Assembly: GCF_021391395.1 (NCBI RefSeq)
Contig: NZ_CP090059.1
Span: forward strand, 124,001 to 188,000
From: Sphingomonas cannabina
GTDB taxonomy: Bacteria > Pseudomonadota > Alphaproteobacteria > Sphingomonadales > Sphingomonadaceae
Length of the DNA stretch: 64,000 nt
Reading direction: 5' to 3'
Every line of letters begins with the position of its first letter. Position 1 is the stretch's first letter. Shown here piece after piece: positions 1 through 64,000 of this stretch. The notes under the pieces are model-generated. The model was not told the origin of the DNA. It made no database searches and was given only the letters and a program-made list of their open reading frames with translations. A program made the translations under genes and the position numbers.

Positions 1-18
1 TACGATATATCAGTGAGG

Positions 19-576
19 TCACGACCGCCGCTTACCGAGGCCCTGTACCGCGGCGAGCGTGCCGGTGATATGCCCCGTCGGGCTGGGATCGTCGTGGACA
101 TAGGCAACGCGGCCGTCGGGCGCGATGACGTAGCTGGTGCGGCTGGTCGCGTTGATCGTCGCGCCGCCCGGCGTCTTGATCGAGCGGCCGAGCGCCACGT
201 CATAGCCCTTCACCACATTGGGCCCTGCGCTGGCGACGGTGAACTTGCCGGCGCATTTCTCCGACGAGAATTTCTGCAGCACATCGACCGAGTCGGCCGA
301 CATGCCGAGCACGGTCGCGCCGGCGCGGGTGAACTCGGGGATCTTCTCGGCGAAGGCGGCGGCCTCGGCGTTGCAGCCGCCGGTATAGGCGGCGGGGAAG
401 AAATAGAGCACGACCGGGCCCTTCCTCAGCAGGTCGTGCAAGCGGACGTTGACGATCTTGCCGGCGACCGCGCCGCGCGTGGCGAAGTCGGGGGCCTTCG
501 CGCCGGGGGCAAGCGCCGCCTCGGCGGGAACGGCGAGCAGGGCGGCGACGGCGGCGGCGATCAGGGGCAGGCGCAT
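19..576 (-). CDS. Exported peroxiredoxin (AhpC/TSA family)
   Basis: Thiol peroxidase that should reduce hydroperoxides in the periplasm. The 185-aa product begins MRLPLIAAAVAALLAVPAEA, a clear Sec signal peptide. An in-frame upstream start at 705 was not used because it would bury that signal. The thioredoxin-like domain carries the peroxidatic motif FPAAYTGGC, the P-x3-T-x2-C pattern of the family. A second Cys lies in SSEKCAGKF and could act as the resolving residue. The C-terminal YVIAPDGRVAYVHDDPSP matches the usual AhpC/TSA strand order. It follows the phospholipase gene on the same strand with 58 bases between them, so co-transcription is possible. The family is certain; the reductant and substrate are not. 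Confidence 0.88.
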   Translation of the reverse strand: MRLPLIAAAVAALLAVPAEAALAPGAKAPDFATRGAVAGKIVNVRLHDLLRKGPVVLYFFPAAYTGGCNAEAAAFAEKIPEFTRAGATVLGMSADSVDVLQKFSSEKCAGKFTVASAGPNVVKGYDVALGRSIKTPGGATINATSRTSYVIAPDGRVAYVHDDPSPTGHITGTLAAVQGLGKRRS

Positions 577-634
577 GGGGCAGGTCCTTCGCTGGGAACG
601 CCCCTTCGGATACGCCTTCGCCGGGCGCGAGTCA

Positions 635-1669
635 TCACCGCGTGAGCGCGATCCCGAAGCGGGCGTGGGTATCGTTGATGCGATAGTCGTCGAGCGCCTC
701 GCCATAGCCGGTGAAGGCCTGGCCGAAGAGATAGATGCCGATGCCGTCGCCCACGCCCGCGAGCGGATAGGACGCGAACAGCTCGGCCCCGCCCTTGCCG
801 GTGCCGGGATTGCCGCGCGCGGTGACGGATAGCTTGATCCCGTCGGCCTGGCCGATCGCGGCCTTGAGCGAGGTATAGCCCCAGTAACGGTCGAGCCCGG
901 ACGTGTCGTCGAGGAACGCCCAGACCTGCGGCACCAGCTCGGCGTGCCATCCGTCGCCGAGGTCGAATCTTTTGGCCGCGCGCAGGGTCAGCCGGTTGAC
1001 GGAGATCGAGCCGGGGCCGTCCTCGCCGTTCGAGTCATGGCGGAAGCCTGCGGCGACGTTGAGATCGTGGGCCACCGGTATGTCGAAGAAGGCCTCGGGG
1101 CTGTAGGTGGTGCTCCGGAACGGGGCGGACGGGCGGTCGATCGCCCAGAACATCGTCTGGGTATAGGCGAAGGTGAAGCGCGACAGCAGTCCGTCGCCGC
1201 CGAACGGCTTGAGCGCGAAGCTCACCTGCAGCTTGGCGCCCGCGTCGTCGGCGCCGACGACGCCGTAGATCGGCTCATAGGGCGCGAAGCGGTCGAGGAA
1301 ACCGGAAGCTTCGCCATTGCCTGAGGCGACGACGGTCTCCCGCGCGATCGGCGCGGCGGCGGGCGGCGCCGGCTGAGCCGCGGCGACGCCGGTCTCGGCC
1401 AGGCGATAGCCGAGCTTGACGAAGCCGTGCGCCGGCACCTCAGCCGGCGAGCCGCTCACCGGCTCGAGGACGAGGCGTGTGCCGTCCGCGGCGGTGATCT
1501 CGAGCCGCGCAGGGGGCACCGAACTCTGGGCGGCCTCGCCCTCGTTGACCAGATAGATGTCGACGCCCTGCCGCGCCGCCTCCGCGGAGGCGATCGGGGC
1601 AGGCAACTGTCGGACCTGAGCCGCGGCGGGCGTCGCGGCGGCGGCGAGAATCAAGGGAAGGAGGCGCAT
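635..1669 (-). CDS. pldA: Outer membrane phospholipase A (OMPLA)
   Basis: Beta-barrel enzyme that hydrolyses phospholipids mislocalised to the outer leaflet of the outer membrane. The 344-aa product has a signal peptide (MRLLPLILAAAATPAAAQ) and an N-terminal stretch of about 120 residues before the barrel. The barrel carries the family signature GFRHDSNGEDG (catalytic His and Ser in H-x-S-N-G) followed by SISVNR, which supplies the active-site Asn. The final residues alternate hydrophobic and polar, as in an outer-membrane strand, but end in Arg rather than the usual Phe. The N-terminal region, about residues 20-120, is longer than in E. coli PldA and looks like a separate small beta domain. 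Family assignment is firm. Confidence 0.9.
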   Translation of the reverse strand: MRLLPLILAAAATPAAAQVRQLPAPIASAEAARQGVDIYLVNEGEAAQSSVPPARLEITAADGTRLVLEPVSGSPAEVPAHGFVKLGYRLAETGVAAAQPAPPAAAPIARETVVASGNGEASGFLDRFAPYEPIYGVVGADDAGAKLQVSFALKPFGGDGLLSRFTFAYTQTMFWAIDRPSAPFRSTTYSPEAFFDIPVAHDLNVAAGFRHDSNGEDGPGSISVNRLTLRAAKRFDLGDGWHAELVPQVWAFLDDTSGLDRYWGYTSLKAAIGQADGIKLSVTARGNPGTGKGGAELFASYPLAGVGDGIGIYLFGQAFTGYGEALDDYRINDTHARFGIALTR

Positions 1670-1719
1670 TGCGGGCGGAACTCCTAGCCGTCCGCCGACA
1701 GGCGCGCTAGGCGGGGGTC

Positions 1720-2502
1720 ATGGCTGTCACCCCCTCAGACGTCGCGCTTGCGCACCGGCTCGCCGATGCCGCGGGCGCCGCGATCCGCCCACTGTTCCGC
1801 GCCGAGTTCGGCCTGGAGATGAAATCCGACGAGACCCCCGTCACCCGCGCCGATCGCGAGGCCGAGGCCGCGATGCGGCGGCTGATCAAGGCCGAGGCGC
1901 CGCGCGACGGCATCGCCGGGGAGGAATATGGGATCGAGGAGGGATCGAGCGGCCGCCAATGGGTGCTCGATCCAATCGACGGCACGCGCGCCTTCATCGC
2001 CGGCCGCCCGATCTTCGGCACGCTGATCGCGCTGGTCGCGGACGGCTGGCCGGTGCTGGGGGTGATCGACCAGCCGATCCTCAAGGAGCGCTGGATCGGC
2101 GTCACGGGCCGGCCGACCGAGTTCAACGGCGCGCCGGCGCGCACCCGGTCCTGCCGCGATCTCGCCGGGGCGCTGCTCGGCACGACCTCACCTGCCTGCT
2201 TCGACGACGCCCAGCTCCATGCCTTCGAGCATCTCGACGGCGCGGTGCGTTCGACCGTGCTCGGCGGCGACTGCTACAATTATGCCTGCCTTGCCTCGGG
2301 GCACCTCGATATCGTGGTCGAGGCCAATCTCAAGCTCCACGATTTCGCCGCGCTGGTGCCGGTGGTCGAGGGCGCGGGTGGCCGGATGTGCGACTGGGCG
2401 GGCGATCCGCTCCACGCCGGCAGTACCGGCGAGGTGATCGCCGCCGGCGACCCGGCGCGGATCGAGGACATCATCGACGCGCTCGGTTGCCGCGGGCATT
2501 GA
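1720..2502 (+). CDS. hisN: Histidinol-phosphatase, inositol-monophosphatase fold
   Basis: Mg-dependent sugar-phosphate phosphatase of 260 aa. Visible family motifs are the metal ligands GEEYG near residue 69, WVLDPIDGTRAFI near residue 86, and the C-terminal metal-binding LKLHDFAALVPVVEGAGG. The RAFI ending of the second motif and the overall length fit the HisN-type histidinol-phosphatases of alphaproteobacteria better than generic SuhB. That would give dephosphorylation of L-histidinol phosphate in histidine biosynthesis. It is divergent from pldA with about 50 bases between the starts. No other his gene lies nearby, so the substrate is inferred from the family only. Confidence 0.85.
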   Translation: MAVTPSDVALAHRLADAAGAAIRPLFRAEFGLEMKSDETPVTRADREAEAAMRRLIKAEAPRDGIAGEEYGIEEGSSGRQWVLDPIDGTRAFIAGRPIFGTLIALVADGWPVLGVIDQPILKERWIGVTGRPTEFNGAPARTRSCRDLAGALLGTTSPACFDDAQLHAFEHLDGAVRSTVLGGDCYNYACLASGHLDIVVEANLKLHDFAALVPVVEGAGGRMCDWAGDPLHAGSTGEVIAAGDPARIEDIIDALGCRGH

Positions 2503-2523
2503 GCTCGGCGCTCGCCGGAGCCT

Positions 2524-3909
2524 CTAAAGGCCGAACAGCATTGCCGTGTGCGGCGGCACCGTAATGGTCCGCGTCGGCACGACGGCGACGGTCCGAAACG
2601 AGGTCGCCTCCTTGCTGTCGAGCGCCGGGCCGGTCAGCATCTCCGCCTTCGCGCCTACGGCCCCGGGAAGAGTGATCCGGGCTGATCTCTCGGCCTTGTT
2701 GATGACCGCGAGCCGGCGCCGACCATCCTGCTGCAGCGCATAGGCAGTGACATGGGGATCGAGACCGCTCGCCGTCAGCGGCAGGAAGCGCCCGCCCGTA
2801 AGCAGCTGCGCGAACTGGATGCCGAAATATTGCGGCCGGCGCGTGAAGCCCGTCGAAGGCGCCCCGGCGATCGGCGTGTAGAAGCCGTTGCCGCCGCCGT
2901 GCCAATTGACTCCGATCCAACCCCGTTGCGCAAAGCGAAGCATCGCGTCCGCGCACCACAAGGCCGACGCCAGCGTATCCGACACCCCCGGCTTGCCGCC
3001 ATCCCAGCACGAGCCGCCCTCGGTCATGCGGAAGGGCAGCCCGGCGGTCCGCACCGCACCCTGCACCACGTCCATGCCGGCGAGGTGCATCGTCGCGGTC
3101 TTCGGGTCGGGCTCCATCAGTTGGTCGAGTGTCGCATCGGGCGAGCCGGCCGGTCCCATCGCATAATAATGGCCGCTCAGCATGATCACGTCGGGATGGC
3201 GCGGCGCCTCGGCGGCGAAGGCGGTGAGATAATCGAGCTTGTTCGAGATATCGGGGCCGGCGAACTTCACGCCCGGCGCCGCGGCGGCGACCGCATCGTG
3301 AAAGTCGCGCCATTCGCGGATGAAGTCGTCCGGCGTCCATCCGGCCGGGCGGTAGCGCCGGCGGAACGAGTCGGGCTCGTTACCGATCTGGAGCGCGATC
3401 AGGCGATCCCCAAGGGTGCGCTGAACCGCGGCCGCCTCGATCGCGGCATTCTCCCTGCTGCCCTGCCCGAAGTTGAGGCCATAGAGACACCGCCATCCGG
3501 CCGCATCGAGAAAGCCGCGCAGATTGCGGAGCGCGCGGGCGCTGGTGACGGTGCCGTGCTTGACGGTCTTGGAGGTGTCGGGGCCGAAGATCTCGAACGG
3601 CGGCGGGCCGGCGGGATCGGCATCGGAATAGCGCGTATATTCGCTCGATCCGCCGCCGATGCGCAGGACGCCCGAGGGCGACAGCTCCCGAAACAACGTG
3701 ACCAGGGCCGCATTTGCGGGCGCGAAGAAATCGGGATTGGCGAGCTGCGCCGCCTCATAGGACAGTCCGACATAGTCCGGCGGGATCGTCGGTCCGGTCG
3801 CCTGGGCGCCAATCGATATCTCACCCTCGGTCTGGGCAGACGCGGCCCGCGGCAGCGCAGCCGAAACACCAGTGGCAGCCAGAGCATGGAGAAGGTCGCG
3901 TCGCTTCAT
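2524..3909 (-). CDS. Exported glycoside hydrolase family 79 (beta-glucuronidase/heparanase-like)
   Basis: Secreted retaining glycosidase of 461 aa. The N-terminus MKRRDLLHALAATG has a twin-arginine pattern followed by a hydrophobic segment ending ASAQ, so Tat export is likely. The (beta/alpha)8 domain carries LQIGNEPDSF with the presumed acid/base Glu178 and RMTEGGSCW with the presumed nucleophile Glu297. A C-terminal beta-sandwich runs from about residue 370. These match GH79 enzymes, which release glucuronic acid from proteoglycans or plant arabinogalactans. It lies next to an altronate dehydratase-family gene and a FucP-like permease, so it probably supplies the uronic acid that these genes import and degrade. 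The family is likely; the exact glycan is unknown. Confidence 0.75.
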   Translation of the reverse strand: MKRRDLLHALAATGVSAALPRAASAQTEGEISIGAQATGPTIPPDYVGLSYEAAQLANPDFFAPANAALVTLFRELSPSGVLRIGGGSSEYTRYSDADPAGPPPFEIFGPDTSKTVKHGTVTSARALRNLRGFLDAAGWRCLYGLNFGQGSRENAAIEAAAVQRTLGDRLIALQIGNEPDSFRRRYRPAGWTPDDFIREWRDFHDAVAAAAPGVKFAGPDISNKLDYLTAFAAEAPRHPDVIMLSGHYYAMGPAGSPDATLDQLMEPDPKTATMHLAGMDVVQGAVRTAGLPFRMTEGGSCWDGGKPGVSDTLASALWCADAMLRFAQRGWIGVNWHGGGNGFYTPIAGAPSTGFTRRPQYFGIQFAQLLTGGRFLPLTASGLDPHVTAYALQQDGRRRLAVINKAERSARITLPGAVGAKAEMLTGPALDSKEATSFRTVAVVPTRTITVPPHTAMLFGL

Positions 3910-4020
3910 ACAGTAGCTAATATCTCAATTCGCGATTATAACATCTCAAATTGTCCGCGGGCCGGTCATTGCCGAACGGGCATTTGACATTTCCCCAGGC
4001 GTTCCCATTCCAGGACCACG

Positions 4021-5532
4021 ATGACTCTCACGCTCGAAGCCGCACCGCACGCCATCCATCGTGTCGACGCGCGCGATCATGTCGCCACCGCGCTCCGCGA
4101 CCTCCTTTCGGGCGAGCGGGTCGCCGCGCCCGACGGGCCGATCAAGGTGCGGGACGAGATTCCGACCGGCCATAAGATCGCCATCCGTCCGATCGGCGAA
4201 GGCGAGGAGGTGCTGAAGTTCGGCTGGCCGATCGGCCGCGCCACCCGCGCGATCGCCGCGGGCGAGCATGTTCACGTCCAGAACGTCGCGACGCTGCTCG
4301 ACGGGGTCGAGACCTATGAGTTCCGCCCTGCCGCCGGCGAGGAGGAGGCGACCGTCGCGCCGCCGCGCACCTTCCTCGGCTATCGCCGCGAGAGCGGCCG
4401 CGTCGGCACGCGCAACGAGATCTGGATTCTCTGCACCGTCGGCTGCGTCGGCGCGACCGCGCGGCGGCTCGCCGAGCTCGCCAACGCGCGCTTCGCCGGG
4501 CGCGTCGACGGCATCCACGCCTTTCCGCATCCCTATGGCTGTTCGCAGCTCGGCGACGATCTCGCGCATACGCGGCAGATGCTCGCCGCTCTGGCGCAGC
4601 ATCCCAATGCCGGCGGCGTGCTGATCGTCGGGCTCGGCTGCGAGAACAATCAGCTCGGCGCGCTGCTCGCCGAAGCGACCGATCTCGCTCCCGATCGCGT
4701 CCGTTCCTTCACTACGCAGATGGTGGCGGACGAATATGAGACCGGCCTGGCGATGATCGAAGAGCTGGTCGCCCGCGCCGAGCAGGACCGGCGCGAGCCG
4801 GTGCCGCTGTCGGAGCTGGTGATCGGCCTCAAGTGCGGCGGCTCGGACGGCTTCTCCGGCGTCACCGCCAACCCATTGGTCGGCCGCGTCGCCGATGCGG
4901 TCGCCGCAGCGGGCGGCACGCCGGTGCTGACCGAAATCCCCGAGATCTTCGGTGCCGAACGCATCCTGATGGCCCGCGCGCGCGACGAGGATGTGTTCGA
5001 GAAGATCCGGAGCGTGGTCGACGATTTCAAGGGCTATTTCATCGCCCACGGCCAGCCGATCTACGAGAACCCCTCGCCCGGCAACAAGGCAGGCGGGATC
5101 ACCACGCTCGACGAGAAATCGCTCGGCGCCGTGCAGAAGGCCGGCCGCTCGACGGTGGTCGAGGTGCTGCGCTACGGCCAGCGGGTCGGCGCGCACGGGC
5201 TGACACTGCTCGAGGCGCCGGGCAACGACGCGGTGTCCTCGACCGCGTTGACCGCTGCGGGGGCGACGGTGATCCTGTTCACCACCGGCCGCGGCACGCC
5301 GATGGGCTTTCCGGCACCGACGCTCAAGATCGCGTCGAACAGCGCGCTGGCGGAGCGCAAGCCCAACTGGATCGATTTCGACGCCGGCACATTGCTCGCA
5401 GGCGAGAGCGCCGAGGACGCGACCGGGCGGCTGCTCGATCTGGTCGTCGCCACGGCATCCGGCGCTCCGACCCGCTCGGAACGCAACGGCGAGCGCGAGA
5501 TCGCGCTGTGGAAGCAGGGCGTGACGGTCTAG
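4021..5532 (+). CDS. uxaA: Altronate dehydratase family protein (UxaA, SAF + GarD domains)
   Basis: Aldonic-acid dehydratase of 503 aa, close to the usual length of about 495. An N-terminal SAF domain (about residues 10-95, containing DEIPTGHKIAIRPI and GEHVHVQN) is followed by the D-galactarate/altronate dehydratase domain. That domain shows YRRESGRVGTRNEIWI, FPHPYGCSQLGDD, GLGCENNQ and IGLKCGGSDGFSG. The expected reaction is D-altronate to 2-keto-3-deoxy-gluconate plus water, in galacturonate catabolism. It is divergent from the GH79 gene and convergent with iclR, its last codon overlapping the end of iclR by four bases. Galactarate or a related acid is an alternative substrate. Confidence 0.85.
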   Translation: MTLTLEAAPHAIHRVDARDHVATALRDLLSGERVAAPDGPIKVRDEIPTGHKIAIRPIGEGEEVLKFGWPIGRATRAIAAGEHVHVQNVATLLDGVETYEFRPAAGEEEATVAPPRTFLGYRRESGRVGTRNEIWILCTVGCVGATARRLAELANARFAGRVDGIHAFPHPYGCSQLGDDLAHTRQMLAALAQHPNAGGVLIVGLGCENNQLGALLAEATDLAPDRVRSFTTQMVADEYETGLAMIEELVARAEQDRREPVPLSELVIGLKCGGSDGFSGVTANPLVGRVADAVAAAGGTPVLTEIPEIFGAERILMARARDEDVFEKIRSVVDDFKGYFIAHGQPIYENPSPGNKAGGITTLDEKSLGAVQKAGRSTVVEVLRYGQRVGAHGLTLLEAPGNDAVSSTALTAAGATVILFTTGRGTPMGFPAPTLKIASNSALAERKPNWIDFDAGTLLAGESAEDATGRLLDLVVATASGAPTRSERNGEREIALWKQGVTV

Positions 5533-6326
5533 CCGTCGCCGCGCCCGAACCAGCCCAGGCCCGCTGAAATCGTACGGGCGGCGGCGGCGAGGTGCTCCTG
5601 GCTCGCGTCGATCGCGACCGGCTGCGATCCGTCGATTCGCTCGAGGAACGGGATGGTGAGCGCCGCCGCCAGCCGGCCATCGAAGCCGAACACCGGATAG
5701 CTGATGTCGATCACGCCATAGGTCATCGCGCTCGGCCGCCGCTCGAAGCCGCGCGCGCGGATCGCCGCCAGCGTCGGTTCCAGCTTCGGCAGCACAGACT
5801 CGGCCTCTTCCGCGCGTGGGCCGAGCAGCGCGAAGCGCCGCTCCGCATCGGTCAGCGCCAGCAGCAGGTTCCCCGAGCAGCTGCTGAACAGGTCGATCGT
5901 CGCGCCGCGCCGGACGCCGAAACCGGTCGGCCCCGGGTTCTCCTGCCGCAGCACCACCAGCCCCTGCCCTTCCGCCGGCACGACGAGGTGGCATGACTGA
6001 CCGACCGCGTGGGCCAGATCGTACATGACGGGCGCCGCGACATGGGTCAGGTCCTGCACCGGCGTCGCGCGATGGGCGAGGTCGAGCACGCGATAGGTGA
6101 CCCGGTAGCGGTCCGACTCCGGCTCCTTGCGGAGATAGCCGCGGCGTTCCATCACCACGATCAGCCGGAACAGCTCGCTGATCGAGCGGCCGAGCCCGGA
6201 GGCGATCTCCGACAGCGTCAGCCCGTCGGGATGGTCCGCGAGCAGCTCGAACACGTCGAAACCCTTTTCGAGCGCAGGCGCCGAATAGGTGTTCTTGAGC
6301 GCTCTGGGCTGCCGGTCGCCGCTCAT
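5529..6326 (-). CDS. IclR-family transcriptional regulator
   Basis: Probable local regulator of the sugar-acid genes, 265 aa. The N-terminal winged helix is at about residues 14-75 (ALEKGFDVFELLADHPDGLTL then LGRSISELFRLIVVME). The effector-binding IclR domain follows, with the typical IDLFSSCSGNLLLAL. The frame is open well upstream into the permease gene, but ATG at 6326 gives the normal family length. This ATG overlaps the TGA of the permease by one base (TGATG), indicating translational coupling. It is the last gene of the dehydrogenase-permease-iclR operon. The ligand is presumably a uronate-derived acid, by context. Confidence 0.85.
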   Translation of the reverse strand: MSGDRQPRALKNTYSAPALEKGFDVFELLADHPDGLTLSEIASGLGRSISELFRLIVVMERRGYLRKEPESDRYRVTYRVLDLAHRATPVQDLTHVAAPVMYDLAHAVGQSCHLVVPAEGQGLVVLRQENPGPTGFGVRRGATIDLFSSCSGNLLLALTDAERRFALLGPRAEEAESVLPKLEPTLAAIRARGFERRPSAMTYGVIDISYPVFGFDGRLAAALTIPFLERIDGSQPVAIDASQEHLAAAARTISAGLGWFGRGDG

Positions 6327-7618
6327 CACACCGTCCGGGCCCGCGCATAGACCGCGACCGCGACGAAGCAGGCCAGCGGCAGCGCGACCGCAGCCTGGAT
6401 CGTCCCCGCCCAGTGCGAGACCAACCCCATCAGCGGCGGGAACACCGCGCCGCCGATGATCGCCATGATGATCAGCGAGGATCCCAGCATCGCCTTGTCG
6501 CCGAGGTCCTTGACGCCGAGCGAGAAGATCGTCGGGAACATGATCGACATGAAGAAGCTGGTGAGCCCCAGCGCCGCGACCGCCACCCATCCGGACGCGA
6601 CGATGGCGACGGCGGTGAGCGCGATGTTGGCCAGCGCGAACACCAGGAGCAGCCGCCTCGCCGCGATCCGCTGCATCAGCAGCGTGCCGATGAAGCGGCC
6701 CGACATGAACAGGATCAGGCTGACCGACAGCAGATAGGCGGCGGTGCGCTCCGGCGTCGCCGGCACCAGCTCCTTCACGAAATCGACGAAGAAGCTCCAG
6801 ATGCCGACCTGTGCGCCGACGTAGAAGAATTGCGCCGCCACCGCGCCCGCCAGACTGGGGACCTTCAGGACCTGCCACAGCGAGGTGCGTTCGGTCTGCC
6901 GTGCCGGGCCCGCGCCGATCTCCGGCAGGCGGACGAGAGCCACGGCAATCGCGACGAGGACGACGACGCATGCCAGCGTGAGGTAAGGCCCCTGCACCAT
7001 CCGCGCCTCGGCGAGGCGATAGGCCTCGAGCTGGGCGGGGGCCATCGCCGCGAGCTGACCCCGGCTGTGCTCGACTCCGGAGAAGATGAACCGGCCGCCG
7101 ATGATCGGCGCGATGAACCCGCCGAAGCCGTTGAACGCCTGCGCGAAGTTGAGCCGCTGCGAGGCGCGGCTCGGGTCGCCGAACGCGACGATATAGGGGT
7201 TGGCCGCGGTCTCCAGGAACGCCGCGCCCGATGCGATCACGAACAGCGCAGTCAGGAACACGGCGTATTGGCGCACCTCGGCCGCGGGATAGAAGAGCAG
7301 CGCACCTGAGGCATAGAGGCCGAGCCCGGCGAGGATGCCGGCGCGATAGCCGAACCGCCGCATCAGCAGGCCGGCCGGCAGCGCCATGGTGAAATAGCCG
7401 AGGTAGAAGACGAACTGGATGAACCCCGCCTCGGTGCGGTTGAGATCGAGCGCCTTCTGAAACTGGCGGATCAGGATGTCGTTGAAATTGTTGGCGATCG
7501 CCCACAGGCAGAACAGGCTGGTCACCAGCGCGAAGCCGGCGAGATAGCCGGGCGTGATGAAGGCGCCGCGCGGCGCTGGCGACGTATCCGTGTCGATGGG
7601 AATGCTGGTGCCTGCCAT
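6326..7618 (-). CDS. MFS sugar:H+ symporter, FucP-like (FHS family)
   Basis: Inner-membrane major facilitator transporter of 430 aa with about 12 hydrophobic segments. The N-terminal LFCLWAIANNFNDILIRQFQKAL and the segment LETAANPYIVAFGDPSRASQRLNFAQAFNGFG are characteristic of the fucose/glucose-galactose permease group. The long loop at about residues 190-240 matches the family. It starts 10 bases after the dehydrogenase stop and overlaps iclR, so the three genes form one operon. Given the neighbours, a uronic acid or deoxy sugar released outside the cell is the likely cargo rather than fucose itself. Confidence 0.85.
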   Translation of the reverse strand: MAGTSIPIDTDTSPAPRGAFITPGYLAGFALVTSLFCLWAIANNFNDILIRQFQKALDLNRTEAGFIQFVFYLGYFTMALPAGLLMRRFGYRAGILAGLGLYASGALLFYPAAEVRQYAVFLTALFVIASGAAFLETAANPYIVAFGDPSRASQRLNFAQAFNGFGGFIAPIIGGRFIFSGVEHSRGQLAAMAPAQLEAYRLAEARMVQGPYLTLACVVVLVAIAVALVRLPEIGAGPARQTERTSLWQVLKVPSLAGAVAAQFFYVGAQVGIWSFFVDFVKELVPATPERTAAYLLSVSLILFMSGRFIGTLLMQRIAARRLLLVFALANIALTAVAIVASGWVAVAALGLTSFFMSIMFPTIFSLGVKDLGDKAMLGSSLIIMAIIGGAVFPPLMGLVSHWAGTIQAAVALPLACFVAVAVYARARTV

Positions 7619-7628
7619 TCTCTCTTCC

Positions 7629-8639
7629 CTATACCGTCACGATCGCCTTCATGACCGATCCCTGTTCATCGATCAGCGCCGGAATCCGCTCGGGAACCTC
7701 AGCAAGCGGGAAGGCATGGGTCATGATCGCCTCCGTCGGGATCGCTCCGCTCTCGATCGCGGCGATGACCGCGCGGAAATCCTCCGCCGTCGCATTGCGG
7801 CTGCCGATCAGGCGCATCTCGCGCTTGTGGAACTCGGGATGGGCGAAGGCGACGGCCTGCTTGGTGAGGCCGACCAGCACATAGCTGCCGCCATGGGCGA
7901 CGAAACCGAACCCGCGCTCCATCGCCGCGCGATTGCCGGTGGCGTCGAACACGACGTCGAAGAAATCGCCGTCGGTCCGAGAAGCGAGCATCGCGTCGAG
8001 ATCGTCGTCGACCGCGACGACATCGGCGATGCCGACCGTGTCGCGCGCATAAGTCAGTCGCTGACGGCTCGTGTCGGCGAGCGTCACCGCCGCTCCCGTC
8101 TGCGCCGCGAACAGCGCAACTGCAACGCCGATCGGCCCGGCGCCGACCACCAGCACCCGGTCGCCCGACTGCACCTCGCCGCGGCGGACCGCATGAGCGC
8201 CGACCGACAGGAACTCGACCATCGCCGCCTGATCGAGCGTCAGCGAGCCCACCGGGATCACCGCTCGTTCGGGAACGACGAGATAATCGCACATGCCGCC
8301 GTCGGCATGCACGCCGAGCACGCGGATCGACACGCAGCAATTCGGCTTGTCCTTGCGGCAGGCGACGCAGTCGCCGCAGGCGAGATAGGGATTGATCGTG
8401 ACGAGTTCGCCCTGCCGGAGCCCGCTGTCCTCGTCCGCCTCGGCGACCTCGCCGGCGAGCTCGTGCCCGATCACGCGCGGATAGCTGAGGAAGGGCTGGT
8501 CGCCGGCGAAGATGTGATAATCGGTGCCGCACAGGCCGACCCGGCGGATGCGGATCAGTACCTCGCCCAGCCCGCGAGCGGGAATTGGGCGCTCCGTGAT
8601 GTCGAGCCGACGCGGCTGCTCGCACACGATTGCCCTCAT
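7629..8639 (-). CDS. Zinc-binding sugar-acid/alcohol dehydrogenase (MDR family)
   Basis: Medium-chain NAD(P)-dependent dehydrogenase of 336 aa. It contains the catalytic zinc site VGLCGTDYHIFAG and GHELAGEV, and a structural zinc cluster with four cysteines in CGDCVACRKDKPNCC. The Rossmann motif is VLVVGAGPIGVAVALFA. The layout resembles L-galactonate-5-dehydrogenase/LgoD-type and L-idonate/threonine dehydrogenases. It is the first gene of the operon with the permease and iclR. A likely role is interconverting a hexonate and a hexuronate that feeds the dehydratase at 4021, but the substrate is an inference from context. Confidence 0.8.
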   Translation of the reverse strand: MRAIVCEQPRRLDITERPIPARGLGEVLIRIRRVGLCGTDYHIFAGDQPFLSYPRVIGHELAGEVAEADEDSGLRQGELVTINPYLACGDCVACRKDKPNCCVSIRVLGVHADGGMCDYLVVPERAVIPVGSLTLDQAAMVEFLSVGAHAVRRGEVQSGDRVLVVGAGPIGVAVALFAAQTGAAVTLADTSRQRLTYARDTVGIADVVAVDDDLDAMLASRTDGDFFDVVFDATGNRAAMERGFGFVAHGGSYVLVGLTKQAVAFAHPEFHKREMRLIGSRNATAEDFRAVIAAIESGAIPTEAIMTHAFPLAEVPERIPALIDEQGSVMKAIVTV

Positions 8640-8658
8640 CGCCTCTCCGTCTCCGCTA

Positions 8659-8672
8659 TTTCACATATGAAA
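8659..8672. promoter_or_regulatory. Palindrome upstream of the dehydrogenase operon
   Basis: TTTCA-CATA-TGAAA, an inverted repeat with 5-base arms and a 4-base spacer. It lies about 20 bases upstream of the dehydrogenase start on the minus strand. It is a candidate operator for the IclR regulator encoded in the same operon; that link is an inference. Confidence 0.35.
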
Positions 8673-8760
8673 GCGTCTTTAGCCTATAGCAGCCGTGCCG
8701 CCGCGCAAGCGAAATCGCGACGCGCCGATTTGACGTGAGGCGCGGGCGTGGCCGCCCGAC

Positions 8761-9291
8761 CTATTGCAGTGCGATTGCGGGAAGGATCGCGTCCATTTCC
8801 TTGGTCACCGCCCCGGTGACGTCCATCGCGTTATTCCAGCCATAGGCGTGGTCGCGTTCCATGACGACGCTGCAGGCGGTGCGGGTGACGACGCGGCTGA
8901 GCGCCTGGCCGAGCGCGCCGTCGATCTGCTGCTGACCGCGCTGCTGAACGGCGATGAAGCGCGCGTTCTGCTGCTGCTCGAGCGTCTGCGCCTGCTGATT
9001 GAGGGCGGTGAGCTGACGCTGATACTCGATCGGCGCAATCGCGCTCTGCCGCGCCTCGAGCTGCCGGCGCTGCTGATCCAGCGCCGCGCGGCGCTGGGCA
9101 AGATCGCCGTTCAGCGAGCCCTGCATCTGCTTGAGCTGCGCCTGCATCGACTGGCCTGCACGGGAGGCGGCAATCGCACCGGCGCGCGACAGCAGGCACA
9201 GGCCCTGGATCGGCGGGCCGAAGGTCTGGGCCTGGGCCGGCATCCCGGCGCAGGCAAGCAGGGAGGCGGCGATGAGGCTGATCGAGCGCAT
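8761..9291 (-). CDS. OmpH/Skp-like periplasmic chaperone
   Basis: A 176-aa exported protein of the OmpH family, whose members hold unfolded outer-membrane proteins in the periplasm. The start at 9291 was chosen because MRSISLIAASLLACAGMPAQA is a signal peptide. After about residue 45 there is a long Gln/Arg-rich coiled coil (MQAQLKQMQGSLNGDL, then QRRAALDQQRRQLEAR), as in Skp. A cysteine pair in the mature part (GLCLL and TRTACSVV) could form a disulfide. It is the last of five minus-strand genes that include the giant adhesin and a BamE-like protein. A dedicated role in adhesin biogenesis is plausible but unproven. The general Skp of the cell is usually next to bamA, which is not here. Confidence 0.7.
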   Translation of the reverse strand: MRSISLIAASLLACAGMPAQAQTFGPPIQGLCLLSRAGAIAASRAGQSMQAQLKQMQGSLNGDLAQRRAALDQQRRQLEARQSAIAPIEYQRQLTALNQQAQTLEQQQNARFIAVQQRGQQQIDGALGQALSRVVTRTACSVVMERDHAYGWNNAMDVTGAVTKEMDAILPAIALQ

Positions 9292-9310
9292 ATCGCCGCC
9301 TCTCGCCCAA

Positions 9311-9736
9311 TCAGTCCGCGGCCGCAACCCGGTCTGCGCAGGCCTGGTCCTGCCAGATCACTTCCGACACGGAGACGTTGTAGAGGCCGCGCTGGCGCGT
9401 GAAGCGGATCTCCATCCGGCAACGCACCCGCTCCGTGCTCCCCGGCGCGGTGGGGAAGAACAGCACATAGTTCCATCGCCGGGTGATGCCCTCGTCGAAG
9501 TGGGGCGTGCCGATCAGCCGGTAGACGGTGAACTTGTCGACGCCCGGCGTGATCATCCGGACCGCGGCGGGATCGACGACCACGCCCAGCTTCTTGTGCT
9601 CGAGCGGCGTCGGGTGGAACGCGCTGGGATCGACCCTGCCGACATAAGCCGAGGTGGTGCCGGCCTTCTCCCCGGCGATGGCCGGCGAGAGACCGAGGGT
9701 GGCCAGAAGCGGAAGGGCGAGGAGCTTGAGGGTCAT
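9311..9736 (-). CDS. SmpA/OmlA (BamE-like) domain periplasmic protein
   Basis: A 141-aa exported protein starting MTLKLLALPLLATLGLSPAIA. The mature part contains FTVYRLIGTPHFDEG and RRWNYVLFF, the conserved helix-turn and W-x-Y strand of the SmpA/OmlA (BamE) fold. It ends with RVRCRMEIRFTRQRG. BamE is a lipoprotein of the outer-membrane protein assembly machine, but this protein has no lipobox cysteine after its signal peptide, so it should be soluble in the periplasm. It starts 35 bases downstream of the adhesin stop and ends 20 bases before the OmpH-like gene. It may therefore be an adhesin-specific assembly factor. Confidence 0.65.
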   Translation of the reverse strand: MTLKLLALPLLATLGLSPAIAGEKAGTTSAYVGRVDPSAFHPTPLEHKKLGVVVDPAAVRMITPGVDKFTVYRLIGTPHFDEGITRRWNYVLFFPTAPGSTERVRCRMEIRFTRQRGLYNVSVSEVIWQDQACADRVAAAD

Positions 9737-9770
9737 TGTGTCCTCCTTGAGATGATGGGGTTCACGAGGA

Positions 9771-12700
9771 TCAGAACTGGAAGCCGACGCCGACGTTCGC
9801 GCCGACATGTTGCTGGGTGTCGTAGGTGGCGCCTGCCTTCACCACGGTCACGCCATCATCCATCACCCGCGACAGGCCGAGCGCGAATGCCGACTGGCCG
9901 CGATAGGTGCCGCCGCCGAACGCCAGCATCCCGCGACCCGGCTCGAACGCCTGCGGCATGCCCGCCGCAGCGAGCGCGCCGGCGGTTCCGGCATTGGCCT
10001 CGCGCCGGACCTGCGAGAGGTCGTACTGGATCCCGGCGACCTTCTGGTCGGTGTAGGCATTGGCCGACTGCAGCGTCTTCGACAGCCCGTCGTTGAGCTG
10101 CTGGACGTTGACCGCGTCGGTCGGCGCCACGCCAGCCGCGACATTGTGGATGGTCGCCGCCGACCCGCCCGGATTGAGCGTCACCGAATTATGGTCGGCG
10201 TCATATTGCACCGAATTGTTGGCGACCTGCTGCACCTGATGGAGCTGCGCGCCGTTGACCGCATCGGTGGAGGTGGCGTTGACCGCGCCCGCGCCGACGT
10301 TCTGGACGACGTTGCCGCCCATGTTGACGCTGGTGTTGGCACCGACGGTAAGCCCGCCGTTCGCCGTCACCATGCCGGCGAAGGTCGGATTGTCGACCAC
10401 CCCGACCTGGAGCTGGTTGCCGTTCAAGGTCACGACGGTGTTGGAGCCGGCGGTGACGTTGAGCGTGCCGTTCGACCCGATGTTGGTCGACGGACCGCCG
10501 TTGGCCTGGATGTTCCAGCCCGCGCTCGCCGTCTGATTCAGCGACTGCAGCGCGTCGTTGACGTTGTTGTAGGTGTTGCCGCCGACGTTGAGTTGGGTGG
10601 TCACCGTGCCCGTGGTCGGATCATAGGTCGAGCCGCCGCCCAAGCTGTTCGCGACGCTGTCGCCGAGGTTGGTGACATTGTTGGCGACCTCGGTCACCCG
10701 GTTGTCGACGTTGGTGACGCGGTTGTCGAGGTTGGTCACCTTGTTGTCGACCGCCTGAAGCTGGCTGACGTTGACCGCATCGGTCGCCGCCGAGCCGGCG
10801 GCGACGTTGGTGACCTTCCGCTCGGCGCCCGCGCTGCCCACCGAGACCTCGCCGGCCGAGTTCTGCGGCGCGGTGAGGCCATAGCCGGTGTAGCCGCTCT
10901 CGGAGCCGACCGAAGTCGTCGCCCCGGCGCCCAGCGCGACGCTGCCCGAATGGGTGGCGTTCGCCCCAGCGCCGATCGCGACCGACTGGATGCCGTTGCC
11001 CTGGGCATTGGTACCGAGGGCGATGGCGTCGGCCTGGGCGACCTGCGCGTTCTGACCGATCGCGGTGCCGCCCGGTGCGGTCGCCTGGACGATCGCGCCA
11101 TTGCCCATGCCGATGCCGTTGTTGCCGTTGACCACGGTCTGCGGCCCGATCGCGACCGATTCCTGGCCAATCGCCAGCGAATCCGCCGCCGTCGAGTTGG
11201 CATGGAAATACATGATCGGCGTCACCGCGAAGGACGACAGCGCCCCCGCCAGCTGACGGATCGTCACCGCATCCTGCGCCTGGGTGCCGTCGGCGACGTT
11301 GGTGATCTGGCGATAGGCACCGGCACTGCCGACGGAGATGGCGCCGAGCAGCGTCTGATCACTGGTATTGTAGGGAATGTAGCCGGTGGTCGCCGGGATC
11401 TGACCGACGGTCGGCGCCAGGGCGCGATCCGCGACCGAGCCGGCGCCGAGCGCCAGCGATCCGTCGACGGTGGCCTGGGCGCCGCGGCCCAGCGCCACTG
11501 CATTGCCGGCGCTCGCCTGCGCCTGATAGCCGAGCGCCGTCGATCCTACCCCCTGGGCGAAGGCGTCGGTCGGCGCGAGGCCCGTCTCGTTGGTGCGGGC
11601 GTAGCGGATGCCGTCACCGTTCGCGTCGGTGAAGACCGAGTTGGTATCCCCGGCGATGTTGGTGATCGTGTTGCCGAGGTTGGTGAGGCTGCCCTCGACC
11701 GTCGTCACCCGGCCGTCGAGACTGGTGAAGCTGTTGCCCAGATTGGTGACGGTGTTGCCGAGGTTGGTCACCTCCGTGCCGAGGCCGTCGACGGCCTGGT
11801 TGGTGGCGAACAGCTGCGAGCCGTTGATGGCATCGGTCGAACCGCCGTCGACCCGTCCGGCGGCGACGTTGGTGATGGTCCGCTCGGCTCCGGCCGCGCC
11901 GACGCTCACCGTCGAGGTGGGCGTCGTCCCCGCGAAGGTATAGGCCGTGCCGTTGATGGTCGTGCCGCCCGTGGCCACCGCAACGTCCGTGGTCGAGCCG
12001 CTGCCGAGGGCAATGTCGCCGGCGTTGTTGGCCACCGCATTGGGGCCGATCGCCACCGAGTTCGTCCCAAGCGCCTGCGAGTCCGGATCGCTCGAGTTGG
12101 CGTGGAAATATTTGATCCCGCCGCCGTTGTTGATGTTGGTGAGATCGCCCTCGATCGTCGTCACGCGACCGTCGAGATTGGTCACGTCGCCCTCGACCGT
12201 GGTCACGCGGCCGTCGAGGTTGGCGATGTCGGTGGTGTTCTGGTCCACCTTCTGGTTGGTCGCGAACAGCTGGGAGCCATTGACCGCGTCGGTCGAGCCT
12301 CCGTTCAACTGTCCGGCCGCGACATTCTGGATCTGCCGCTCGGCCCCGGCCGCGCCGATCGAGAAGGCCCCGCTCGGCGTCGCCCCGGCGAAGGTGTAGG
12401 CGGTGCCGCCGATCGTCGCCCCGCCGACCGCGGTGGTGGCGCCCGACACGGCATTCAGGCCGATCGCGACATCGCCGGCGTTATTGGCCACTGCATTGGG
12501 ACCGATCGCGACCGAGTCCGTCCCCAGTGCCTGGCTGTCCGGCAGCGCCGAGTTGGCGTGGAAATACTTGATCCCGCCGCCGGTCGTGATGTTGGTAAGA
12601 TCGCCCTCGATTGTCGTCACGCGGCCGTCGAGGTTGGTCACCTGCGTGCCGAGATTGTCGACCGCCTGGTTGGTGGCATAGAGCTGCGACCCGTTGATCG

Positions 12701-15700
12701 CGTCGGTCGAGCCGCCGCTGATCCGGCCCGCCGCGACGTTCTGGATCTGCCGCTCCGCCCCGGCCGCGCCGACGCTCACCACCGCACCTGCCGCCGGGCT
12801 GCCGCCGGCGAAGGTATAGGCCGTGCCGTTGATCGTCGCGCTCGGAGTCGGGCTCGATGCCGTCACCGTGCTGCCCGCGCCCAGCGCCACTGCACCGTCG
12901 AGGCCGGCGGCGACGCTCACGTTGCTGCCGACGACGAAGGTGTTGTTGGAGTTGATCGTGTTGTTGTTGCCGAGCGCGTAGGAGCCGCTGCCGTTGACCG
13001 TGTTGGGATCGCCGATCGCGCCGGAATTATTGCCCGTGACCTGATGGCCCACGCCTATGGCGATGGACCGTTCGCCGGTGACCTGGCTCTCGCCGCCGAT
13101 AGCGATGCTGTTCTCGCCGGCGCTCTGCGCATTTTCGCCGAAGGCCAGCGCTCCCTCGGCGGTCGCTGTTGCACTGTTGCCGAGCGAGATAGCCCCTGCG
13201 CCTGCGGCCTCGGCCAGGCGACCGATTGCAACGGCGCCCAAGCCGGTGCCCGCTTCGGCACCATTGCCGATCGCCACGGCGCTGTCGAACGTCGCCTGCG
13301 ACGTCGAGCCCAGAGCGACGGCGCGGCGGCCGGTGGCGTTGGTACTGTCGCCGGACGCAAGCGACCCCTCCGCGCTGGCGCGACTGAGACGGCCAAGCGC
13401 CACAGAGCCGTCTCCTGTGGCGGTGTTATTCATGCCGACCGACACCGCACCGTCGCCGGTCGCGGTATTGGCGCGTCCGACAGCCACGGCGCCGCCAGCG
13501 GCTGCGGCGGAGTTGGCCGTACTGCCGCTGCCGACCGCGACGTTCTGCCCGGTCGCGCCGGTTGTGGCGCTGGCGCCGATAGCGACCGAGGACGAACTGC
13601 CTGCGACGGCCGCATAGCCCATGGAAACCGACCGGCCGAAAGCGGCGACGCTATTCTGCCCGATCGCGACGGCCTGGAGCCCGGTGGCGGACGCCGCGGC
13701 CTGAACACCGGTACTGCCACCACCGCCGATCGCGATGGCGCCGACGCCGGTCGCTTGCGCGCCGCCCGCGCCGCCGCCGATCGCAACCGCACTACTGGTC
13801 GACGCGTTAGCATTGCTGCCCACGGCGGTGGCGGCGGCGCCCGCATTGGCGTTGCCGCCAACCGCGGTGCTGGTGTCCGACGAACTGCTCGCCGAATTGC
13901 CGATCGCCACCGATCCGATCGTTCCGCCGGTCAAGTTCGAAGCGCTGGCACCATTGCCGATGGCGATGGCATTTGGTCCGTTTACCGAGGCACTGGTGCC
14001 GAACGCCATCGAGTTGGCCCCGGCCGTCGAGGCACCCGTTCCGAACGCGATCGAATCGACGCCGCTGGCGTCCGTCGAGGCGCCGACGCCCAGCGCGATC
14101 GAACCGACCCCGAGCGCGCCGTCGTTGTTGTAGTTGCCGCCGGCCGTGCCGCCGTCGTTGACGCTGACATAATGGACGGCCGTCGCCTCGACCGTGTCCG
14201 CCAGCGATTCGACCGCCTGGTTGGTGGCGAAGAGCTGTGAGCCGTTGACCGCATCGGTCGAGACGTCGCTGATCCGACCGGCGGCCACGTTGGTGACGGT
14301 CCGCTCCGCGCCCGCCCTGCCGACGCTCACCGTGCTGGTCGGCGTGGCGCCAGCAAAGGAATAGGTGGCGCCGTTGATGACGGTACCGGCCGTGCCGACT
14401 GCTGCGTCCGAGGTCGAGCCACTTCCCAGCGCGACGTCGTTGGTGTTGTTGGCGATCGCGTTTTCGCCGAGCGCGACGGATGCCAGGCCGTTGGCGATGG
14501 CCTGCGTGCCCACCGCGACGCTGTAGACGTTGAGCGCGCTGGCGCCGTTGCCGATCGCCGTGCTGAAGTCGAGCGCGGCATTGGCGTTGTTGCCCAGCGC
14601 GACGCTGGCGCCGCCCCGGGCCGTCGAGGCCCGGCCGATCGCGACATTGCTCGGCGTTCCATCTCCGCCGGCCGTCGCGTCCCAGCCCAGCGCGATCGCG
14701 CCGGAACCGTCCGCGCTGGCATCCGTGCCCTGCGCGATGGTGTTGAGCGCCAGCGCCTGTGCGCCGGTGCCGACGGCGACGGCATTGGCGGTCTGGATCG
14801 CGCTGCCGCTCACGCCTGCCACCGCGCCCTGACCTTGGGCGATCGAGCCATTGCCGAAAGCACTGGCGTTCGTACCCAAGGCGACTGCGTTGGCCGCCCT
14901 GGCGCTCGCCGTGTCGCCCAAGGCGATCCCGGAGGCCGCATTGGCGACGGTCGAGCCCCAGCCGACCGCGATGCCGTTGGTCGAAGCCGTGTCGACGGCC
15001 AGCCCGGTGTTCGCCCCGATCGCGACGCTGCCGTCGCCTGCCGCCACGATCTGATTGCCGAGGGCGGTCGCGTTGGTGGCGGTCGCCTGGGCCAGATTGC
15101 CGATCGCGACGCCCTCCAGCCCGCTCGCGTTGGCCTGGCTGCCGACCGCGACGCTGGTGCCGCCGCTCGCCTGGGCGAGCGCGCCAATCGCCGTGGCCGC
15201 TACTCCCGCTGCCTGGGCCTGCGTGCCGACCGCGATGGCATTGAGATTGTTCGCGACGGTGCTGGTACCCAGCGCGAGCGAGTTGACGCCGGAGGCGGTC
15301 GAGTTGTTGCCGAAAACGAGAGCGCCGGCTTCCGAGGCGGTCGAGGTCACGCCGACCGCAGCCGAGTTGGCGCCGCTGGCTACGGTCTGCACGCCGGCCG
15401 CAAGCGCGTTGGTCCCGGTGGCGCCGTCATTGTTGTAGTTGCCCGTGACACTGCCGCCGTCGTTGACGCTGTAATAATGTGCCGCCGCGCCGGTCACCGC
15501 CGATTCCAGCGATTGCTGCACGGCAAAGAGCTGCGATCCGTTGATCGCGTCGGTCGAGCTGCCGTCGATCCGTCCGGCTGCGACGTTCTGGATCTGCCGC
15601 TCGGCGCCCGGAGCGCCGACCGAGACGACGCTGGTCGGCGTGGTACCGGCGAACGTGTAGGTCGTGCCGCGGATCGTCGTGCTGGCGGTCGGTGTGGCCG

Positions 15701-17894
15701 CAACCGTCACCGAGCCCGAGCCCAATGCCACGTCATCGGCGCTGGTCGCGGTTGCCCCGCTGCCCAACGCGAGGCCGCCGGTGCCGTTGGCCGTCGCAAA
15801 GAGTCCCAGAGCAACCGTTTCGTCGGCGACCGCCTTGGCGCCCGGCCCGAGCGCGAGGGCATTCACGCCCGCGGCGCCTGCCTCGACGCCGAGGGCAATG
15901 GCATCGAGGCCGCTGGCCGAACTGTTGCGGCCGACGGCGATGGCGCTGCCATTGCTGGCCTTCGACTGATTGCCCAGTGCGATGGCGGCGTCGGCGCTCG
16001 CAGCGGCGGTGTCGCCGAAGGCCAGCGCGCCGTTGCCCTGCGCACTGCTGGTGTTGCCCAGCGCCACAGCGCCCTGGCCGACCACCGTGTTCTGATAGCC
16101 GATGCCGACCGCGCCCTGCGCGGCGATGCCGGGCGTGCTCACCGCCTGGCCGCCACCGCCGACCATGTTGGTGTTGCCCATCGCGACCGAGCCGTTGCCG
16201 TTCGCGGTATTGTCCTTGCCGCTCGCGATCGCGCCGTCGCCGAAAGCGGTGTTGGGATCGCCGATCGCGACCGCGCCGTCGCCGCTCGCGACGTTGCCCG
16301 ATCCGACCGCGACCGCCTTGCCGCCGGTCGCCCTCGATCCGTTGCCGATCGCGACCGATTCGGCCGCATCGGCGACGGTCGCGGTGCCGAGGGCGACCGC
16401 GTTGTCGGCGGTCGCATTGGCATTGAGGCCGATCGACGTCGTGCTGTTGGTGGCGACACCGATGCCCGCATTGGTGCCGATCGCGATATTGTCGTCGCCC
16501 GTCACCAGATTGCCCGCCGAGGCGTCGCCGGTGGCGTCATAGGCGACCGTGCCGTCGCCGGTCCCGAGGGCAATGTTGCGCGTGCCGGTGACGCCCGAGC
16601 CCGCGCCTCGTATGGCGTTGGCGACGCCGCCGCCGATCGCGGTGTTCTGGGCGCCGCTCACGAAGCCACCCGCTGCCACGCCGAGCGCGACCGAATTGGC
16701 ATTGGTGGTCGAACCGGAACCCGCACCTTGGCCGACCGCGACGGCAGCCTGGCCGACAGCCCTTGCTCCCGATCCGAAGGCGACCGTGTAGTCGCCCTGC
16801 GCCTGCGCCTGATTGCCGCCTGCCAGCGAAGCGAGGCCAGTCGCATGGGAATCGCGGCCCAGCGCCGCTGCCTGATCGCCGGTCGCGCTGGTGTTGGCGC
16901 CGATCGCGGTACCGTTGGTGCTGCTCGCGATAGTGTCGCTGCCGATCGCGATGGAATTGGTTCCCGACGCGGCCGCCCTCAAGCCGGTGGCGGTGGAATT
17001 CTGTCCCGACGCCACGCTTTGGCGTCCTATCGCGGTGGCATCGTTCTGAGATGCCGTCACATCCGTGCCGATGGCAATGGCGCTCTGCGCGAGAGCGCCT
17101 GATGTCGGGACGGTGCGGGAGCCGAGATAGACGGAATTGATCGTGGTCGCGCGGGCCGCGAAGCCGATCGCGACGGCATTTTGGGCACCTGCGCTGGCGC
17201 TGGAGCCCTGGGCAATGGAATCCGTTCCGGACGCCGCAGCCTGGGCACCGAGCGCTATCGCCCGCTGATTCGACGCAGTGGCGCTCACGCCCAGGGCGGT
17301 GGACCAGAGCCCCGTCGCACCGGCTGAAACACCGATCGCCGTGCCGCCCTGTCCCGTCGCCGTCGCGCTGTTGCCCACTGCCACCGCCTCAAAAGAGGTG
17401 AAGCCGCCTGGAAGCGCAGTGCCGGCGGCGCCGCTGGCATTGGCGTTCGCCCCGATGGCGACCGGAGAGCCGGATCCGGTCACGGCTGCCTTCGCGCCGC
17501 CTCCGATGGCTACGGCATTGCCGCCGGTCGTGGTGGTCGCCGCGCTGCTCGCGCCGATCGCCACCGAGTTATTCCCCGACGCGGTTCCGCCGCCCGCTTG
17601 GTAGTTTTGGGCACTTGCAATCTGCGGCATCACAGCAATGCCGATTGCGACTGCCGCCAGACCGCCGATCATCCCCGAGGAGCCAGCCGACCCGAGCAGC
17701 GCGGAACGCACGCCGCCGCCGAAGCCCAGCGATCCGACGCCCATATCCTTGCGATCGACGCCCAACACCCGATGCGCCCGGCGCAGCACCGCCATCAGCC
17801 GGCGCCGCTGCGACCAGCTCGCGCCCTCGGCGCCGACGACCCAGTTCGCGGCAAAGCGGGCGCGACGAACGTTCTGCGACTCAAATCCGGACAT
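9771..17894 (-). CDS. Giant YadA-like trimeric autotransporter adhesin
   Basis: Surface adhesin of 2707 aa, expected to form a homotrimer with its barrel in the outer membrane. ATG at 17894 was preferred over an upstream GTG at 17921 because AGGGGAAG sits just before it. The N-terminus has an arginine-rich extended signal (SQRRRLMAVLRRAHRVLG) and a hydrophobic stretch ending QIASAQN. Most of the protein is head repeats of about 14 residues of the AVAIGxxAxA type, forming left-handed beta-roll. Nine neck motifs (NVAAG...STDAINGSQLFA and shorter forms) separate heads from coiled-coil stalks such as NLDGRVTTIEGDL. The C-terminal YadA anchor ends GATYDTQQHVGANVGVGFQF. It should mediate attachment or autoaggregation; the ligand cannot be predicted. 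Confidence 0.93.
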   Translation of the reverse strand: MSGFESQNVRRARFAANWVVGAEGASWSQRRRLMAVLRRAHRVLGVDRKDMGVGSLGFGGGVRSALLGSAGSSGMIGGLAAVAIGIAVMPQIASAQNYQAGGGTASGNNSVAIGASSAATTTTGGNAVAIGGGAKAAVTGSGSPVAIGANANASGAAGTALPGGFTSFEAVAVGNSATATGQGGTAIGVSAGATGLWSTALGVSATASNQRAIALGAQAAASGTDSIAQGSSASAGAQNAVAIGFAARATTINSVYLGSRTVPTSGALAQSAIAIGTDVTASQNDATAIGRQSVASGQNSTATGLRAAASGTNSIAIGSDTIASSTNGTAIGANTSATGDQAAALGRDSHATGLASLAGGNQAQAQGDYTVAFGSGARAVGQAAVAVGQGAGSGSTTNANSVALGVAAGGFVSGAQNTAIGGGVANAIRGAGSGVTGTRNIALGTGDGTVAYDATGDASAGNLVTGDDNIAIGTNAGIGVATNSTTSIGLNANATADNAVALGTATVADAAESVAIGNGSRATGGKAVAVGSGNVASGDGAVAIGDPNTAFGDGAIASGKDNTANGNGSVAMGNTNMVGGGGQAVSTPGIAAQGAVGIGYQNTVVGQGAVALGNTSSAQGNGALAFGDTAAASADAAIALGNQSKASNGSAIAVGRNSSASGLDAIALGVEAGAAGVNALALGPGAKAVADETVALGLFATANGTGGLALGSGATATSADDVALGSGSVTVAATPTASTTIRGTTYTFAGTTPTSVVSVGAPGAERQIQNVAAGRIDGSSTDAINGSQLFAVQQSLESAVTGAAAHYYSVNDGGSVTGNYNNDGATGTNALAAGVQTVASGANSAAVGVTSTASEAGALVFGNNSTASGVNSLALGTSTVANNLNAIAVGTQAQAAGVAATAIGALAQASGGTSVAVGSQANASGLEGVAIGNLAQATATNATALGNQIVAAGDGSVAIGANTGLAVDTASTNGIAVGWGSTVANAASGIALGDTASARAANAVALGTNASAFGNGSIAQGQGAVAGVSGSAIQTANAVAVGTGAQALALNTIAQGTDASADGSGAIALGWDATAGGDGTPSNVAIGRASTARGGASVALGNNANAALDFSTAIGNGASALNVYSVAVGTQAIANGLASVALGENAIANNTNDVALGSGSTSDAAVGTAGTVINGATYSFAGATPTSTVSVGRAGAERTVTNVAAGRISDVSTDAVNGSQLFATNQAVESLADTVEATAVHYVSVNDGGTAGGNYNNDGALGVGSIALGVGASTDASGVDSIAFGTGASTAGANSMAFGTSASVNGPNAIAIGNGASASNLTGGTIGSVAIGNSASSSSDTSTAVGGNANAGAAATAVGSNANASTSSAVAIGGGAGGAQATGVGAIAIGGGGSTGVQAAASATGLQAVAIGQNSVAAFGRSVSMGYAAVAGSSSSVAIGASATTGATGQNVAVGSGSTANSAAAAGGAVAVGRANTATGDGAVSVGMNNTATGDGSVALGRLSRASAEGSLASGDSTNATGRRAVALGSTSQATFDSAVAIGNGAEAGTGLGAVAIGRLAEAAGAGAISLGNSATATAEGALAFGENAQSAGENSIAIGGESQVTGERSIAIGVGHQVTGNNSGAIGDPNTVNGSGSYALGNNNTINSNNTFVVGSNVSVAAGLDGAVALGAGSTVTASSPTPSATINGTAYTFAGGSPAAGAVVSVGAAGAERQIQNVAAGRISGGSTDAINGSQLYATNQAVDNLGTQVTNLDGRVTTIEGDLTNITTGGGIKYFHANSALPDSQALGTDSVAIGPNAVANNAGDVAIGLNAVSGATTAVGGATIGGTAYTFAGATPSGAFSIGAAGAERQIQNVAAGQLNGGSTDAVNGSQLFATNQKVDQNTTDIANLDGRVTTVEGDVTNLDGRVTTIEGDLTNINNGGGIKYFHANSSDPDSQALGTNSVAIGPNAVANNAGDIALGSGSTTDVAVATGGTTINGTAYTFAGTTPTSTVSVGAAGAERTITNVAAGRVDGGSTDAINGSQLFATNQAVDGLGTEVTNLGNTVTNLGNSFTSLDGRVTTVEGSLTNLGNTITNIAGDTNSVFTDANGDGIRYARTNETGLAPTDAFAQGVGSTALGYQAQASAGNAVALGRGAQATVDGSLALGAGSVADRALAPTVGQIPATTGYIPYNTSDQTLLGAISVGSAGAYRQITNVADGTQAQDAVTIRQLAGALSSFAVTPIMYFHANSTAADSLAIGQESVAIGPQTVVNGNNGIGMGNGAIVQATAPGGTAIGQNAQVAQADAIALGTNAQGNGIQSVAIGAGANATHSGSVALGAGATTSVGSESGYTGYGLTAPQNSAGEVSVGSAGAERKVTNVAAGSAATDAVNVSQLQAVDNKVTNLDNRVTNVDNRVTEVANNVTNLGDSVANSLGGGSTYDPTTGTVTTQLNVGGNTYNNVNDALQSLNQTASAGWNIQANGGPSTNIGSNGTLNVTAGSNTVVTLNGNQLQVGVVDNPTFAGMVTANGGLTVGANTSVNMGGNVVQNVGAGAVNATSTDAVNGAQLHQVQQVANNSVQYDADHNSVTLNPGGSAATIHNVAAGVAPTDAVNVQQLNDGLSKTLQSANAYTDQKVAGIQYDLSQVRREANAGTAGALAAAGMPQAFEPGRGMLAFGGGTYRGQSAFALGLSRVMDDGVTVVKAGATYDTQQHVGANVGVGFQF
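10081..15612 (-). repeat. Nine neck-motif repeats within the adhesin gene
   Basis: The connector module recurs at about 10.1, 10.26, 10.79, 11.28, 11.8, 12.3, 12.7, 14.2 and 15.5 kb. Five copies have the long form (AERxIxNVAAGRI...NGSQLFATNQ). Those at 11.28, 10.79 and 10.1 kb have the short form (NVAxG...DAVxxxQL), and that at 10.26 kb has NVGAG...STDAVNGAQL. The DNA of the long copies is very similar over roughly 90-110 bases, so the gene is prone to length change by recombination and to misassembly. Confidence 0.85.
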
Positions 17895-18064
17895 GCCACT
17901 TCCCCTTGTTGAACTGGCCACGGCACCTCGGCCGATGGCACGGAGCGAACAGACACAGTTTCCCCGCCGCCCCGAGGTGCGAGGACGCTTCCACGAAATT
18001 CAGAAATTCAGTTCAGTCCGATCGGGAGCGGCGCGACGAGCCTCAGCTCATCCCGCCCCCCCAT

Positions 18065-18676
18065 TCATCCGAAGTCTGCCCCTCGCGCGACGGTCACCAC
18101 CACGCAGGCGCCGCCGCTGGAGACCAGCATCGCCTGCCCCTGGTTGCCGCCGAGGTTGTAGAGCGGCACGCCGGACAGCGATCCCGCCGCGGTGCTGCCC
18201 GCTGGCAGCAGAGCGACGACGTCCCTGCACGCGCGCTGGAACGGCGCGACGCGGACCAGCTGGCCCTCGCACTTCCCGCCGACCGGTGCCGCCATGACGA
18301 TGCCGGCCGCCTGGGCGCTATAGCCGGGCGTGTTGTAGGTCATGCCGACCACGCCCTGTACGCCATGGCCATCCGGCGCACTGCCTTCGGTCTGTGCCTG
18401 GACGGTGTAGGCGGCGCCGTGGGAGACGGTCTGGCCCATGGCGGCGAAGAGATTGGCGCACTTGCGCACGCCCAGCCGCCCCGCCTGCTCTTGAAAGACG
18501 TTGACGTTGCCCGCGGGAGCCTTGGCCGCGGAGGGCGGGCGGGTCTCGGCCGATGCGCCGGCGGCGAGGGATATGGCGAGCACGGCGGCAACCAGGCGCC
18601 GGGCCCGCGGGCGAGAGACGTCCACGCGTTCTTCTTGATGCGATGAAGTGCAGACCTTGGAAGATCGTTCGGTCAT
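18065..18676 (-). CDS. Secreted protein of unknown function upstream of the adhesin
   Basis: I do not recognise this family. The 203-aa product has a hydrophobic export signal (RRLVAAVLAISLAAGASA) preceded by about 25 polar residues, so the true start may be GTG at 18625. The mature part has VRKCANLFAAMGQ, QRACRDVVALLPAGS and GGACVVVTVARG. Four cysteines suggest disulfides in an exported, compact domain. It precedes the trimeric adhesin by 170 bases on the same strand. A role as an accessory to the adhesin or a co-regulated envelope protein is inferred from position only. Confidence 0.6.
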   Translation of the reverse strand: MTERSSKVCTSSHQEERVDVSRPRARRLVAAVLAISLAAGASAETRPPSAAKAPAGNVNVFQEQAGRLGVRKCANLFAAMGQTVSHGAAYTVQAQTEGSAPDGHGVQGVVGMTYNTPGYSAQAAGIVMAAPVGGKCEGQLVRVAPFQRACRDVVALLPAGSTAAGSLSGVPLYNLGGNQGQAMLVSSGGACVVVTVARGADFG

Positions 18677-19087
18677 GCAGACAAACCCCCTTGTTGCCAG
18701 ACTGACGTCTAGGATCGACCCGTCGAAGGGGATGGATGAGCGCGAAACCCTGCTTTCGCCATGACCCGCCCCTTTATCCAGATCGGATACATTCAGACTA
18801 GGTCCATCTTCGGGAGAAGTTCAATATGGTGTTACAAAATTTTTCAATCGACATTAGTAAATGTGTAATAAACCAAGTAGGAATTAGCTAGACAATATCA
18901 ACTGTATACGATTGCATACTATTTCCTACTAAATTCTACTGTTCTTCCGCGACACATTTTGTTGCGAATAAGTGCATATGAGCCGACGACTCGGGCGATC
19001 GACGGACTTGCGCGAATGCCAAGAAGGGCCGGATCGGAGATCGACTCCGATATGGCGGAGAACGGTAGCCGCGGCTTCTGCGGAGCG
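18677..19087. promoter_or_regulatory. AT-rich intergenic region with inverted repeats
   Basis: No gene is seen. The part between about 18,800 and 18,960 is clearly AT-richer than its surroundings and contains an inverted repeat AGTAGGAA (18876-18883) / TTCCTACT (18923-18930). It also has a short dyad ACATT-AGTA-AATGT near 18851. The region lies between the OmpR-type regulator gene and the secreted protein/adhesin genes, so it probably contains their promoter and regulator-binding sites. Confidence 0.4.
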
Positions 19088-19807
19088 CTAGCGGGCGGGC
19101 GTCCTGCGCCGTTCCAGCCGGATCGGAGCGGAGAAGAGGTAGCCGCGGCCATGCACGGTCTGGATCGGGGCGGGATCGCCGGTCGCCTTTTCGATCTTGC
19201 GCCTGAGCCGGCGGATCACGGCGTCCAGATTCTTGTCGCCGGCCTGGTCGGTGCCGTAACCGAGCTCCGCGCGAAGCTCCGCACGCGCGATCACCGCACC
19301 GGATTGGATCAGCAGTCGCTGGACGAACCGCGTTTCCACAGCGGTCAGCTTCACCAGCCTTCGGTTCGGAGCCTGCAGCGTCCAATGGACCGGATCGAAG
19401 AACCAGCGCGGCTCCGCTGTCACGGGTGCCGGAACACGCATTTCGCCGCGGACGATCCGCCGGGCGAGGCTGTGCACCCCGTGAACCAGCTCATCGCCGG
19501 CGACTGGTTTCGCCAGGTGGAGATCGACGCCGCTCTCGAACGCTCCGATCCGATCCTGCGGCCGGTTGCCGACGGTAAGCAGAATGATGCCGACACCGCC
19601 CTTTCGGCGCAGCCAGGACGCGATCTCCAGCCCGACCTGATCGGACGGGCCGGCATCGATCACGACGATGTCATAGCTGTCCATCGCCATGCTTCGATAG
19701 AACTCCAGCGCCGACCCGGCGCCTTCAGCCTCGAAGCCCTCACGCCGCAGGCGTTTGTGCAATGGCTCATCGGAACCCGCCCCCTCTTCAAGAACGATGA
19801 TACGCAT
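19088..19807 (-). CDS. OmpR/PhoB-type response regulator
   Basis: Transcription factor of 239 aa with an N-terminal receiver domain and a C-terminal winged helix. The presumed phospho-acceptor is in VVIDAGPSDQVGLE; conserved Thr and Lys are in LLTVGNRP and HLAKPV. The usual acidic Asp pair near the N-terminus is replaced by Glu-Glu (IVLEEG). The DNA-binding domain from about residue 140 shows LTAVETRFVQRLL, NLDAVIRRLRRKIE and TVHGRGYLF. No histidine kinase is adjacent. It is the first of the minus-strand genes leading into the adhesin, so it is the obvious candidate to control them. Confidence 0.85.
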   Translation of the reverse strand: MRIIVLEEGAGSDEPLHKRLRREGFEAEGAGSALEFYRSMAMDSYDIVVIDAGPSDQVGLEIASWLRRKGGVGIILLTVGNRPQDRIGAFESGVDLHLAKPVAGDELVHGVHSLARRIVRGEMRVPAPVTAEPRWFFDPVHWTLQAPNRRLVKLTAVETRFVQRLLIQSGAVIARAELRAELGYGTDQAGDKNLDAVIRRLRRKIEKATGDPAPIQTVHGRGYLFSAPIRLERRRTPAR

Positions 19808-20071
19808 TCAAGCCACCATGTTCATGGGTAGGGACCGGCGCGGCGAGCAAACTGGAATTCGCTGCATGATCAGATGCTTATGATGATTTGGCTGTTGAGG
19901 CGGTAGAGGCGCTCGCCGCGTCCAGCAACCTTGATACGCACATCACGGGCCTGCACATCGCCGATCCTTTGCTTGGCAGCGATATTGAACGAAATTTGAG
20001 CTAAGGAACAGTTAGCGCTCTCATATTTTTTAGCTTATTTTACAATTGAGTAGACAAGGATACTATCCTAT

Positions 20072-20692
20072 CTATCTTGATTTGGCTCGCCAAGGCCAAG
20101 CATTCGCGATCTCCACGCTGTTACGCGGCCGCCTGAGAATTCGCGAGTGGAATTGGCTTTCCTCAGCAGCCTTGAGGCGGCGGCTGTCCTCGACCTTTTC
20201 GATTTCGCTGGCGGCGTCAGTCCTTTCTGGGTGAGCTGGAGAGACGCCCGTCCTCCTACCTTCGTCCATTCGGCGAGGCGCTCGCCGACCACGAAGTCGA
20301 TCGCGCGTGCAAATGCCTGCCTCCCCCGGCCGCGAAGTTGCGATGGCGGTTACTCCTACGCTCGCGACCGCTGCCTGACGGCGATGCTGCCTTGCGCGCG
20401 GAAACCTCGTTGAAGGAGCAATTTGATCGCTCTTACCGAAGCCTCGGTGGGGAGGTTCTTCTTGTGTAATGAGAAAAACCTGGCCGTAGAGTTTGCCAAG
20501 GTCTCGACCTGCTAGACGGTCTCGAAATTCAAAGAGCTTCTGCTTGTTGCGGTCTATGCCGACGCTCACTGGCAGCTCGGTTGCAACGCGATTTGGGTCG
20601 TTACGATTACATAACTGCCACAGGGCCGAACGGGCAATCTTCAAAAACCGCAGAAAACTGGCGCGCCCGGCGTGAATTTGGTGGGCACTCAA
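20072..20692 (-). pseudogene. Frameshifted gene remnant, unknown family
   Basis: Protein-like sequence is split over frames. One frame reads ELPVSVGIDRNKQKLFEF and then YGQVFLITQEEPP. Removing one C from the C-run near 20447 lets it continue as TEASVRAIKLLLQRGF up to a stop. Further on, a second frame reads FARAIDFVVGERLAEW and LQLTQKGLT, and the first frame resumes as ASEIEKVEDSRRLKAAEE. Each piece looks like real protein, and no single frame covers all of them. The last part resembles a winged-helix C-terminus ending in an LT-x-KG turn. I cannot name the family. It reads as a dead gene in a recombination-prone stretch. Confidence 0.35.
20644..20672. repeat. Degenerate copy of the tRNA-Arg 3'-end junction
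   Basis: This 29-base sequence matches 42648-42676 at 25 of 29 positions in the same orientation. All four differences are G here versus A there. At 42.65 kb this sequence covers the last bases of a tRNA-Arg 3' end plus its immediate downstream flank. It may be the worn left scar of an older tRNA-targeted insertion. Confidence 0.45.
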
Positions 20693-20881
20693 ATCATTGG
20701 GGAATCTCTGTACCGGTGAACCGCTGACGACCGCTTTGCGCCCTCATTTCGGTCATTCCGCCGGGTCGCCCGCGATCCCGAAACCTGCCGTTCGTTCAGG
20801 TGACGATCGACCGTCCGTTATTGGGTGGATTGCCGACGTGCGGCATTTGCGTCTTAGCGAAGTAAGCGGACGCTGCTCCGA

Positions 20882-21115
20882 CTAACCGCTACGCACGATC
20901 CTGAAAGCTAAATAGCCCGCCACTGCTAGCACCGCACAGATCAGAGCGATGGCGCCGGGGGTCAAATACATATTCGAAACAGCGGACGATAAGGTCCACC
21001 GCGTCGGTGGTGGCGGGTTGGCCGGATCGAACAAAACGGCGTGGGTGCGGATTGGGATGATGAAAAAGATCAGTCCGGCCGTCACGATTACGAGAATCCC
21101 GAGCTTCCACCACAT
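20882..21115 (-). CDS. Small two-helix membrane protein, unknown function
   Basis: A 77-aa protein starting MWWKLGILVIVTAGLIFFII at 21115; an in-frame ATG at 21154 would add 13 polar residues. Two hydrophobic helices (residues about 5-20 and 52-72) flank a short Pro-rich loop with DPANPPPPTRW. I do not recognise a family. It sits alone between a gene-poor stretch and the ferritin-like gene, and no operon partner is evident. Confidence 0.5.
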   Translation of the reverse strand: MWWKLGILVIVTAGLIFFIIPIRTHAVLFDPANPPPPTRWTLSSAVSNMYLTPGAIALICAVLAVAGYLAFRIVRSG

Positions 21116-21354
21116 ACGATCAACCAACTCCGTCCGCTTTCGGGAAGGCTGCACGAAGACGAAAGCGTCCGCAACTGGGGCGTGAGCGAACGCTCGACCG
21201 TGGACACCCGGATCTGACGGCCACGCGCCTCATAGCGGTCATTCCGCATCCTCGTGGCTCTGCCCGAAAGCTGACGCTGTTCGCCAGTTGGTCTGTGATC
21301 GAGATTGGCCGAAAGCTTGGGTCGCGACACACGCCGTTATCGCTGCTCGATCCT

Positions 21355-22596
21355 TCATAAGGCACGAAGGCGATCGGCTTGGCTCTGCAGGATCTGCGCA
21401 ACCCGAACACAATTTGGATCGGCCGGGTCCATCGCCTCGACAGCAGTCAGCAATTGATCGAGGCGCTCGGTATATATCTCGTGCGCGCTAGTCCCTTGGG
21501 GAAGCGAGGCAGCCTCGCGCGGTGCCGTGAACGAGATCCCCGCCTTGCATTCGGGATGCGAGGAACCGGCAGGCAAGCGAGCAGCACGCTCGCCCATTGC
21601 GCCGATGGCGTGCATCAGCCCGACCGCGCAGGCGACGTAGGTCGCTTTACGGGGATCCGGTCGAGGAACGGCATAAGCTCCGGCAAGAAGGCGGAGTGCC
21701 AACGCATAAATAGCGTTCGCTGCGTCGACGGTGGCGACGGCTTCGGCATTCTCCAGCCAGACTTTTCCATCGGGATGGGGAGGCTTGCGCAGAACAGGAT
21801 TGACCGCGGCAGGATGTGCCGGCGCGAAATCGGGGTTCGCAGCCCTGAGCTGCCGCAGCTCCGATCGTACCGCCAGGAAGCGCGCGAAGTGCGAATTCTC
21901 CCGGTGGTCCGGAGCGCCTTCGCCTTCCACCACGATCTCGGTGAGCGCCGCCAGCGCGCTGTCGAGATCGGTGACCGCCCTGGCGCCCTTGAGACGGTTC
22001 TCCGCTTCGGTGAGTTGGAGCGCAGGATCCCCGCAGAAGACGGTCTTCTCTCCCAATGCGGCGACAAGCGCCCGCAAGTCCGATTCCACGCGTTGGTAGA
22101 AGTCGCCGATCGTGGCGTAGTCGAAACCAGTGGGCGTCAGGCGCAGCGCAGCCGGCGTGCGGGGGCCGGTCACCGGTGCCGCAAATCCTTCACCGTCCGG
22201 CTCATCGGACGTGTCGGGCCGCTCAAGATAGATGAAGTGCTGGATTACGTCTTCGCTGAAGGGAGCGAGCTTTACGACGATGTTCGCCGGCAGATAGCCG
22301 GCCTCGAGCGGGAAGTTGGTGCGGCCGAACCGCGGCGCTCCGCCCAGTGCCGAGGTGAGATTCCAGACCGCCGCCAAATGGCTCATCTCGTCGACCGCGA
22401 CACCGAGAATCGTATGACGCCAGCGCGCCACGGCTTCCGCCTCGGACGCGCTCAATCCTTCCGCCTCGCCGGCCTTCAGGCTGAAGGCGGCGTAGAGATA
22501 GGTGCACATCAGGTTCTGCTCGAGCTCCGCCGCTTCGTACAGCGCGTGCAGCAATGCCTCCCGTGTGACCGGGAAACTGTCTTTCGGGATCACCAT
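21355..22596 (-). CDS. Ferritin-like (VioB/iminophenyl-pyruvate dimer synthase-type) protein
   Basis: A 413-aa protein with an N-terminal diiron-type helical bundle: LYEAAELEQNLMCTYLYAAFS at about residues 16-36 and VAVDEMSHLAAVWNL at about residues 70-85 supply Glu and E-x2-H ligands. Helices continue through the middle (IGDFYQRVESDLRALV), and a second helical half contains IYALALRLLAGAYAV. The family includes the iminophenyl-pyruvate dimer synthases of violacein and indolocarbazole pathways, but no other pathway gene is visible here. Free-standing homologues are usually of unknown function. It ends 41 bases upstream of, and on the same strand as, the SDR fusion gene, with which it may be co-transcribed. 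Confidence 0.7.
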   Translation of the reverse strand: MVIPKDSFPVTREALLHALYEAAELEQNLMCTYLYAAFSLKAGEAEGLSASEAEAVARWRHTILGVAVDEMSHLAAVWNLTSALGGAPRFGRTNFPLEAGYLPANIVVKLAPFSEDVIQHFIYLERPDTSDEPDGEGFAAPVTGPRTPAALRLTPTGFDYATIGDFYQRVESDLRALVAALGEKTVFCGDPALQLTEAENRLKGARAVTDLDSALAALTEIVVEGEGAPDHRENSHFARFLAVRSELRQLRAANPDFAPAHPAAVNPVLRKPPHPDGKVWLENAEAVATVDAANAIYALALRLLAGAYAVPRPDPRKATYVACAVGLMHAIGAMGERAARLPAGSSHPECKAGISFTAPREAASLPQGTSAHEIYTERLDQLLTAVEAMDPADPNCVRVAQILQSQADRLRAL

Positions 22597-22637
22597 GATT
22601 ACGCTCTCCGGGGTTTCAGTATGTCCGTCAGGCTTGG

Positions 22638-23489
22638 CTACTCGCCTGCCGCCGCCTCGATCGGCGCAGCGACCTCATCAGGACGCGAGACCATCAGCGC
22701 GTGCGAGGCGCGGCCCACCTCGACGGGGGCACGCCCGTCCCGAGAGGGTAGGTTGGCGATCCACCGGTCGAAATCTATGGCGCCAAGGCGCGCGCCCGCC
22801 CCGGGGAGGAGCGTGTCATCGGCAAGCCTGACGCCGAAATAGGGCGCTTCGGGATCGGCAACCACGCGCCGCGGATCGCCATCATGCCTGAGTAAGCGCG
22901 CGACCAGCTCGTTGATGCGGAAAACCTCGGGTCCGGCCACTTCGACTATGTCGTCGATCGGTCTTGCGAGCGCCGTCTCGACTACCGTCGCCGCGACCTC
23001 TTGTGCCGCGATCGGCTGGAAGTGCGCCAGAGGGAGACGGACCAAATCCCCTTCGGTGGCGGACTGCGCGATACTGCGGAGGAATTCGAAGAACTGCGTA
23101 GCGTACAGGAGCGTCCAGGGGATACCCGAATCCTTGATCAGCCATTCCTGGACCTGCTTCGCGCGAAAATAGCCGCTGTCCTGCAGGCGATCGGTCCCCA
23201 CCACCGACAGCGCGACATGGTGGCGGACGCCGGCGGCCTTTTCCGCCGCGGCGATGTTCCGCCCTGCGGTCAGGAAAAAGTCCATTGCCGGCTTGTCGTC
23301 GAACGAGGGCGAGTTCGAGACGTCGACGACCACGTCCGATCCGTCCAGCGCGCGGTCGAGACCTTCGCCGGTCAGCGTGTTCACACCGGTGTTCGGCGCC
23401 GCGGCAAGCGCGTCATGACCTTGCCCGACGAGCGAGGCGACGATCTTCGATCCGATCAGGCCGGTTCCACCAATGACGACGATCTTCAT
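22638..23489 (-). CDS. NAD(P)-binding SDR fused to the tail of an alpha/beta hydrolase
   Basis: A 283-aa atypical short-chain dehydrogenase of the NmrA-like type. The Rossmann motif GGTGLIGSK is at residues 7-15 and a YxxxK pair lies in SGYFRAK. It is roughly 80 percent identical by eye to the SDR at 37851 up to RWIANLP, where that protein ends. Here the frame continues another 35 residues, and the last part (ASHALMVSRPDEV) matches the C-terminus of the hydrolase at 41814 (ASHALMISRPDEV), also at the DNA level. The gene therefore looks like a deletion joint between an SDR and a hydrolase gene. The SDR half appears complete, so it may still be active; the tail is probably non-functional. Confidence 0.8.
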   Translation of the reverse strand: MKIVVIGGTGLIGSKIVASLVGQGHDALAAAPNTGVNTLTGEGLDRALDGSDVVVDVSNSPSFDDKPAMDFFLTAGRNIAAAEKAAGVRHHVALSVVGTDRLQDSGYFRAKQVQEWLIKDSGIPWTLLYATQFFEFLRSIAQSATEGDLVRLPLAHFQPIAAQEVAATVVETALARPIDDIVEVAGPEVFRINELVARLLRHDGDPRRVVADPEAPYFGVRLADDTLLPGAGARLGAIDFDRWIANLPSRDGRAPVEVGRASHALMVSRPDEVAAPIEAAAGE

Positions 23490-23781
23490 GCGGGCTGCCC
23501 CTTCCTGTCGGCGACAACGAGAAAAATGGCGCGGTTGGGTGGATCGCGGCCATCATCCCGAGGATTGCATGGCGCTCGCCAATCGGCAGGCGGACCACAC
23601 CCTTGGACGAGGTCGGGTGCTGCCATTTGGCAGATGCGATCGGAGCATTCGCGCCGCAAAGACGCCACGGCTCGGCGCGAGCGCCGGATCAGCTTGAGGA
23701 GCCGGTGTCGAACGGCCGAGTTTAATTTGAAGTGCGCGAGCGATCGTCGCTGGAACTGCCCATCACCTGAAGGATACGGAC

Positions 23782-24165
23782 ATGCTCAAGGATCATGCAT
23801 CGTCGGCGATCGTGCCGTGCGCCGATCTCGCTCGGGCCAAGGACTTCTATGGCAGGATACTTGGCTTGCCGCTGGTCGCCGACCACGGCAACGGCTTTGT
23901 CTTCGGAACCGGTGCGACAAAGCTCAACGTCTATCTCAGCGACTACGCGGGCACCAATCAGGCAAACGCCGTCGTCTGGGCGGTCGGCGACGAACTTGAG
24001 GCAATCGCCGCGGACTTGCGTGCTAAAGGGGTGACGCTGGACGAATATCCCGACGGCTTCGACAGGGTCGTTGACGGGGTTCATGTCAGCGGCGCGTTCA
24101 GCGTGATCTGGTTCAAGGATCCCGACGGCAACATCCTGCACCTTACCAGCGGTAATGCCAACTGA
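23782..24165 (+). CDS. VOC-family (glyoxalase-like) protein
   Basis: A 127-aa single-domain protein of the vicinal oxygen chelate superfamily. It shows the paired beta-alpha-beta-beta-beta units: SAIVPCADLARAKDFYGRIL at the N-terminus and FSVIWFKDPDGNILHL at the C-terminus, the latter the typical metal-ligand strand. Such small proteins act as glyoxalases, dioxygenases or resistance proteins; the substrate here is unknown. It is transcribed away from the SDR fusion gene, with about 290 bases between them holding no other gene. Confidence 0.8.
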   Translation: MLKDHASSAIVPCADLARAKDFYGRILGLPLVADHGNGFVFGTGATKLNVYLSDYAGTNQANAVVWAVGDELEAIAADLRAKGVTLDEYPDGFDRVVDGVHVSGAFSVIWFKDPDGNILHLTSGNAN

Positions 24166-24360
24166 GGCCGATCGTGACTTTCTCGTGCAGCCGCCCCGGC
24201 AAAAGCGGCGGAATCCGCACCTCCTTGACCAAGCGCTGCACCAGGCCGCCGGGCGTTCCGCCAGGTGGCAACATGCCGGCGTGGAGGTAAGGCACTGCTT
24301 TGGAATAGATGTCTCGAGGGCGCCGGCGCCGTACCAAACGGATCTGCCCAGGAGACGAGC

Positions 24361-25299
24361 TTGCCCGACCGCCTTTTGAACAAGTTTCCATTCGCTCTCA
24401 TGGTGGCTGCCTTGCTCGCGGTATCTGTACCCGCCCAGGCACAGGAGCTGCCCTATCCGGCCGAATTCCGCACGGAGGAGATCGAAGCGAATGGCGTGAC
24501 GATTCACGTGCGCATCGGCGGCAATGGGCCGGCGATTGTCCTGATCCACGGTTTTGGCGAGAGTGGCGATATGTGGGCTCCGCTGGCGGCAAGCCTGGTC
24601 CGCAATCACACCGTCATCGTGCCCGATCTTCGCGGCATGGGGCGATCGTCGAAGCCGGCGTGCGGCTTCTCGAAGATGAACCAGGCTACCGACATCGCGG
24701 AGGTGATGGACGCGCTGAAAGTCGTGCAATCCGACATCGTTGCACATGATGTTGGCAACATGGTCGCCTTTGCCTTTGCGGAAAAATACCCGGACCGTGT
24801 TACCAAGCTCGTAGTGATCGATGCGCCGATCCCCGGGATCGGCTCGTGGGAAGAGATCGTAAAGAGCCCGGCGACCTGGCATTTCCGTTTTGGCGGCCCC
24901 GACATGGAGCGGCTCGTGAAGGGGCGCGAGCGCATCTATCTCGATCGCTTCTGGAACGAGTTTTCGGCGAACCCAGAGCGTTTTACGGAACGGTCGCGAC
25001 GCCATTATGCCGCGCTTTATGCGCTCCCCGGTGCGATGCACTCCGTGTTCGAGCAATATAGTGCCTTCGATCAGGATGCGAACGACAACCGAGCATGGGT
25101 GGCCGCTCACGGAAAGCTGGCGATGCCCGTGCTGGCGTTGGGCGCGGAAAAGGGTCTCGGCATGCAAATGGCGGACATCATGCGTGCCGCTGCTTCCGAT
25201 GTGACCGCCGGACTGATCCCGAACTCCGGTCACTGGGTCATGCAGGAGAACCCTGCCACAACGGTTCGACTCGTCCAGGCCTTCATCGAGAAGCGCTGA
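24361..25299 (+). CDS. Exported alpha/beta hydrolase, epoxide hydrolase/dehalogenase type
   Basis: A 312-aa hydrolase. The start was placed at TTG 24361 because AGGAGA lies five bases before it and the product then begins with a good signal peptide (PDRLLNKFPFALMVAALLAV...AQAQ). The longer frame from 24265 would add an implausible leader. The fold shows the oxyanion motif HGFGESGDMW, and the nucleophile elbow is AHDVGNMVA with Asp rather than Ser. The catalytic His is in NSGHWVMQENP. An Asp nucleophile points to epoxide hydrolases and haloalkane or haloacetate dehalogenases. The exact substrate is unknown. Confidence 0.8.
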   Translation: MPDRLLNKFPFALMVAALLAVSVPAQAQELPYPAEFRTEEIEANGVTIHVRIGGNGPAIVLIHGFGESGDMWAPLAASLVRNHTVIVPDLRGMGRSSKPACGFSKMNQATDIAEVMDALKVVQSDIVAHDVGNMVAFAFAEKYPDRVTKLVVIDAPIPGIGSWEEIVKSPATWHFRFGGPDMERLVKGRERIYLDRFWNEFSANPERFTERSRRHYAALYALPGAMHSVFEQYSAFDQDANDNRAWVAAHGKLAMPVLALGAEKGLGMQMADIMRAAASDVTAGLIPNSGHWVMQENPATTVRLVQAFIEKR

Positions 25300-25574
25300 G
25301 AAGTTCAAGAACGAGAGCTTCCCCAATAGGCAGCGCCGACATGCCCTGGTTCATGGATTGTCTCCACGATGGAGGTCATGTCCACGATGGCAAACTCGCG
25401 CTCAAGCATAGCTTCGATGCGATCTCTTCGTCCGGCTAGTCGACACCCGGCAACGGCGACAGAACCTATACCGGGGCGTGGCCGGCCCTCTCCCTTGGCC
25501 CGATCGACCGCATGCGTGCCCAAATATTATCGCCGCGGATGCCGTGTGTAGACGGCAATCAGCAGGAGACGAAC

Positions 25575-26492
25575 ATGAGCCTAGACATCGCCTCACGCCC
25601 CATGAGGCCCGGCCCCGAAGAACTGGTTCCGTCACGCTACGCGGTGCGGATCGGGGAGATCGACGTGCTGGTGGTCAGCGATGGAGTGCTGCCGCTCCCG
25701 ACCGAGATGTTGGGATACAATGCCGATCCGGGCGACCGGGCGGCCTGGCTGAACGGCATGTTCCTGCCGCCGGACGCTTTCGACTGGTCGCTGAACGCGG
25801 TCGTGGTCCGCAGCGGCGACCAGATCATCCTCGTCGATGCCGGGCTGGGCCTGGATCCGGACCTGAACCTGCCGCGGGCGGGGCAGCTGATCAAGCGACT
25901 GGAGGCCGCCGGTGTCGATCTTGCATCCGTGACCGACGTGGTGCTCACCCACATGCACATGGACCACATCGGTGGGCTGCTCGTGGACGGGGTGAAGGAC
26001 CAGCTGCGTCCGGACCTGCGGATCCATGTGGCGGCCGCCGAGGTCAAGTTCTGGGAGGCGCCCGACTTCACCCACGTCAACATGCCGGCAGGCTTCCCGG
26101 ATGCGCTGCGGGCGACCGCGAAGCGGTTCGCGCAGGAATACTACAGCCAGCTGCGGCTGTTTGATGACGAGCATGAGGTGGCGCCGGGCGTGGTCGTCCA
26201 TCGCACCGGCGGCCACACGCCCGGACACAGCGTGGTCCGCGTGATGTCCGGCGGCGATCGGTTGATCTTCGCCGGTGACGCCGTGTTCGCGGTCGGGTTC
26301 GAGCATCCCGACTGGTACAACGGCTTCGAACACGATCCGGCGGAGGCAGCTCGCGTCCGGATCGATCTTTTGAATGAGCTGGCAGCGACCGGCGAACAAC
26401 TGGTGGCCACCCACCTGCCGTTCCCGTCCGTCGGCCGGGTGGCGGTCGACGGCGACGCCTTCCGCTGGGTGCCGGCCTTCTGGGATTATTGA
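25575..26492 (+). CDS. MBL-fold metallohydrolase
   Basis: A 305-aa metallo-beta-lactamase superfamily enzyme. The start at 25575 has AGGAGA seven bases upstream. Metal-binding motifs are THMHMDHIGGL (H-x-H-x-D-H), GGHTPGHSV and FAGDAVF, plus a late His in VATHLPFPSVG. This pattern matches the lactonase/quorum-quenching-like and generic MBL hydrolases of about 300 aa. No signal peptide is visible, so it is probably cytoplasmic. The gene ends at a strong hairpin (26512-26540). Substrate unknown. Confidence 0.85.
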   Translation: MSLDIASRPMRPGPEELVPSRYAVRIGEIDVLVVSDGVLPLPTEMLGYNADPGDRAAWLNGMFLPPDAFDWSLNAVVVRSGDQIILVDAGLGLDPDLNLPRAGQLIKRLEAAGVDLASVTDVVLTHMHMDHIGGLLVDGVKDQLRPDLRIHVAAAEVKFWEAPDFTHVNMPAGFPDALRATAKRFAQEYYSQLRLFDDEHEVAPGVVVHRTGGHTPGHSVVRVMSGGDRLIFAGDAVFAVGFEHPDWYNGFEHDPAEAARVRIDLLNELAATGEQLVATHLPFPSVGRVAVDGDAFRWVPAFWDY

Positions 26493-26511
26493 TCGCTCGT
26501 TTGATCAGGGG

Positions 26512-26540
26512 CGAACCGGAGGGTGTAGCCCTCCGGTTCG
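26512..26540. terminator. Hairpin between convergent genes
   Basis: A perfect 12-base stem CGAACCGGAGGG / CCCTCCGGTTCG with a 5-base loop TGTAG. It lies between the convergent MBL hydrolase and the gene at 26557, and probably terminates both transcripts. No long T-run follows. Confidence 0.65.
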
Positions 26541-26556
26541 GCCGACAACGCCCGCG

Positions 26557-27528
26557 TCAAAGGATCGCCGGCGGATCGCTGGCCGGAAAGCTCTCTTCGA
26601 GCGCTTCGTCCAGCTCACCGTCGCGATCAGCTTCCAAGTCGCCGTCGATCGTGGATCGGCCGGCGAGCCACAAGGTGAGATTCCTGACATAGCGGCGGAT
26701 CGAACGCTGCGCCTCGGGCGATTGCGCGAGACCGTCGCCCGGCGCCTCGCTGACGAAGCTGGGACAGCCCATCGCCGGGTCCCAGTTGTAGTCGGCAAAG
26801 TGATGGAAGGTCGATTCCGCCACGGCCGGCCCTGCTCCGGCAGCAGGCTCGAATGCGACGGAGATATTGAAGCGTCTGCCGGTCACCTTGCTGACGCCGG
26901 TCGCGATCACGCGGGCGGAAGGATCGTCGGACGGGGCTCCGACCGCTCCCTCATGGGGATGGGCGGGAAGAAATCGGATCGACCCGCCGGGCGCGGCGGG
27001 ATCGAGCAGCACCGGGTGCAGCGGGCCGACGGGCGTGATCTCCTGAAAGTCGCCGTTTGCGCCGGAATGATAGTTGGGCCAGAGGATGTAGCTGGTCTCG
27101 CTGTCGTCGATGACGTGGCGCGCCTCGTCCGGCTCGATGTTCTTGCTGTGGAAGAAATGCGCGTTGCCGACGCCGCCGAGCGTGCAGACCGAGCTTCCCA
27201 GGTCCATATGGTCGCGCGTCACCAGCAGGCCGCCGCCGTTCCGGCGGAACCGGCTGATCGCAGCACAATCCTCCGCGTCCAGCCCGTCGCCGGTGTCGAC
27301 CGCGAACAGCCAGAGCTGGTCGAAGTTCGACCGGTCGATCGTCGACAGGACCGGATCAGGACTGCCCGGAGCCGTGCGATCGCGCGCCGTCACCTCGCAC
27401 AGCGGCGCACCGGCTTCGTCTGTGAGTCCCGCGAGATAGTCGCGGAGCATCGAGAACCGGCCGATGTGCCAATCGTCCGCGATCGGCGGAATGGTCGTCT
27501 GCAGCAGGATGCGGATCGCGGAAGCCAT
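26557..27528 (-). CDS. Conserved protein of unknown function, ThuA/glutamine-amidotransferase-like fold
   Basis: A 323-aa protein, start taken at 27528 with AAGGA six bases upstream; an in-frame ATG at 27561 is possible. The first half reads as an alpha/beta fold (AIRILLQTTIPP, FDQLWLFAVDTGDG, ISRFRRNGGGLLVTRDHMD), reminiscent of ThuA-like domains. The middle has GNAHFFHSKNIEPDEARH and SGANGDFQEITPVGPLHPVL. The C-terminus LDEALEESFPASDPPAIL is a short acidic tail seen in many small alphaproteobacterial stress proteins. No catalytic motif is certain. Function unknown. Confidence 0.6.
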   Translation of the reverse strand: MASAIRILLQTTIPPIADDWHIGRFSMLRDYLAGLTDEAGAPLCEVTARDRTAPGSPDPVLSTIDRSNFDQLWLFAVDTGDGLDAEDCAAISRFRRNGGGLLVTRDHMDLGSSVCTLGGVGNAHFFHSKNIEPDEARHVIDDSETSYILWPNYHSGANGDFQEITPVGPLHPVLLDPAAPGGSIRFLPAHPHEGAVGAPSDDPSARVIATGVSKVTGRRFNISVAFEPAAGAGPAVAESTFHHFADYNWDPAMGCPSFVSEAPGDGLAQSPEAQRSIRRYVRNLTLWLAGRSTIDGDLEADRDGELDEALEESFPASDPPAIL

Positions 27529-27995
27529 CGTCTGTTCCTTCTGATCATAAGCGGCCGTCATCTCTCGAAGAGCCGGACAGGTTGGATGCTCGACTGCCGC
27601 TTCGTCGGCCGCAGGGTGAAATCGGAAAAACCCCTGCGTTCATCATCCCTGTCGCGTCCGATTAACACGGCTCCCCAAGCTCCTCCATGACCGAGCCGGA
27701 GGTCGGGACACGGAGCAAGCACGCGTCGTCGCGGTTCTTTTGCCCACCGAAGGTCGGCGGCGACCACCTGCGCCCTGGAAGGGCGGAGCCGCTACGAAAG
27801 GGACGGAGGGTATCACCGGATCGGCAAGACGGCACTGTGCGATCGATGTGCCTGTCCTGCTCGGCGATCATAGCGGCCTGAGGCTTCGGTCGCCCCTGCC
27901 CTGGACCTTAGGTGATGGCGGCCTCGACCGAGGCCCAGGTTATCGAAGCGGTCGGCGACCATAGCTTCCGGGCGGACAGACCTGAAAGGACGACA
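27529..27995. other. Intergenic region, no gene seen
   Basis: Separates the divergent genes at 27528 (minus) and 27996 (plus). It contains a good ribosome-binding site (AAAGGA, 27985-27990) for the SDR. No other protein-like frame or clear operator was found. Confidence 0.4.
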
Positions 27996-28745
27996 ATGGG
28001 AATGCTGGCCGGCAAGACCGCGATGATCACGGGAGGAACGAGCGGGATCGGCCTCGCCATCGCCAAGGCCTTTGCCGTCGAAGGCGCTCAGGTCGTCATC
28101 TCGAGCCGCCGCCGCCAGGCGGTGGACGACGCGGTGCAGCTGATCGGGGCCGGCGCGATCGGCTTCGATGGCGACGTCGCGGATCCGAGACATCATGACC
28201 GGCTCGCCGATGAGATCGCCCGGCGGCTCGGCGGGCTGGACATCTATGTCGCCAATGCCGGGATCAATACGATCCGCCACTCCGCCGAGGTGCCGGAAGC
28301 CGAATATGACGCGCAGTTCGCGGTCAACACGCGCGGCGTCTTCGTCGGTGTGCAGAAGATGGTGCCGATCATGCGCGACGGCGGTGCGATCGTGCTGACC
28401 GGATCGCTGGCGAGCGAGAAGGTGCTCGACGGTCATGCCGTCTATGCCGGCTCAAAGGCGGCGATCGGCGCCTTTGCCCGCAGCTGGGCACTCGAGCTCA
28501 AGGATCGCGGCATCCGGGTCAACGTGCTGAGTCCGGGACCCACCGACACCGAAATCCTCGCCAAGCTCGGCGTCGCTCCCGAACAGCGTGCCGACTTCGA
28601 GGCGGGAATGGCCGCCGCGATCCCGCTCGGCCGTCTCGGCCGACCCGAGGAGCTGGCGCAGGCGGCGCTCTTTCTCGCTTCCGATGCCAGCAGCTTCATC
28701 ACCGGGATCAATCTCCGCGTGGATGGCGGCATGGCCCTGCTGTGA
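27996..28745 (+). CDS. Classical SDR-family oxidoreductase
   Basis: A 249-aa NAD(P)-dependent short-chain dehydrogenase. The nucleotide-binding motif is TGGTSGIGLAIA, followed by NAG (VANAGINT), the catalytic Ser in LTGSLASEK and the Y-x3-K pair in YAGSKAAIG. The tail SSFITGINLRVDGGMALL is the usual FabG-like C-terminus. The start at 27996 has AAAGGA six bases upstream; a longer in-frame start at 27912 lacks one. It is convergent with the NarL-type regulator. Substrate unknown. Confidence 0.85.
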   Translation: MGMLAGKTAMITGGTSGIGLAIAKAFAVEGAQVVISSRRRQAVDDAVQLIGAGAIGFDGDVADPRHHDRLADEIARRLGGLDIYVANAGINTIRHSAEVPEAEYDAQFAVNTRGVFVGVQKMVPIMRDGGAIVLTGSLASEKVLDGHAVYAGSKAAIGAFARSWALELKDRGIRVNVLSPGPTDTEILAKLGVAPEQRADFEAGMAAAIPLGRLGRPEELAQAALFLASDASSFITGINLRVDGGMALL

Positions 28746-28752
28746 TCGCCCA

Positions 28753-29388
28753 TCAAAGCTCGATGATTCCCCGTCGCGCCGCCACCGTCACCGCATGGGT
28801 GCGATCGGTGACGTCGAGCTTGGCGAAGATGTTCTTGAGATGCGCCTTCACTGTTTCCTCCGAGAGCGACATGGCGTGCGCGATCTCCTTGTTGGCCTTG
28901 CCGATCGCCACCAGGCGCAGCACCGCGATCTCGCGCTCGCTCAGGCTGTCGTCGGCGACATGGAGCGCGATCTCGGCGGCGACCTCGCCATGGACGTGGC
29001 GGCGGCCGCGGTGGACGTTGTGGATGGCGTCGAGCATCTCGGTCCTGAGGCTGCTCTTGAGCAGATAGCCGGTCGCTCCCGCCTTGAGCGCGCGCACCGC
29101 CTGCACGTCGCCGGCATAGGTGGTGAGGACTAGAATGTGTGCATCGGGATAGTCGGCGCGGATCGCGACGATCGCATCGACGCCGTTCATGACCGGCATC
29201 TGGAGGTCCATCAATGTCACGTCCGGCCGGAGCTCGCGGAAGCGTGCGACGGCCTCGGCGCCGTCGCGCGCCTCGCCGACCACGACCATGTCGGTGCGGT
29301 CCTCGAGGATCGACGCGACGCCTTCGCGCAGCACCGGATGATCGTCGACGACGAGGATGCGGATGGGCGAGGGACCCCTGTCAGCCAC
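28753..29388 (-). CDS. NarL/LuxR-type response regulator
   Basis: A 211-aa transcription factor partnered with the propeller kinase just upstream. The receiver domain has ILVVDDHPVLREG, the phospho-acceptor in TLMDLQMPVMNG, and Thr/Lys in LVLTTYAG and YLLKSS. The LuxR helix-turn-helix is LSEREIAVLRLVAIGKANKEIAHAMSLSEETVKAHLKNIF. GTG at 29388 is the likely start: AGGAA lies seven bases upstream, and it overlaps the kinase stop (GTGGCTGA), which suggests translational coupling. Starting at ATG 29451 would give an atypical 21-residue leader lying inside the kinase gene. Confidence 0.88.
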   Translation of the reverse strand: MADRGPSPIRILVVDDHPVLREGVASILEDRTDMVVVGEARDGAEAVARFRELRPDVTLMDLQMPVMNGVDAIVAIRADYPDAHILVLTTYAGDVQAVRALKAGATGYLLKSSLRTEMLDAIHNVHRGRRHVHGEVAAEIALHVADDSLSEREIAVLRLVAIGKANKEIAHAMSLSEETVKAHLKNIFAKLDVTDRTHAVTVAARRGIIEL

Positions 29389-32300
29389 GGCTCGGTTCCT
29401 TCCTTCTCGGGAAAAGCCGGGAAAACAGCCGGCTCGGCGCATGATCGGCATAGGCGAGGCGGCCGGGCAGCGCGATCGTCACCGCTGATCCCATGCCCCG
29501 ATAGCTGTGGATCGAGAAGCTGCCGCCGATCCGCTCCGCGCGCTCGCGCATTCCGATCAGGCCGAAATGGCCGGGCTTGTGCCCGTTCTCGAGCACGTCC
29601 TCGGCGATCCCGATCCCGTCGTCGCGGATCTCGACGCCGAGCTGATGGGCGCCGAAGCGCACGGTGATGTCGACGCAGCCTGCCCTGGCGTGGCGCGCGA
29701 CGTTGAACAGCGCCTCGTCCGCGATCCGGCCGAGCTCGATCGAGACGAGCGGGTCGACCCGGCGCGGCTTGCCTTCCACGACGATGCGGATCGTCGGGAC
29801 GGGGTCGAAATCCACCGCGGCCGCGCGTTGCTTGAGCAGATCGGGCAGGTCGGCCGGCTCGTCGGCACCCCTCAGGTCCTGCACGCGGTTACGCCCGTCG
29901 GCGATGACCTCGTCGGCGCGCTTGAGTGCGGCCTCGAGCTGGGCCCTCGACGCCGTTTCGGCCGGCATCCTGTTGGCCACGGACTGGAACCGCAGGACCA
30001 GTCCCTGGATGCCTTGCAGCAGGGTGTCGTGCAGCTCCCGCGCGATGCGCTCGCGTTCGCCCATCCGCTCCTCGAGCCGTGTCCGGATCCGGCTGGCGAG
30101 CTGGGCCGTGCGCAGCCGGTAGATCAGCCAAAGCGCCGCCAGGATCAGGAGGCCGCACAACAGGGCGAACCAGCGGGATTGCACGAAGGTCGGCGGAATG
30201 ACGAACTCGACCGCCGCTCCCTGCTCGGTCCAGGCGCCGTCCTCGTTCGTGGCGATCAGCCGGAAGCGATAGGTGCCCGGCGCGAGATTGGTGTAGAAGG
30301 CCTGCCGCCTGCTTCCGGCCTCGATCCAGTCGGCGTCCTGCCCCTCGATCCGATAGCGGACCCGCACCGCGTGCGGGTTCGAGAAGCTCAGCACGGAGAA
30401 GTCGATCTGGATGCTCGACCTGCCTGCGGGCAGTGTGACGGCGGTCGGGTCGCGATAGAGCTTGTCGGCGACGAGGGCGCTCACCGCCACCTTGGGCGGT
30501 GTGCGGCTGCGGCTGACGTCGTTCGGATCGAGCCACAGCGTTCCGGCCTGGGTGGCGATCCACAGCCGCCCGTCGCCGCCACGCACGATCGAATGGCGGC
30601 TGTGCGAATGGGGCCGGCTGCGCAGCCCGTCGTCGGGGCCGAAGACCTGCATCGGCGGCGTCCGGTCCGGATTGGAGAAGGTCCGCTCGAGGTCGGCTGA
30701 CGCGATGCGCACGATCCCTCCCGGACCGGCGAGCCAGAAATGATCGTCCGGCGTCCGGACCATACCGCTCAGGCCGCTGAACAGAGGCAGGCGGCGGGCG
30801 GAAATGCTCTGGAATCGACCATCGCGGAGACGGGCGAGCCCGAACCGGCCGGCGACGTACACGGTATCGGGCGGCAACGGGTAGAGTGCCACGTCGTAGG
30901 GCTGGTAGCTGCCGAACGGGATCGGCACCGCGCTGCGCATCGATCCGTCGAGGCGGTTCAGGGTGCGATCGTTCCACTGGACGAGGATCCCGCCATGCTC
31001 GTCGGCCGTCATCGACTTGGGCAGGAACGCATCGCCGGTCGGTCCGAACATTCGCTCCCAGCGGCCCGCGCCGAACCGGGCCATTCCGCCGAGCGCCGCG
31101 GTCACCCAATAGTTGCCGGCGGCATCGAACGCGCAGTCGTAGATGGTGTCCGACACCGGCACCTTCTGCCCCAGGCGCCGCGTCCGGCCGTCCTGCCAGA
31201 TCACGACCTCCCTGTCGTCGGTCCCGATCCAGATCGCACCGTCAGGCGCCTCGCACAATGTGCGGGGTTCGACCTTAGTCCTGAAGATCGCCTCGGGACG
31301 TCCGCCGGGGCGGACTCGGTACACGGCCGACGCCTCTCCGATATAGACGCTGCCGTCCCTCGCCTGCAGCAGCAGGTCGCCGAACGCCGCGGGCTGACGA
31401 AGCTCGGGCTCGGACCGCAGCGTCGCGGGCCAGAACCGGTCCAGGCCGTCCTCGCTGGCGACCCAGACATTGCCTTCCGCGTCCTGGAAGACCTGGGCCG
31501 TCGCGTTCGAGGACAGGCCCTCGTGCACCGTGAAGCGCTCGACCCGGGAAACGGCCTCGGCCGCCGAGGCGGCGCCGCGGGGATCGGGTGCCGCCACGCG
31601 TTGCAGCCCGTCATAATAGGTGGCGATCCACAGGTTGCCCTCGCGGTCGAAGATGGGCCAGCCGCGGATCTTGGCGCTGTCGGTCGCATAGGGATGGCGC
31701 AGCGGCGGCGGGCTGCCGCGCCCTCCCGGCCCGGTGATGGGATAGGTGCCGCGGCGCTCGGTCAGCCAGATCCGCTCCTGCGGGTCCAGCGACAGCCGGC
31801 CGGTGGCACCCCTCTCGCGCCGCACGAACTCGAAGCGCCGGCCGCCGGGCGGCAGCCGCGCCACCGAGGCGGTGAACGAAACCCAGACCGTACCGTCGCG
31901 CGTCACCACCATGCTGAAGGGATTGTCGAGCGGCGCCCCGGCTTCGATCCCGAACGAGGTCCAACGTCCCCCTTGGAAACGCATGAGCGGAAGCCCGATG
32001 CGTTCGGTGAGCACCCAGATTGTGCCGTCCCGCGTCTCCTTCATCGCGATGACGCGATGCGGCGCCCGTGGCGCGTCGAGGAATTTCAGCTGACCATTCC
32101 GATAGACCGCGAACCGCCCCGAGCGCTCGAAATTGGTCCAGACCTCGCCATTGCGCCGGACCAGTATCGCCGACGGCGGGCCATGCTCGACGAGGTCGAT
32201 GCCGGTGCTGACCGGCTCGAAGCGGATGCCGTCGAAGCGGAACAGGCCGAGCGCGGTCGCGACCCAAAGGTAGCCGCGCCCGTCCTGCGCCAGGGCGAAG

Positions 32301-32437
32301 ACCGGCCGCGGCGCGTCGCTCTCTTCGCTCCAGCGCTGATGGGTATAGTCGGCGATACTGCGTCCCCGAACGCCGGCCGACGCGACGAACAGCTGCAGCA
32401 GCATCGTCGCGACGAGAAGCGCCCTGATCAGCTGCAT
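29381..32437 (-). CDS. Hybrid-length sensor histidine kinase with periplasmic beta-propeller
   Basis: A 1018-aa membrane sensor. Signal sequence MQLIRALLVATMLLQLFVA, then about 650 residues of propeller blades with the two-component-propeller motif (DGRGYLWVATALGLFRFDG, EGNVWVASEDGLDRFWP, DGAIWIGTDDREVV). A Y_Y_Y-type domain follows (VRYRIEGQDADWIEAG...FYTNLAPGTYRFRLIATN). A transmembrane helix is at WFALLCGLLILAALWLIYRL. The cytoplasmic HisKA_3 region has RIARELHDTLLQGIQG (phospho-His near residue 803), and the ATPase domain has IRDDGIGIAEDV. The start at 32437 was chosen for the signal sequence and a GGGAA box. Propeller sensors of this class often detect carbohydrate or polymer fragments; the ligand here is unknown. 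Confidence 0.9.
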   Translation of the reverse strand: MQLIRALLVATMLLQLFVASAGVRGRSIADYTHQRWSEESDAPRPVFALAQDGRGYLWVATALGLFRFDGIRFEPVSTGIDLVEHGPPSAILVRRNGEVWTNFERSGRFAVYRNGQLKFLDAPRAPHRVIAMKETRDGTIWVLTERIGLPLMRFQGGRWTSFGIEAGAPLDNPFSMVVTRDGTVWVSFTASVARLPPGGRRFEFVRRERGATGRLSLDPQERIWLTERRGTYPITGPGGRGSPPPLRHPYATDSAKIRGWPIFDREGNLWIATYYDGLQRVAAPDPRGAASAAEAVSRVERFTVHEGLSSNATAQVFQDAEGNVWVASEDGLDRFWPATLRSEPELRQPAAFGDLLLQARDGSVYIGEASAVYRVRPGGRPEAIFRTKVEPRTLCEAPDGAIWIGTDDREVVIWQDGRTRRLGQKVPVSDTIYDCAFDAAGNYWVTAALGGMARFGAGRWERMFGPTGDAFLPKSMTADEHGGILVQWNDRTLNRLDGSMRSAVPIPFGSYQPYDVALYPLPPDTVYVAGRFGLARLRDGRFQSISARRLPLFSGLSGMVRTPDDHFWLAGPGGIVRIASADLERTFSNPDRTPPMQVFGPDDGLRSRPHSHSRHSIVRGGDGRLWIATQAGTLWLDPNDVSRSRTPPKVAVSALVADKLYRDPTAVTLPAGRSSIQIDFSVLSFSNPHAVRVRYRIEGQDADWIEAGSRRQAFYTNLAPGTYRFRLIATNEDGAWTEQGAAVEFVIPPTFVQSRWFALLCGLLILAALWLIYRLRTAQLASRIRTRLEERMGERERIARELHDTLLQGIQGLVLRFQSVANRMPAETASRAQLEAALKRADEVIADGRNRVQDLRGADEPADLPDLLKQRAAAVDFDPVPTIRIVVEGKPRRVDPLVSIELGRIADEALFNVARHARAGCVDITVRFGAHQLGVEIRDDGIGIAEDVLENGHKPGHFGLIGMRERAERIGGSFSIHSYRGMGSAVTIALPGRLAYADHAPSRLFSRLFPRRKEPSRG

Positions 32438-32590
32438 CGCCGTTCCCGTAATTTCGGTGGGTCCTCCGCCACGCCCTAGCCAATGCGGCCCTTCGCCGGG
32501 AGCCCTCAAGGATGCTACCCCCGAATGGGGGATCGGAACATCCCCGGACCGAAGGCTGACCCGACCTCGCGGCGAGACTATCGCGGGGCA

Positions 32591-32965
32591 GTGCCCAAGC
32601 TGATCTTAAGTTATCCGGACGGCGTCACCGGCGCCGCCCTGTTGTTGATGCGGTTGTCCTATGCGCTGATCGCGTTTTCCTGGCTTGCCCGTCCGTGGCC
32701 GGTCGCGGCGCTTTGCGTCGTCGTGATCCTGGCCCTCGCGACGGGGTTCGGCACGCGCGTGGCGGCCGCGCTGCTCGTGCTGGCGCTCATCTCCAGCCTA
32801 CTCGCTGCCCGGGGAGAGGCGTTCCTGCTCCTTGCGGCATCGGCCGGCGGCGCCGGTGCGCTCGTCCTGCTGGGTCCCGGCGCCTATTCGATCGACGCGC
32901 ACCGCTTCGGCCGCCGCGTCATCCGGGTCGACCCGCGCTCCCCGGATCGGGGAGGCTCGGGCTAA
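32591..32965 (+). CDS. Small DoxX-like membrane protein
   Basis: A membrane protein of about 124 aa if translation starts at GTG 32591; in-frame starts at 32483 and 32525 would add a polar leader. There are roughly four hydrophobic segments (ALLLMRLSYALIAFSWLA, VAALCVVVILALATGFG, AALLVLALISSLLAARG, FLLLAASAGGAGALVLLG). It ends YSIDAHRFGRRVIRVDP, typical of the DoxX-like tail. It is divergent from the propeller kinase and precedes a FixJ-type regulator by 68 bases. Function unknown. Confidence 0.6.
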   Translation: MPKLILSYPDGVTGAALLLMRLSYALIAFSWLARPWPVAALCVVVILALATGFGTRVAAALLVLALISSLLAARGEAFLLLAASAGGAGALVLLGPGAYSIDAHRFGRRVIRVDPRSPDRGGSG

Positions 32966-33033
32966 CCGTTCCGGGGATTCCGCCGCGACGTTCACCATGA
33001 GACAGTCAATCGTCTCCAGTCGGAGCACGCCCG

Positions 33034-33723
33034 ATGAACCACGGATCGCAGCTGAATCACATGGAGCGGGAGGCCGCGCCGGATGCCGCGGCAGCGGAGG
33101 ACCGCCCGCTGGTGCTGATCGTCGACGACGATGCGGCCGTCCGCACCTCGATCGAGGAGCTGATGCTGTCGGTGGGGATCGACGCGGTCGGCTTCGGCTC
33201 GACGCGCGAGCTGCTCGCGGCGGACGTGCCGGAGCGGCCGGGCTGCCTGGTGCTCGACGTCCGCATGCCCGGGTCCAGCGGCCTCGATCTCCAGCAGCAT
33301 CTCGCCGCCAGCGGCAACGCGAAGCCGATCGTCTTCCTCACCGGCTACGGCGACATCCCGATGACGGTGCAGGCGATGAAGGCCGGCGCGATCGATTTCC
33401 TGACCAAGCCGGTCCGCGACCAGTCGCTGCTCGACGCCGTGGCCGCTGGGATCGAGCGTGATCTCGCGCAGCGCATCGGCGCGCGGAGGATCGGGCAGTA
33501 TGCGGACCGCTATGCCACACTGACGCAGCGCGAGCGCCAGGTGTTCCGGCAGGTGGCGCAGGGGCGCCTCAACAAGCAGATCGCCTTCGATCTCGGCATC
33601 ACCGAGGTCACGGTCAAGCTCCATCGCAGCGGCGTGATGAAGAAGATGGCGGCGACGACGGTCGGCGAGCTCATCCGCGCCTGGGACACGCTGCCCGCCG
33701 AGCTACGCGGGGAGGCGACCTAG
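33034..33723 (+). CDS. FixJ-family response regulator
   Basis: A 229-aa two-domain regulator. Receiver: VLIVDDDAAVRTSIEELM, phospho-acceptor in LVLDVRMPGSSGLDLQ, conserved FLTGYGDIPMTVQAMKAGAIDFLTKPV. The LuxR-type helix-turn-helix is LTQRERQVFRQVAQGRLNKQIAFDLGITEVTVKLHRSGVM. The pattern is the FixJ/TodT/TtrR group, which usually works with a PAS-containing kinase. The PAS kinase at 34182 is the probable partner, separated only by the REC protein at 33806. Confidence 0.88.
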   Translation: MNHGSQLNHMEREAAPDAAAAEDRPLVLIVDDDAAVRTSIEELMLSVGIDAVGFGSTRELLAADVPERPGCLVLDVRMPGSSGLDLQQHLAASGNAKPIVFLTGYGDIPMTVQAMKAGAIDFLTKPVRDQSLLDAVAAGIERDLAQRIGARRIGQYADRYATLTQRERQVFRQVAQGRLNKQIAFDLGITEVTVKLHRSGVMKKMAATTVGELIRAWDTLPAELRGEAT

Positions 33724-33805
33724 ACCATGGTATGGTTACAATCCGCTGGATATTCAGCGACATCCGGAGGAGGCCGCGCCGGCCGCGTCGAGAAGGGCCC
33801 TCTGC

Positions 33806-34180
33806 TTGTCCAAAACGTCGGTGATCGCGATCGTGGATGACGACGAAGCCGTGCGCGAGGCGCTGTTCGACTTCCTTCAGGTAGAGGGCCTGGCGGCGTG
33901 CACCTTCGATTGCGCGGCCGCCTTTTTCACTGACATGGCCGTCTGGGGCTTCGACTGCGTGATTACCGACGTGCGGATGCCTGAGATCGACGGACCCGAG
34001 CTGCAGCGGCGCCTGCGCGCCTATGGCTCGTCGATGCCGGTGATCTTCATCACCTCCTCCACCGAGGAAGCGACGCGCGCGCGTGCGCTGCGAGAGGGCG
34101 CGACCGCCTGGTTCACCAAGCCGGTCGACAACGAGGCTCTGCTGCACACGCTGCGGACGGTGCTGCCCCTGGCCCATTGA
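33806..34180 (+). CDS. Stand-alone receiver-domain protein
   Basis: A 124-aa single REC domain without an output domain. VIAIVDDDEAVREALFDFL supplies the acidic pair, and the acceptor Asp is in CVITDVRMPEIDG. Conserved Thr/Ser are in IFITSS and Lys is in WFTKPVDNEALL. The apparent start is TTG at 33806 with AGAAGGG seven bases upstream. The stop is one base before the start of the PAS kinase, so they are probably co-translated. Likely a phosphate sink, relay or allosteric partner for that kinase. Confidence 0.8.
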   Translation: MSKTSVIAIVDDDEAVREALFDFLQVEGLAACTFDCAAAFFTDMAVWGFDCVITDVRMPEIDGPELQRRLRAYGSSMPVIFITSSTEEATRARALREGATAWFTKPVDNEALLHTLRTVLPLAH

Positions 34181-34181
34181 C

Positions 34182-35858
34182 ATGAGGTCCCTGTCCTCCG
34201 CCGCGATATCCGACCCGGACGCGACCGTCATGCCGATGGGCGTGGCCGCGGAGTCCGCGGCGTGCTGGCGGGTCGACCTGTCGCAGGTCCGCACGCTCAT
34301 CGACACGGTCGCCGATGGCGGCGCGTGGATCGACTGGGTGGCAGCGCTGCTGCACGGGGCGCGCATCATAGAGGTCAACGCACGCGCCCTGGAGCTCGTC
34401 GGCTCGCCGATCGCGCGCGACATCATCGTCGGCCAGCCGGTCGCGAGCTTCTGCCCGCCCGAAAGCTGGCCCATCCTCGCCGAGCTGATCGTCGCGGTCG
34501 CGTCGGATCGGCCGGATCATGCCGTCAGGACCAGCCGGGTCAATTCGTTCCTGCTGCGCGATGCGGTCCTGATGGTGTGGGGTGCGGCAGGGGGCGCGGC
34601 GCCGGACACGCTGTGGATCGCGGTCGACGGCGAGATCGCCGACGACCGCTCCTTCTGGGCGGTACGGGCGAGCGAGCAGCGCTACCGCAGGCTGATCCAC
34701 CATCTCCCCGGCGCGCTCCTGCAGGTCGATGCGCGGCCGATGGGCGCGATCTTCTACCGGCTGCGGTCGGAGGGCGTGACCGACATCGCGTCCTATCTGG
34801 ACGAGCATCCCGAGCTGGTCGCCACCGCATGCGAGGTCGTGCGGGTGACCGATGGCAACGGCGGCGCCGCGCTGCTGTTCGGCGTCGCCGGCGTCGGGGA
34901 TCTCGTCGGTTCGGTCGCCTATCTGTTCGCCAACGCCCCCGAGGCCGCGCGAAGGATCGTCGTCGCCCATTTCGAAGGGCGCCGCAGCCATGTCGAGCGG
35001 ATGAAGCTCAGGACGTTCGATGGCCGCCTGATCGACGTCGAGCTTTCCGTCACCTTTCCGACTCCGCCGGAAAGCCTGGACGTGACCCTGCTCACCCTCG
35101 AGGATATCACCGAGCGGCTGCGCACCGAAGCGCAGCTCCGGCAGCTGCAGGCGGACTATAGCCGGACGGCGCGGATTGCGACGCTCGGCGAGATGGCCAG
35201 CTCGATCGCGCATGAGGTCAACCAACCGCTGTCCGCCATCGCGATGAACGCGGAAACCTGTCTGCGATGGCTGTCGCGCGACGATCCCAACCTCGCCAAG
35301 GTCTCGCAGCTCACCACCCGCATCGCCGACAGCGCGCGCCATGCGAGCGAGATCGTGCAGCGCATCCGGGGGATGGTGGCGCGGCATGTGCCGGAGAGCG
35401 TCCCCATCGACCTGAACGGCGTGGTCGAGGAGGCGCTGCTCTTCGTCTGTCACGATATCGAGGCGCGCGCGATCGTCCTTTCGGTGCGCTTCGACATCAC
35501 CCTGCCGCGCGTGCTGGGGGACCGTGTCCAGCTCCAGCAGGTGATCGTCAACCTGCTCGTCAACAGCCTCCAGGCACTGGCGCAGAAGAGCGCGGGGGAG
35601 GGGCGCATCGCGCTGACCACCGCAACCGGTGCCGACGACACGATCCGCTTCTCGATCCGCGACAACGGCGCCGGCATCGCCGAGGAGAATCTCGATCGCA
35701 TCTTCGACGGCTTCTTCACCACCAAGGCGGACGGGATGGGGATCGGCCTTGCCGTCTGCCAGTCGATCATCGCGGCGCATGGCGGCTCGATCTCCGCCTC
35801 CAATCATCATGAAGGCGGCGCGCGCTTCGAGTTCACGCTTCCCGCGCTTGAGGCGTGA
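34182..35858 (+). CDS. PAS-domain sensor histidine kinase
   Basis: A 558-aa kinase with no obvious transmembrane segment, so probably cytoplasmic. It has an N-terminal PAS-like region around residues 30-150, a second sensor region, and a PAC-like segment ending VTLLTLEDITERLRTEAQ. HisKA follows: TLGEMASSIAHEVNQPLSAIAMNAE with phospho-His near residue 344. HATPase motifs are QVIVNLLVNSLQAL, IRDNGAGIAEENLDRIF and FFTTKADGMGIGLAV. This is the FixL/DctB-like kinase class. It is translationally coupled to the REC protein, and with the FixJ-like regulator it forms a three-gene signalling unit. Confidence 0.9.
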   Translation: MRSLSSAAISDPDATVMPMGVAAESAACWRVDLSQVRTLIDTVADGGAWIDWVAALLHGARIIEVNARALELVGSPIARDIIVGQPVASFCPPESWPILAELIVAVASDRPDHAVRTSRVNSFLLRDAVLMVWGAAGGAAPDTLWIAVDGEIADDRSFWAVRASEQRYRRLIHHLPGALLQVDARPMGAIFYRLRSEGVTDIASYLDEHPELVATACEVVRVTDGNGGAALLFGVAGVGDLVGSVAYLFANAPEAARRIVVAHFEGRRSHVERMKLRTFDGRLIDVELSVTFPTPPESLDVTLLTLEDITERLRTEAQLRQLQADYSRTARIATLGEMASSIAHEVNQPLSAIAMNAETCLRWLSRDDPNLAKVSQLTTRIADSARHASEIVQRIRGMVARHVPESVPIDLNGVVEEALLFVCHDIEARAIVLSVRFDITLPRVLGDRVQLQQVIVNLLVNSLQALAQKSAGEGRIALTTATGADDTIRFSIRDNGAGIAEENLDRIFDGFFTTKADGMGIGLAVCQSIIAAHGGSISASNHHEGGARFEFTLPALEA

Positions 35859-35859
35859 C

Positions 35860-35888
35860 GCCCGGCGGCCTCGAGAGCGCCGCCGGGC
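35860..35888. terminator. Hairpin between convergent genes
   Basis: A 10-base perfect stem GCCCGGCGGC / GCCGCCGGGC with a 9-base loop. It lies between the PAS kinase (plus) and the alpha/beta hydrolase (minus) and probably terminates both. Confidence 0.6.
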
Positions 35889-35895
35889 TCGGTGT

Positions 35896-36717
35896 TCAGC
35901 TGCGCAGGAACGCGAGCAGGTCGGCATTGAACCGGTCCGCGTGCGTCGCGGTCAGGCCATGCGGCAGGCCGGGGTAGAAAATCGTCTGCGCCCCCTTGAT
36001 GAGCTTGGCGGATTTATGGGCGGAGTCCTTGATCGGCACGATCTGGTCGTCGTCGCCATGGACCACGAGCGTCGGCACGTCGAACTTCCTGAGGTCCTCG
36101 GTGAAGTCGGTCTGCGAGAAGGCCTTGATGCAGTCATGGGCGTTCTTGAGGCCGACCTGCATGCTGAGCAGCCAGAACTCGTCGAGCAGGCTCTGCGCCA
36201 CGTCGGCACCCGGCCGGTTGGCGCCGTAGAAGGGGATCGCGAAGTCCTTGTAGAACTGCGAGCGGTTGCGGAGGATGTCGCGGCGGAGGCCATCGAACAC
36301 CTCGATCGGCAGGCCCTCGGGATTGGCGTCGCTGCGCACCATGATCGGCGGCACCGCGCCGAGCAGCACGGCCTTGGCGACGCGGCCGGTGCCGTGACGG
36401 CCGATGTAGCGGGCGACCTCGCCGCCGCCGGTCGAATGACCGACCATCGTGATATCGCGCAGGTCGAGCGCCTCGATCAGCGCGGCGAGATCGTCGGCAT
36501 AGCCGTTCATGTCGTTGCGCGTGGCGGTCTGCGCCGAACGCCCATGCCCGCGCCGGTCGTGCGCGATGGTGCGGAAGCCGTTCTCGGCCAGGAACTGCAT
36601 CTGGATGCCCCAGGCGTCGGAGTTCAGCGGCCAGCCATGCGAGAAGGTCACGACCGGGCCCTCGCCCCAGTCCTTGTAATAGATCTCGTGTCCGTCCTTG
36701 GTGGTGATCGTCGGCAT
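35896..36717 (-). CDS. Alpha/beta hydrolase, non-heme chloroperoxidase/esterase type
   Basis: A 273-aa serine hydrolase. [15 protein letters not shown] forms the oxyanion region, [13 protein letters not shown] is a family hallmark, the nucleophile elbow is [11 protein letters not shown], and Asp and His are in [10 protein letters not shown] and LPHGLTATH. This is the cofactor-free haloperoxidase/aryl-esterase group (length normally about 275). The start at 36717 has a strong AAAGGAGG box. No signal peptide is visible. The natural substrate is probably an ester or lactone; haloperoxidation is usually a side activity of such enzymes. Confidence 0.88.
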
Positions 36718-37068
36718 GGAAAACCTCCTTTGATGAGCGCCGCGCGACCCACCGCGTCCGGCGCCCGTCCGGGGTAGGGTGAGGCATCCTCGCGATCGAT
36801 CGGACCCAGGGGAGGGGAGTCCTCTCCCTGGGGTGTGGTCATGACCGCCGGAGGATGGGGCGGTCGGCGCATCCGGCACGAGTCCGGTGCCTATGCGCGG
36901 TCCCGCGGGTGGCGCGGCGTATCGGGACCTGCACCTTGGGTGAGGGTCTCCTGCCGAATGGCGAGTCCCATGCATTCCTCGGCACGATAGAGGCGAGGGG
37001 CCCGATCCGCGATCCTCCTCCCGTTCCTGAAGGCGCCATGCCGGCGCCGCTCACGGGGAGGTGAGGTC
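36718..37068. other. Intergenic region between divergent genes
   Basis: Contains the ribosome-binding site of the hydrolase on the minus strand and GGGGAGG at about 37055-37061 for the SDR on the plus strand. A short hairpin CCCAGGG (36805-36811) / CCCTGGG (36826-36832) is visible. No gene is seen. Confidence 0.4.
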
Positions 37069-37821
37069 ATGAGGATCGTGGTGGTCGGCGGCACCGGCCT
37101 GGTCGGATCGAAGCTCGTCGAGCAACTGAAGCAAGCGGGCCACGAGGCGGTCGTCGCTGCGCGCTCGACAGGTGTCGACACGGTCACCGGAGAAGGGCTG
37201 GCCAGGGCTCTCGACGGCGCCGAGGTGGTCGTGGATGTCTCCAATCCCGGCTATGCCGATCCCGCGGCGATGCTGCGGTTCTTCGAGGCGTCGGGCGCCC
37301 ATCTGCTCGCCGCCGAACGCCAAGCGCGGGTCCGGCATCACGTCATCTTCTCCGCGATCGGCTCCGACCGGGTGAGCAGCGGCTATTTCGTGGCGAAGAA
37401 CGCGCAAGAGGCGTTGGTCGCCGACGCGGGCATCCCGTTCACCATCGTCCGCTCGGCGCCGCTCTTCGAATATGTCTTCAACATCGTCGATGCCGGTCGC
37501 GAGGAGGATGCCGTCCGGCTGCCGCCGGTGCGGATTCAGCCGATCGCCGCGGACGATGCGGTCGCGGCACTGATGCGCGTCGCGCTGGGGCCTCCGGAGA
37601 ATGCCATCGTCGAGGTTGCCGGCCCGGACAGCTACCTGCTCTCGACCCTCGCGGAGCAGATCCTGACCGCCGACGAGGACTATCGCCCGGTGCTGGTGGA
37701 CGAGGGTGCGTCCTTCTTCGGCGCGCGGCTGGACGACGCATCTCTCACCGCGGGCGCCGGTGCGCGGATCGCCGGGACCGGATTCGAGGATTGGCTTCGG
37801 CGATCGCTGGCGCCGGCCTGA
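37069..37821 (+). CDS. NAD(P)-binding SDR (NmrA-like), first of three in the cluster
   Basis: A 250-aa atypical SDR with Rossmann motif GGTGLVGSK and Y-x3-K in SGYFVAK. It shares the layout VEVAGPDSY...FFGARLDD...GFEDWL with the SDRs at 37851, 41006 and 22638. These resemble NmrA/NAD(P)H-quinone-oxidoreductase-like proteins that bind NAD(P) and either reduce a small substrate or sense redox state. It opens a run of eight same-strand genes with short gaps or overlaps up to 42596. Confidence 0.82.
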   Translation: MRIVVVGGTGLVGSKLVEQLKQAGHEAVVAARSTGVDTVTGEGLARALDGAEVVVDVSNPGYADPAAMLRFFEASGAHLLAAERQARVRHHVIFSAIGSDRVSSGYFVAKNAQEALVADAGIPFTIVRSAPLFEYVFNIVDAGREEDAVRLPPVRIQPIAADDAVAALMRVALGPPENAIVEVAGPDSYLLSTLAEQILTADEDYRPVLVDEGASFFGARLDDASLTAGAGARIAGTGFEDWLRRSLAPA

Positions 37822-37850
37822 CGCCCTTCAACGACAGAAAGGAATAACGC

Positions 37851-38612
37851 ATGAAGATCGTGGTGATTGGCGGCACCGGCCTGATCGGGTCGAAGGTGGT
37901 CGCATCACTGGCCCGAGACGGCCACGACGCGTTCGCCGCCGCGCCGAACACGGGGGTGGACACCCTCACCGGCCAAGGCCTCGACCGTGCGCTGGACGGT
38001 GCCGAGGTGGTGGTCGACGTCTCGAACTCGCCCTCGTTCGACGACCAGCCGGCGATGGACTTCTTCCAGACGACGGGCCGCAACATCGCCAATGCGGAGA
38101 AGGCGGCGGGCGTCCGTCATCACGTCGCGCTGTCGGTCGTCGGCACCGAGCGGCTGCAGGACAGCGGCTATTTCCGCGCCAAGCTCGCGCAGGAGCAGCT
38201 GATCAAAGGATCGTCGATCCCCTACACGCTCCTCCACGCCACCCAGTTCTTCGAGTTCCTGCGCGGGATCGCCGCGTCCGCGACCGAGGGTGACACCGTC
38301 CGTCTGTCTCCCGCGCGCTTCCAGCCGATGGCGGCGCAGGATGTCGCCGCGGCGGTCGCCGAGGCAGCGCTCGCGTCACCCGCGAACGGCACGATCGAGG
38401 TGGCGGGCCCGGAGGCCTTCCGCATCGACGAGTTGGTTGCCCGCGTGCTCGACCACGACAAGGACCCGCGGCGCGTGATCGCCGATCCGGAGGCGCCCTA
38501 TTTCGGCGTCCGGCTGGACGACGCCTCGCTGATGCCGGGACCGGGCGCGCGCCTCGGCGCCACCAGCTTCGACTGGTGGATCGCCAACGTGCCTCCGCCG
38601 GCGAAGAAGTGA
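37851..38612 (+). CDS. NAD(P)-binding SDR (NmrA-like), second of three
   Basis: A 253-aa SDR, 29 bases after the first. Motifs: GGTGLIGSK, DVSNSPSFDD, HHVALSVVGTERLQDSGYFRAK and IEVAGPEAFRIDELVARVL. It is the closest paralogue of the SDR part of the fusion gene at 22638, roughly 80 percent identical by eye. Its natural end is WWIANVPPPAKK, which shows where the fusion at 22638 departs. Substrate unknown. Confidence 0.82.
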   Translation: MKIVVIGGTGLIGSKVVASLARDGHDAFAAAPNTGVDTLTGQGLDRALDGAEVVVDVSNSPSFDDQPAMDFFQTTGRNIANAEKAAGVRHHVALSVVGTERLQDSGYFRAKLAQEQLIKGSSIPYTLLHATQFFEFLRGIAASATEGDTVRLSPARFQPMAAQDVAAAVAEAALASPANGTIEVAGPEAFRIDELVARVLDHDKDPRRVIADPEAPYFGVRLDDASLMPGPGARLGATSFDWWIANVPPPAKK

Positions 38613-38620
38613 GGCGCGCG

Positions 38621-39064
38621 ATGCTGAAACAGATCTGCATCTCGCTGGCCGCGATCATGGGCCTCGCCGCCGTCGCGAACGGCAGCTTCATGCTGCTGTC
38701 GCCCGACGGCTGGTATTTCGCGGTGCCGGGCGTCACCACCACCGGCCCGTTCAACCAGCACTTCATCCGCGACATCGGCATCATCTTCCTGTTCCTGGGC
38801 GCGGCGTTCCTGATCGGAGCCTTCCGACCCGGCTACCGGATCGTCTTGTGGAGTGCGGCGACGCTGTGGCTGGCCTGCCACGCGCTCTTCCATTTTTGGG
38901 AGGTCGCGGCCGGCATCTGCGGACCGTCGGCGCTGGCGCGGGATTTCCCTGCCGTAACGCTCCCCGCGCTCATCGGGGCGGCGCTGGTCCTCTGGGCTCT
39001 GGGCGACCGCCGCGCCGGACGGGCGACCCCCTCGACCTCACCCTTCCACCCCGCGGAGCGCTGA
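38621..39064 (+). CDS. Four-helix membrane protein of unknown function
   Basis: A 147-aa integral membrane protein, starting eight bases after the SDR stop. Hydrophobic segments are ICISLAAIMGLAAVANGSFML, IGIIFLFLGAAFLIGAF, IVLWSAATLWLACHALFHFW and LPALIGAALVLWAL. The loop GPFNQHFIRDIG between helices 1 and 2 and HALFHFWE in helix 3 are conspicuous polar motifs that could bind a cofactor or metal. I do not recognise a named family beyond DoxX-like size and topology. It lies within the SDR/AhpD/GST operon. Confidence 0.7.
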   Translation: MLKQICISLAAIMGLAAVANGSFMLLSPDGWYFAVPGVTTTGPFNQHFIRDIGIIFLFLGAAFLIGAFRPGYRIVLWSAATLWLACHALFHFWEVAAGICGPSALARDFPAVTLPALIGAALVLWALGDRRAGRATPSTSPFHPAER

Positions 39065-39087
39065 CGCTCCCGTTCAAGGAGAAGACC

Positions 39088-39552
39088 ATGACCCCCCGCT
39101 TGAACATCTTCCAGGCCGCTCCCGAAGGGGCGAAGGCGATGATGGCCGTCGAGGCAGCGATCGGAAAGAGCGGCATCGAACACGGCCTGCTCGAGCTGGT
39201 GCGGCTGCGCGCCTCGCAGATCAACGGCTGCGCCTTCTGCATCCACATGCACGTCAAGGACGCGCTCAACAACGGCGAGAGCGAGATCCGCCTCCACATG
39301 CTCGACGGCTGGCGCGAGTCCCCGCTGTACACCGACCGTGAGCGCGCCGCGCTCAACTGGACCGAGGTGCTGACACGGGTCGGCAAGACCCATGCGCCGG
39401 ACGCCGACTATGCATTGCTGCAGAGCCAGTTCGACGAGACCGAGATCGCCAATCTCACGCTGCTGATCGGCGCGATCAACCTGTGGAACCGGGTGCAGAT
39501 CGGCCTGCGCGCCGTGCATCCGGTCGAGGCGTCGGCGGCCGCGGCCGCCTGA
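39088..39552 (+). CDS. Carboxymuconolactone decarboxylase/AhpD-like protein
   Basis: A 154-aa protein of the CMD superfamily. The AhpD-type redox motif NGCAFCIHMH (Cys48, Cys51, His55) and the preceding ELVRLRASQ support a thiol-dependent peroxidase-type activity rather than a true decarboxylase. The later helix ALNWTEVLTRVG is typical. AAGGAG lies six bases before ATG 39088. In this operon it would fit with the GST as part of a peroxide or electrophile defence module. Confidence 0.85.
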   Translation: MTPRLNIFQAAPEGAKAMMAVEAAIGKSGIEHGLLELVRLRASQINGCAFCIHMHVKDALNNGESEIRLHMLDGWRESPLYTDRERAALNWTEVLTRVGKTHAPDADYALLQSQFDETEIANLTLLIGAINLWNRVQIGLRAVHPVEASAAAAA

Positions 39553-39621
39553 CCGATGGTGGCTGCGAGGTGTGGCGACAGCTCCCTCCGCGCGCGCCTC
39601 GCAGCCCCTTTTGAAGGGAAG

Positions 39622-40383
39622 ATGCCCGTGAAGCTCTTTCAGGCCTCCGGCCCCGTCGATGCCGAGATTCTTCCCCCGATCGACGAACGGGGCGAGCTTT
39701 CGACCATCGCGGCGGCCAGCGTCGTCCACGATCTGGGCAACCTGATCCAGATCGCGTCTTCGGCGATCAACATCATCGCCCGGACGCCGGACATGCCCGC
39801 CGTCCACGCCGGGCCGATGCTCGATCGGGCGAGGTCCTGCCTGGAGCATGCGGGGTCCCTCGTCCGCCAGAATCTCGGCCGTCTCCGCGACCGCGAAGCG
39901 GGCGACGAACGCACCGGGCTCGCCGCCTGCCTCTCGGACGTCGCGGCGCTGGTCGAGGCCATGGGCGAGCCGGGCCTGATCCTCGACATCGGCGCCGAGC
40001 CAGGCGTGCCCGACGCGCGATGCGACTCCCTCGGATTGCGCAGGGCGCTGCTGAACCTGGTCCTCAACGCGCGCGATGCGATGGGCGGCAAAGGGATCGT
40101 CCTTGTCCGAGTGCAGGTGATCGCACCGGGCGGCGTCGAGCTTCGTGTCACCGACCATGGCATCGGCATGTCGCGCGACACCATCGCGCGCGTCTTCGAT
40201 CCCCGCTTCACAACCAAGAAGGACGGGCTTGGCGGCATCGGCCTGCCGATGGTCGAGCGCTTCGTCCGCGCCGCCGGCGGCAGCGTTTCGATCGACAGCA
40301 CGCCGGGGATCGGCACCACGGTCACGCTGCGGTTGCCGGCCATCGCCCAACCCAAACCCCATGTCGAGGAGTCACGTCGATGA
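39622..40383 (+). CDS. Soluble histidine kinase without a sensor domain
   Basis: A 253-aa protein with a His-box helix (STIAAASVVHDLGNLIQIASSAINII) and a complete HATPase domain (RRALLNLVLNARDAM, VTDHGIGMSRDTIARVFDP, FTTKKDGLGGIGLPMVERF). No transmembrane or PAS domain is present; only about 45 residues precede the His box. ATG 39622 has GAAGGGA just upstream. Its stop overlaps the GST start (ATGA). A bare kinase inside an enzyme operon is unusual. Its partner could be the REC-only or FixJ-like protein at 33-34 kb. Confidence 0.82.
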   Translation: MPVKLFQASGPVDAEILPPIDERGELSTIAAASVVHDLGNLIQIASSAINIIARTPDMPAVHAGPMLDRARSCLEHAGSLVRQNLGRLRDREAGDERTGLAACLSDVAALVEAMGEPGLILDIGAEPGVPDARCDSLGLRRALLNLVLNARDAMGGKGIVLVRVQVIAPGGVELRVTDHGIGMSRDTIARVFDPRFTTKKDGLGGIGLPMVERFVRAAGGSVSIDSTPGIGTTVTLRLPAIAQPKPHVEESRR

Positions 40384-41009
40384 AGCTCTATTACGCGCCG
40401 GGCGCTTGCAGCCTGTCCGGCAGGATATCGCTCCACGAAGCCGGGCTCGACGCCGATTTCGAGCGGGTCGACATCAAGACCAAGATCACCGAGCGAGGCT
40501 ATGACTACACCGCGATCAATCCCAAAGGCTATGTGCCGATGCTGGTGCTCGACGACGGCAATGCCGTGACCGAGAACATCGCCGTCCTGACGCTCATCGC
40601 CGATCGCGCCCCCGACCTGGAGCCCGGCGGCCCGCTCGGGCGGACGCGGCTGATCGAGATGCTGTCGTGGATCTCGACCGAGCTGCATGTGGCGTTCACG
40701 CCGCTGTGGAGTAGCGACGACGAGGCCGAGAAGGCGCGGGCGGCCGAGACGATCGCGAAACGCCTGGACCTCATCTCCGACCACATCAACGAGCTCTATC
40801 TGTTCGGCCCGCGCTTCACCGTGGCGGATGCCTATCTGTTCGTGATGCTGCGCTGGGCGCGGGCGTTCGGCGTGCGCATGTCGCCCGATCTGGTCGGCTA
40901 TTTCGAGCGGGTCGCGGAGCGCGAGACCGTCCGCCGCGCCCTCGCCGAGGAAGGGCTGCCCGATGCCCGCCCCGCCAGCCAGATCGCGTCTCCGGAGCTG
41001 TCGTCATGA
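40380..41009 (+). CDS. Beta-class glutathione S-transferase
   Basis: A 209-aa GST. The thioredoxin-like domain starts MKLYYAPGACSLSGRI with Cys10, the characteristic catalytic cysteine of the bacterial beta class. The G-site segment is GYVPMLVLDDGNAVTENIAVL. The helical domain contains LYLFGPRFTVADAYLFVMLRWA, the usual N-capping motif. It overlaps the kinase upstream and the SDR downstream by four bases each (ATGA), so translation is coupled. It should conjugate or reduce electrophiles using glutathione. Confidence 0.9.
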   Translation: MKLYYAPGACSLSGRISLHEAGLDADFERVDIKTKITERGYDYTAINPKGYVPMLVLDDGNAVTENIAVLTLIADRAPDLEPGGPLGRTRLIEMLSWISTELHVAFTPLWSSDDEAEKARAAETIAKRLDLISDHINELYLFGPRFTVADAYLFVMLRWARAFGVRMSPDLVGYFERVAERETVRRALAEEGLPDARPASQIASPELSS

Positions 41010-41779
41010 AGATCGTGGTGATCGGCGGCAGCGGCCGCATCGGCGAGCGGCTGGTCCGCAACCTGCGCCAGGAGGATTTCCGCGTGTTCGAGGCGTCGCC
41101 GACCTTCGGCGTCGACACCGTGACCCGCGTCGGGCTGGCCGAGGCGCTGGCCGATGCCGAGGTCGTCGTCGACGTCTCGAACTCGCCGTCGCTCGACGGC
41201 GAGGCGGCTCTGCGGTTCTTCGAGACCTCGGGGCGCAACCTTCTGGCGGCGGGACGGGCGGCGGGCGTGCGGCATCACGTCGTGCTCTCGATCGTGGGCG
41301 TCGACGGCCTGCTCTCCAGCGACTACTTCCGCGCGAAGAAGATCCAGGAAGAGCTGGTCCGCGACTCCGGGATCCCGTTCACGATCGTCCGCTCGACCCA
41401 GTTCTTCGAGTTCATCGCCGACGTCGTACAGGACGGCACCGCCCGCGAGATTCCGATTTCGCCGGCACTGGTGCAGCCGATCGCGGGCGAGGACGTCGCC
41501 GATACGCTGGCGGACGCCGTGTTCAGCGATCCGTTCAATGCCGCCGTCGAGGTCGCCGGGCCGGAACGGTTCCGCATGGACGAAGTCGCGACCGAGATCG
41601 CGACCGCATATGAGGACGGCCGCCGGATCGTGGCCGACGTTCACGCCCGCTACTTCGGCGCCGAGCTTGCGGAACGATCGCTGCTTCCCGGGGCGGGTGC
41701 CCATATCGCCTCGCTGAGGTTCGACGACTGGCTGCGCGACAGCCTGCAGCCGGCTTGGGCCGCAAAGGCGGCGAACTGA
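41006..41779 (+). CDS. NAD(P)-binding SDR (NmrA-like), third of three
   Basis: A 257-aa SDR of the same subfamily with GGSGRIGER, DVSNSPSLDG, HHVVLSIVGVDGLLSSDYFRAK (Y-x3-K) and VEVAGPERFRMDEVATEIA. The C-terminus runs RFDDWLRDSLQPAWAAKAAN. Its start overlaps the GST stop. Divergence from the two SDRs upstream suggests an old duplication with separate substrates, rather than recent copies. Confidence 0.82.
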   Translation: MKIVVIGGSGRIGERLVRNLRQEDFRVFEASPTFGVDTVTRVGLAEALADAEVVVDVSNSPSLDGEAALRFFETSGRNLLAAGRAAGVRHHVVLSIVGVDGLLSSDYFRAKKIQEELVRDSGIPFTIVRSTQFFEFIADVVQDGTAREIPISPALVQPIAGEDVADTLADAVFSDPFNAAVEVAGPERFRMDEVATEIATAYEDGRRIVADVHARYFGAELAERSLLPGAGAHIASLRFDDWLRDSLQPAWAAKAAN

Positions 41780-41813
41780 GAAGGATCATTCCCTACAGGA
41801 AATGGAGGACATA

Positions 41814-42596
41814 ATGCGCATTCCCATCGCTGCCCTGCTGACCGCCGCGCTCGTCTTGTCCGGGAGCGCAGCCGCGCAGGACGGAACTCGCACGGCCAAG
41901 CCGACGATCGTGCTGGTGCACGGCGCGTTCGCGGAATCGTCGAGCTGGGGTCCGGTCATCGCCAGACTTGAGAAGGACGGTTATCGCGTCATCGCGGCCG
42001 CCAATCCGCTGCGTAGCGTCGCCAGCGACGCCGTCGCCGTCTCGGCCGTCGTCAAGTCGGTGACCGGACCGGTCGTGCTGGTCGGCCATTCCTACGGCGG
42101 GCCGGTCATCACCGAAGCCGCCAACGGCAACGCCAACGTCAAGGCGCTGGTCTATGTCGCCGGTTTCGCGCCCGAAGTCGGCGAATCGAGCGCGACGCTC
42201 TCCGCGAAATTCCCCGGAAGCACGCTGGGAAGCGCCCTGATGCCCGTTCCGCTGCCCGATGGCGGGCAGGACCTCTATATCCGGACCGACAAGTTCCGCG
42301 CGCAATTCGCCGCCGACGTTCCGGCCGCACAGGCCGCGGTCATGGCAGCGACCCAGCGCCCGATAACCCAATCCGCGCTCGCGGAACCCTCCCGCACCGC
42401 CTCATGGAAGTCTTTGCCGTCCTACATGATCTACGGCTCCGCCGACCGGAACATTCCTCCCGCGGTGATGAAGTTCATGGCCGAGCGTGCCCACGCGCGG
42501 AAGACCATCGTCGTGGAGGGCGCTTCGCACGCACTGATGATCTCGCGTCCTGACGAGGTCACCTCATTGATCAAGGAGGCGACAGGGGAAGATTGA
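41814..42596 (+). CDS. Exported alpha/beta hydrolase
   Basis: A 260-aa serine hydrolase with signal peptide MRIPIAALLTAALVLSGSAAAQ. ATG 41814 was chosen because GGAGG precedes it. LVHGAFAESSSWGPV, the nucleophile elbow LVGHSYGGPVI, an Asp in YGSADRNIPP and a His in GASHALMISRPDEV make a complete triad. It belongs to the small YdeN/EstC-like group often found with NmrA-like SDRs in alphaproteobacteria. Last gene of the operon. Its C-terminal 30 codons are the source-like match for the tail fused to the SDR at 22638. Confidence 0.87.
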   Translation: MRIPIAALLTAALVLSGSAAAQDGTRTAKPTIVLVHGAFAESSSWGPVIARLEKDGYRVIAAANPLRSVASDAVAVSAVVKSVTGPVVLVGHSYGGPVITEAANGNANVKALVYVAGFAPEVGESSATLSAKFPGSTLGSALMPVPLPDGGQDLYIRTDKFRAQFAADVPAAQAAVMAATQRPITQSALAEPSRTASWKSLPSYMIYGSADRNIPPAVMKFMAERAHARKTIVVEGASHALMISRPDEVTSLIKEATGED

Positions 42597-42647
42597 GGCG
42601 CAATGTCCGCATTTTCGCTGACGCGTGCTCGCAGCGGACGTACCGCT

Positions 42648-42676
42648 AAAACCGCAAAAAACTGGCGCACCCGACA
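42648..42676. repeat. Right copy of the 29-base junction repeat
   Basis: Matches 20644-20672 at 25 of 29 bases in direct orientation. It covers the chromosomal flank and the last bases of the tRNA-Arg remnant. Confidence 0.45.
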
Positions 42677-42707
42677 GGATTCGAACCTGTGGCCTCTGCC
42701 TTCGGAG
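42663..42707 (-). other. 3' half of a tRNA-Arg(CCG) gene: attachment site of the integrated element
   Basis: Read on the minus strand this is anticodon loop CTCCGAA, stem GGCAG, variable loop, the T-arm ACAGG-TTCGAAT-CCTGT, acceptor GGGTGCG and CCA. The 5' half is absent: bases upstream of the anticodon loop do not pair, and no GCACCCG acceptor strand is present. Identity to a tRNA stops at the anticodon loop. A tyrosine integrase gene begins 178 bases away, so this is the attachment-site scar of the element. The intact tRNA should be restored at the other end, beyond the window. Confidence 0.8.
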
Positions 42708-42884
42708 CTAGAACCACAACGCTACGACAGGCTTACCAATCCAACGCTAGAGTACGATAACACGCTGTTTATACAGCATTTTATTGATCGTAAGGGTTCT
42801 CTGTGCTACGCCAACGACACCCACAGTTTTCGATACGGTGGTGAGATTTTGGTGAGTTTTTGAGCCCGCACTAGCGAGGTACTT

Positions 42885-44249
42885 ATGTCGAAACTTACGA
42901 AAACCGTCGTGGACAAGTCCGAACCACGCGACCGTCAATACACCGTTTGGTGCGGCGAGCTGAAGGGCTTTGGCGTCTTCGTCCTGCCCTCCGGCACCCG
43001 GACCTACTTCGTCGATTATCGAAACGCCAACAATGTGCGGCGGCGGATGAAGCTGGGCCGGCACGGACAGATCACCGCCGAGCAAGCGCGCACGCTGGCC
43101 ATTCAAGCCCTGGCCGAAGTCTCCAAGGGGAACGATCCCCTCGAAAACCGGAACAGCGCGCGCAAGGCGATCTCGGTAAAGGAGCTTTGCGAGCTGTATA
43201 TCGCGGAACTCGAAGCCGGCCGCATCCTCGGCAAGGGCGGGCGGCCGAAGAAGGCCAGCACCAAGATCACCGACCTCGGCCGGATCAACCGCCACATCAT
43301 CCCACTCCTGGGCAAGAAGCGCGTCACCCACGTCACCAAGGCCGACGTGACGACCATGATGAAGGACATCATGGCGGGCAAGACGCGCGGGATCGAGAAG
43401 ACGGAGAAACTGCGCGGTAAGTCGATCGTACGGGGCGGCATCGGCGTCGCTAGCCGCACCGTCGGTCTCCTGGGTGGCATCTTCACCTATGCACGGGATG
43501 ACCTGGGCATCATCGAGGTCAATCCGGCGCATGGCATCCGCAAGCCCAAGGACGCCGTGCGCCAGCGCCGTCTGAACGAGGACGAGTATCGCGCCCTCGG
43601 GCGCATCCTTGCCAATGCCGCCGAGGATGAACGCTACACGCGCACCGTGGAGATGATCCGTCAGATCGCCATGTCGGGTTGCCGGCGCAGTGAGGTCATC
43701 AAGCTGCGCAAAACGGAACTCGACACCGTGGGGAGTTGCTTCCGGTTCGAGGATACGAAGGAAGGTCAGTCCGTGCGGCCGATGGGCTTGCCGGTGCTGG
43801 AGTATTTCGACGAGCGGGACATGAGCGGCGACAGCCCCTATGTGTTTCCCGGCGAGCGGAACCTGGCCAAGCCGTTCGGCAGCTTCCCTCGGCATTGGGA
43901 AAAGATCTTCGCCGGGACGGAGCTGGCGGACATCACCGCTCATGTACTGCGCCACAGCTTCGCCAGCCTGGCGAACGACCTTGGTTTCACCGAGATCACC
44001 ATCGCGGCGCTTCTCGGCCATGCCACCGGCTCTATCACCAGCCGTTATGTGCATACGCTCGATGCAGCCCTCGTCATGGCGGCCGATACGGTGTCCGGCT
44101 ACATCCATGCGCTGCTCAATGGTGCTGAGCTGACACATACACATTATGCGCTTGATCGGGGCTCGCGTAAGGCTGCGTTGGTTCGGTTTCTGACGCCCCA
44201 TCAAGACTCAACAGCACAAGCTGAAACGTCACAACGGCTGGCCGCCTGA
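42885..44249 (+). CDS. int: Tyrosine site-specific integrase
   Basis: A 454-aa integrase. The N-terminal arm-binding domain (DUF4102-like) contains GFGVFVLPSGTRTYFVDYR and RMKLGRHGQITAEQAR. The SAM-like core-binding domain is at about residues 95-180. The catalytic domain shows Arg in MSGCRRSEVIKLR, HVLRHSFASLANDLG (H-x-x-R), GHATGSITSRYVH with the nucleophilic Tyr. It lies next to the tRNA-Arg half site and should catalyse integration and excision of the element. The C-terminal roughly 30 residues extend past the usual end. Confidence 0.92.
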   Translation: MSKLTKTVVDKSEPRDRQYTVWCGELKGFGVFVLPSGTRTYFVDYRNANNVRRRMKLGRHGQITAEQARTLAIQALAEVSKGNDPLENRNSARKAISVKELCELYIAELEAGRILGKGGRPKKASTKITDLGRINRHIIPLLGKKRVTHVTKADVTTMMKDIMAGKTRGIEKTEKLRGKSIVRGGIGVASRTVGLLGGIFTYARDDLGIIEVNPAHGIRKPKDAVRQRRLNEDEYRALGRILANAAEDERYTRTVEMIRQIAMSGCRRSEVIKLRKTELDTVGSCFRFEDTKEGQSVRPMGLPVLEYFDERDMSGDSPYVFPGERNLAKPFGSFPRHWEKIFAGTELADITAHVLRHSFASLANDLGFTEITIAALLGHATGSITSRYVHTLDAALVMAADTVSGYIHALLNGAELTHTHYALDRGSRKAALVRFLTPHQDSTAQAETSQRLAA

Positions 44250-44386
44250 CAATTGCACACGATGGTATGGGATGCAGGCCGCTCCTAGACCGATGCGGCT
44301 TTCATCCCCAAAACTGTCTAAAGAACAAGAGGTCGGCCGGGTCATTATCCATCGGCACATAGGCATATTGACATACATTATATGAA

Positions 44387-44400
44387 CACATATTGATGTG
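44387..44400. promoter_or_regulatory. Putative zinc-repressor operator upstream of the CDF gene
   Basis: CACAT-ATTG-ATGTG, inverted repeat with a 4-base spacer, 30 bases before the CDF start. A 20-base context (ATGAACACATATT...) is almost the same as at 58831-58844. Typical SmtB/ArsR sites have this AT-rich dyad form. Confidence 0.55.
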
Positions 44401-44429
44401 TTTAATGTATATGTCATGAAAGCTCGATA

Positions 44430-45455
44430 ATGGCCCACTCGCACGCCGACCATGGTCATGGCCACGATCACGACCACGATCATTCGCACACGCCGACCAT
44501 CACCAGCGACAATGAGCGCAAGGTGCTGCTGTCGTTCGGCCTGATCTTCACCTTCATGGCGGTCGAGGTCGTGGGCGGTCTGCTTTCAGGGTCGCTGGCG
44601 CTGCTGGCGGACGCCGGCCATATGATGACCGACGCGGCGGCGCTGGCGCTCGCCTATGCCGCCTTCCGTTTCGGCCAGCGCGCGGCTGATTCCAAACGCA
44701 CCTTCGGCTATCTGCGTTTCGAGGTGATCGCCGGCTTCGTCAACGCCGTCACCCTGTTCGCGATCGTCGGCTGGATCGTCTATGAAGCCTGGCAGCGCTT
44801 TCAGGAGCCGCAGCCGATCCTTGCCGGCCCGATGTTCGGGGTCGCGATCGCGGGGCTGCTGGTCAATATCCTCGTCTTCTGGATTCTGACGCGCGGCGAC
44901 AGCGAGCATGTCAACATCAAGGGCGCGGCGCTCCACGTCATGGGCGACCTGCTCGGCTCGGTCGGCGCCGTGGGCGCGGCGATCGTGATCTACCTGACGG
45001 GCTGGACGCCGATCGACCCCATCCTGTCGGTGGTCGTCTCCCTGCTGGTACTGCGTAGCGCATGGAAACTGGCGGGCAAGTCGCTGCACATCCTGCTCGA
45101 AGGCGCGCCCGACGGCGCGGCGCCGGAGAAGATCGAGCGCCATATTCTGGAGCATGTGCCGGGCGTGGCTGCGGTCGGCCATATCCATGTCTGGTCGATC
45201 ACGTCGGGCCGCACGCTGGCGACGATGCACGTCCGACCGGCGAACGACACCGAGGCCCGCGTAGTGGTGCGTGCAGTGGAACGCGAGTTGGAGAGCCATT
45301 TCGAGATCGAGCACGCCACTGTAGCGGTGGATTGGAACGAGGAAGGCGAGACGTGCAGCCTCGCTCCCGGCAGCAAGCGGGATGAGGGACGCGGACCTGG
45401 GCACGACCATCCCAGCCACAGCCACGGCGGCGTGAAACACGCTTGCTCCCACTGA
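44430..45455 (+). CDS. czcD: Cation diffusion facilitator, zinc exporter (CzcD/ZitB type)
   Basis: A 341-aa inner-membrane metal/H+ antiporter. His-rich N-terminus (MAHSHADHGHGHDHDHDHSH) and C-terminus (GHDHPSHSHGG). Six hydrophobic helices, with metal site motifs LLADAGHMMTDAAALALA in helix 2 and HVMGDLLGSVGA in helix 5. The cytoplasmic domain contains HIHVWSITSGRTLATMHV. It should export Zn (and Co/Cd) from the cytoplasm. A putative operator for an ArsR-type zinc sensor lies just upstream, and that sensor is encoded at 45955. Confidence 0.92.
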   Translation: MAHSHADHGHGHDHDHDHSHTPTITSDNERKVLLSFGLIFTFMAVEVVGGLLSGSLALLADAGHMMTDAAALALAYAAFRFGQRAADSKRTFGYLRFEVIAGFVNAVTLFAIVGWIVYEAWQRFQEPQPILAGPMFGVAIAGLLVNILVFWILTRGDSEHVNIKGAALHVMGDLLGSVGAVGAAIVIYLTGWTPIDPILSVVVSLLVLRSAWKLAGKSLHILLEGAPDGAAPEKIERHILEHVPGVAAVGHIHVWSITSGRTLATMHVRPANDTEARVVVRAVERELESHFEIEHATVAVDWNEEGETCSLAPGSKRDEGRGPGHDHPSHSHGGVKHACSH

Positions 45456-45484
45456 TAGGCGGACGTTGGTGCAGCCTATCTGAA

Positions 45485-45851
45485 ATGCTCTGTCAGACTG
45501 CCTCCCGGTGCCTGAAGGTGGCTCTTGGCAATGAACGGGAACCAAACGCCCGCAGGAACATCGCTGTTCTCACTGCCGCGCAAGCCTTGGGCGGCGCCAG
45601 CCCGCCGATCGTGATGTCGCTCGGCGGGCTGGTCGGTCAGCAACTCTCGCCCGATCCCGCCTGGGTTACCTTCCCCGTCAGCCTGTTCGGACTCGGCCTT
45701 CGCGACCACAGCGGCTGTTTCCTTTCTTGCCGGCACGATCTTGCACAGCTCGGGTTGGATGGCGATCAATTGGCTGATTTTCCCGGTAATCGCGACGAGC
45801 CTCATTCCGCTGCTGCTCCGGCAAGCCGGTTCCACAAGTGCAAGGGGATGA
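45485..45851 (+). pseudogene. MFS transporter remnant: N- and C-terminal ends joined
   Basis: The frame from 45485 reads ARRNIAVLTAAQALGG, SPPIVMSLGGLVG, SPDPAWVTFPVSLFGLG, the usual start of a 12-helix MFS permease. At about 45706 the sequence switches frame to ATTAAVSFLAGTIL, GWMAINWLIFPVIATS and LIPLLLRQAG, then stops at 45849. That second part is the end of such a permease. The middle roughly 300 residues are missing, so this is an internal-deletion remnant. It lies between the CDF and arsR genes. Confidence 0.65.
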
Positions 45852-45927
45852 TCGAGGAAAACCGGCAATTGGTTGGCTAGCGGGTGGTCAAGGCTGGCCC
45901 TAGAAGGATCATAAATCTACACATCGT

Positions 45928-45942
45928 CATATATTCACGTAT
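45928..45942. promoter_or_regulatory. Putative operator upstream of arsR
   Basis: CATATATTCACGTAT, a partial dyad resembling the CACATATTCATGTG sites at 44387 and 58831. It lies 12 bases before the ArsR start, as expected for autoregulation. Confidence 0.4.
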
Positions 45943-45954
45943 AAGAGGCTCCTG

Positions 45955-46305
45955 ATGTCCGACACCACCAACTCTGACGATCATGGCAATCCTAAGCATT
46001 CTCAGGGACTGTCGAGCCACGACGTAACGATCCTGGCCGAAACTTTCCGCTTGCTGGGCGATCCCTCCCGCCTGCGTATTCTGCTCTATTGCCTGCAAAC
46101 GCCGCGATCGGTGGGCGACATCGCCGAAAGCCTCGATCTGTCGCAAACGCTGGTCAGCCACCATCTGCGCCTCCTGCGCGGCGCGCGCCTCGTCCGTAGC
46201 GAGCGACACGGCAAGCAGATATTCTATGAAGTGGCGGATGCCCATGTGAGCACCATGCTCATCGACATGGCCAGCCATATGGATGAGGATCACGACGACG
46301 AATGA
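45955..46305 (+). CDS. ArsR/SmtB-family zinc-sensing repressor
   Basis: A 116-aa winged-helix repressor. Helix-turn-helix: SVGDIAESLDLSQTLVSHHLRLL; wing: LVRSERHGKQIFYEV. The C-terminal alpha-5 helix has D95-A-H97, ten residues, H108, two residues, E111. This is exactly the D-x-H-x10-H-x2-E/H zinc site of SmtB/CzrA. There is no alpha-3 Cys pair typical of arsenic or cadmium sensors. It should derepress the CDF exporter, and perhaps the RND operon, when zinc is high. Confidence 0.88.
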   Translation: MSDTTNSDDHGNPKHSQGLSSHDVTILAETFRLLGDPSRLRILLYCLQTPRSVGDIAESLDLSQTLVSHHLRLLRGARLVRSERHGKQIFYEVADAHVSTMLIDMASHMDEDHDDE

Positions 46306-46341
46306 TCGCGCCCAGTAATATTTGTTCACAGAAAGACAGGA

Positions 46342-46374
46342 GGACCGGCGCACCTCGATCAGGCCCGCCGGTCC
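46342..46374. terminator. Hairpin between arsR and copB
   Basis: A 9-base stem GGACCGGCG / CGCCGGTCC with a 15-base loop, between two convergent genes. Probable bidirectional terminator. Confidence 0.5.
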
Positions 46375-46388
46375 GATAACCATATCCC

Positions 46389-47414
46389 TCAGAACCAGGA
46401 CCGGATTCCGATCAGGAAATTCCACCCACCTCTGCTTTCAGCGCGGGCGCGGCGAAAATCCGCCGTGTCGCCAAAGGCGCGTTCATATTTCACGCCGATA
46501 TAGGGCGCGAACTCCGGCACGAACTGGTAGCGCAGACGCAACCCCAACTCGGCGGTGGACAGCCCGGAACCGATGCCCAGCTCGGGAACGTCCTGCGCGG
46601 AGAAGTTCAGTTCGGCGGTTGGCTGGAGGATCAGCTTCTGGGTCAGGCGCTGGTCATATTCCGCTTCGATTCGCGCGGTGACGTCACCCTTGTCGGACAG
46701 GAACAGCGCACTGTCGATCTCGAACCAGTAAGGGGCAAGGCCCTGAACGCCGATGACAGCGTAGGTGCGGTCCGGTCCGGACCGAAAATCGTGGCGTATG
46801 CCGGCCTGGAGGTTCCACCACGGATCGAGCGCGTGGCTCCAGAGCGCCTGCGCCTCGACACTTTCCGGGCTGTCGTCGAAGTGGCTTTCGCCTTCGGTCT
46901 TGAGCCAGAGCTTGTCGATATCGCCGCCATACCAGCCCTGCACGTCCCAGGCATAGCCGTCCTTGCCCTTGCCGATCACGGCTTCGAGCTGATCGATCAG
47001 GATATTGTGGCTTTTGATATCGCCATGTTCGCGGCGCACGATTTCGCGCGCCGGAGCCATGGCCGCCGCGCCGAATATGGCATCGGCGGCGTGATCGGGG
47101 CCGCCCATGGCCGCCGCCGATGGCCCGCGCACCGGCGGGTCGGGAATGCCCGGTTCATGGCCTGCATGGGCCTGGTGCGCTTCCATCGGCGCGGCTGAAG
47201 GCATGGCGTGGCCGGCATGAGGATCGGGCGCTGCGGAGGGTTCCGGCGGCATGTCGTGCCCCGCATGGGGATTGCCTTCGGCACCGTCCATACGATGCCC
47301 CGCATGGGAATCGGCCGGGTCCTGCTGTGAGGCGCCAGCATGACTCCGGTGATCGTGTTGCGCTCAAGCGGGAGTCGCGACGGCGAGGAGAGCGATGCCC
47401 ACGAGCCGCATCAT
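46389..47414 (-). pseudogene. copB: CopB outer-membrane copper-resistance protein with a stop codon in its signal peptide
   Basis: The frame starts at ATG 47414, overlapping the copA stop (ATGA), and reads MMRLVGIALLAVATPA followed by TGA at 47364-47366 and then AQHDHRSHAG. A TGG-to-TGA change would explain it, giving the normal A-W-A-Q cleavage region. Downstream the frame is intact for 325 codons: a His/Met-rich segment (HAGHDMPPEPS, HAGHAMPS) and the CopB barrel domain ending GGWNFLIGIRSWF. A downstream ATG at 47291 would give a 300-aa protein without a signal peptide, which could not reach the outer membrane. Either copB is inactive, the stop is read through, or it is a sequencing error. 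Confidence 0.82.
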
Positions 47415-49240
47415 GCCGCGTCTCCGTCGAGCGGACGGACGGTGACGACGCGAAACATCCCGGCGTGCATGTGGAGCAGCAGATGGCAGTGAAACGCCCA
47501 GTCGCCGGGCGCATCGGCGGTCAGGTCGAAGCTGACCTTGCCGCCCGGCAGCACATTGACGGTGTGCTTGCGCGGATAGCTGCCGGTATGACCGTTCACC
47601 AGTTCGAAGAAATGGCCGTGCAGGTGGATGGGATGGGTCATCATCGTGTCGTTGATGAGGGTAACGCGGGCGCGTTCATTGCGCTCGAAGCGGATCGGTT
47701 CCACGCCCTCGCTGAACTTCTCGCCATCGAACGACCACATGAACCGTTCCATGTTGCCGGTGAGGTGGACCTCGACCGTGCGCTGCGGCGGGCGCGTGTC
47801 GGGATTGGGCGTCAAGGACATCAGATCGCGATAGGTCAGCACCTTATGGCCGACATCTTCGAGGCCCAGCCCCGGATCGCCGGTGCGATCGACCGGCGCC
47901 ATGGCGATGGCGTCCACGCCCACACCGACCTTGACGCTGTCGGGAACCAAAGACTTGTCACGCATGTTCATGCCGCCCATCGAATGGGAACCGCCATGAT
48001 CCATGCCGCTGTGATCCATCCCGCCATGGTCTGCTGTCACCGCGTCTGCCCCGGCCGCCATCGCGCCATGGCCCATGGCACTATGGTCCATTCCCGCCAT
48101 TGATCCGTGGTCCATGCCGCCCATGCCCATGTCCTTCATGGTGAGCGTGGGACGCGGGCGCAGCGGCGGAATCGGCGCCGTCATCCCCATACGGGATGCG
48201 AGCGTGGCGCTCGCCATGCCGGAACGATCGATCGATTCCGCCACCAGCGTGAACGCCTTGTCCTCGGCGGGTTCGATGATGGCGTCATAAGTTTCGGCAT
48301 TGCCGATCTGGAACTCGTCGACCGTTACGGGTCGGACATTCTGGCCATCGGCGCTGACCACCGTCATCGGCAGGCCGGGGATACGGATATTGAAGATCGT
48401 CATGGTGGCGGCATTGATGAAGCGCAGCCGCACCCGCTCGCCGGGACGGAACAGGCCGGTCCAGTTCTCCTGCGGGCCATGACCGTTGATGAGATAGGTG
48501 TAGGTGACGGCCGTCACGTCGGAAATGTCGGTGGGGTCCATCCGCATCTGCGCCCACATGGCGCGGTCCGATGCCGACATTTCCTCCTCGGGGCCGCCCT
48601 TCATCATGCCGAACAATGTCTGTTTCTGGCGATTGAAGTAGCCGCCTTCCGCCTTGAGCTTGGTGATGAGAGCGTGCGGATGCAGGAACGTCCAGTCGCT
48701 CAGCACGATCACATGCTCGCGATCATAAGCGATCGGATCGGGCTCGGCGGGATCGATCACGATCGGACCATAATGGCCCTGTTGTTCCTGAAGGCCGCTA
48801 TGGCTGTGATACCAATAGGTGCCGCTTTGCAGCAACGGAAAGTCATAGACGAAGGTCGAACGCGGCTTGATCCCCGGAAAGCTGAGGCCGGGCACGCCGT
48901 CCATCTGGAATGGCACGAGCAGCCCGTGCCAGTGGATCGAGCTGTCCTCGTCGAGCGTGTTCTCGACGTGCAACCGCACATTCTGCCCCTCGCGCAGCCG
49001 GATCAGCGGCGCGGGCAATACACCATTCATAGTCACGGCGTGACCGGTCCGCCCGCCTACGGTGAAAGGCGTATTGGCAATCCTGAGGTGAATATCCTCG
49101 CCCGAGAGTGTGGGCAGGGTCGGTACAAGCCCGGTCGAGCCGGTTCTGGCCCAGGCGGGAACAAGCCCCGTGATGCCGAGTCCGGCTATGCCGATGGCTC
49201 CCGCTCGTAAAAACGACCTGCGCTCAATGAATGGTGTCAT
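47411..49240 (-). CDS. copA: Periplasmic multicopper oxidase CopA
   Basis: A 609-aa copper-resistance oxidase exported by Tat (RRSFLRAGAIGIAGLG). The start at 49240 places the twin arginines near the N-terminus. Cupredoxin copper ligands are visible: SSIHWHGLLVPFQMDG, GTYWYHSHSGLQEQQG, HPIHLHGHFFELV and DWAFHCHLLLHMHAGMFRV. A Met/His-rich insert (MDHGSMAGMDHSAMGHGAM region) at about residues 380-440 binds copper. It oxidises Cu(I) to Cu(II) in the periplasm. It is the middle gene of copZ-copA-copB. Confidence 0.93.
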   Translation of the reverse strand: MTPFIERRSFLRAGAIGIAGLGITGLVPAWARTGSTGLVPTLPTLSGEDIHLRIANTPFTVGGRTGHAVTMNGVLPAPLIRLREGQNVRLHVENTLDEDSSIHWHGLLVPFQMDGVPGLSFPGIKPRSTFVYDFPLLQSGTYWYHSHSGLQEQQGHYGPIVIDPAEPDPIAYDREHVIVLSDWTFLHPHALITKLKAEGGYFNRQKQTLFGMMKGGPEEEMSASDRAMWAQMRMDPTDISDVTAVTYTYLINGHGPQENWTGLFRPGERVRLRFINAATMTIFNIRIPGLPMTVVSADGQNVRPVTVDEFQIGNAETYDAIIEPAEDKAFTLVAESIDRSGMASATLASRMGMTAPIPPLRPRPTLTMKDMGMGGMDHGSMAGMDHSAMGHGAMAAGADAVTADHGGMDHSGMDHGGSHSMGGMNMRDKSLVPDSVKVGVGVDAIAMAPVDRTGDPGLGLEDVGHKVLTYRDLMSLTPNPDTRPPQRTVEVHLTGNMERFMWSFDGEKFSEGVEPIRFERNERARVTLINDTMMTHPIHLHGHFFELVNGHTGSYPRKHTVNVLPGGKVSFDLTADAPGDWAFHCHLLLHMHAGMFRVVTVRPLDGDAA

Positions 49241-49354
49241 GTCTCTATGTCCTGCAGGTGCCCGATTTTCGGAAACGGGAACAAGGGCCGGAAATGCCGG
49301 ACGGACGACAGCCGTCATCCGCCCGGTCGGACCTGGTGGTATGGCTACGCCTCC

Positions 49355-49558
49355 CTATGCCACTTCAATAGCGCGCGCGGGATAGCCGTCCTCGGCGAGC
49401 GCGACTTCGATAGCTTGCGCGCTAGCCACGGTATCGACCGTGACCTTCTTGTCCGCGATACTCACCTCGACCTTCGCATTGGCGTCGATCGCGGTGATCG
49501 CTTGCGCGATGTGCTTGATGCATGAACCGCAGCTCATGTTTTCGACGTGGAATTGCAT
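49355..49558 (-). CDS. copZ: CopZ-like copper chaperone (HMA domain)
   Basis: A 67-aa heavy-metal-associated domain. MQFHVENMSCGSCIKHI carries the M-x-C-x2-C copper site, followed by the usual beta-alpha-beta order and TVDTVASAQAIEVALAEDGYPA. The start at 49558 gives the standard length; 49591 would add 11 residues. It is the first gene after a CueR-type promoter on the minus strand and lies 114 bases before copA, so copZAB likely form one copper-induced operon. Confidence 0.85.
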   Translation of the reverse strand: MQFHVENMSCGSCIKHIAQAITAIDANAKVEVSIADKKVTVDTVASAQAIEVALAEDGYPARAIEVA

Positions 49559-49591
49559 GGGAAATCTCCATTGTTCCTGACAACGGATCAC

Positions 49592-49622
49592 AAGCTAATC
49601 TTTCCCATCGTTGGAGGGTCAA
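49592..49622 (-). promoter_or_regulatory. CueR-type promoter of the copZAB operon
   Basis: On the minus strand: -35 TTGACC (49622-49617), 19 bases including the dyad CCTCCAACGATGGGA, then -10 TAGCTT (49597-49592). The over-long 19-base spacer with a central dyad is the hallmark of MerR/CueR-controlled promoters. Confidence 0.7.
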
Positions 49623-49727
49623 GGCCGTTTTTCGCGGTCGCTATCGGAAAGGAGATCACGGCCCTACCGTTGAGCCATGTGCTTGCGAGGGCGGCTTGCT
49701 CTCATCAGGTCAGGATATATTTTGCCC

Positions 49728-49758
49728 TTGACCTTCCCATCATTGGAACCTGCATCTT
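49728..49758 (+). promoter_or_regulatory. CueR-type promoter of the copper ATPase-cueR operon
   Basis: -35 TTGACC (49728-49733), a 19-base spacer containing TTCCCATCATTGGAA, and -10 CATCTT (49753-49758). It starts 69 bases before the ATPase gene. Confidence 0.7.
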
Positions 49759-49796
49759 GCGACAAATTCCAATCGTGAAGTGTGGAGTATCGAGCC

Positions 49797-52316
49797 ATGA
49801 TAGCCGCAGAAACCCTGAGAGATTCGGACGAATCCATCGATTCGGCGATCAGCTTGCCGATTGAGGGCATGACCTGCGCGTCCTGTGTGGCCCGCATCGA
49901 ACGGTCGCTGAGCAAGGTCGAGGGCGTACAGTCCGTCAGCGTCAATCTGGCGACCGAACGCGCCGACATTCGAGCAAACGCCGACATTCGAGCAAACGCC
50001 GCCGTCGACCGAAAGGCGCTGGTGCGGGCCGTCGAGGCCGCCGGCTACAGCGTGCCATCTGTCGCCGGCATCGAACTGGCGGTGGAGGGAATGACCTGCG
50101 CATCCTGCGTCGGTCGCGTGGAGCGGGCGCTCAAAGCTGTCCCCGGCGTCACCGAGGCGATAGTCAACCTAGCGACCGAACGCGCGAGCGTGCGCGGCGC
50201 GGCCGATGTTGAGGCGCTCATCGCAGCGATCGCGGGCGCGGGCTATACAGCGCGCCCAATTGAGGCCAGCGTTTCTGGCGACGAGGAAGCGGCCGAGCGG
50301 AAGGACGCCGAGCGCCGGGCGCTGAAGCGCGATCTCACCCTTGCGACCGTACTGGCGCTGCCGGTGTTCCTGCTCGAAATGGGCAGCCACGTCATTCCCG
50401 GCGTCCATGGCTTGATCGACCGCACGATCGGCATGCAGGCAAGCTGGTATCTCCAGTTCGTCCTGACGACGCTGGTGCTCGCCTTCCCCGGCATCCGTTT
50501 CTACAAGGCGGGCCTGCCCGCGCTGGCGCGGCTGGCGCCGGACATGAACTCGCTGGTTGCCGTCGGCACGCTGGCCGCCTACGGCTATTCGCTGGTCGCG
50601 ACTTTCGCGCCCGGTCTGCTGCCCGCCGGGACGGTCAACGTCTATTATGAAGCGGCGGCGGTCATCGTTGCGCTGATCCTGTTGGGCCGTTACCTCGAAG
50701 CCCGTGCAAAGGGCCGCACCTCCGAAGCGATCAAGCGGCTGGTGGGATTGCAGGCCAAGACCGCCCGCGTGCGCCGCGACAGCGCGGTGTTCGAGGTTTC
50801 CATTAGCGAGGTCATCACCGGCGACATTATCGAAGTGCGTCCCGGCGAGCGCATCCCCGTCGATGGCGAAGTGACCGAGGGCGAGAGCTATGTCGACGAG
50901 TCGATGATCACCGGCGAACCCATCCCGGTCGCCAAGGCTGAGGGCGCCACGCTGGTCGGCGGCACCGTCAATCAGCAGGGCGCGCTGGCGTTCCGCGCCA
51001 CCGCCGTTGGCGGCGCGACGATGCTGGCGCAGATCATCCGCATGGTCGAGCAGGCGCAGGGATCGAAGCTGCCGATTCAGGCGCTGGTCGACAAGGTGAC
51101 GATGTGGTTCGTCCCCGCCGTGTTCGGTGTGGCGGCGCTGACTTTCGCAGCCTGGCTGTGGTTCGGCCCGTCGCCCGCACTGACCTTTGCACTGGTGAAT
51201 GCGGTCGCCGTGCTCATCATCGCCTGCCCCTGCGCTATGGGGCTGGCGACGCCGACCGCCATCATGGTCGGCACCGGGCGCGGAGCGGAACTGGGTATCT
51301 TGTTCCGCAAGGGCGAGGCGCTGCAACTGCTGAAGGACGCCAGGGTTGTCGCGGTCGACAAGACCGGCACGCTGACCGAAGGTCGTCCCGCGCTCACCGA
51401 CCTGCAAGTGACGGACGGCTTCGACCGGGCGGCGGTGCTGGGTCTGGTCGCCGCTGTCGAGGACAAGTCGGAGCATCCGATCGCCCGCGCAATCGTCGAC
51501 GCGGCCAAGGCGGAAGGTATTGCGCTGCCCGCGATTACCGACTTCGACTCTATCACCGGCTTCGGTGTCAAGGCGGTGGCGGGTGGCGAGCTGGTCCAGA
51601 TCGGTGCCGATCGCTACATGCGCGAGCTTGGGCTGGACGTGGCCGCCTTTGCGGAGACAGCACAGCGGTTGGGGCAGGAAGGCAAGTCGCCGCTCTATGC
51701 CGCCATTGGCGGGCGGCTTGCCGCGATCATCGCGGTGGCCGATCCGATCAAGGCGACCACGCCGGCAGCCATCGCGGCGCTGCACGCGCTCGGCCTCAAG
51801 GTTGCGATGCTGACCGGCGACAACCGCATGACGGCCGAGGCTATCGCCCGCCAGCTCGGTATCGACGAAGTGGTCGCCGAAGTCCTGCCCGAAGGGAAGG
51901 TGGAGGCGATAGCCCGGCTCAAGGCCGAGCATGGCCGCGTCGCCTTCGTCGGGGATGGCATCAACGATGCGCCCGCGCTGGCGGCTGCCGATATCGGCCT
52001 AGCGGTCGGCACCGGCACGGATATCGCGATCGAGGCGGCCGATGTCGTGCTGATGTCGGGCCATCTGAACGGTGTGGCGACGGCCATCGCCCTGTCGCGC
52101 GCGACGATTGGCAATATCCGCCAGAACCTGTTCTGGGCGTTCGCCTACAACACGGCGCTGATCCCGGTCGCGGCAGGCGTGCTCTATCCGAGCCTGGGCA
52201 TCCTGTTCTCGCCGGTGTTCGCGGCGGGTGCTATGGCGATGTCGAGCATCTTCGTCTTGGGTAATTCGTTGCGCCTGCGCGGTTTTCAGCCACGCGAGAC
52301 AGGAGGAACGGCATGA
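49797..52316 (+). CDS. copA: Copper-exporting P1B-type ATPase
   Basis: An 839-aa inner-membrane Cu(I) pump. Two N-terminal HMA domains each carry GMTCASC. Eight helices are expected, with the transmembrane site [15 protein letters not shown] (CPC near residue 479). The actuator loop is DESMITGEP. The phosphorylation site is DKTGTLTEG (Asp near residue 521), followed by the SEHPIARAI motif. The hinge is [20 protein letters not shown] 49797 was chosen over GTG 49782 for its GGAG box. It lies behind a CueR promoter and overlaps cueR by ATGA. HMA1 contains a duplicated six-residue unit (see repeat entry). Confidence 0.94.
49962..49997 (+). repeat. 18-bp tandem duplication inside the first HMA domain
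   Basis: Two perfect adjacent copies (49962-49979 and 49980-49997) encode [12 protein letters not shown]. This adds six residues to the first metal-binding domain while keeping the frame. It is probably a recent slippage product. Confidence 0.9.
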
Positions 52317-52756
52317 ACATCGGACAAGCCTCCAAGGCGTCGGGCGTCTCCGCCAAGATGATCCGCTATTACGAGCAGACCGGCCTCATTCCGAAAGCCG
52401 ATCGCAAGGACTCCGGCTATCGCGATTACTCGCCATCGGATGTTCATATGCTGCGGTTCATCCGGCGGGCGCGTGATCTCGGTTTCTCGGTCGCGGAGAT
52501 CAACGATCTTCTGAGCCTCTGGCGGGACAAGGCCCGCCAGAGCGCCGATGTGAAGCGGATCGCGCAGGCCCATATCGCCCAGCTTCAGGAGCGGATCGAA
52601 AATCTGAACCAGATGGCCGCGACGCTCGGAACGCTGGTGGATTGCTGCGCGGGCGATGATCGGCCTGACTGCCCGATCCTTGCCGATCTGGAGGAACCCG
52701 GCGCCGCGCCAGCATCCGTGCCGGCGGCAACGGGCCGCCTTCGGCACCGACCGTAA
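52313..52756 (+). CDS. cueR: CueR-like MerR-family copper-sensing activator
   Basis: A 147-aa regulator. DNA-binding region: [29 protein letters not shown]. The dimerisation coiled coil is around residues 75-108. The metal loop [14 protein letters not shown] has Cys112 and Cys120 with eight-residue spacing, the Cu(I) site of CueR, plus an extra Cys111. It overlaps the ATPase by ATGA. It should activate the two divergent promoters at 49.6-49.76 kb and possibly the similar sites near 59.05 and 59.37 kb. The C-terminal tail is about 15 residues longer than in E. coli CueR. Confidence 0.9.
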
Positions 52757-52950
52757 ACGAATCAGATATTCGACACCGCTCCACGATGCGGCGCCGCTCC
52801 CGCTAAGCCGTGGTCAACAAGTCCGACAACAAGCGGACGCGTTGATCCCGAGTGGTGCGGTCGCCTTCAGAAAAACGCTGACGCCATAACCTATGGCGAC
52901 CACCCCGCCGATTTGCAGTAGGTCTCGTCGTGAAGGGCGGCGCTTCTCCG

Positions 52951-54354
52951 TCATGTGTCGTCCGGGGTCGCGCCTCCCAGCGCCCGGATCAAGGCGATTG
53001 CCGTTCGGGCGCGATCATATTCGACCGTGATGCTGGCGCGTTGCGCGGCGAGCGCGGCGGTTTGGGCCGTCGTCACCTCCAGATAGTCGGCCGCGCCGTC
53101 GCGATAGCGATCAAGCGCCAGGCTCTCAGCCCGCGCCGCCGCTTGGGCGGCTATGCGCTGCTCGCGATCCTGACCCGTCAAGGCATCCATGCGAGACAGG
53201 GCATCCTCCACCTCCCGGAACGCATCCAGCACGGTCTGGCGGTAGCCCGCGGCGAGTTCTTCATAGTCCGTCCGGCTGATGGCCAGCCGCGCTCGCCGTC
53301 CGCCACCGTCGAACAGATTGAAGATCGTGGTGATCGGCCCGAGCGCCCAGAAACCAGTATCCGCGCTGACGATCGGCGCCTCGACCGCCTGATACCCCGC
53401 GCCGAGCCCGAGGCTGATGCGCGGATAGAAGGCGGCCCGCGCGACGCCGATCCGCGCATTGGCGGCGACCAGGCGGCGCTGCGCCTCGGCGATGTCGGGA
53501 CGGCGCTGAAGAAGTTCGGAGGGCAGGGACGGCGGCAGGTCAGGCAGCGCAAGGCTTCGTTGCGCGGGATCGATGGCGAAAACAGAGGCGCTCTCGCCAA
53601 CCAGCGCCGCGATCCGGTTCTCGATCCCCGCGCGCTGCGCCCGTAGCGCCTCCAGACGGGCGCGGGCATCGGCGAGCTGGGCCGTCGATCGGCTACGGTC
53701 CACGCCAGAGGCAATGCCGCCTTCGTGGCGGGTGCGGATCAAATCATCGGCGCGCGCATAGGCGGCCACGGTCCTGGTCAGCAGGACCTGCTCGGCATCG
53801 ACGGCGCGAAGTTGGACATAGAGATCGGCGACCGAAGCCTGAAGGCTGAGCCGCGCCGAGCGCAAGGCGGCCTCCTGCGCTTCGGCATCCGCCGTAGCGG
53901 CGCGCACGCTGTTGCGGACCCGGCCCCAAAGGTCCAACTCATAATCGAGACCAACACCGAAGAGGATCTGGTTCGCGATTACGGGCTCGCCAGCTCCGAT
54001 CGATCGTCCGGCTGAAAGCCGCTCGCGCGAAGCCCCGCCGGTCAGATCGACATTCGGCAACTGGTTGGAGCGGTCGAGCCGTGCCGCCGCCAACGCCCGG
54101 TCGTAACGGGCAAGCGCGGCCGCGAGCGTCGGGGTCCGCTCGTCCAGCCGCGCCATCAGCTCGTCGAGCACCGGGTCCGCGAATCCGCGCCACCACTCGC
54201 CACGGTCTAGATGATCGCCGGGCGCGGCCGTCGTCCATCCTTCCACATGGCGGAAGCTTGCCGGGGTCTCGATTGCCGGCGTTTGCATCGGCGGCAGGGT
54301 GGCGCAGCCGCCGAGGCCGATCGCGGCGACGAATGCTATCCTAGCGCTGCGCAT
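52951..54354 (-). CDS. RND efflux outer-membrane factor (NodT/OprM family)
   Basis: A 467-aa TolC-like lipoprotein with lipobox LGGC near residue 17. The repeated outer-membrane-efflux domain is visible: GEWWRGFADPVLDELMARL, then LGVGLDYELDLWGRVRNSV in the first half, and PSELLQRRPDIAEAQRRLVAANARIGVARAAFYP in the second. It is the third gene of the adaptor-pump-channel operon and overlaps the adaptor gene by 14 bases. It forms the exit duct for the pump at 55497. Confidence 0.9.
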   Translation of the reverse strand: MRSARIAFVAAIGLGGCATLPPMQTPAIETPASFRHVEGWTTAAPGDHLDRGEWWRGFADPVLDELMARLDERTPTLAAALARYDRALAAARLDRSNQLPNVDLTGGASRERLSAGRSIGAGEPVIANQILFGVGLDYELDLWGRVRNSVRAATADAEAQEAALRSARLSLQASVADLYVQLRAVDAEQVLLTRTVAAYARADDLIRTRHEGGIASGVDRSRSTAQLADARARLEALRAQRAGIENRIAALVGESASVFAIDPAQRSLALPDLPPSLPSELLQRRPDIAEAQRRLVAANARIGVARAAFYPRISLGLGAGYQAVEAPIVSADTGFWALGPITTIFNLFDGGGRRARLAISRTDYEELAAGYRQTVLDAFREVEDALSRMDALTGQDREQRIAAQAAARAESLALDRYRDGAADYLEVTTAQTAALAAQRASITVEYDRARTAIALIRALGGATPDDT

Positions 54355-55504
54355 TCGGAGCCGCCGGTTGCCGTGCGGGAACTACCCGGACCTTGTCGCC
54401 GGTGGCCAGCGCGTCGGGAGGGGTCTGAACGATGCGGTCGGTTGGACGTAGCCCCGAGATAATCTCGATGGTCGCGCCCTGGTCGCGACCCACCGCAACC
54501 TCCCGAAGCGCGACCTGACCCTGGCCATCGACCACGGCGACCCGCGCGCCGTCGGAACCGAGGATCAGGGCGCTCGCCGGCACCTGGACCGTTTCGGCGC
54601 CGCCAGGCACGGACACCCGCACCTCCGCGTAGCTGCCGGGTCTCAGGCGTCGAGCGCCGTTATCGACCAGAAATTCCACCAGCATTGCGCCGGATTGGCG
54701 GTCCACCGCCTCGGAGAGACGGGACAGTGTGGCCTCGAACACCTCGCCCGGTCTGTCAGGCACGGTGAACATCGCTTGCGTGCCGCGCACCAGCCTTCCC
54801 GAAAAAGCTTGCGGTACGCGCACATAGAGGCGCAGGCGGCTGACGTCGGCAACGGTGAACAAGGGTTCCACCCCCGGCGCGCCCGTCTGGACCAAGGCGC
54901 CGAGCTGGGCCGAGCGGCTGGTGACGACGCCATCGAACGGCGCCGTCAGCCGCGTAAATCCGGTCAGCGCCCTCAGCCGGCCGACGTCCGCCTGAGCGGC
55001 CCGTGCGCGCGCATCGGCAGCGGCAAACTGCCCCTGCCGCTCATCGGCTTCCTGCCGGGACACGGCGTCCTTTTCGAGCAGATTGTTCCAGCGCGCCGCC
55101 GTGGTTTCGGCCAGCCCGCGATCAGCGGCCGCGGTCTGATAGGCCGCCTGGGCCTGCGCGAGCTGCTGGTCGATCTCGGGCGCATCGAGGATGGCGAGCG
55201 TTTGCCCGCGCCGCACCCGGTCCCCGATGTCCGCGCGCCATTCGCGCACATAGCCGCTCACCCGCGCGTTGATCGCGGCGCGATTATAGGGATCGAGACT
55301 GCCCGGCAGCACGATCTCGCCTCCCTCGGACACGCGGGGCTGAACCAGGCTGACGGTGGGCAGCGCGTTCTCGGCCGCGATGGCTGCCTGTTCGCTTTCG
55401 GCCATGCCGCGCGAAACGAGGCCGCCTCCGACCAGTGCGGCAATCACGAGACCGGCCGCGCCGAGATAAAGGCCGGCGCGCTTCTTTGGGGTTGGATCAG
55501 ACAT
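54341..55504 (-). CDS. RND efflux periplasmic adaptor (membrane fusion protein)
   Basis: A 387-aa adaptor with an N-terminal membrane anchor (LYLGAAGLVIAALVGGGLV). It has a lipoyl-like half motif (VSGYVREWRADIGDRVRRGQTLAIL), an alpha-hairpin (QLAQAQAAYQTAAADRGLAETTAARWN) and the barrel segment RLTAPFDGVVTSRSAQLGALV. ATG 55504 overlaps the RND stop; a TTG at 55516 is less likely. It bridges the pump at 55497 and the channel at 52951. Confidence 0.9.
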   Translation of the reverse strand: MSDPTPKKRAGLYLGAAGLVIAALVGGGLVSRGMAESEQAAIAAENALPTVSLVQPRVSEGGEIVLPGSLDPYNRAAINARVSGYVREWRADIGDRVRRGQTLAILDAPEIDQQLAQAQAAYQTAAADRGLAETTAARWNNLLEKDAVSRQEADERQGQFAAADARARAAQADVGRLRALTGFTRLTAPFDGVVTSRSAQLGALVQTGAPGVEPLFTVADVSRLRLYVRVPQAFSGRLVRGTQAMFTVPDRPGEVFEATLSRLSEAVDRQSGAMLVEFLVDNGARRLRPGSYAEVRVSVPGGAETVQVPASALILGSDGARVAVVDGQGQVALREVAVGRDQGATIEIISGLRPTDRIVQTPPDALATGDKVRVVPARQPAAPNAQR

Positions 55505-58500
55505 GCTGGAGTTCAAGCTCCCTTGCGGGTGAGGAAGGCGCGCCCTTGCGATGGGCGATGCTGAACAGCGCCGGCACGAGCAGCAGTGTCGCCACGGTTG
55601 CGAAGATCAAGCCGCCGATCACCGCGCGGCCGAGCGGAGCGTTCTGCTCGGCGCCCTCGCCGATACCGAGCGCGATGGGGGTCATGCCGATGATGATCGC
55701 GAGCGCGGTCATCAGCACGGGGCGGAAACGGACCACCGCCGCCTCGATCGCGGCGCGGGTGGCGTCGCCGGTCTCGGCTAGGCGTTCGCGTGCGAAGCTG
55801 ACCACCAGGATGGAGTTGGCGGTGGCGACGCCCATGCACATGATCGCGCCGGTGAGCGCGGGCACGGAGATGGTCGTGCCGGTCACGAACAGCATCCAGA
55901 CGATGCCGGCGAAGGCGGCCGGCAGCGCGCCGATGATGACCAGCGGGTCGATCCAGCTCTGGAAGGTCACGACGATCACGAGGTAGATGAGGATAATCGC
56001 GCCGATCAGCCCGAAAGCGAGACCGGAGAAGGCGTGGTTCATCGTCTCATATTGTCCCGCCAGCGTGACGGTTACGCCGGCCGGGCGCTCGGCATCCATC
56101 TCGGCAATGATGCGATGAATGTCGCCGGCCACGGCGCCCAGGTCGCGAGCCTGCGGCGTGGCATAGATGTTGATGACCGGCTGGATGTCTGCTCGGCTCG
56201 CTACGTTGATGGTCGTATTGCGAGTCACGGCGCCAAGACCGCCCAGCGTCTGGGCCTCCCCGGCGCCCGTCGCCGAAACCGGCAGCGCTTCCAGCGCAGC
56301 GATCGTGTCGACCTCCAGTTCGGGGACTTGCGCCACGACAGGATAGGACACCCCGTTTTCGGGATTGAGCCAGTAAACCGGCGCAGACTGCTGCGTGCCG
56401 GCTAGGGCGGTCGCGACGCTGGTGGTTACGTCACGCTGGTTGAGCCCGTATTGCGCGATCCGCGAGCGATCGATGTCGATGTTGAGCTGCGGCGCGCGCG
56501 AGGATTGCTGGAGTCGGGCGTCGGCGAGGCCGGGCACGGTCCGAACGCGTTTGAGGATCGCTTGCGCATAAGCTTCGTTCGCCGCGAGATTCCGGCCGCG
56601 CACCTGGATATCGATCGGCGCTGGCGAGCCGAAGTTCAGGATTTGGCTGGTGATGTCGGCAGGCAGGAAGGAGAAATCAACGCCCGGAAAGCTCACGGGC
56701 AGCTCGCGCCGCAAAGTGGCGACATGCGTGTCCGTCGCGGTTCGGTTCCGCCCGAGCGAGATGAGGATATCGCCCTCGTTCAGTCCCACCGTCCCCGTAT
56801 TGTTGTAGATGACGTTGAGCAGCGCGGAGGACATTCCGACATTGGCGACGACCGATTCAACCTGCTCGGCGGGGATCAATTCGCGCACCCGCGTCTGCAC
56901 CCGCGAGATCAGCGCCGTGCTGTCCTCGATGCGCGTGCCTGCCGGCGCGCGCACATGCAGGGTGATTTGCCCAGCATCCACAGTGGGAAAGAAGTCGCGG
57001 CCAAGTGTGGGAATGAGCAGCAGCGACGCCACCATCGCGCCGAGGAACGCCGGGATGAAGATGCGCCGTGCGGACATCACGCGGGAAAGCACCCGCCCGA
57101 AGCGGTCCTTCTGCCTGTCGAACCCGGTCGAAAAGCGATGCTGGAACCGGACGAGTGGATTGCGCGAGCGGGCGCGCTCGGCCTCTTCGCCCTCCCGATG
57201 CGGGCGTAGCAGATACATCGCCATCGTCGGGATGAGCGTGCGCGACAGGATGAACGAGGCGATCATCGAGAAGATCACCGCCAGTGCCAGCGGCACGAAC
57301 AGATAGCCTGCGACGCCCGGCAGGAAGAACATCGGCACGAAGACGATGCAGATGCACGTCACGATCACGAAGGCGGGCGTCACGATCTGCGCCGCGCCGT
57401 CCATGATCGAGCGTAGAACCGGCTTCCCTTTCTCAAGGTGCCAGTTGATGTTCTCGATCGTGACCATCGCGTCGTCGACCAATATGCCGATGGCCAGAGC
57501 CAAGCCGCTCAGCGTCATGATGTTGATCGTCTGGCCGGTCGCGCTCAGCGCCAACAACGCGGCGAGGATCGCCAAGGGTATCGTGGTCACGATGATGATC
57601 GTCGATCGCCACGATCCCAGAAACAGCAGGATCATCAGCGAGGTCAGCACGGCGGCCAACACACCCTCATAGGCCACGGTGGAGACGGCCGCCTTCACCA
57701 GCACCGACTGGTCGCCGATAAGCTGGACGCGCAGCGTTTCCGGGAGGCCCTCGGTGATCTGTGGGATACGCTCGCGAACCGTATTGACGATATCGATGGT
57801 TGAGGCCGCACCGCTCTTGAGCACGGTCATCAGGACTGACCGCTGGCCTTCGACTTGGACGATGTTCATTTGCGGCGGCGCGCCGTCGCGGACTTGGGCG
57901 ATGTCGCGCATGGTGATCGTCGCGCCGTCGACCACGCGAACTGGCAGATTGTTCAACTGCTCGACCGAGCCCGGCGCATTGTTGAGCCTGACGGTGTATT
58001 GCAGGCCGCCGACCTTGGCGAAGCCCGCCGGGATGATTTGGGTTTGCGCGGCAATCGCCGCCGCGACGTCGCCGGCGGACAGGCCGCGAGCGCGCAGCGC
58101 CTCAGGGTCGATGTCGATCTGTATCTGACGCTGCTTGCCGCCGAATGGGAAGGGCATGGCGACGCCCGGCACGGTGATGAGCTGCGGGCGGATTTGATTG
58201 ACGCCGAGATCGTAGAGCTGCTGTTCGCTCAGCCCTTCGCCGGAGAGGGCGAGCTGGACGATCGGCACGGTCGAGGCGTCATAGTTGACGATGAACGGCG
58301 GAGAGATGCCCGGCGGAAGCTGACGCAAAATGGCCTGCGAGATCGACGTGACCTGCGCGGTCGCGGTGCGAATGTCCGCGCCTGGCTGGAAGTAAATCCG
58401 CACGACGCCAACGCCGTTCATCGACTGGCTCTCGATCCGGTCGATGTCGTTGACGGTCGTGGTCAGCACGCGTTCGAACGGATTGATGATCCGTCCGGCC

Positions 58501-58679
58501 ATGTCCTCGGGCGACAGCCCATTATAGGTCCAGGCGGTCGCGATCACCGGCACGCCGATGCGCGGGAAGATGTCGACCGGCATCCTCAGAACGGACAGGA
58601 TGCCGAGGCCAAAGATCAGCACGGCCATCACGATGAAGGTCAGCGGTCGCGTTAGCGCGACCCGCACGAGCGCCATCAT
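55497..58679 (-). CDS. RND efflux pump, inner-membrane transporter
   Basis: A 1060-aa HAE/HME-type RND transporter with 12 expected helices. Motifs: MVALVRVA-type start with LTFIVMAVLIFGLGILSVLRMPVD, the proton-relay GLALAIGILVDDAMVTIENI in helix 4, and the second-half IMCMGVATANSILVVSFARERL. The two large periplasmic loops are present. Sequence character is closer to multidrug/CzcA-like AcrB homologues without a clear metal-site DE motif, so the cargo is uncertain. It overlaps the adaptor gene and is preceded by a His-rich 48-aa frame whose stop overlaps the start. A shared ArsR-type operator suggests zinc control. Confidence 0.92.
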   Translation of the reverse strand: MMALVRVALTRPLTFIVMAVLIFGLGILSVLRMPVDIFPRIGVPVIATAWTYNGLSPEDMAGRIINPFERVLTTTVNDIDRIESQSMNGVGVVRIYFQPGADIRTATAQVTSISQAILRQLPPGISPPFIVNYDASTVPIVQLALSGEGLSEQQLYDLGVNQIRPQLITVPGVAMPFPFGGKQRQIQIDIDPEALRARGLSAGDVAAAIAAQTQIIPAGFAKVGGLQYTVRLNNAPGSVEQLNNLPVRVVDGATITMRDIAQVRDGAPPQMNIVQVEGQRSVLMTVLKSGAASTIDIVNTVRERIPQITEGLPETLRVQLIGDQSVLVKAAVSTVAYEGVLAAVLTSLMILLFLGSWRSTIIIVTTIPLAILAALLALSATGQTINIMTLSGLALAIGILVDDAMVTIENINWHLEKGKPVLRSIMDGAAQIVTPAFVIVTCICIVFVPMFFLPGVAGYLFVPLALAVIFSMIASFILSRTLIPTMAMYLLRPHREGEEAERARSRNPLVRFQHRFSTGFDRQKDRFGRVLSRVMSARRIFIPAFLGAMVASLLLIPTLGRDFFPTVDAGQITLHVRAPAGTRIEDSTALISRVQTRVRELIPAEQVESVVANVGMSSALLNVIYNNTGTVGLNEGDILISLGRNRTATDTHVATLRRELPVSFPGVDFSFLPADITSQILNFGSPAPIDIQVRGRNLAANEAYAQAILKRVRTVPGLADARLQQSSRAPQLNIDIDRSRIAQYGLNQRDVTTSVATALAGTQQSAPVYWLNPENGVSYPVVAQVPELEVDTIAALEALPVSATGAGEAQTLGGLGAVTRNTTINVASRADIQPVINIYATPQARDLGAVAGDIHRIIAEMDAERPAGVTVTLAGQYETMNHAFSGLAFGLIGAIILIYLVIVVTFQSWIDPLVIIGALPAAFAGIVWMLFVTGTTISVPALTGAIMCMGVATANSILVVSFARERLAETGDATRAAIEAAVVRFRPVLMTALAIIIGMTPIALGIGEGAEQNAPLGRAVIGGLIFATVATLLLVPALFSIAHRKGAPSSPARELELQHV

Positions 58680-58822
58680 CGTGGCTGGTTCCGAAACATA
58701 GGTGACTTGCTAGGCATCGCACGTCCTCCCGCGAGATCGCGAAAATGGGCATGCTCCCGTCTTGCGTGATCGTGATCGTGGTGGCTGTGGGAATGGGGCA
58801 TGTCGATCTCAAACGGAGCCAT
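58676..58822 (-). CDS. His-rich 48-aa peptide directly upstream of the RND pump
   Basis: ATG at 58822 opens a 48-codon frame reading MAPFEIDMPHSHSHHDHDHA and then RREHAHFRDLAGG. It ends with TGA at 58676 that overlaps the two ATGs of the RND gene (ATGATG). Seven of the twelve residues 9-20 region are His or Asp, as in metal-binding tails. It begins eight bases after a putative zinc-repressor operator. It could be a metal-binding leader or chaperone coupled to pump translation, or the N-terminal stub of a lost CDF exporter, whose N-terminus at 44430 looks similar. No family assigned. Confidence 0.5.
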   Translation of the reverse strand: MAPFEIDMPHSHSHHDHDHARREHAHFRDLAGGRAMPSKSPMFRNQPR

Positions 58823-58830
58823 AAGATGTG

Positions 58831-58844
58831 CACATGAATATGTG
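58831..58844. promoter_or_regulatory. Putative zinc-repressor operator upstream of the RND operon
   Basis: CACAT-GAAT-ATGTG; on the minus strand CACATATTCATGTG. This is nearly the same as the site upstream of the CDF gene (44387-44400), including the flanking ATGAA. Probable binding site of the SmtB-like regulator at 45955. Confidence 0.55.
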
Positions 58845-59028
58845 TTCATTTGTTTGATGTCAACTCGATGCAGTCAAGCACCACCATGAGCTGGCCGTGG
58901 CGATGACGAGCAAATGGCAGCGTCATTTTTGCGCTCGGAGAAGCCGATGACGGCGTCGGCGGTTGAGGGACGGCTTCAGGAATCCGGGAATTCCTGACTT
59001 TCCGCATTGATTCGTTTGTTGCCGCAGA

Positions 59029-59059
59029 CCGATGCTTCTTCCAACGTTTGGAAGGTCAA
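59029..59059 (-). promoter_or_regulatory. CueR-like promoter element facing the RND operon
   Basis: On the minus strand: TTGACC (59059-59054), then 19 bases including the perfect dyad CTTCCAA-ACG-TTGGAAG (59054-59038), then CATCGG. The dyad is excellent; the -10 is weak. It points toward the RND genes about 370 bases away. Confidence 0.45.
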
Positions 59060-59102
59060 GGGATGAATCACTTCGGGCTCACGTCGGACCTACGCCGCCG
59101 GT

Positions 59103-59280
59103 ACGTTGCTCGATGACTATGTGCAGTCGGGCACCATGGCCGCCGACCAAGCGGCGCTTCTAGCCGAAGTCGCCAAGGGTCCCGACCGCGTCGTCATCAT
59201 TGAGGACACGCGCGAGCTTCAATGCGCCGCGCCTAATCTCGTCGCGATGCGCACCAAGGATGGCATTGCGACGCTCGACG
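59103..59280 (+). pseudogene. trbB: trbB (conjugation ATPase) fragment with internal deletion
   Basis: The frame reads TLLDDYVQSGTMAADQAALLAEVAK and PDRVVIIEDTRELQCAAPNL, then RTKDGIATL, all typical TrbB segments. In TrbB the first and second parts are separated by the Walker A region (about 25 residues, GGTSTGKTT-type), which is missing here. Both the N-terminal two thirds and the C-terminal third are also absent. The remnant lies on the opposite strand to the intact trb genes at 62-64 kb, so it comes from another element or an inverted copy. Confidence 0.65.
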
Positions 59281-59334
59281 CGCCATGCCGGCGTGCCCCT
59301 TCGACCTATCGCCTATCCTTTCATATTTATCTAT

Positions 59335-59346
59335 ATTCATATGAAT
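59335..59346. promoter_or_regulatory. 12-base palindrome upstream of the chimeric efflux gene
   Basis: ATTCATATGAAT, a perfect palindrome in an AT-rich stretch, similar in composition to the zinc-repressor sites at 44387 and 58831. It may be another binding site. Confidence 0.35.
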
Positions 59347-59364
59347 GATTGTTGAAAATAATCC

Positions 59365-59395
59365 TTGACCTTGCCAACGCTGGAAGCCGCAAAGC
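59365..59395 (+). promoter_or_regulatory. CueR/MerR-like promoter of the chimeric efflux gene
   Basis: TTGACC (59365-59370), a 19-base spacer containing TTGCCAACGCTGGAA, then CAAAGC. The -35 and spacer dyad match the CueR class; the -10 is poor. It lies about 70 bases before the gene at 59462. Confidence 0.45.
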
Positions 59396-59461
59396 GAACA
59401 GGAATCGATCAGACGCCGCGGAACGGATGAACAAGGCGCGGCACAGTTGAAAGGCAATATC

Positions 59462-60628
59462 ATGCCGACAAAAAGCGCACTTCTCCTGGCTTCCATAGCC
59501 TTGGCTATTGGCGGCCTTACGTCAGCTTGTAGCAAATCGGGCGGCGATCAGGGCGCACAAGCGGCGGCAGCGCCGCAAGTGCCAGTAGCGCAAGTTGTCG
59601 TGCGCGAGCTTGCCCCCTCGGCCGAGTTCAACGGTTCGCTATCGGCGCCCCAGAGCGTCGAGTTGCGGCCCCGCGTCAGCGGCGCAATCGTCTCCGTCCA
59701 TGTCCCCGAAGGCGTGCTCGTCAGGAAGGGGCAGCTTCTGTTCCGCATTGATCCGCGACCATTCCAGGTCGCGCTCGATCAGGCGCAGGCGCAGCTTCGT
59801 CAGGCGCAAGCCTCCGCAACGCTCGCCGAAAGCAATTTCACCCGCTCGGAACAACTCGTCGCGACCGGCGCAATCTCGCGCAAGACTTATGACGACGCGC
59901 TGGCGCAGCGGAACGCCGCACGCGCACAGGTGCAGGCCGGTAGCGCGGCCGTAGCCGCCGCACGGCTCGACCTTTCCTTTACGCAGGTCACGGCGCCGGT
60001 CGGCGGCCGGGTCGATCGCGTGCCCTCGGACCTTCTGGCGCGCCGACCCGACATCCGCGCGGTCGAACATACGCTGCGCGCCGCCAACGCGAATATCGGC
60101 GCTGCCCGCTCAGCGTTCTTCCCGACGATCAGTCTGACCGGCTCGGCGGGAACGGCGAGCGCGAGCCTCGACGATCTGTTCTCATCGGGGTCGGGCGCAT
60201 GGAGCTTCATGCCGCGCATCACCCTGCCGCTTCCAATCTTCGGCGGCAGCGCGCTGAGAGCCAACCTCGATCGCGCGGACGTGCAGAAACGGATCGAAAT
60301 CGCCAACTATGAGAAGGCGATCCAATCCGCCTTCCGCGACGTGGCTGACGGGCTCGCCGGCAAAGGAACCTTGGACGCCCAAATCCGATCGGAAACGCAG
60401 CGGGTCGATGCCAGCCGCAATGCCTACAGGCTCGCGGAACAGCGGCTCAACTCAGGCGAGGATGACAACCTCGCCCTGCTCGACGCGCAGCGCACGCTTT
60501 ACGGGTCACAGCAAGCCTTGGTCCGCTCCAAGCTGGTGCGGCTCAGTAATCTCATCAATCTCTACAAGGCGCTGGGTGGCGGCTGGACGGAGTTCACGAC
60601 ACCGCCTGATGATCCGTTAGCCCGGTGA
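59462..60628 (+). CDS. Chimera: RND adaptor N-half fused to outer-membrane factor C-half
   Basis: A 388-aa lipoprotein (lipobox TSAC near residue 23) made of two protein families. Residues 1 to about 186 are an RND membrane fusion protein: VSGAIVSVHVPEGVLVRKGQLLFRIDP, the alpha-hairpin and LSFTQVTAPVGGRVDR. From residue 187 the frame continues as the second half of a NodT/OprM channel: VPSDLLARRPDIRAVEHTLRAANANIGAARSAFFPTIS to the end. The adaptor's second half, the whole RND pump and the channel's first half are missing between them. ATG 59462 has AAAGG seven bases upstream. It is very unlikely to work as a pump component. Confidence 0.8.
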   Translation: MPTKSALLLASIALAIGGLTSACSKSGGDQGAQAAAAPQVPVAQVVVRELAPSAEFNGSLSAPQSVELRPRVSGAIVSVHVPEGVLVRKGQLLFRIDPRPFQVALDQAQAQLRQAQASATLAESNFTRSEQLVATGAISRKTYDDALAQRNAARAQVQAGSAAVAAARLDLSFTQVTAPVGGRVDRVPSDLLARRPDIRAVEHTLRAANANIGAARSAFFPTISLTGSAGTASASLDDLFSSGSGAWSFMPRITLPLPIFGGSALRANLDRADVQKRIEIANYEKAIQSAFRDVADGLAGKGTLDAQIRSETQRVDASRNAYRLAEQRLNSGEDDNLALLDAQRTLYGSQQALVRSKLVRLSNLINLYKALGGGWTEFTTPPDDPLAR

Positions 60629-61566
60629 TTGAGCTGCGCCAGCTCCGCTACCTGATTGCGGCGGCCGAGGCCGGTAGCTTCAGTCGCGCGGCGCGCAGCA
60701 TAAATATCAAGCAAGCAACGCTCAGCCGACACGTCCTCGAAATCGAGAAGCGGCTAGGCATGGCGCTGTTCGACCGCAAGACCCGCGGTGCCACTCTGAC
60801 TCCGAATGGCAGAACCTATCTGCGAACGGCACAGCGCATCGTGAAGGAGTTCGAGGAACTGAACAACTGGGTCCGCGCCACGAACAACGGCCACGTCGGC
60901 AAGCTGGCCGTAGGCTTCTATACGTCCTTCTCCGCCGGCAACTTGCGGGCAACGCTCAGCGAGTTCGGCGAACGCCACCCCGAGGTCAAAGTATCCGGCT
61001 TTGAACGCGATCGGGATATGCTGTTGGCCGGGATCGAGAATGGCCTGCTCGATATCGCGATCATGATTGGGGAGGCCTCCTATCGGGGTCTGATGAGCCG
61101 TTCTTTCTGGAGTGAGCGCATATTTGTAGCAATGCCGGCAGGCCATCCACTCACCCAATGCGAACGCATCCATTGGCCCGACCTGACCGGCGAACACTTT
61201 TTGCTGACCGAACGAGATCCCGGCCCAGAGACCCGAAACATCCTCATGGGCAAACTTGGGGTCCCCGGTTGCATGCCAGAGATCGACATGCAGGATATCG
61301 GACGCGAGACAATGTTGAGCGCCATTGCGCTCGGTGGGCGTCTCTCGATTGTCGCCGAATCCGCCTTGGGTATCCAAGTGCCAGGCGTAACGTTCAGCGA
61401 AATCCACGACAGTCATGGACATATGCGGATCGGCTTCTCGGGCTATTGGCGTGAAGACAATGACAACCCCGTCTTGCTGCGCTTCCTTGATCTCGTGGCC
61501 GGTCGCTATTCGCTGCCGCCCATTCTGATGCCGCAGCCATCACATCACCAACCGGAAAAGAAATAG
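60625..61566 (+). CDS. LysR-family transcriptional regulator
   Basis: A 313-aa regulator. The N-terminal helix-turn-helix is LRYLIAAAEAGSFSRAARSINIKQATLSRHVLEIEKRLG, followed by the LysR substrate domain (LAVGFYTSFSAGNLRATLSEF). GTG 60625 overlaps the stop of the chimeric gene (GTGA). LysR genes of this type commonly sit between the cargo and the trb operon of ICEs, so it may belong to the conjugation module rather than to efflux. Inducer unknown. Confidence 0.87.
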   Translation: MIELRQLRYLIAAAEAGSFSRAARSINIKQATLSRHVLEIEKRLGMALFDRKTRGATLTPNGRTYLRTAQRIVKEFEELNNWVRATNNGHVGKLAVGFYTSFSAGNLRATLSEFGERHPEVKVSGFERDRDMLLAGIENGLLDIAIMIGEASYRGLMSRSFWSERIFVAMPAGHPLTQCERIHWPDLTGEHFLLTERDPGPETRNILMGKLGVPGCMPEIDMQDIGRETMLSAIALGGRLSIVAESALGIQVPGVTFSEIHDSHGHMRIGFSGYWREDNDNPVLLRFLDLVAGRYSLPPILMPQPSHHQPEKK

Positions 61567-61568
61567 CC

Positions 61569-61877
61569 ATGACACGAAGCAAGACACTCTTCATCGTGCT
61601 GGTCGCGCTGGTCATCGGATTCGGCGTGGGCTTCGTGCTGCGCCCGGTGATCATGCCCGTCGAGCGTGCGCCGGCCCTCGCGAGTCCGGCCCCCGCCGCA
61701 CCGGAGCCGGCCGAACCGCGCGGGACGCAGTATTTCGCGGCGCATCTCGATGAAGCACGGGAGATCGTGGGGCAATGCGCGGAAGGCTCGGTGCGGGGCA
61801 GCGAGTGCGCCAATGCCGAGCAGGCCGTGATCGAGGCGGAAGGCCGCGACCGCTTCAAGAAGTTCATGGGCAACTGA
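61569..61877 (+). CDS. TrbK-alt-like small exported/membrane protein
   Basis: A 102-aa protein with one N-terminal hydrophobic helix (TLFIVLVALVIGFGVGFVL), a Pro/Ala linker and a mature domain with two cysteines (IVGQCAEGSVRGSECANAEQAV). This layout fits the putative entry-exclusion TrbK-alt proteins found beside trb operons. It starts three bases after the lysR stop and is convergent with DUF2274. Entry exclusion would stop redundant transfer into cells already carrying the element; this is inferred from family and place. Confidence 0.6.
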   Translation: MTRSKTLFIVLVALVIGFGVGFVLRPVIMPVERAPALASPAPAAPEPAEPRGTQYFAAHLDEAREIVGQCAEGSVRGSECANAEQAVIEAEGRDRFKKFMGN

Positions 61878-61894
61878 CGGCAGGCGGCGCGCTC

Positions 61895-62116
61895 TCACTT
61901 CCCCTGCGCGCGGTGCCGGCGAAAGGCGCGGTCGGTTTCCATGAACCGGGCGAGCATCGGCGCGACCAGCTTGTCGGGCGGGACCGGCGCTCCCCCGGTC
62001 TCGGCTGCGAGCGCGGCGGCATAGGCGACGAGATCGCGATGCACGGCGGCGGGCAGCTCCACGGAGAGCTTGACCGGCCGATCGTCGGCCAGCGGCCCCA
62101 ACTTCAATTTCGTCAT
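61895..62116 (-). CDS. DUF2274 family protein of the trb operon
   Basis: A 73-aa protein with KLKLGPLADDRPVKLSVELPAAVHRDLVAYAAALA, matching the DUF2274 family found at the end of trb operons in ICEs. The short beta strand followed by two helices resembles a ribbon-helix-helix DNA-binding fold. It overlaps trbI by four bases and is the last gene of the operon, so it may be an autoregulator. Function not established. Confidence 0.8.
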   Translation of the reverse strand: MTKLKLGPLADDRPVKLSVELPAAVHRDLVAYAAALAAETGGAPVPPDKLVAPMLARFMETDRAFRRHRAQGK

Positions 62117-63333
62117 CGTGTCGCTCCGATCGGTTCAAGCACCAGGTCGCGCGTGATGACCACGCGCAACGGATGCCCCGGCCGGATGGTGAGCGTCGGC
62201 TGCACATTGAGCTGCCGACGCACGATCTGCTGGCCGGTCTGGTTGATGGTGTCCTGCGAGCCGCGACGCAGTGCGCGAGTAAGTTCGTCCTCGCTATCCG
62301 CGCCCAATTCGGCGCCGACGCCGAGCAGTGTCGAAACGGCGGCGGCTTTCAGCAGATTGCCCCAATGCTGGTTTACGCGATCCTGTAGGCCAGCATATCC
62401 GGCCGCATCAGCGCCGGGCTGGCGCTCGAGAACGATCGAGCGGCCGTCCGGCAATATCAGCCGATCCCATGCCAGCAGCACGCGCGCCTGCCCGGCGGCG
62501 ATCTCGCTGTCATATTCGCCGATCAGCCGCGTGCCCTGCGGGATGAGCAGGATGCGGCCCGTAGGGCTGTCATAGACGTTTGCCGTTACCTGGGCGGTGA
62601 TCTGGCCGGGAAGGTCCGAACGGATGCCGGTGATGAGCGCGGCAGGGATGATGCTGCCGGCCTGCACGATGTTGGGCGAGGCCGGCGCCACGAGGCGTTC
62701 GACGCTGACCGTCCGCTGATTAGACGCCTGCGCCAAGAAGGCTCGCTTGGCGGCCTGGTCGCCCTGCGCCGTCTCGGCAGGTTGCGGTGAGGCAGGAGCA
62801 CCAGGCGCTGCCGTCGCGAGGTTCGGCAAAGACGGCATCGCAGCGGCCCCGGCGCTGCTGCCACCCAAGAACACGCCGCTCATGCGGGCGGCGTCGCGCT
62901 CCTGCTGCGCGCGCTGGCGGGCGGCTTCCTCAGCCTGCGCGCGCGGATCGGGCTGGGCGCCGACCGGCGGGACCTGGACATTCTCCCCGCGCTGCTGGGC
63001 CGAGACGATCGGGCCGCCGAGGTCGCCGGGAAGCGGCGGGCCGAGTTTCGGCGCTTGGCTATAGTCGCGCGGTCCCGACGTGATGGTCTCGGACGTGGCG
63101 CGGCTGTCGGTGTTGTAAAGCTCCTTGGCCTCCTTCTCGCCGGCCGGCTTGAGCGCATAGATCAGTGAGCCGCCGATCCCGAGGCCGGCGACGACGCCGA
63201 GGGCGGCCAGCGCCTTGCGCGACAGGCGCATGACGCGCGGCGGGTTGCCGCGAAGCTGGAAGGCTTGCGGATCGGGGCGCGGCGCTTGCGGTGCGGCCGC
63301 CTCGGGCGGGGAATTGTCGGCGGGATCGGTCAC
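62113..63333 (-). CDS. trbI: TrbI, conjugal type IV secretion core protein (VirB10-like)
   Basis: A 406-aa protein that spans the envelope as part of the mating channel. Cytoplasmic N-terminus rich in Pro/Ala, a single helix (ALAALGVVAGLGIGGSLIYAL near residues 42-62), a Gln/Arg-rich linker, then the VirB10 beta-barrel domain with IVQAGSIIPAALITGI, GRILLIPQGTRLIGEYDS and LPDGRSIVLERQPGADAAGYAG. C-terminus QPTLTIRPGHPLRVVITRDL. It overlaps trbG by four bases. Confidence 0.92.
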   Translation of the reverse strand: MTDPADNSPPEAAAPQAPRPDPQAFQLRGNPPRVMRLSRKALAALGVVAGLGIGGSLIYALKPAGEKEAKELYNTDSRATSETITSGPRDYSQAPKLGPPLPGDLGGPIVSAQQRGENVQVPPVGAQPDPRAQAEEAARQRAQQERDAARMSGVFLGGSSAGAAAMPSLPNLATAAPGAPASPQPAETAQGDQAAKRAFLAQASNQRTVSVERLVAPASPNIVQAGSIIPAALITGIRSDLPGQITAQVTANVYDSPTGRILLIPQGTRLIGEYDSEIAAGQARVLLAWDRLILPDGRSIVLERQPGADAAGYAGLQDRVNQHWGNLLKAAAVSTLLGVGAELGADSEDELTRALRRGSQDTINQTGQQIVRRQLNVQPTLTIRPGHPLRVVITRDLVLEPIGATR

Positions 63334-64000
63334 GGCCGCCCCCTGCGCCCATTGTCGCGCACGATGCGGACGCGCTGCTCGCCGCGCCGGTCGCCCAGGC
63401 GCAGCTCGGCGGCGGCGAACAGCCGGTCCACCACCATGTAGCGGCCCTGCACGCGGTAATTAACTAACTCGGCATCGCCGGCCGCGCCGGTCACGAACAG
63501 CGGCGGCATCTCGCCCTGCGAGATCCCGGCCGGAAACTCGATGAACACTTGGGCTGCATCATCGAAGGCGCGAACCGGCTTCCACGGCACGCGGTCGCCC
63601 TCGATCCGGTAGCGGAAGTTGAGCGCCGCGAGGTCGAGGCCGGTCGCGACGGGGGCAGCGGCGGCATTGGCGCCGCGCAGCGCGATGAGCTGGTCCTGCG
63701 GATAGGTCCATGAGACCGAGGCCATGTATGTCGATGCGGTCGCGCGCAATTCGATGTGATAGGTGCGCCGGTCGGTATTGATGACGAGGTTCGTGGAAAT
63801 GTCGGGGCGTGTTGGCTTCGCCAGGATATGCACGCGCGCCGTCGCGCCGCTGCCGCTCACCGTGTCGCCGATGATCCAGCGCACGGTGTCGCCGGCCGCG
63901 ACCGGCCCGGGCCCCACGAGCTGCTCGCCTTCCTGAAGCGCGATGTCCGTCACCTGGCCGGGCGCGGCATAGACCTGATAGAGCGCGCCGTCCGTCCAGG
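63330..64000 (-). CDS. trbG: TrbG, conjugal transfer protein (VirB9-like), 5' end outside the window
   Basis: The last 223 codons of trbG; the frame stays open to the window edge (…YQVYAAPGQVTDIALQEGE). VirB9 domain segments include VRWIIGDTVSGSGAT, VHILAKPTRPDISTNLVI and DRRTYHIELRATAST. The C-terminal part runs YRVQGRYMVVDRLFAAAELRLG. It binds the TrbI/VirB10 and lipoprotein subunits at the outer membrane. The rest of the trb operon should follow beyond 64000 in the same orientation. Confidence 0.9.
   Translation of the reverse strand, partial: WTDGALYQVYAAPGQVTDIALQEGEQLVGPGPVAAGDTVRWIIGDTVSGSGATARVHILAKPTRPDISTNLVINTDRRTYHIELRATASTYMASVSWTYPQDQLIALRGANAAAAPVATGLDLAALNFRYRIEGDRVPWKPVRAFDDAAQVFIEFPAGISQGEMPPLFVTGAAGDAELVNYRVQGRYMVVDRLFAAAELRLGDRRGEQRVRIVRDNGRRGRP

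Follow-up and report, generated by a model that had tools for sequence, protein, structure and literature searches.

Gene fusions left as scars of deletions, also termed chimeric pseudogenes, are a known kind of sequence. The fusion described here resembles them in that a colinear parent without the fusion exists, one deletion separates the two, the joined ends overlap briefly and near-identical copies show early damage. It differs from them in that its reading frame survived and a downstream gene still overlaps it. The second point of comparison is the RND efflux operon of the MexEF-OprN or OqxAB type. Both halves of the fusion derive from one such operon, which here is followed by a LysR gene, and relative to such operons the fusion has no pump, half an adaptor and half a channel. 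Passages of PMC4446572 describe the channels of the OprM family as trimeric and pseudo-six-fold symmetric, with two repeats in each chain, adaptors as thought to work in six copies, and an R-L-S motif at the tip of the adaptor hairpin, the conservation of which is not absolute. They also state that adaptor hairpins alone can bind the channel, and they mention fused dimeric adaptors (DSY0927), which are different from an adaptor-channel fusion. Among the titles and abstract openings listed from open-licence PMC full text, none reports an adaptor-channel fusion in nature.

Loss of the pump gene from a parental operon

We analyzed a 64,000-nucleotide stretch of the Sphingomonas cannabina genome, hereafter the window, the relevant features of which are collected in Table 1. 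A sequence-only reading had proposed that an RND adaptor and an outer-membrane channel are joined here in one frame upon deletion of the intervening pump gene, with a missing interval of about 4.5 kb. The unfused parent was sought in genome_contigs, which holds one genome each of 84,980 species, and the best 80 of at least 174 confirmed relatives were compared. First among the relatives listed were the loci of Sphingorhabdus sp. 109 (L026) and of Qipengyuania pacifica (L027). In L026, copA is followed by an adaptor of 399 aa, a pump of 1058 aa, a channel of 488 aa, LysR and a stretch that runs colinear with the conjugation genes of the window, and the nucleotide identity of L026 to the window is 85% on the adaptor side of the joint and 86% on the channel side. 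Specifically, window positions 49354-52805, 59275-60023 and 60018-64000 correspond to L026 positions 66-3512, 3578-4338 and 8999-12978, with two differences between these blocks: 6.5 kb of the window stand against about 65 bp of L026, and at the joint 4,666 bp of L026 have no equivalent. The Sphingopyxis MAG L028, which is more distantly related, has the same gene order and gives a missing interval of 4,672 bp.

The parental pump (L026:4970-8146) is whole as judged by Pfam (ACR_tran 2-1020 of 1021), and nothing within 59462-60628 corresponds to it, so that the pump gene of a tripartite system is absent from the fusion. Because the parental operon is colinear in L026/L027 and again in L028, and both ends are identifiable in an unfused parent, removal of the pump by deletion is shown directly: a single step took away the second half of the adaptor gene, all of the pump gene and the first half of the channel gene. 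Both the deletion and its approximate size had thus been read correctly from the window.

L026 and L027, which belong to different genera, are identical to each other over 18.6 kb (1-18606), a segment running from copA through the RND genes and LysR to the conjugation genes. This identity may reflect recent transfer or mixed-up records.

Among the NCBIfam models listed at E <= 1e-60, the parent adaptor best matches MexE and then OqxA, the pump RND_permease_1 and then OqxB, and the channel outer_NodT and then AdeK, with all three proteins falling under the MexE, OqxA, OqxB and AdeK cut-offs and passing only those of general subfamilies.

Table 1. Positions of features in the window and what each assignment draws on
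Feature	Position	Strand	Basis
copA-type heavy-metal P-type ATPase	49782..52316	+	colinear in L026, L028
pF007-identical segment	52372..59193	.	6,822 bp at 100.0% identity, P. aeruginosa plasmid
Second adaptor-pump-channel operon, between copA and fusion	52951..58679	-	full-length Pfam/NCBIfam matches
Conserved dyad like a CueR/MerR-type operator	59365..59386	+	kept in L026, L028
Fusion ORF, 388 aa	59462..60628	+	ORF list, profile scans, parent alignment
Adaptor front half	59462..60022	+	Pfam, NCBIfam, structure alignment
Channel back half, one complete OEP repeat	60020..60628	+	Pfam; OprM chain ~264 to 455
Joint, TGC common to both parental ends	60021..60023	+	alignment to L026
LysR-family regulator	60625..61566	+	ORF list, Pfam, L026 comparison
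TrbI	62113-63333	-	Pfam
CagX/TrbG-type protein	63330-63953	-	Pfam

The joint and the two halves of the fusion protein

The joint had been placed near position 60,020, and the alignment to L026 puts it there: the joint codon is a GTG at 60020-60022, the last two bases of which begin the shared TGC. The adaptor side follows L026 for 20 bases without mismatch, ending ...GATCGCGTGC, and the channel side for 16 matching bases, starting TGCCCTCGGACCTTCT. An overlap of at least 3 bp arises at 7.3% of 100,000 random breakpoint pairs between the parent's two genes, so the TGC only hints at a short-homology event and is weak evidence for one. The codons stay in frame across the joint, a 1-in-3 outcome that either fell out by chance or was favoured. 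The joint 23-mer has no exact match in the viral collection.

The ORF runs from an ATG at 59462 to a stop at 60626-60628. A mechanical frame from the TTG at 59447 would give 393 aa; the ATG at 59462 is the codon that aligns with the parental adaptor start. Profile scans divide the protein at about residue 187 into a MexE/OqxA-like RND adaptor followed by an OprM/NodT channel, which bears out the division into residues 1-186 and 187-388 that was first read from the sequence. The adaptor part, residues 1-187, is a front half, with residues 8-187 matching positions 8-185 of the 390-position MexE profile (E 5.9e-44) and residues 40-188 matching 1-149 of the 322-position RND_mfp profile (E 2.6e-41; score 141.7, above the cut-off of 94.9; both NCBIfam). 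Residues 187-388 are the second of the two OprM/NodT channel repeats, with residues 185-374 matching outer_NodT 273-460 of 460 (NCBIfam, E 2.4e-56; score 191.5, below the cut-off of 210.05) and residues 188-372 matching OEP 5-187 of 187 as a single repeat (Pfam, score 109.2, above the cut-off of 22).

Solved structures agree with this division. Residues 13-186 align with AcrA 14-186 of 397, and the back half aligns with OprM, confidently from about chain residue 264 to 455. The front half comprises what we take to be a lipoprotein-type signal, the first lipoyl half, a helical hairpin and the start of the second lipoyl half. The lipobox that had been noted is present as L-T-S-A-C and is the same in the parent; threonine at position -3 is not the textbook residue. 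The hairpin tip motif R-x3-L-x6-S is complete in the window (R128, L132, S139). A complete adaptor, with lipoyl, hairpin, beta-barrel and membrane-proximal parts, is not present: the matches end at RND_mfp 149 of 322 and MexE 185 of 390, and the HlyD_D23 and HlyD_3 (Pfam) matches of the parent adaptor are absent from the fusion. A NodT/OprM factor has two OEP repeats, as does the parent channel, and the fusion has one such stretch. This back half corresponds to L026 9001-9606, which codes for the C-terminal 202 residues of the 488-residue parent channel, and that region holds the better-matching one of its two OEP stretches (291-472).

Copies, age and possible fates of the hybrid

Three further database proteins, P0001, P0002 and P0007, have the same joint string as the window, and each sequence is different from the window's, with one or two differences within the aligned part. 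P0001 (388 aa) carries R128S, which replaces the nearly invariant Arg of the tip motif that docks on the channel. P0002 (387 aa) lacks one residue and has Q30L. P0007 (221 aa, aligned over residues 47-232) differs at the start codon and is then frameshifted in the channel half, leaving the frame open in three of the four distinct fusion sequences. The P0001 cluster stands for 46 member sequences, 388 aa being the length of P0001 itself. R128S and the frame loss would harm a working hybrid and would fit a relic, though they may be sequencing errors in short contigs. These copies also bear on the suspicion, raised in the sequence-only reading, that an assembly artefact produced the fusion. We hold such an artefact to be very improbable: the window's genome is a single contig of 4,386,171 bases (completeness 99.99), and the joint recurs in three proteins distinct from the window's that nonetheless may not be independent isolates. 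What speaks for it is the shortness of the contigs behind P0001 (3,351 bp) and P0002 (3,252 bp), P0007 having none listed.

In comparison with L026, dN is 0.049 and dS 0.425 in the adaptor half (dN/dS 0.12), and dN is 0.039 and dS 0.426 in the channel half (dN/dS 0.09). The neighbours give similar ratios, with dN 0.045, dS 0.489 and dN/dS 0.09 for copA, the L026 frame of which was taken from its first possible start and left untrimmed to the window's, and dN 0.090, dS 0.747 and dN/dS 0.12 for LysR. Polarizing private changes with L028 as third sequence, we counted the codons changed in the window alone: in the adaptor half 7 of these changes were replacing and 22 were silent (L026-only: 3 and 9), and in the channel half 3 were replacing and 22 silent (L026-only: 3 and 23). 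Private amino-acid changes, in these small numbers, are 10 in the window versus 5 in L026 for the adaptor half and 6 versus 4 for the channel half; with L028 as third sequence, replacing changes show no clear excess on the window side. This pattern suggests that the deletion may be recent or that the halves may still be constrained; that all four fusion sequences are nearly identical favours the former. Thus, with dN/dS of about 0.1 in both halves as in the neighbours and near-identical copies, the fusion looks young.

Protein searches gave no sign of a conserved family of full-length fusions in the matches listed. The window protein, P0035 and P0003 served as queries, 8,000 candidates were scored for each, and the 120 hits listed of 6,635, 7,484 and 7,777, respectively, contained as fusions the near-identical copies plus P0003 and P0035. 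P0003 is a 535-aa adaptor-channel fusion, its adaptor part 88-89% identical to named Acinetobacter adaptors and its channel part 99% identical to P0068 (a 257-member cluster), with the outer_NodT profile kept from position 150; its contig is at most 1,935 bp, and it is a fusion or a chimera. P0035 is a 434-aa adaptor-channel fusion that by eye retains about 40 aa of channel before the repeat. Both have joints and parents different from the window's and fall in clusters of 1 and 2 members, indicating separate deletions or chimeras. Recurrence is to be expected and need not mean selection, because one deletion in an adaptor-pump-channel operon suffices. The search with the window protein also listed P0031, a channel protein to which a precomputed annotation assigns an isochorismatase domain (PF00857) in addition to OEP; its contig is 1,779 bp long, and it may be a chimera.

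Other sphingomonad elements had been suggested as places where the same joint might recur, which did not hold: close DNA was confined to the window's own genome, both among 397 family genomes (1 with a match at E <= 1e-50) and among 396 order genomes (1 at E <= 1e-40). At the genus level 89 of 101 genomes gave some DNA match, the best beyond the own genome, among those listed, having E 2e-24 over 209 bases. The phylum protein search gave matches at E <= 1e-45 in 57 of 398 genomes, and among the matches listed only that in the own genome covered residues 1-388. The three next-widest matches, which begin at residues 74, 87 and 99, were considered as fusions and proved to be ordinary full-length channels with helices that align across the joint. 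As judged from the positions of their adaptor and channel matches, none of the best 80 of the at least 174 relatives in genome_contigs contains the fusion. In 73 of them the channel match is preceded by an adaptor match of its own (median gap 4,762), and seven (L046, L062, L076, L077, L082, L090, L093) have no adaptor match at threshold, with the channel match in L046, L082 and L090 too close to the contig start for an adaptor. L028 and L063 each gave one long match (residues 87-377) and were likewise rejected as fusions, both being ordinary channels. Among plasmids, the DNA query 58700-61600 matched one record with 17% covered, and the protein query matched 4,117 records, none covering 80%.

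Taken together, we consider it highly probable that the fusion is a scar left by deletion in an efflux operon that was redundant, and that it stayed in frame by chance or through the overlap with LysR. The relatives' island carries copA, adaptor, pump, channel, LysR and conjugation genes, and the window's copy has lost the pump interval, with the break presumably joined at the short matching TGC by slippage or end joining. The in-frame joint would be either the one-in-three chance or favoured since it lets ribosomes reach the overlapping LysR gene. The product, if made, would be a lipid-anchored hairpin bearing half a channel and would probably be degraded; it would be unable to act as an efflux system because the pump-docking parts and half of the channel are lost. 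Loss of the pump should be tolerable because eight RND pumps over the Pfam cut-off (of nine ACR_tran matches in the genome) are present, one of them in the adjoining operon. The parent with its exact boundaries, the neighbour-like dN/dS, the near-identical copies, the damaged variants and the LysR overlap argue for the scar, and a harmless relic is the best supported of the three fates that had been offered. Against it, the joint in three more proteins, together with the 46 sequences behind P0001, indicates that the fused copy persists or spreads. Low dN/dS is equally expected from constraint after fusion, the damaged variants could be sequencing errors, and the front half still scores over the RND_mfp cut-off. 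A functional hybrid is conceivable, though none of the findings speaks for one. The fusion is ordinary in kind and neat as an example: it is a clean case of an efflux operon on a mobile-looking island that lost its pump beside another pump operon and whose intact parent is known.

Compatible with the scar, as a sub-case with overlapping odds, is that in-frame translation was kept for the neighbour, with LysR rather than the hybrid under selection. The GTG start of LysR overlaps the fusion stop, as it does the channel stop in L026, so an in-frame deletion would spare translation into LysR where the other two frames might not. This overlap is probably the best reason besides chance for the open frame. 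LysR is itself open with low dN/dS against L026, which may however reflect selection before the deletion, and we rate this sub-case as possible but doubtful. A role of the hybrid itself as a dominant-negative or modulating binder seems improbable to us; its lipid-anchored hairpin, no longer tied to the pump-docking parts, would occupy channels that belong to other RND systems of the cell and so reduce or alter efflux. The hairpin and its tip motif are intact in the window, the genome's 27 OEP matches offer many possible partner channels, and a weak effect is conceivable because hairpins alone can bind the channel (passages of PMC4446572). On the other side, the tip Arg is a Ser in P0001, the product is putative, and the half channel at its C-terminus would likely misfold. 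More speculative still, one hairpin and exactly one channel repeat give a matched 1:1 stoichiometry, so a homohexamer, a six-fold conduit built from one kind of chain, could in principle form a passive lipid-anchored pore without a pump; we think this extremely unlikely. A stable hybrid would be an adaptor-channel chimera of natural origin in which exactly one channel repeat is kept, and it would help to address whether channels with two repeats arose from an ancestor that had one repeat and six-fold symmetry.

Putative regulatory and mobile-looking surroundings

An upstream MerR-like promoter had also been proposed, and it held in part. A dyad, TTGACCTTGCCAACGCTGGAAG, is conserved upstream of the corresponding operon in L026 and L028, and its shape and the adjacent copA point to a putative CueR/MerR-type operator. 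The promoter itself did not follow: no good -10 lies behind this dyad, and the sigma-70 scan gave nothing on the + strand. A second match with 3 mismatches (59038-59059, - strand) reads towards the opposite-strand pump operon; two matches occurred in 0 of 100 shuffles. In an Achromobacter locus (L029) the dyad pattern is on the strand reading towards a copA relative. The LysR gene behind the L028 channel has no DNA match to the window's LysR.

On the right, Pfam adds to TrbI and the CagX/TrbG-type protein a P-loop protein of the TraG type and a type IV coupling protein, and with these alongside the island looks conjugative. The second pump operon is absent from this place in L026 and L028. A query with 58680-59470 matched 3 of 296 genomes including the own, the other two over about 120 bases. 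The identity of the segment containing this operon to plasmid pF007 indicates that the RND operon appears to have been exchanged very recently between the island and a Pseudomonas plasmid. pF007 comes from a P. aeruginosa isolate of a cystic-fibrosis lung in Denmark, and a recombinase and a Tn3-family transposase adjoin the segment there.
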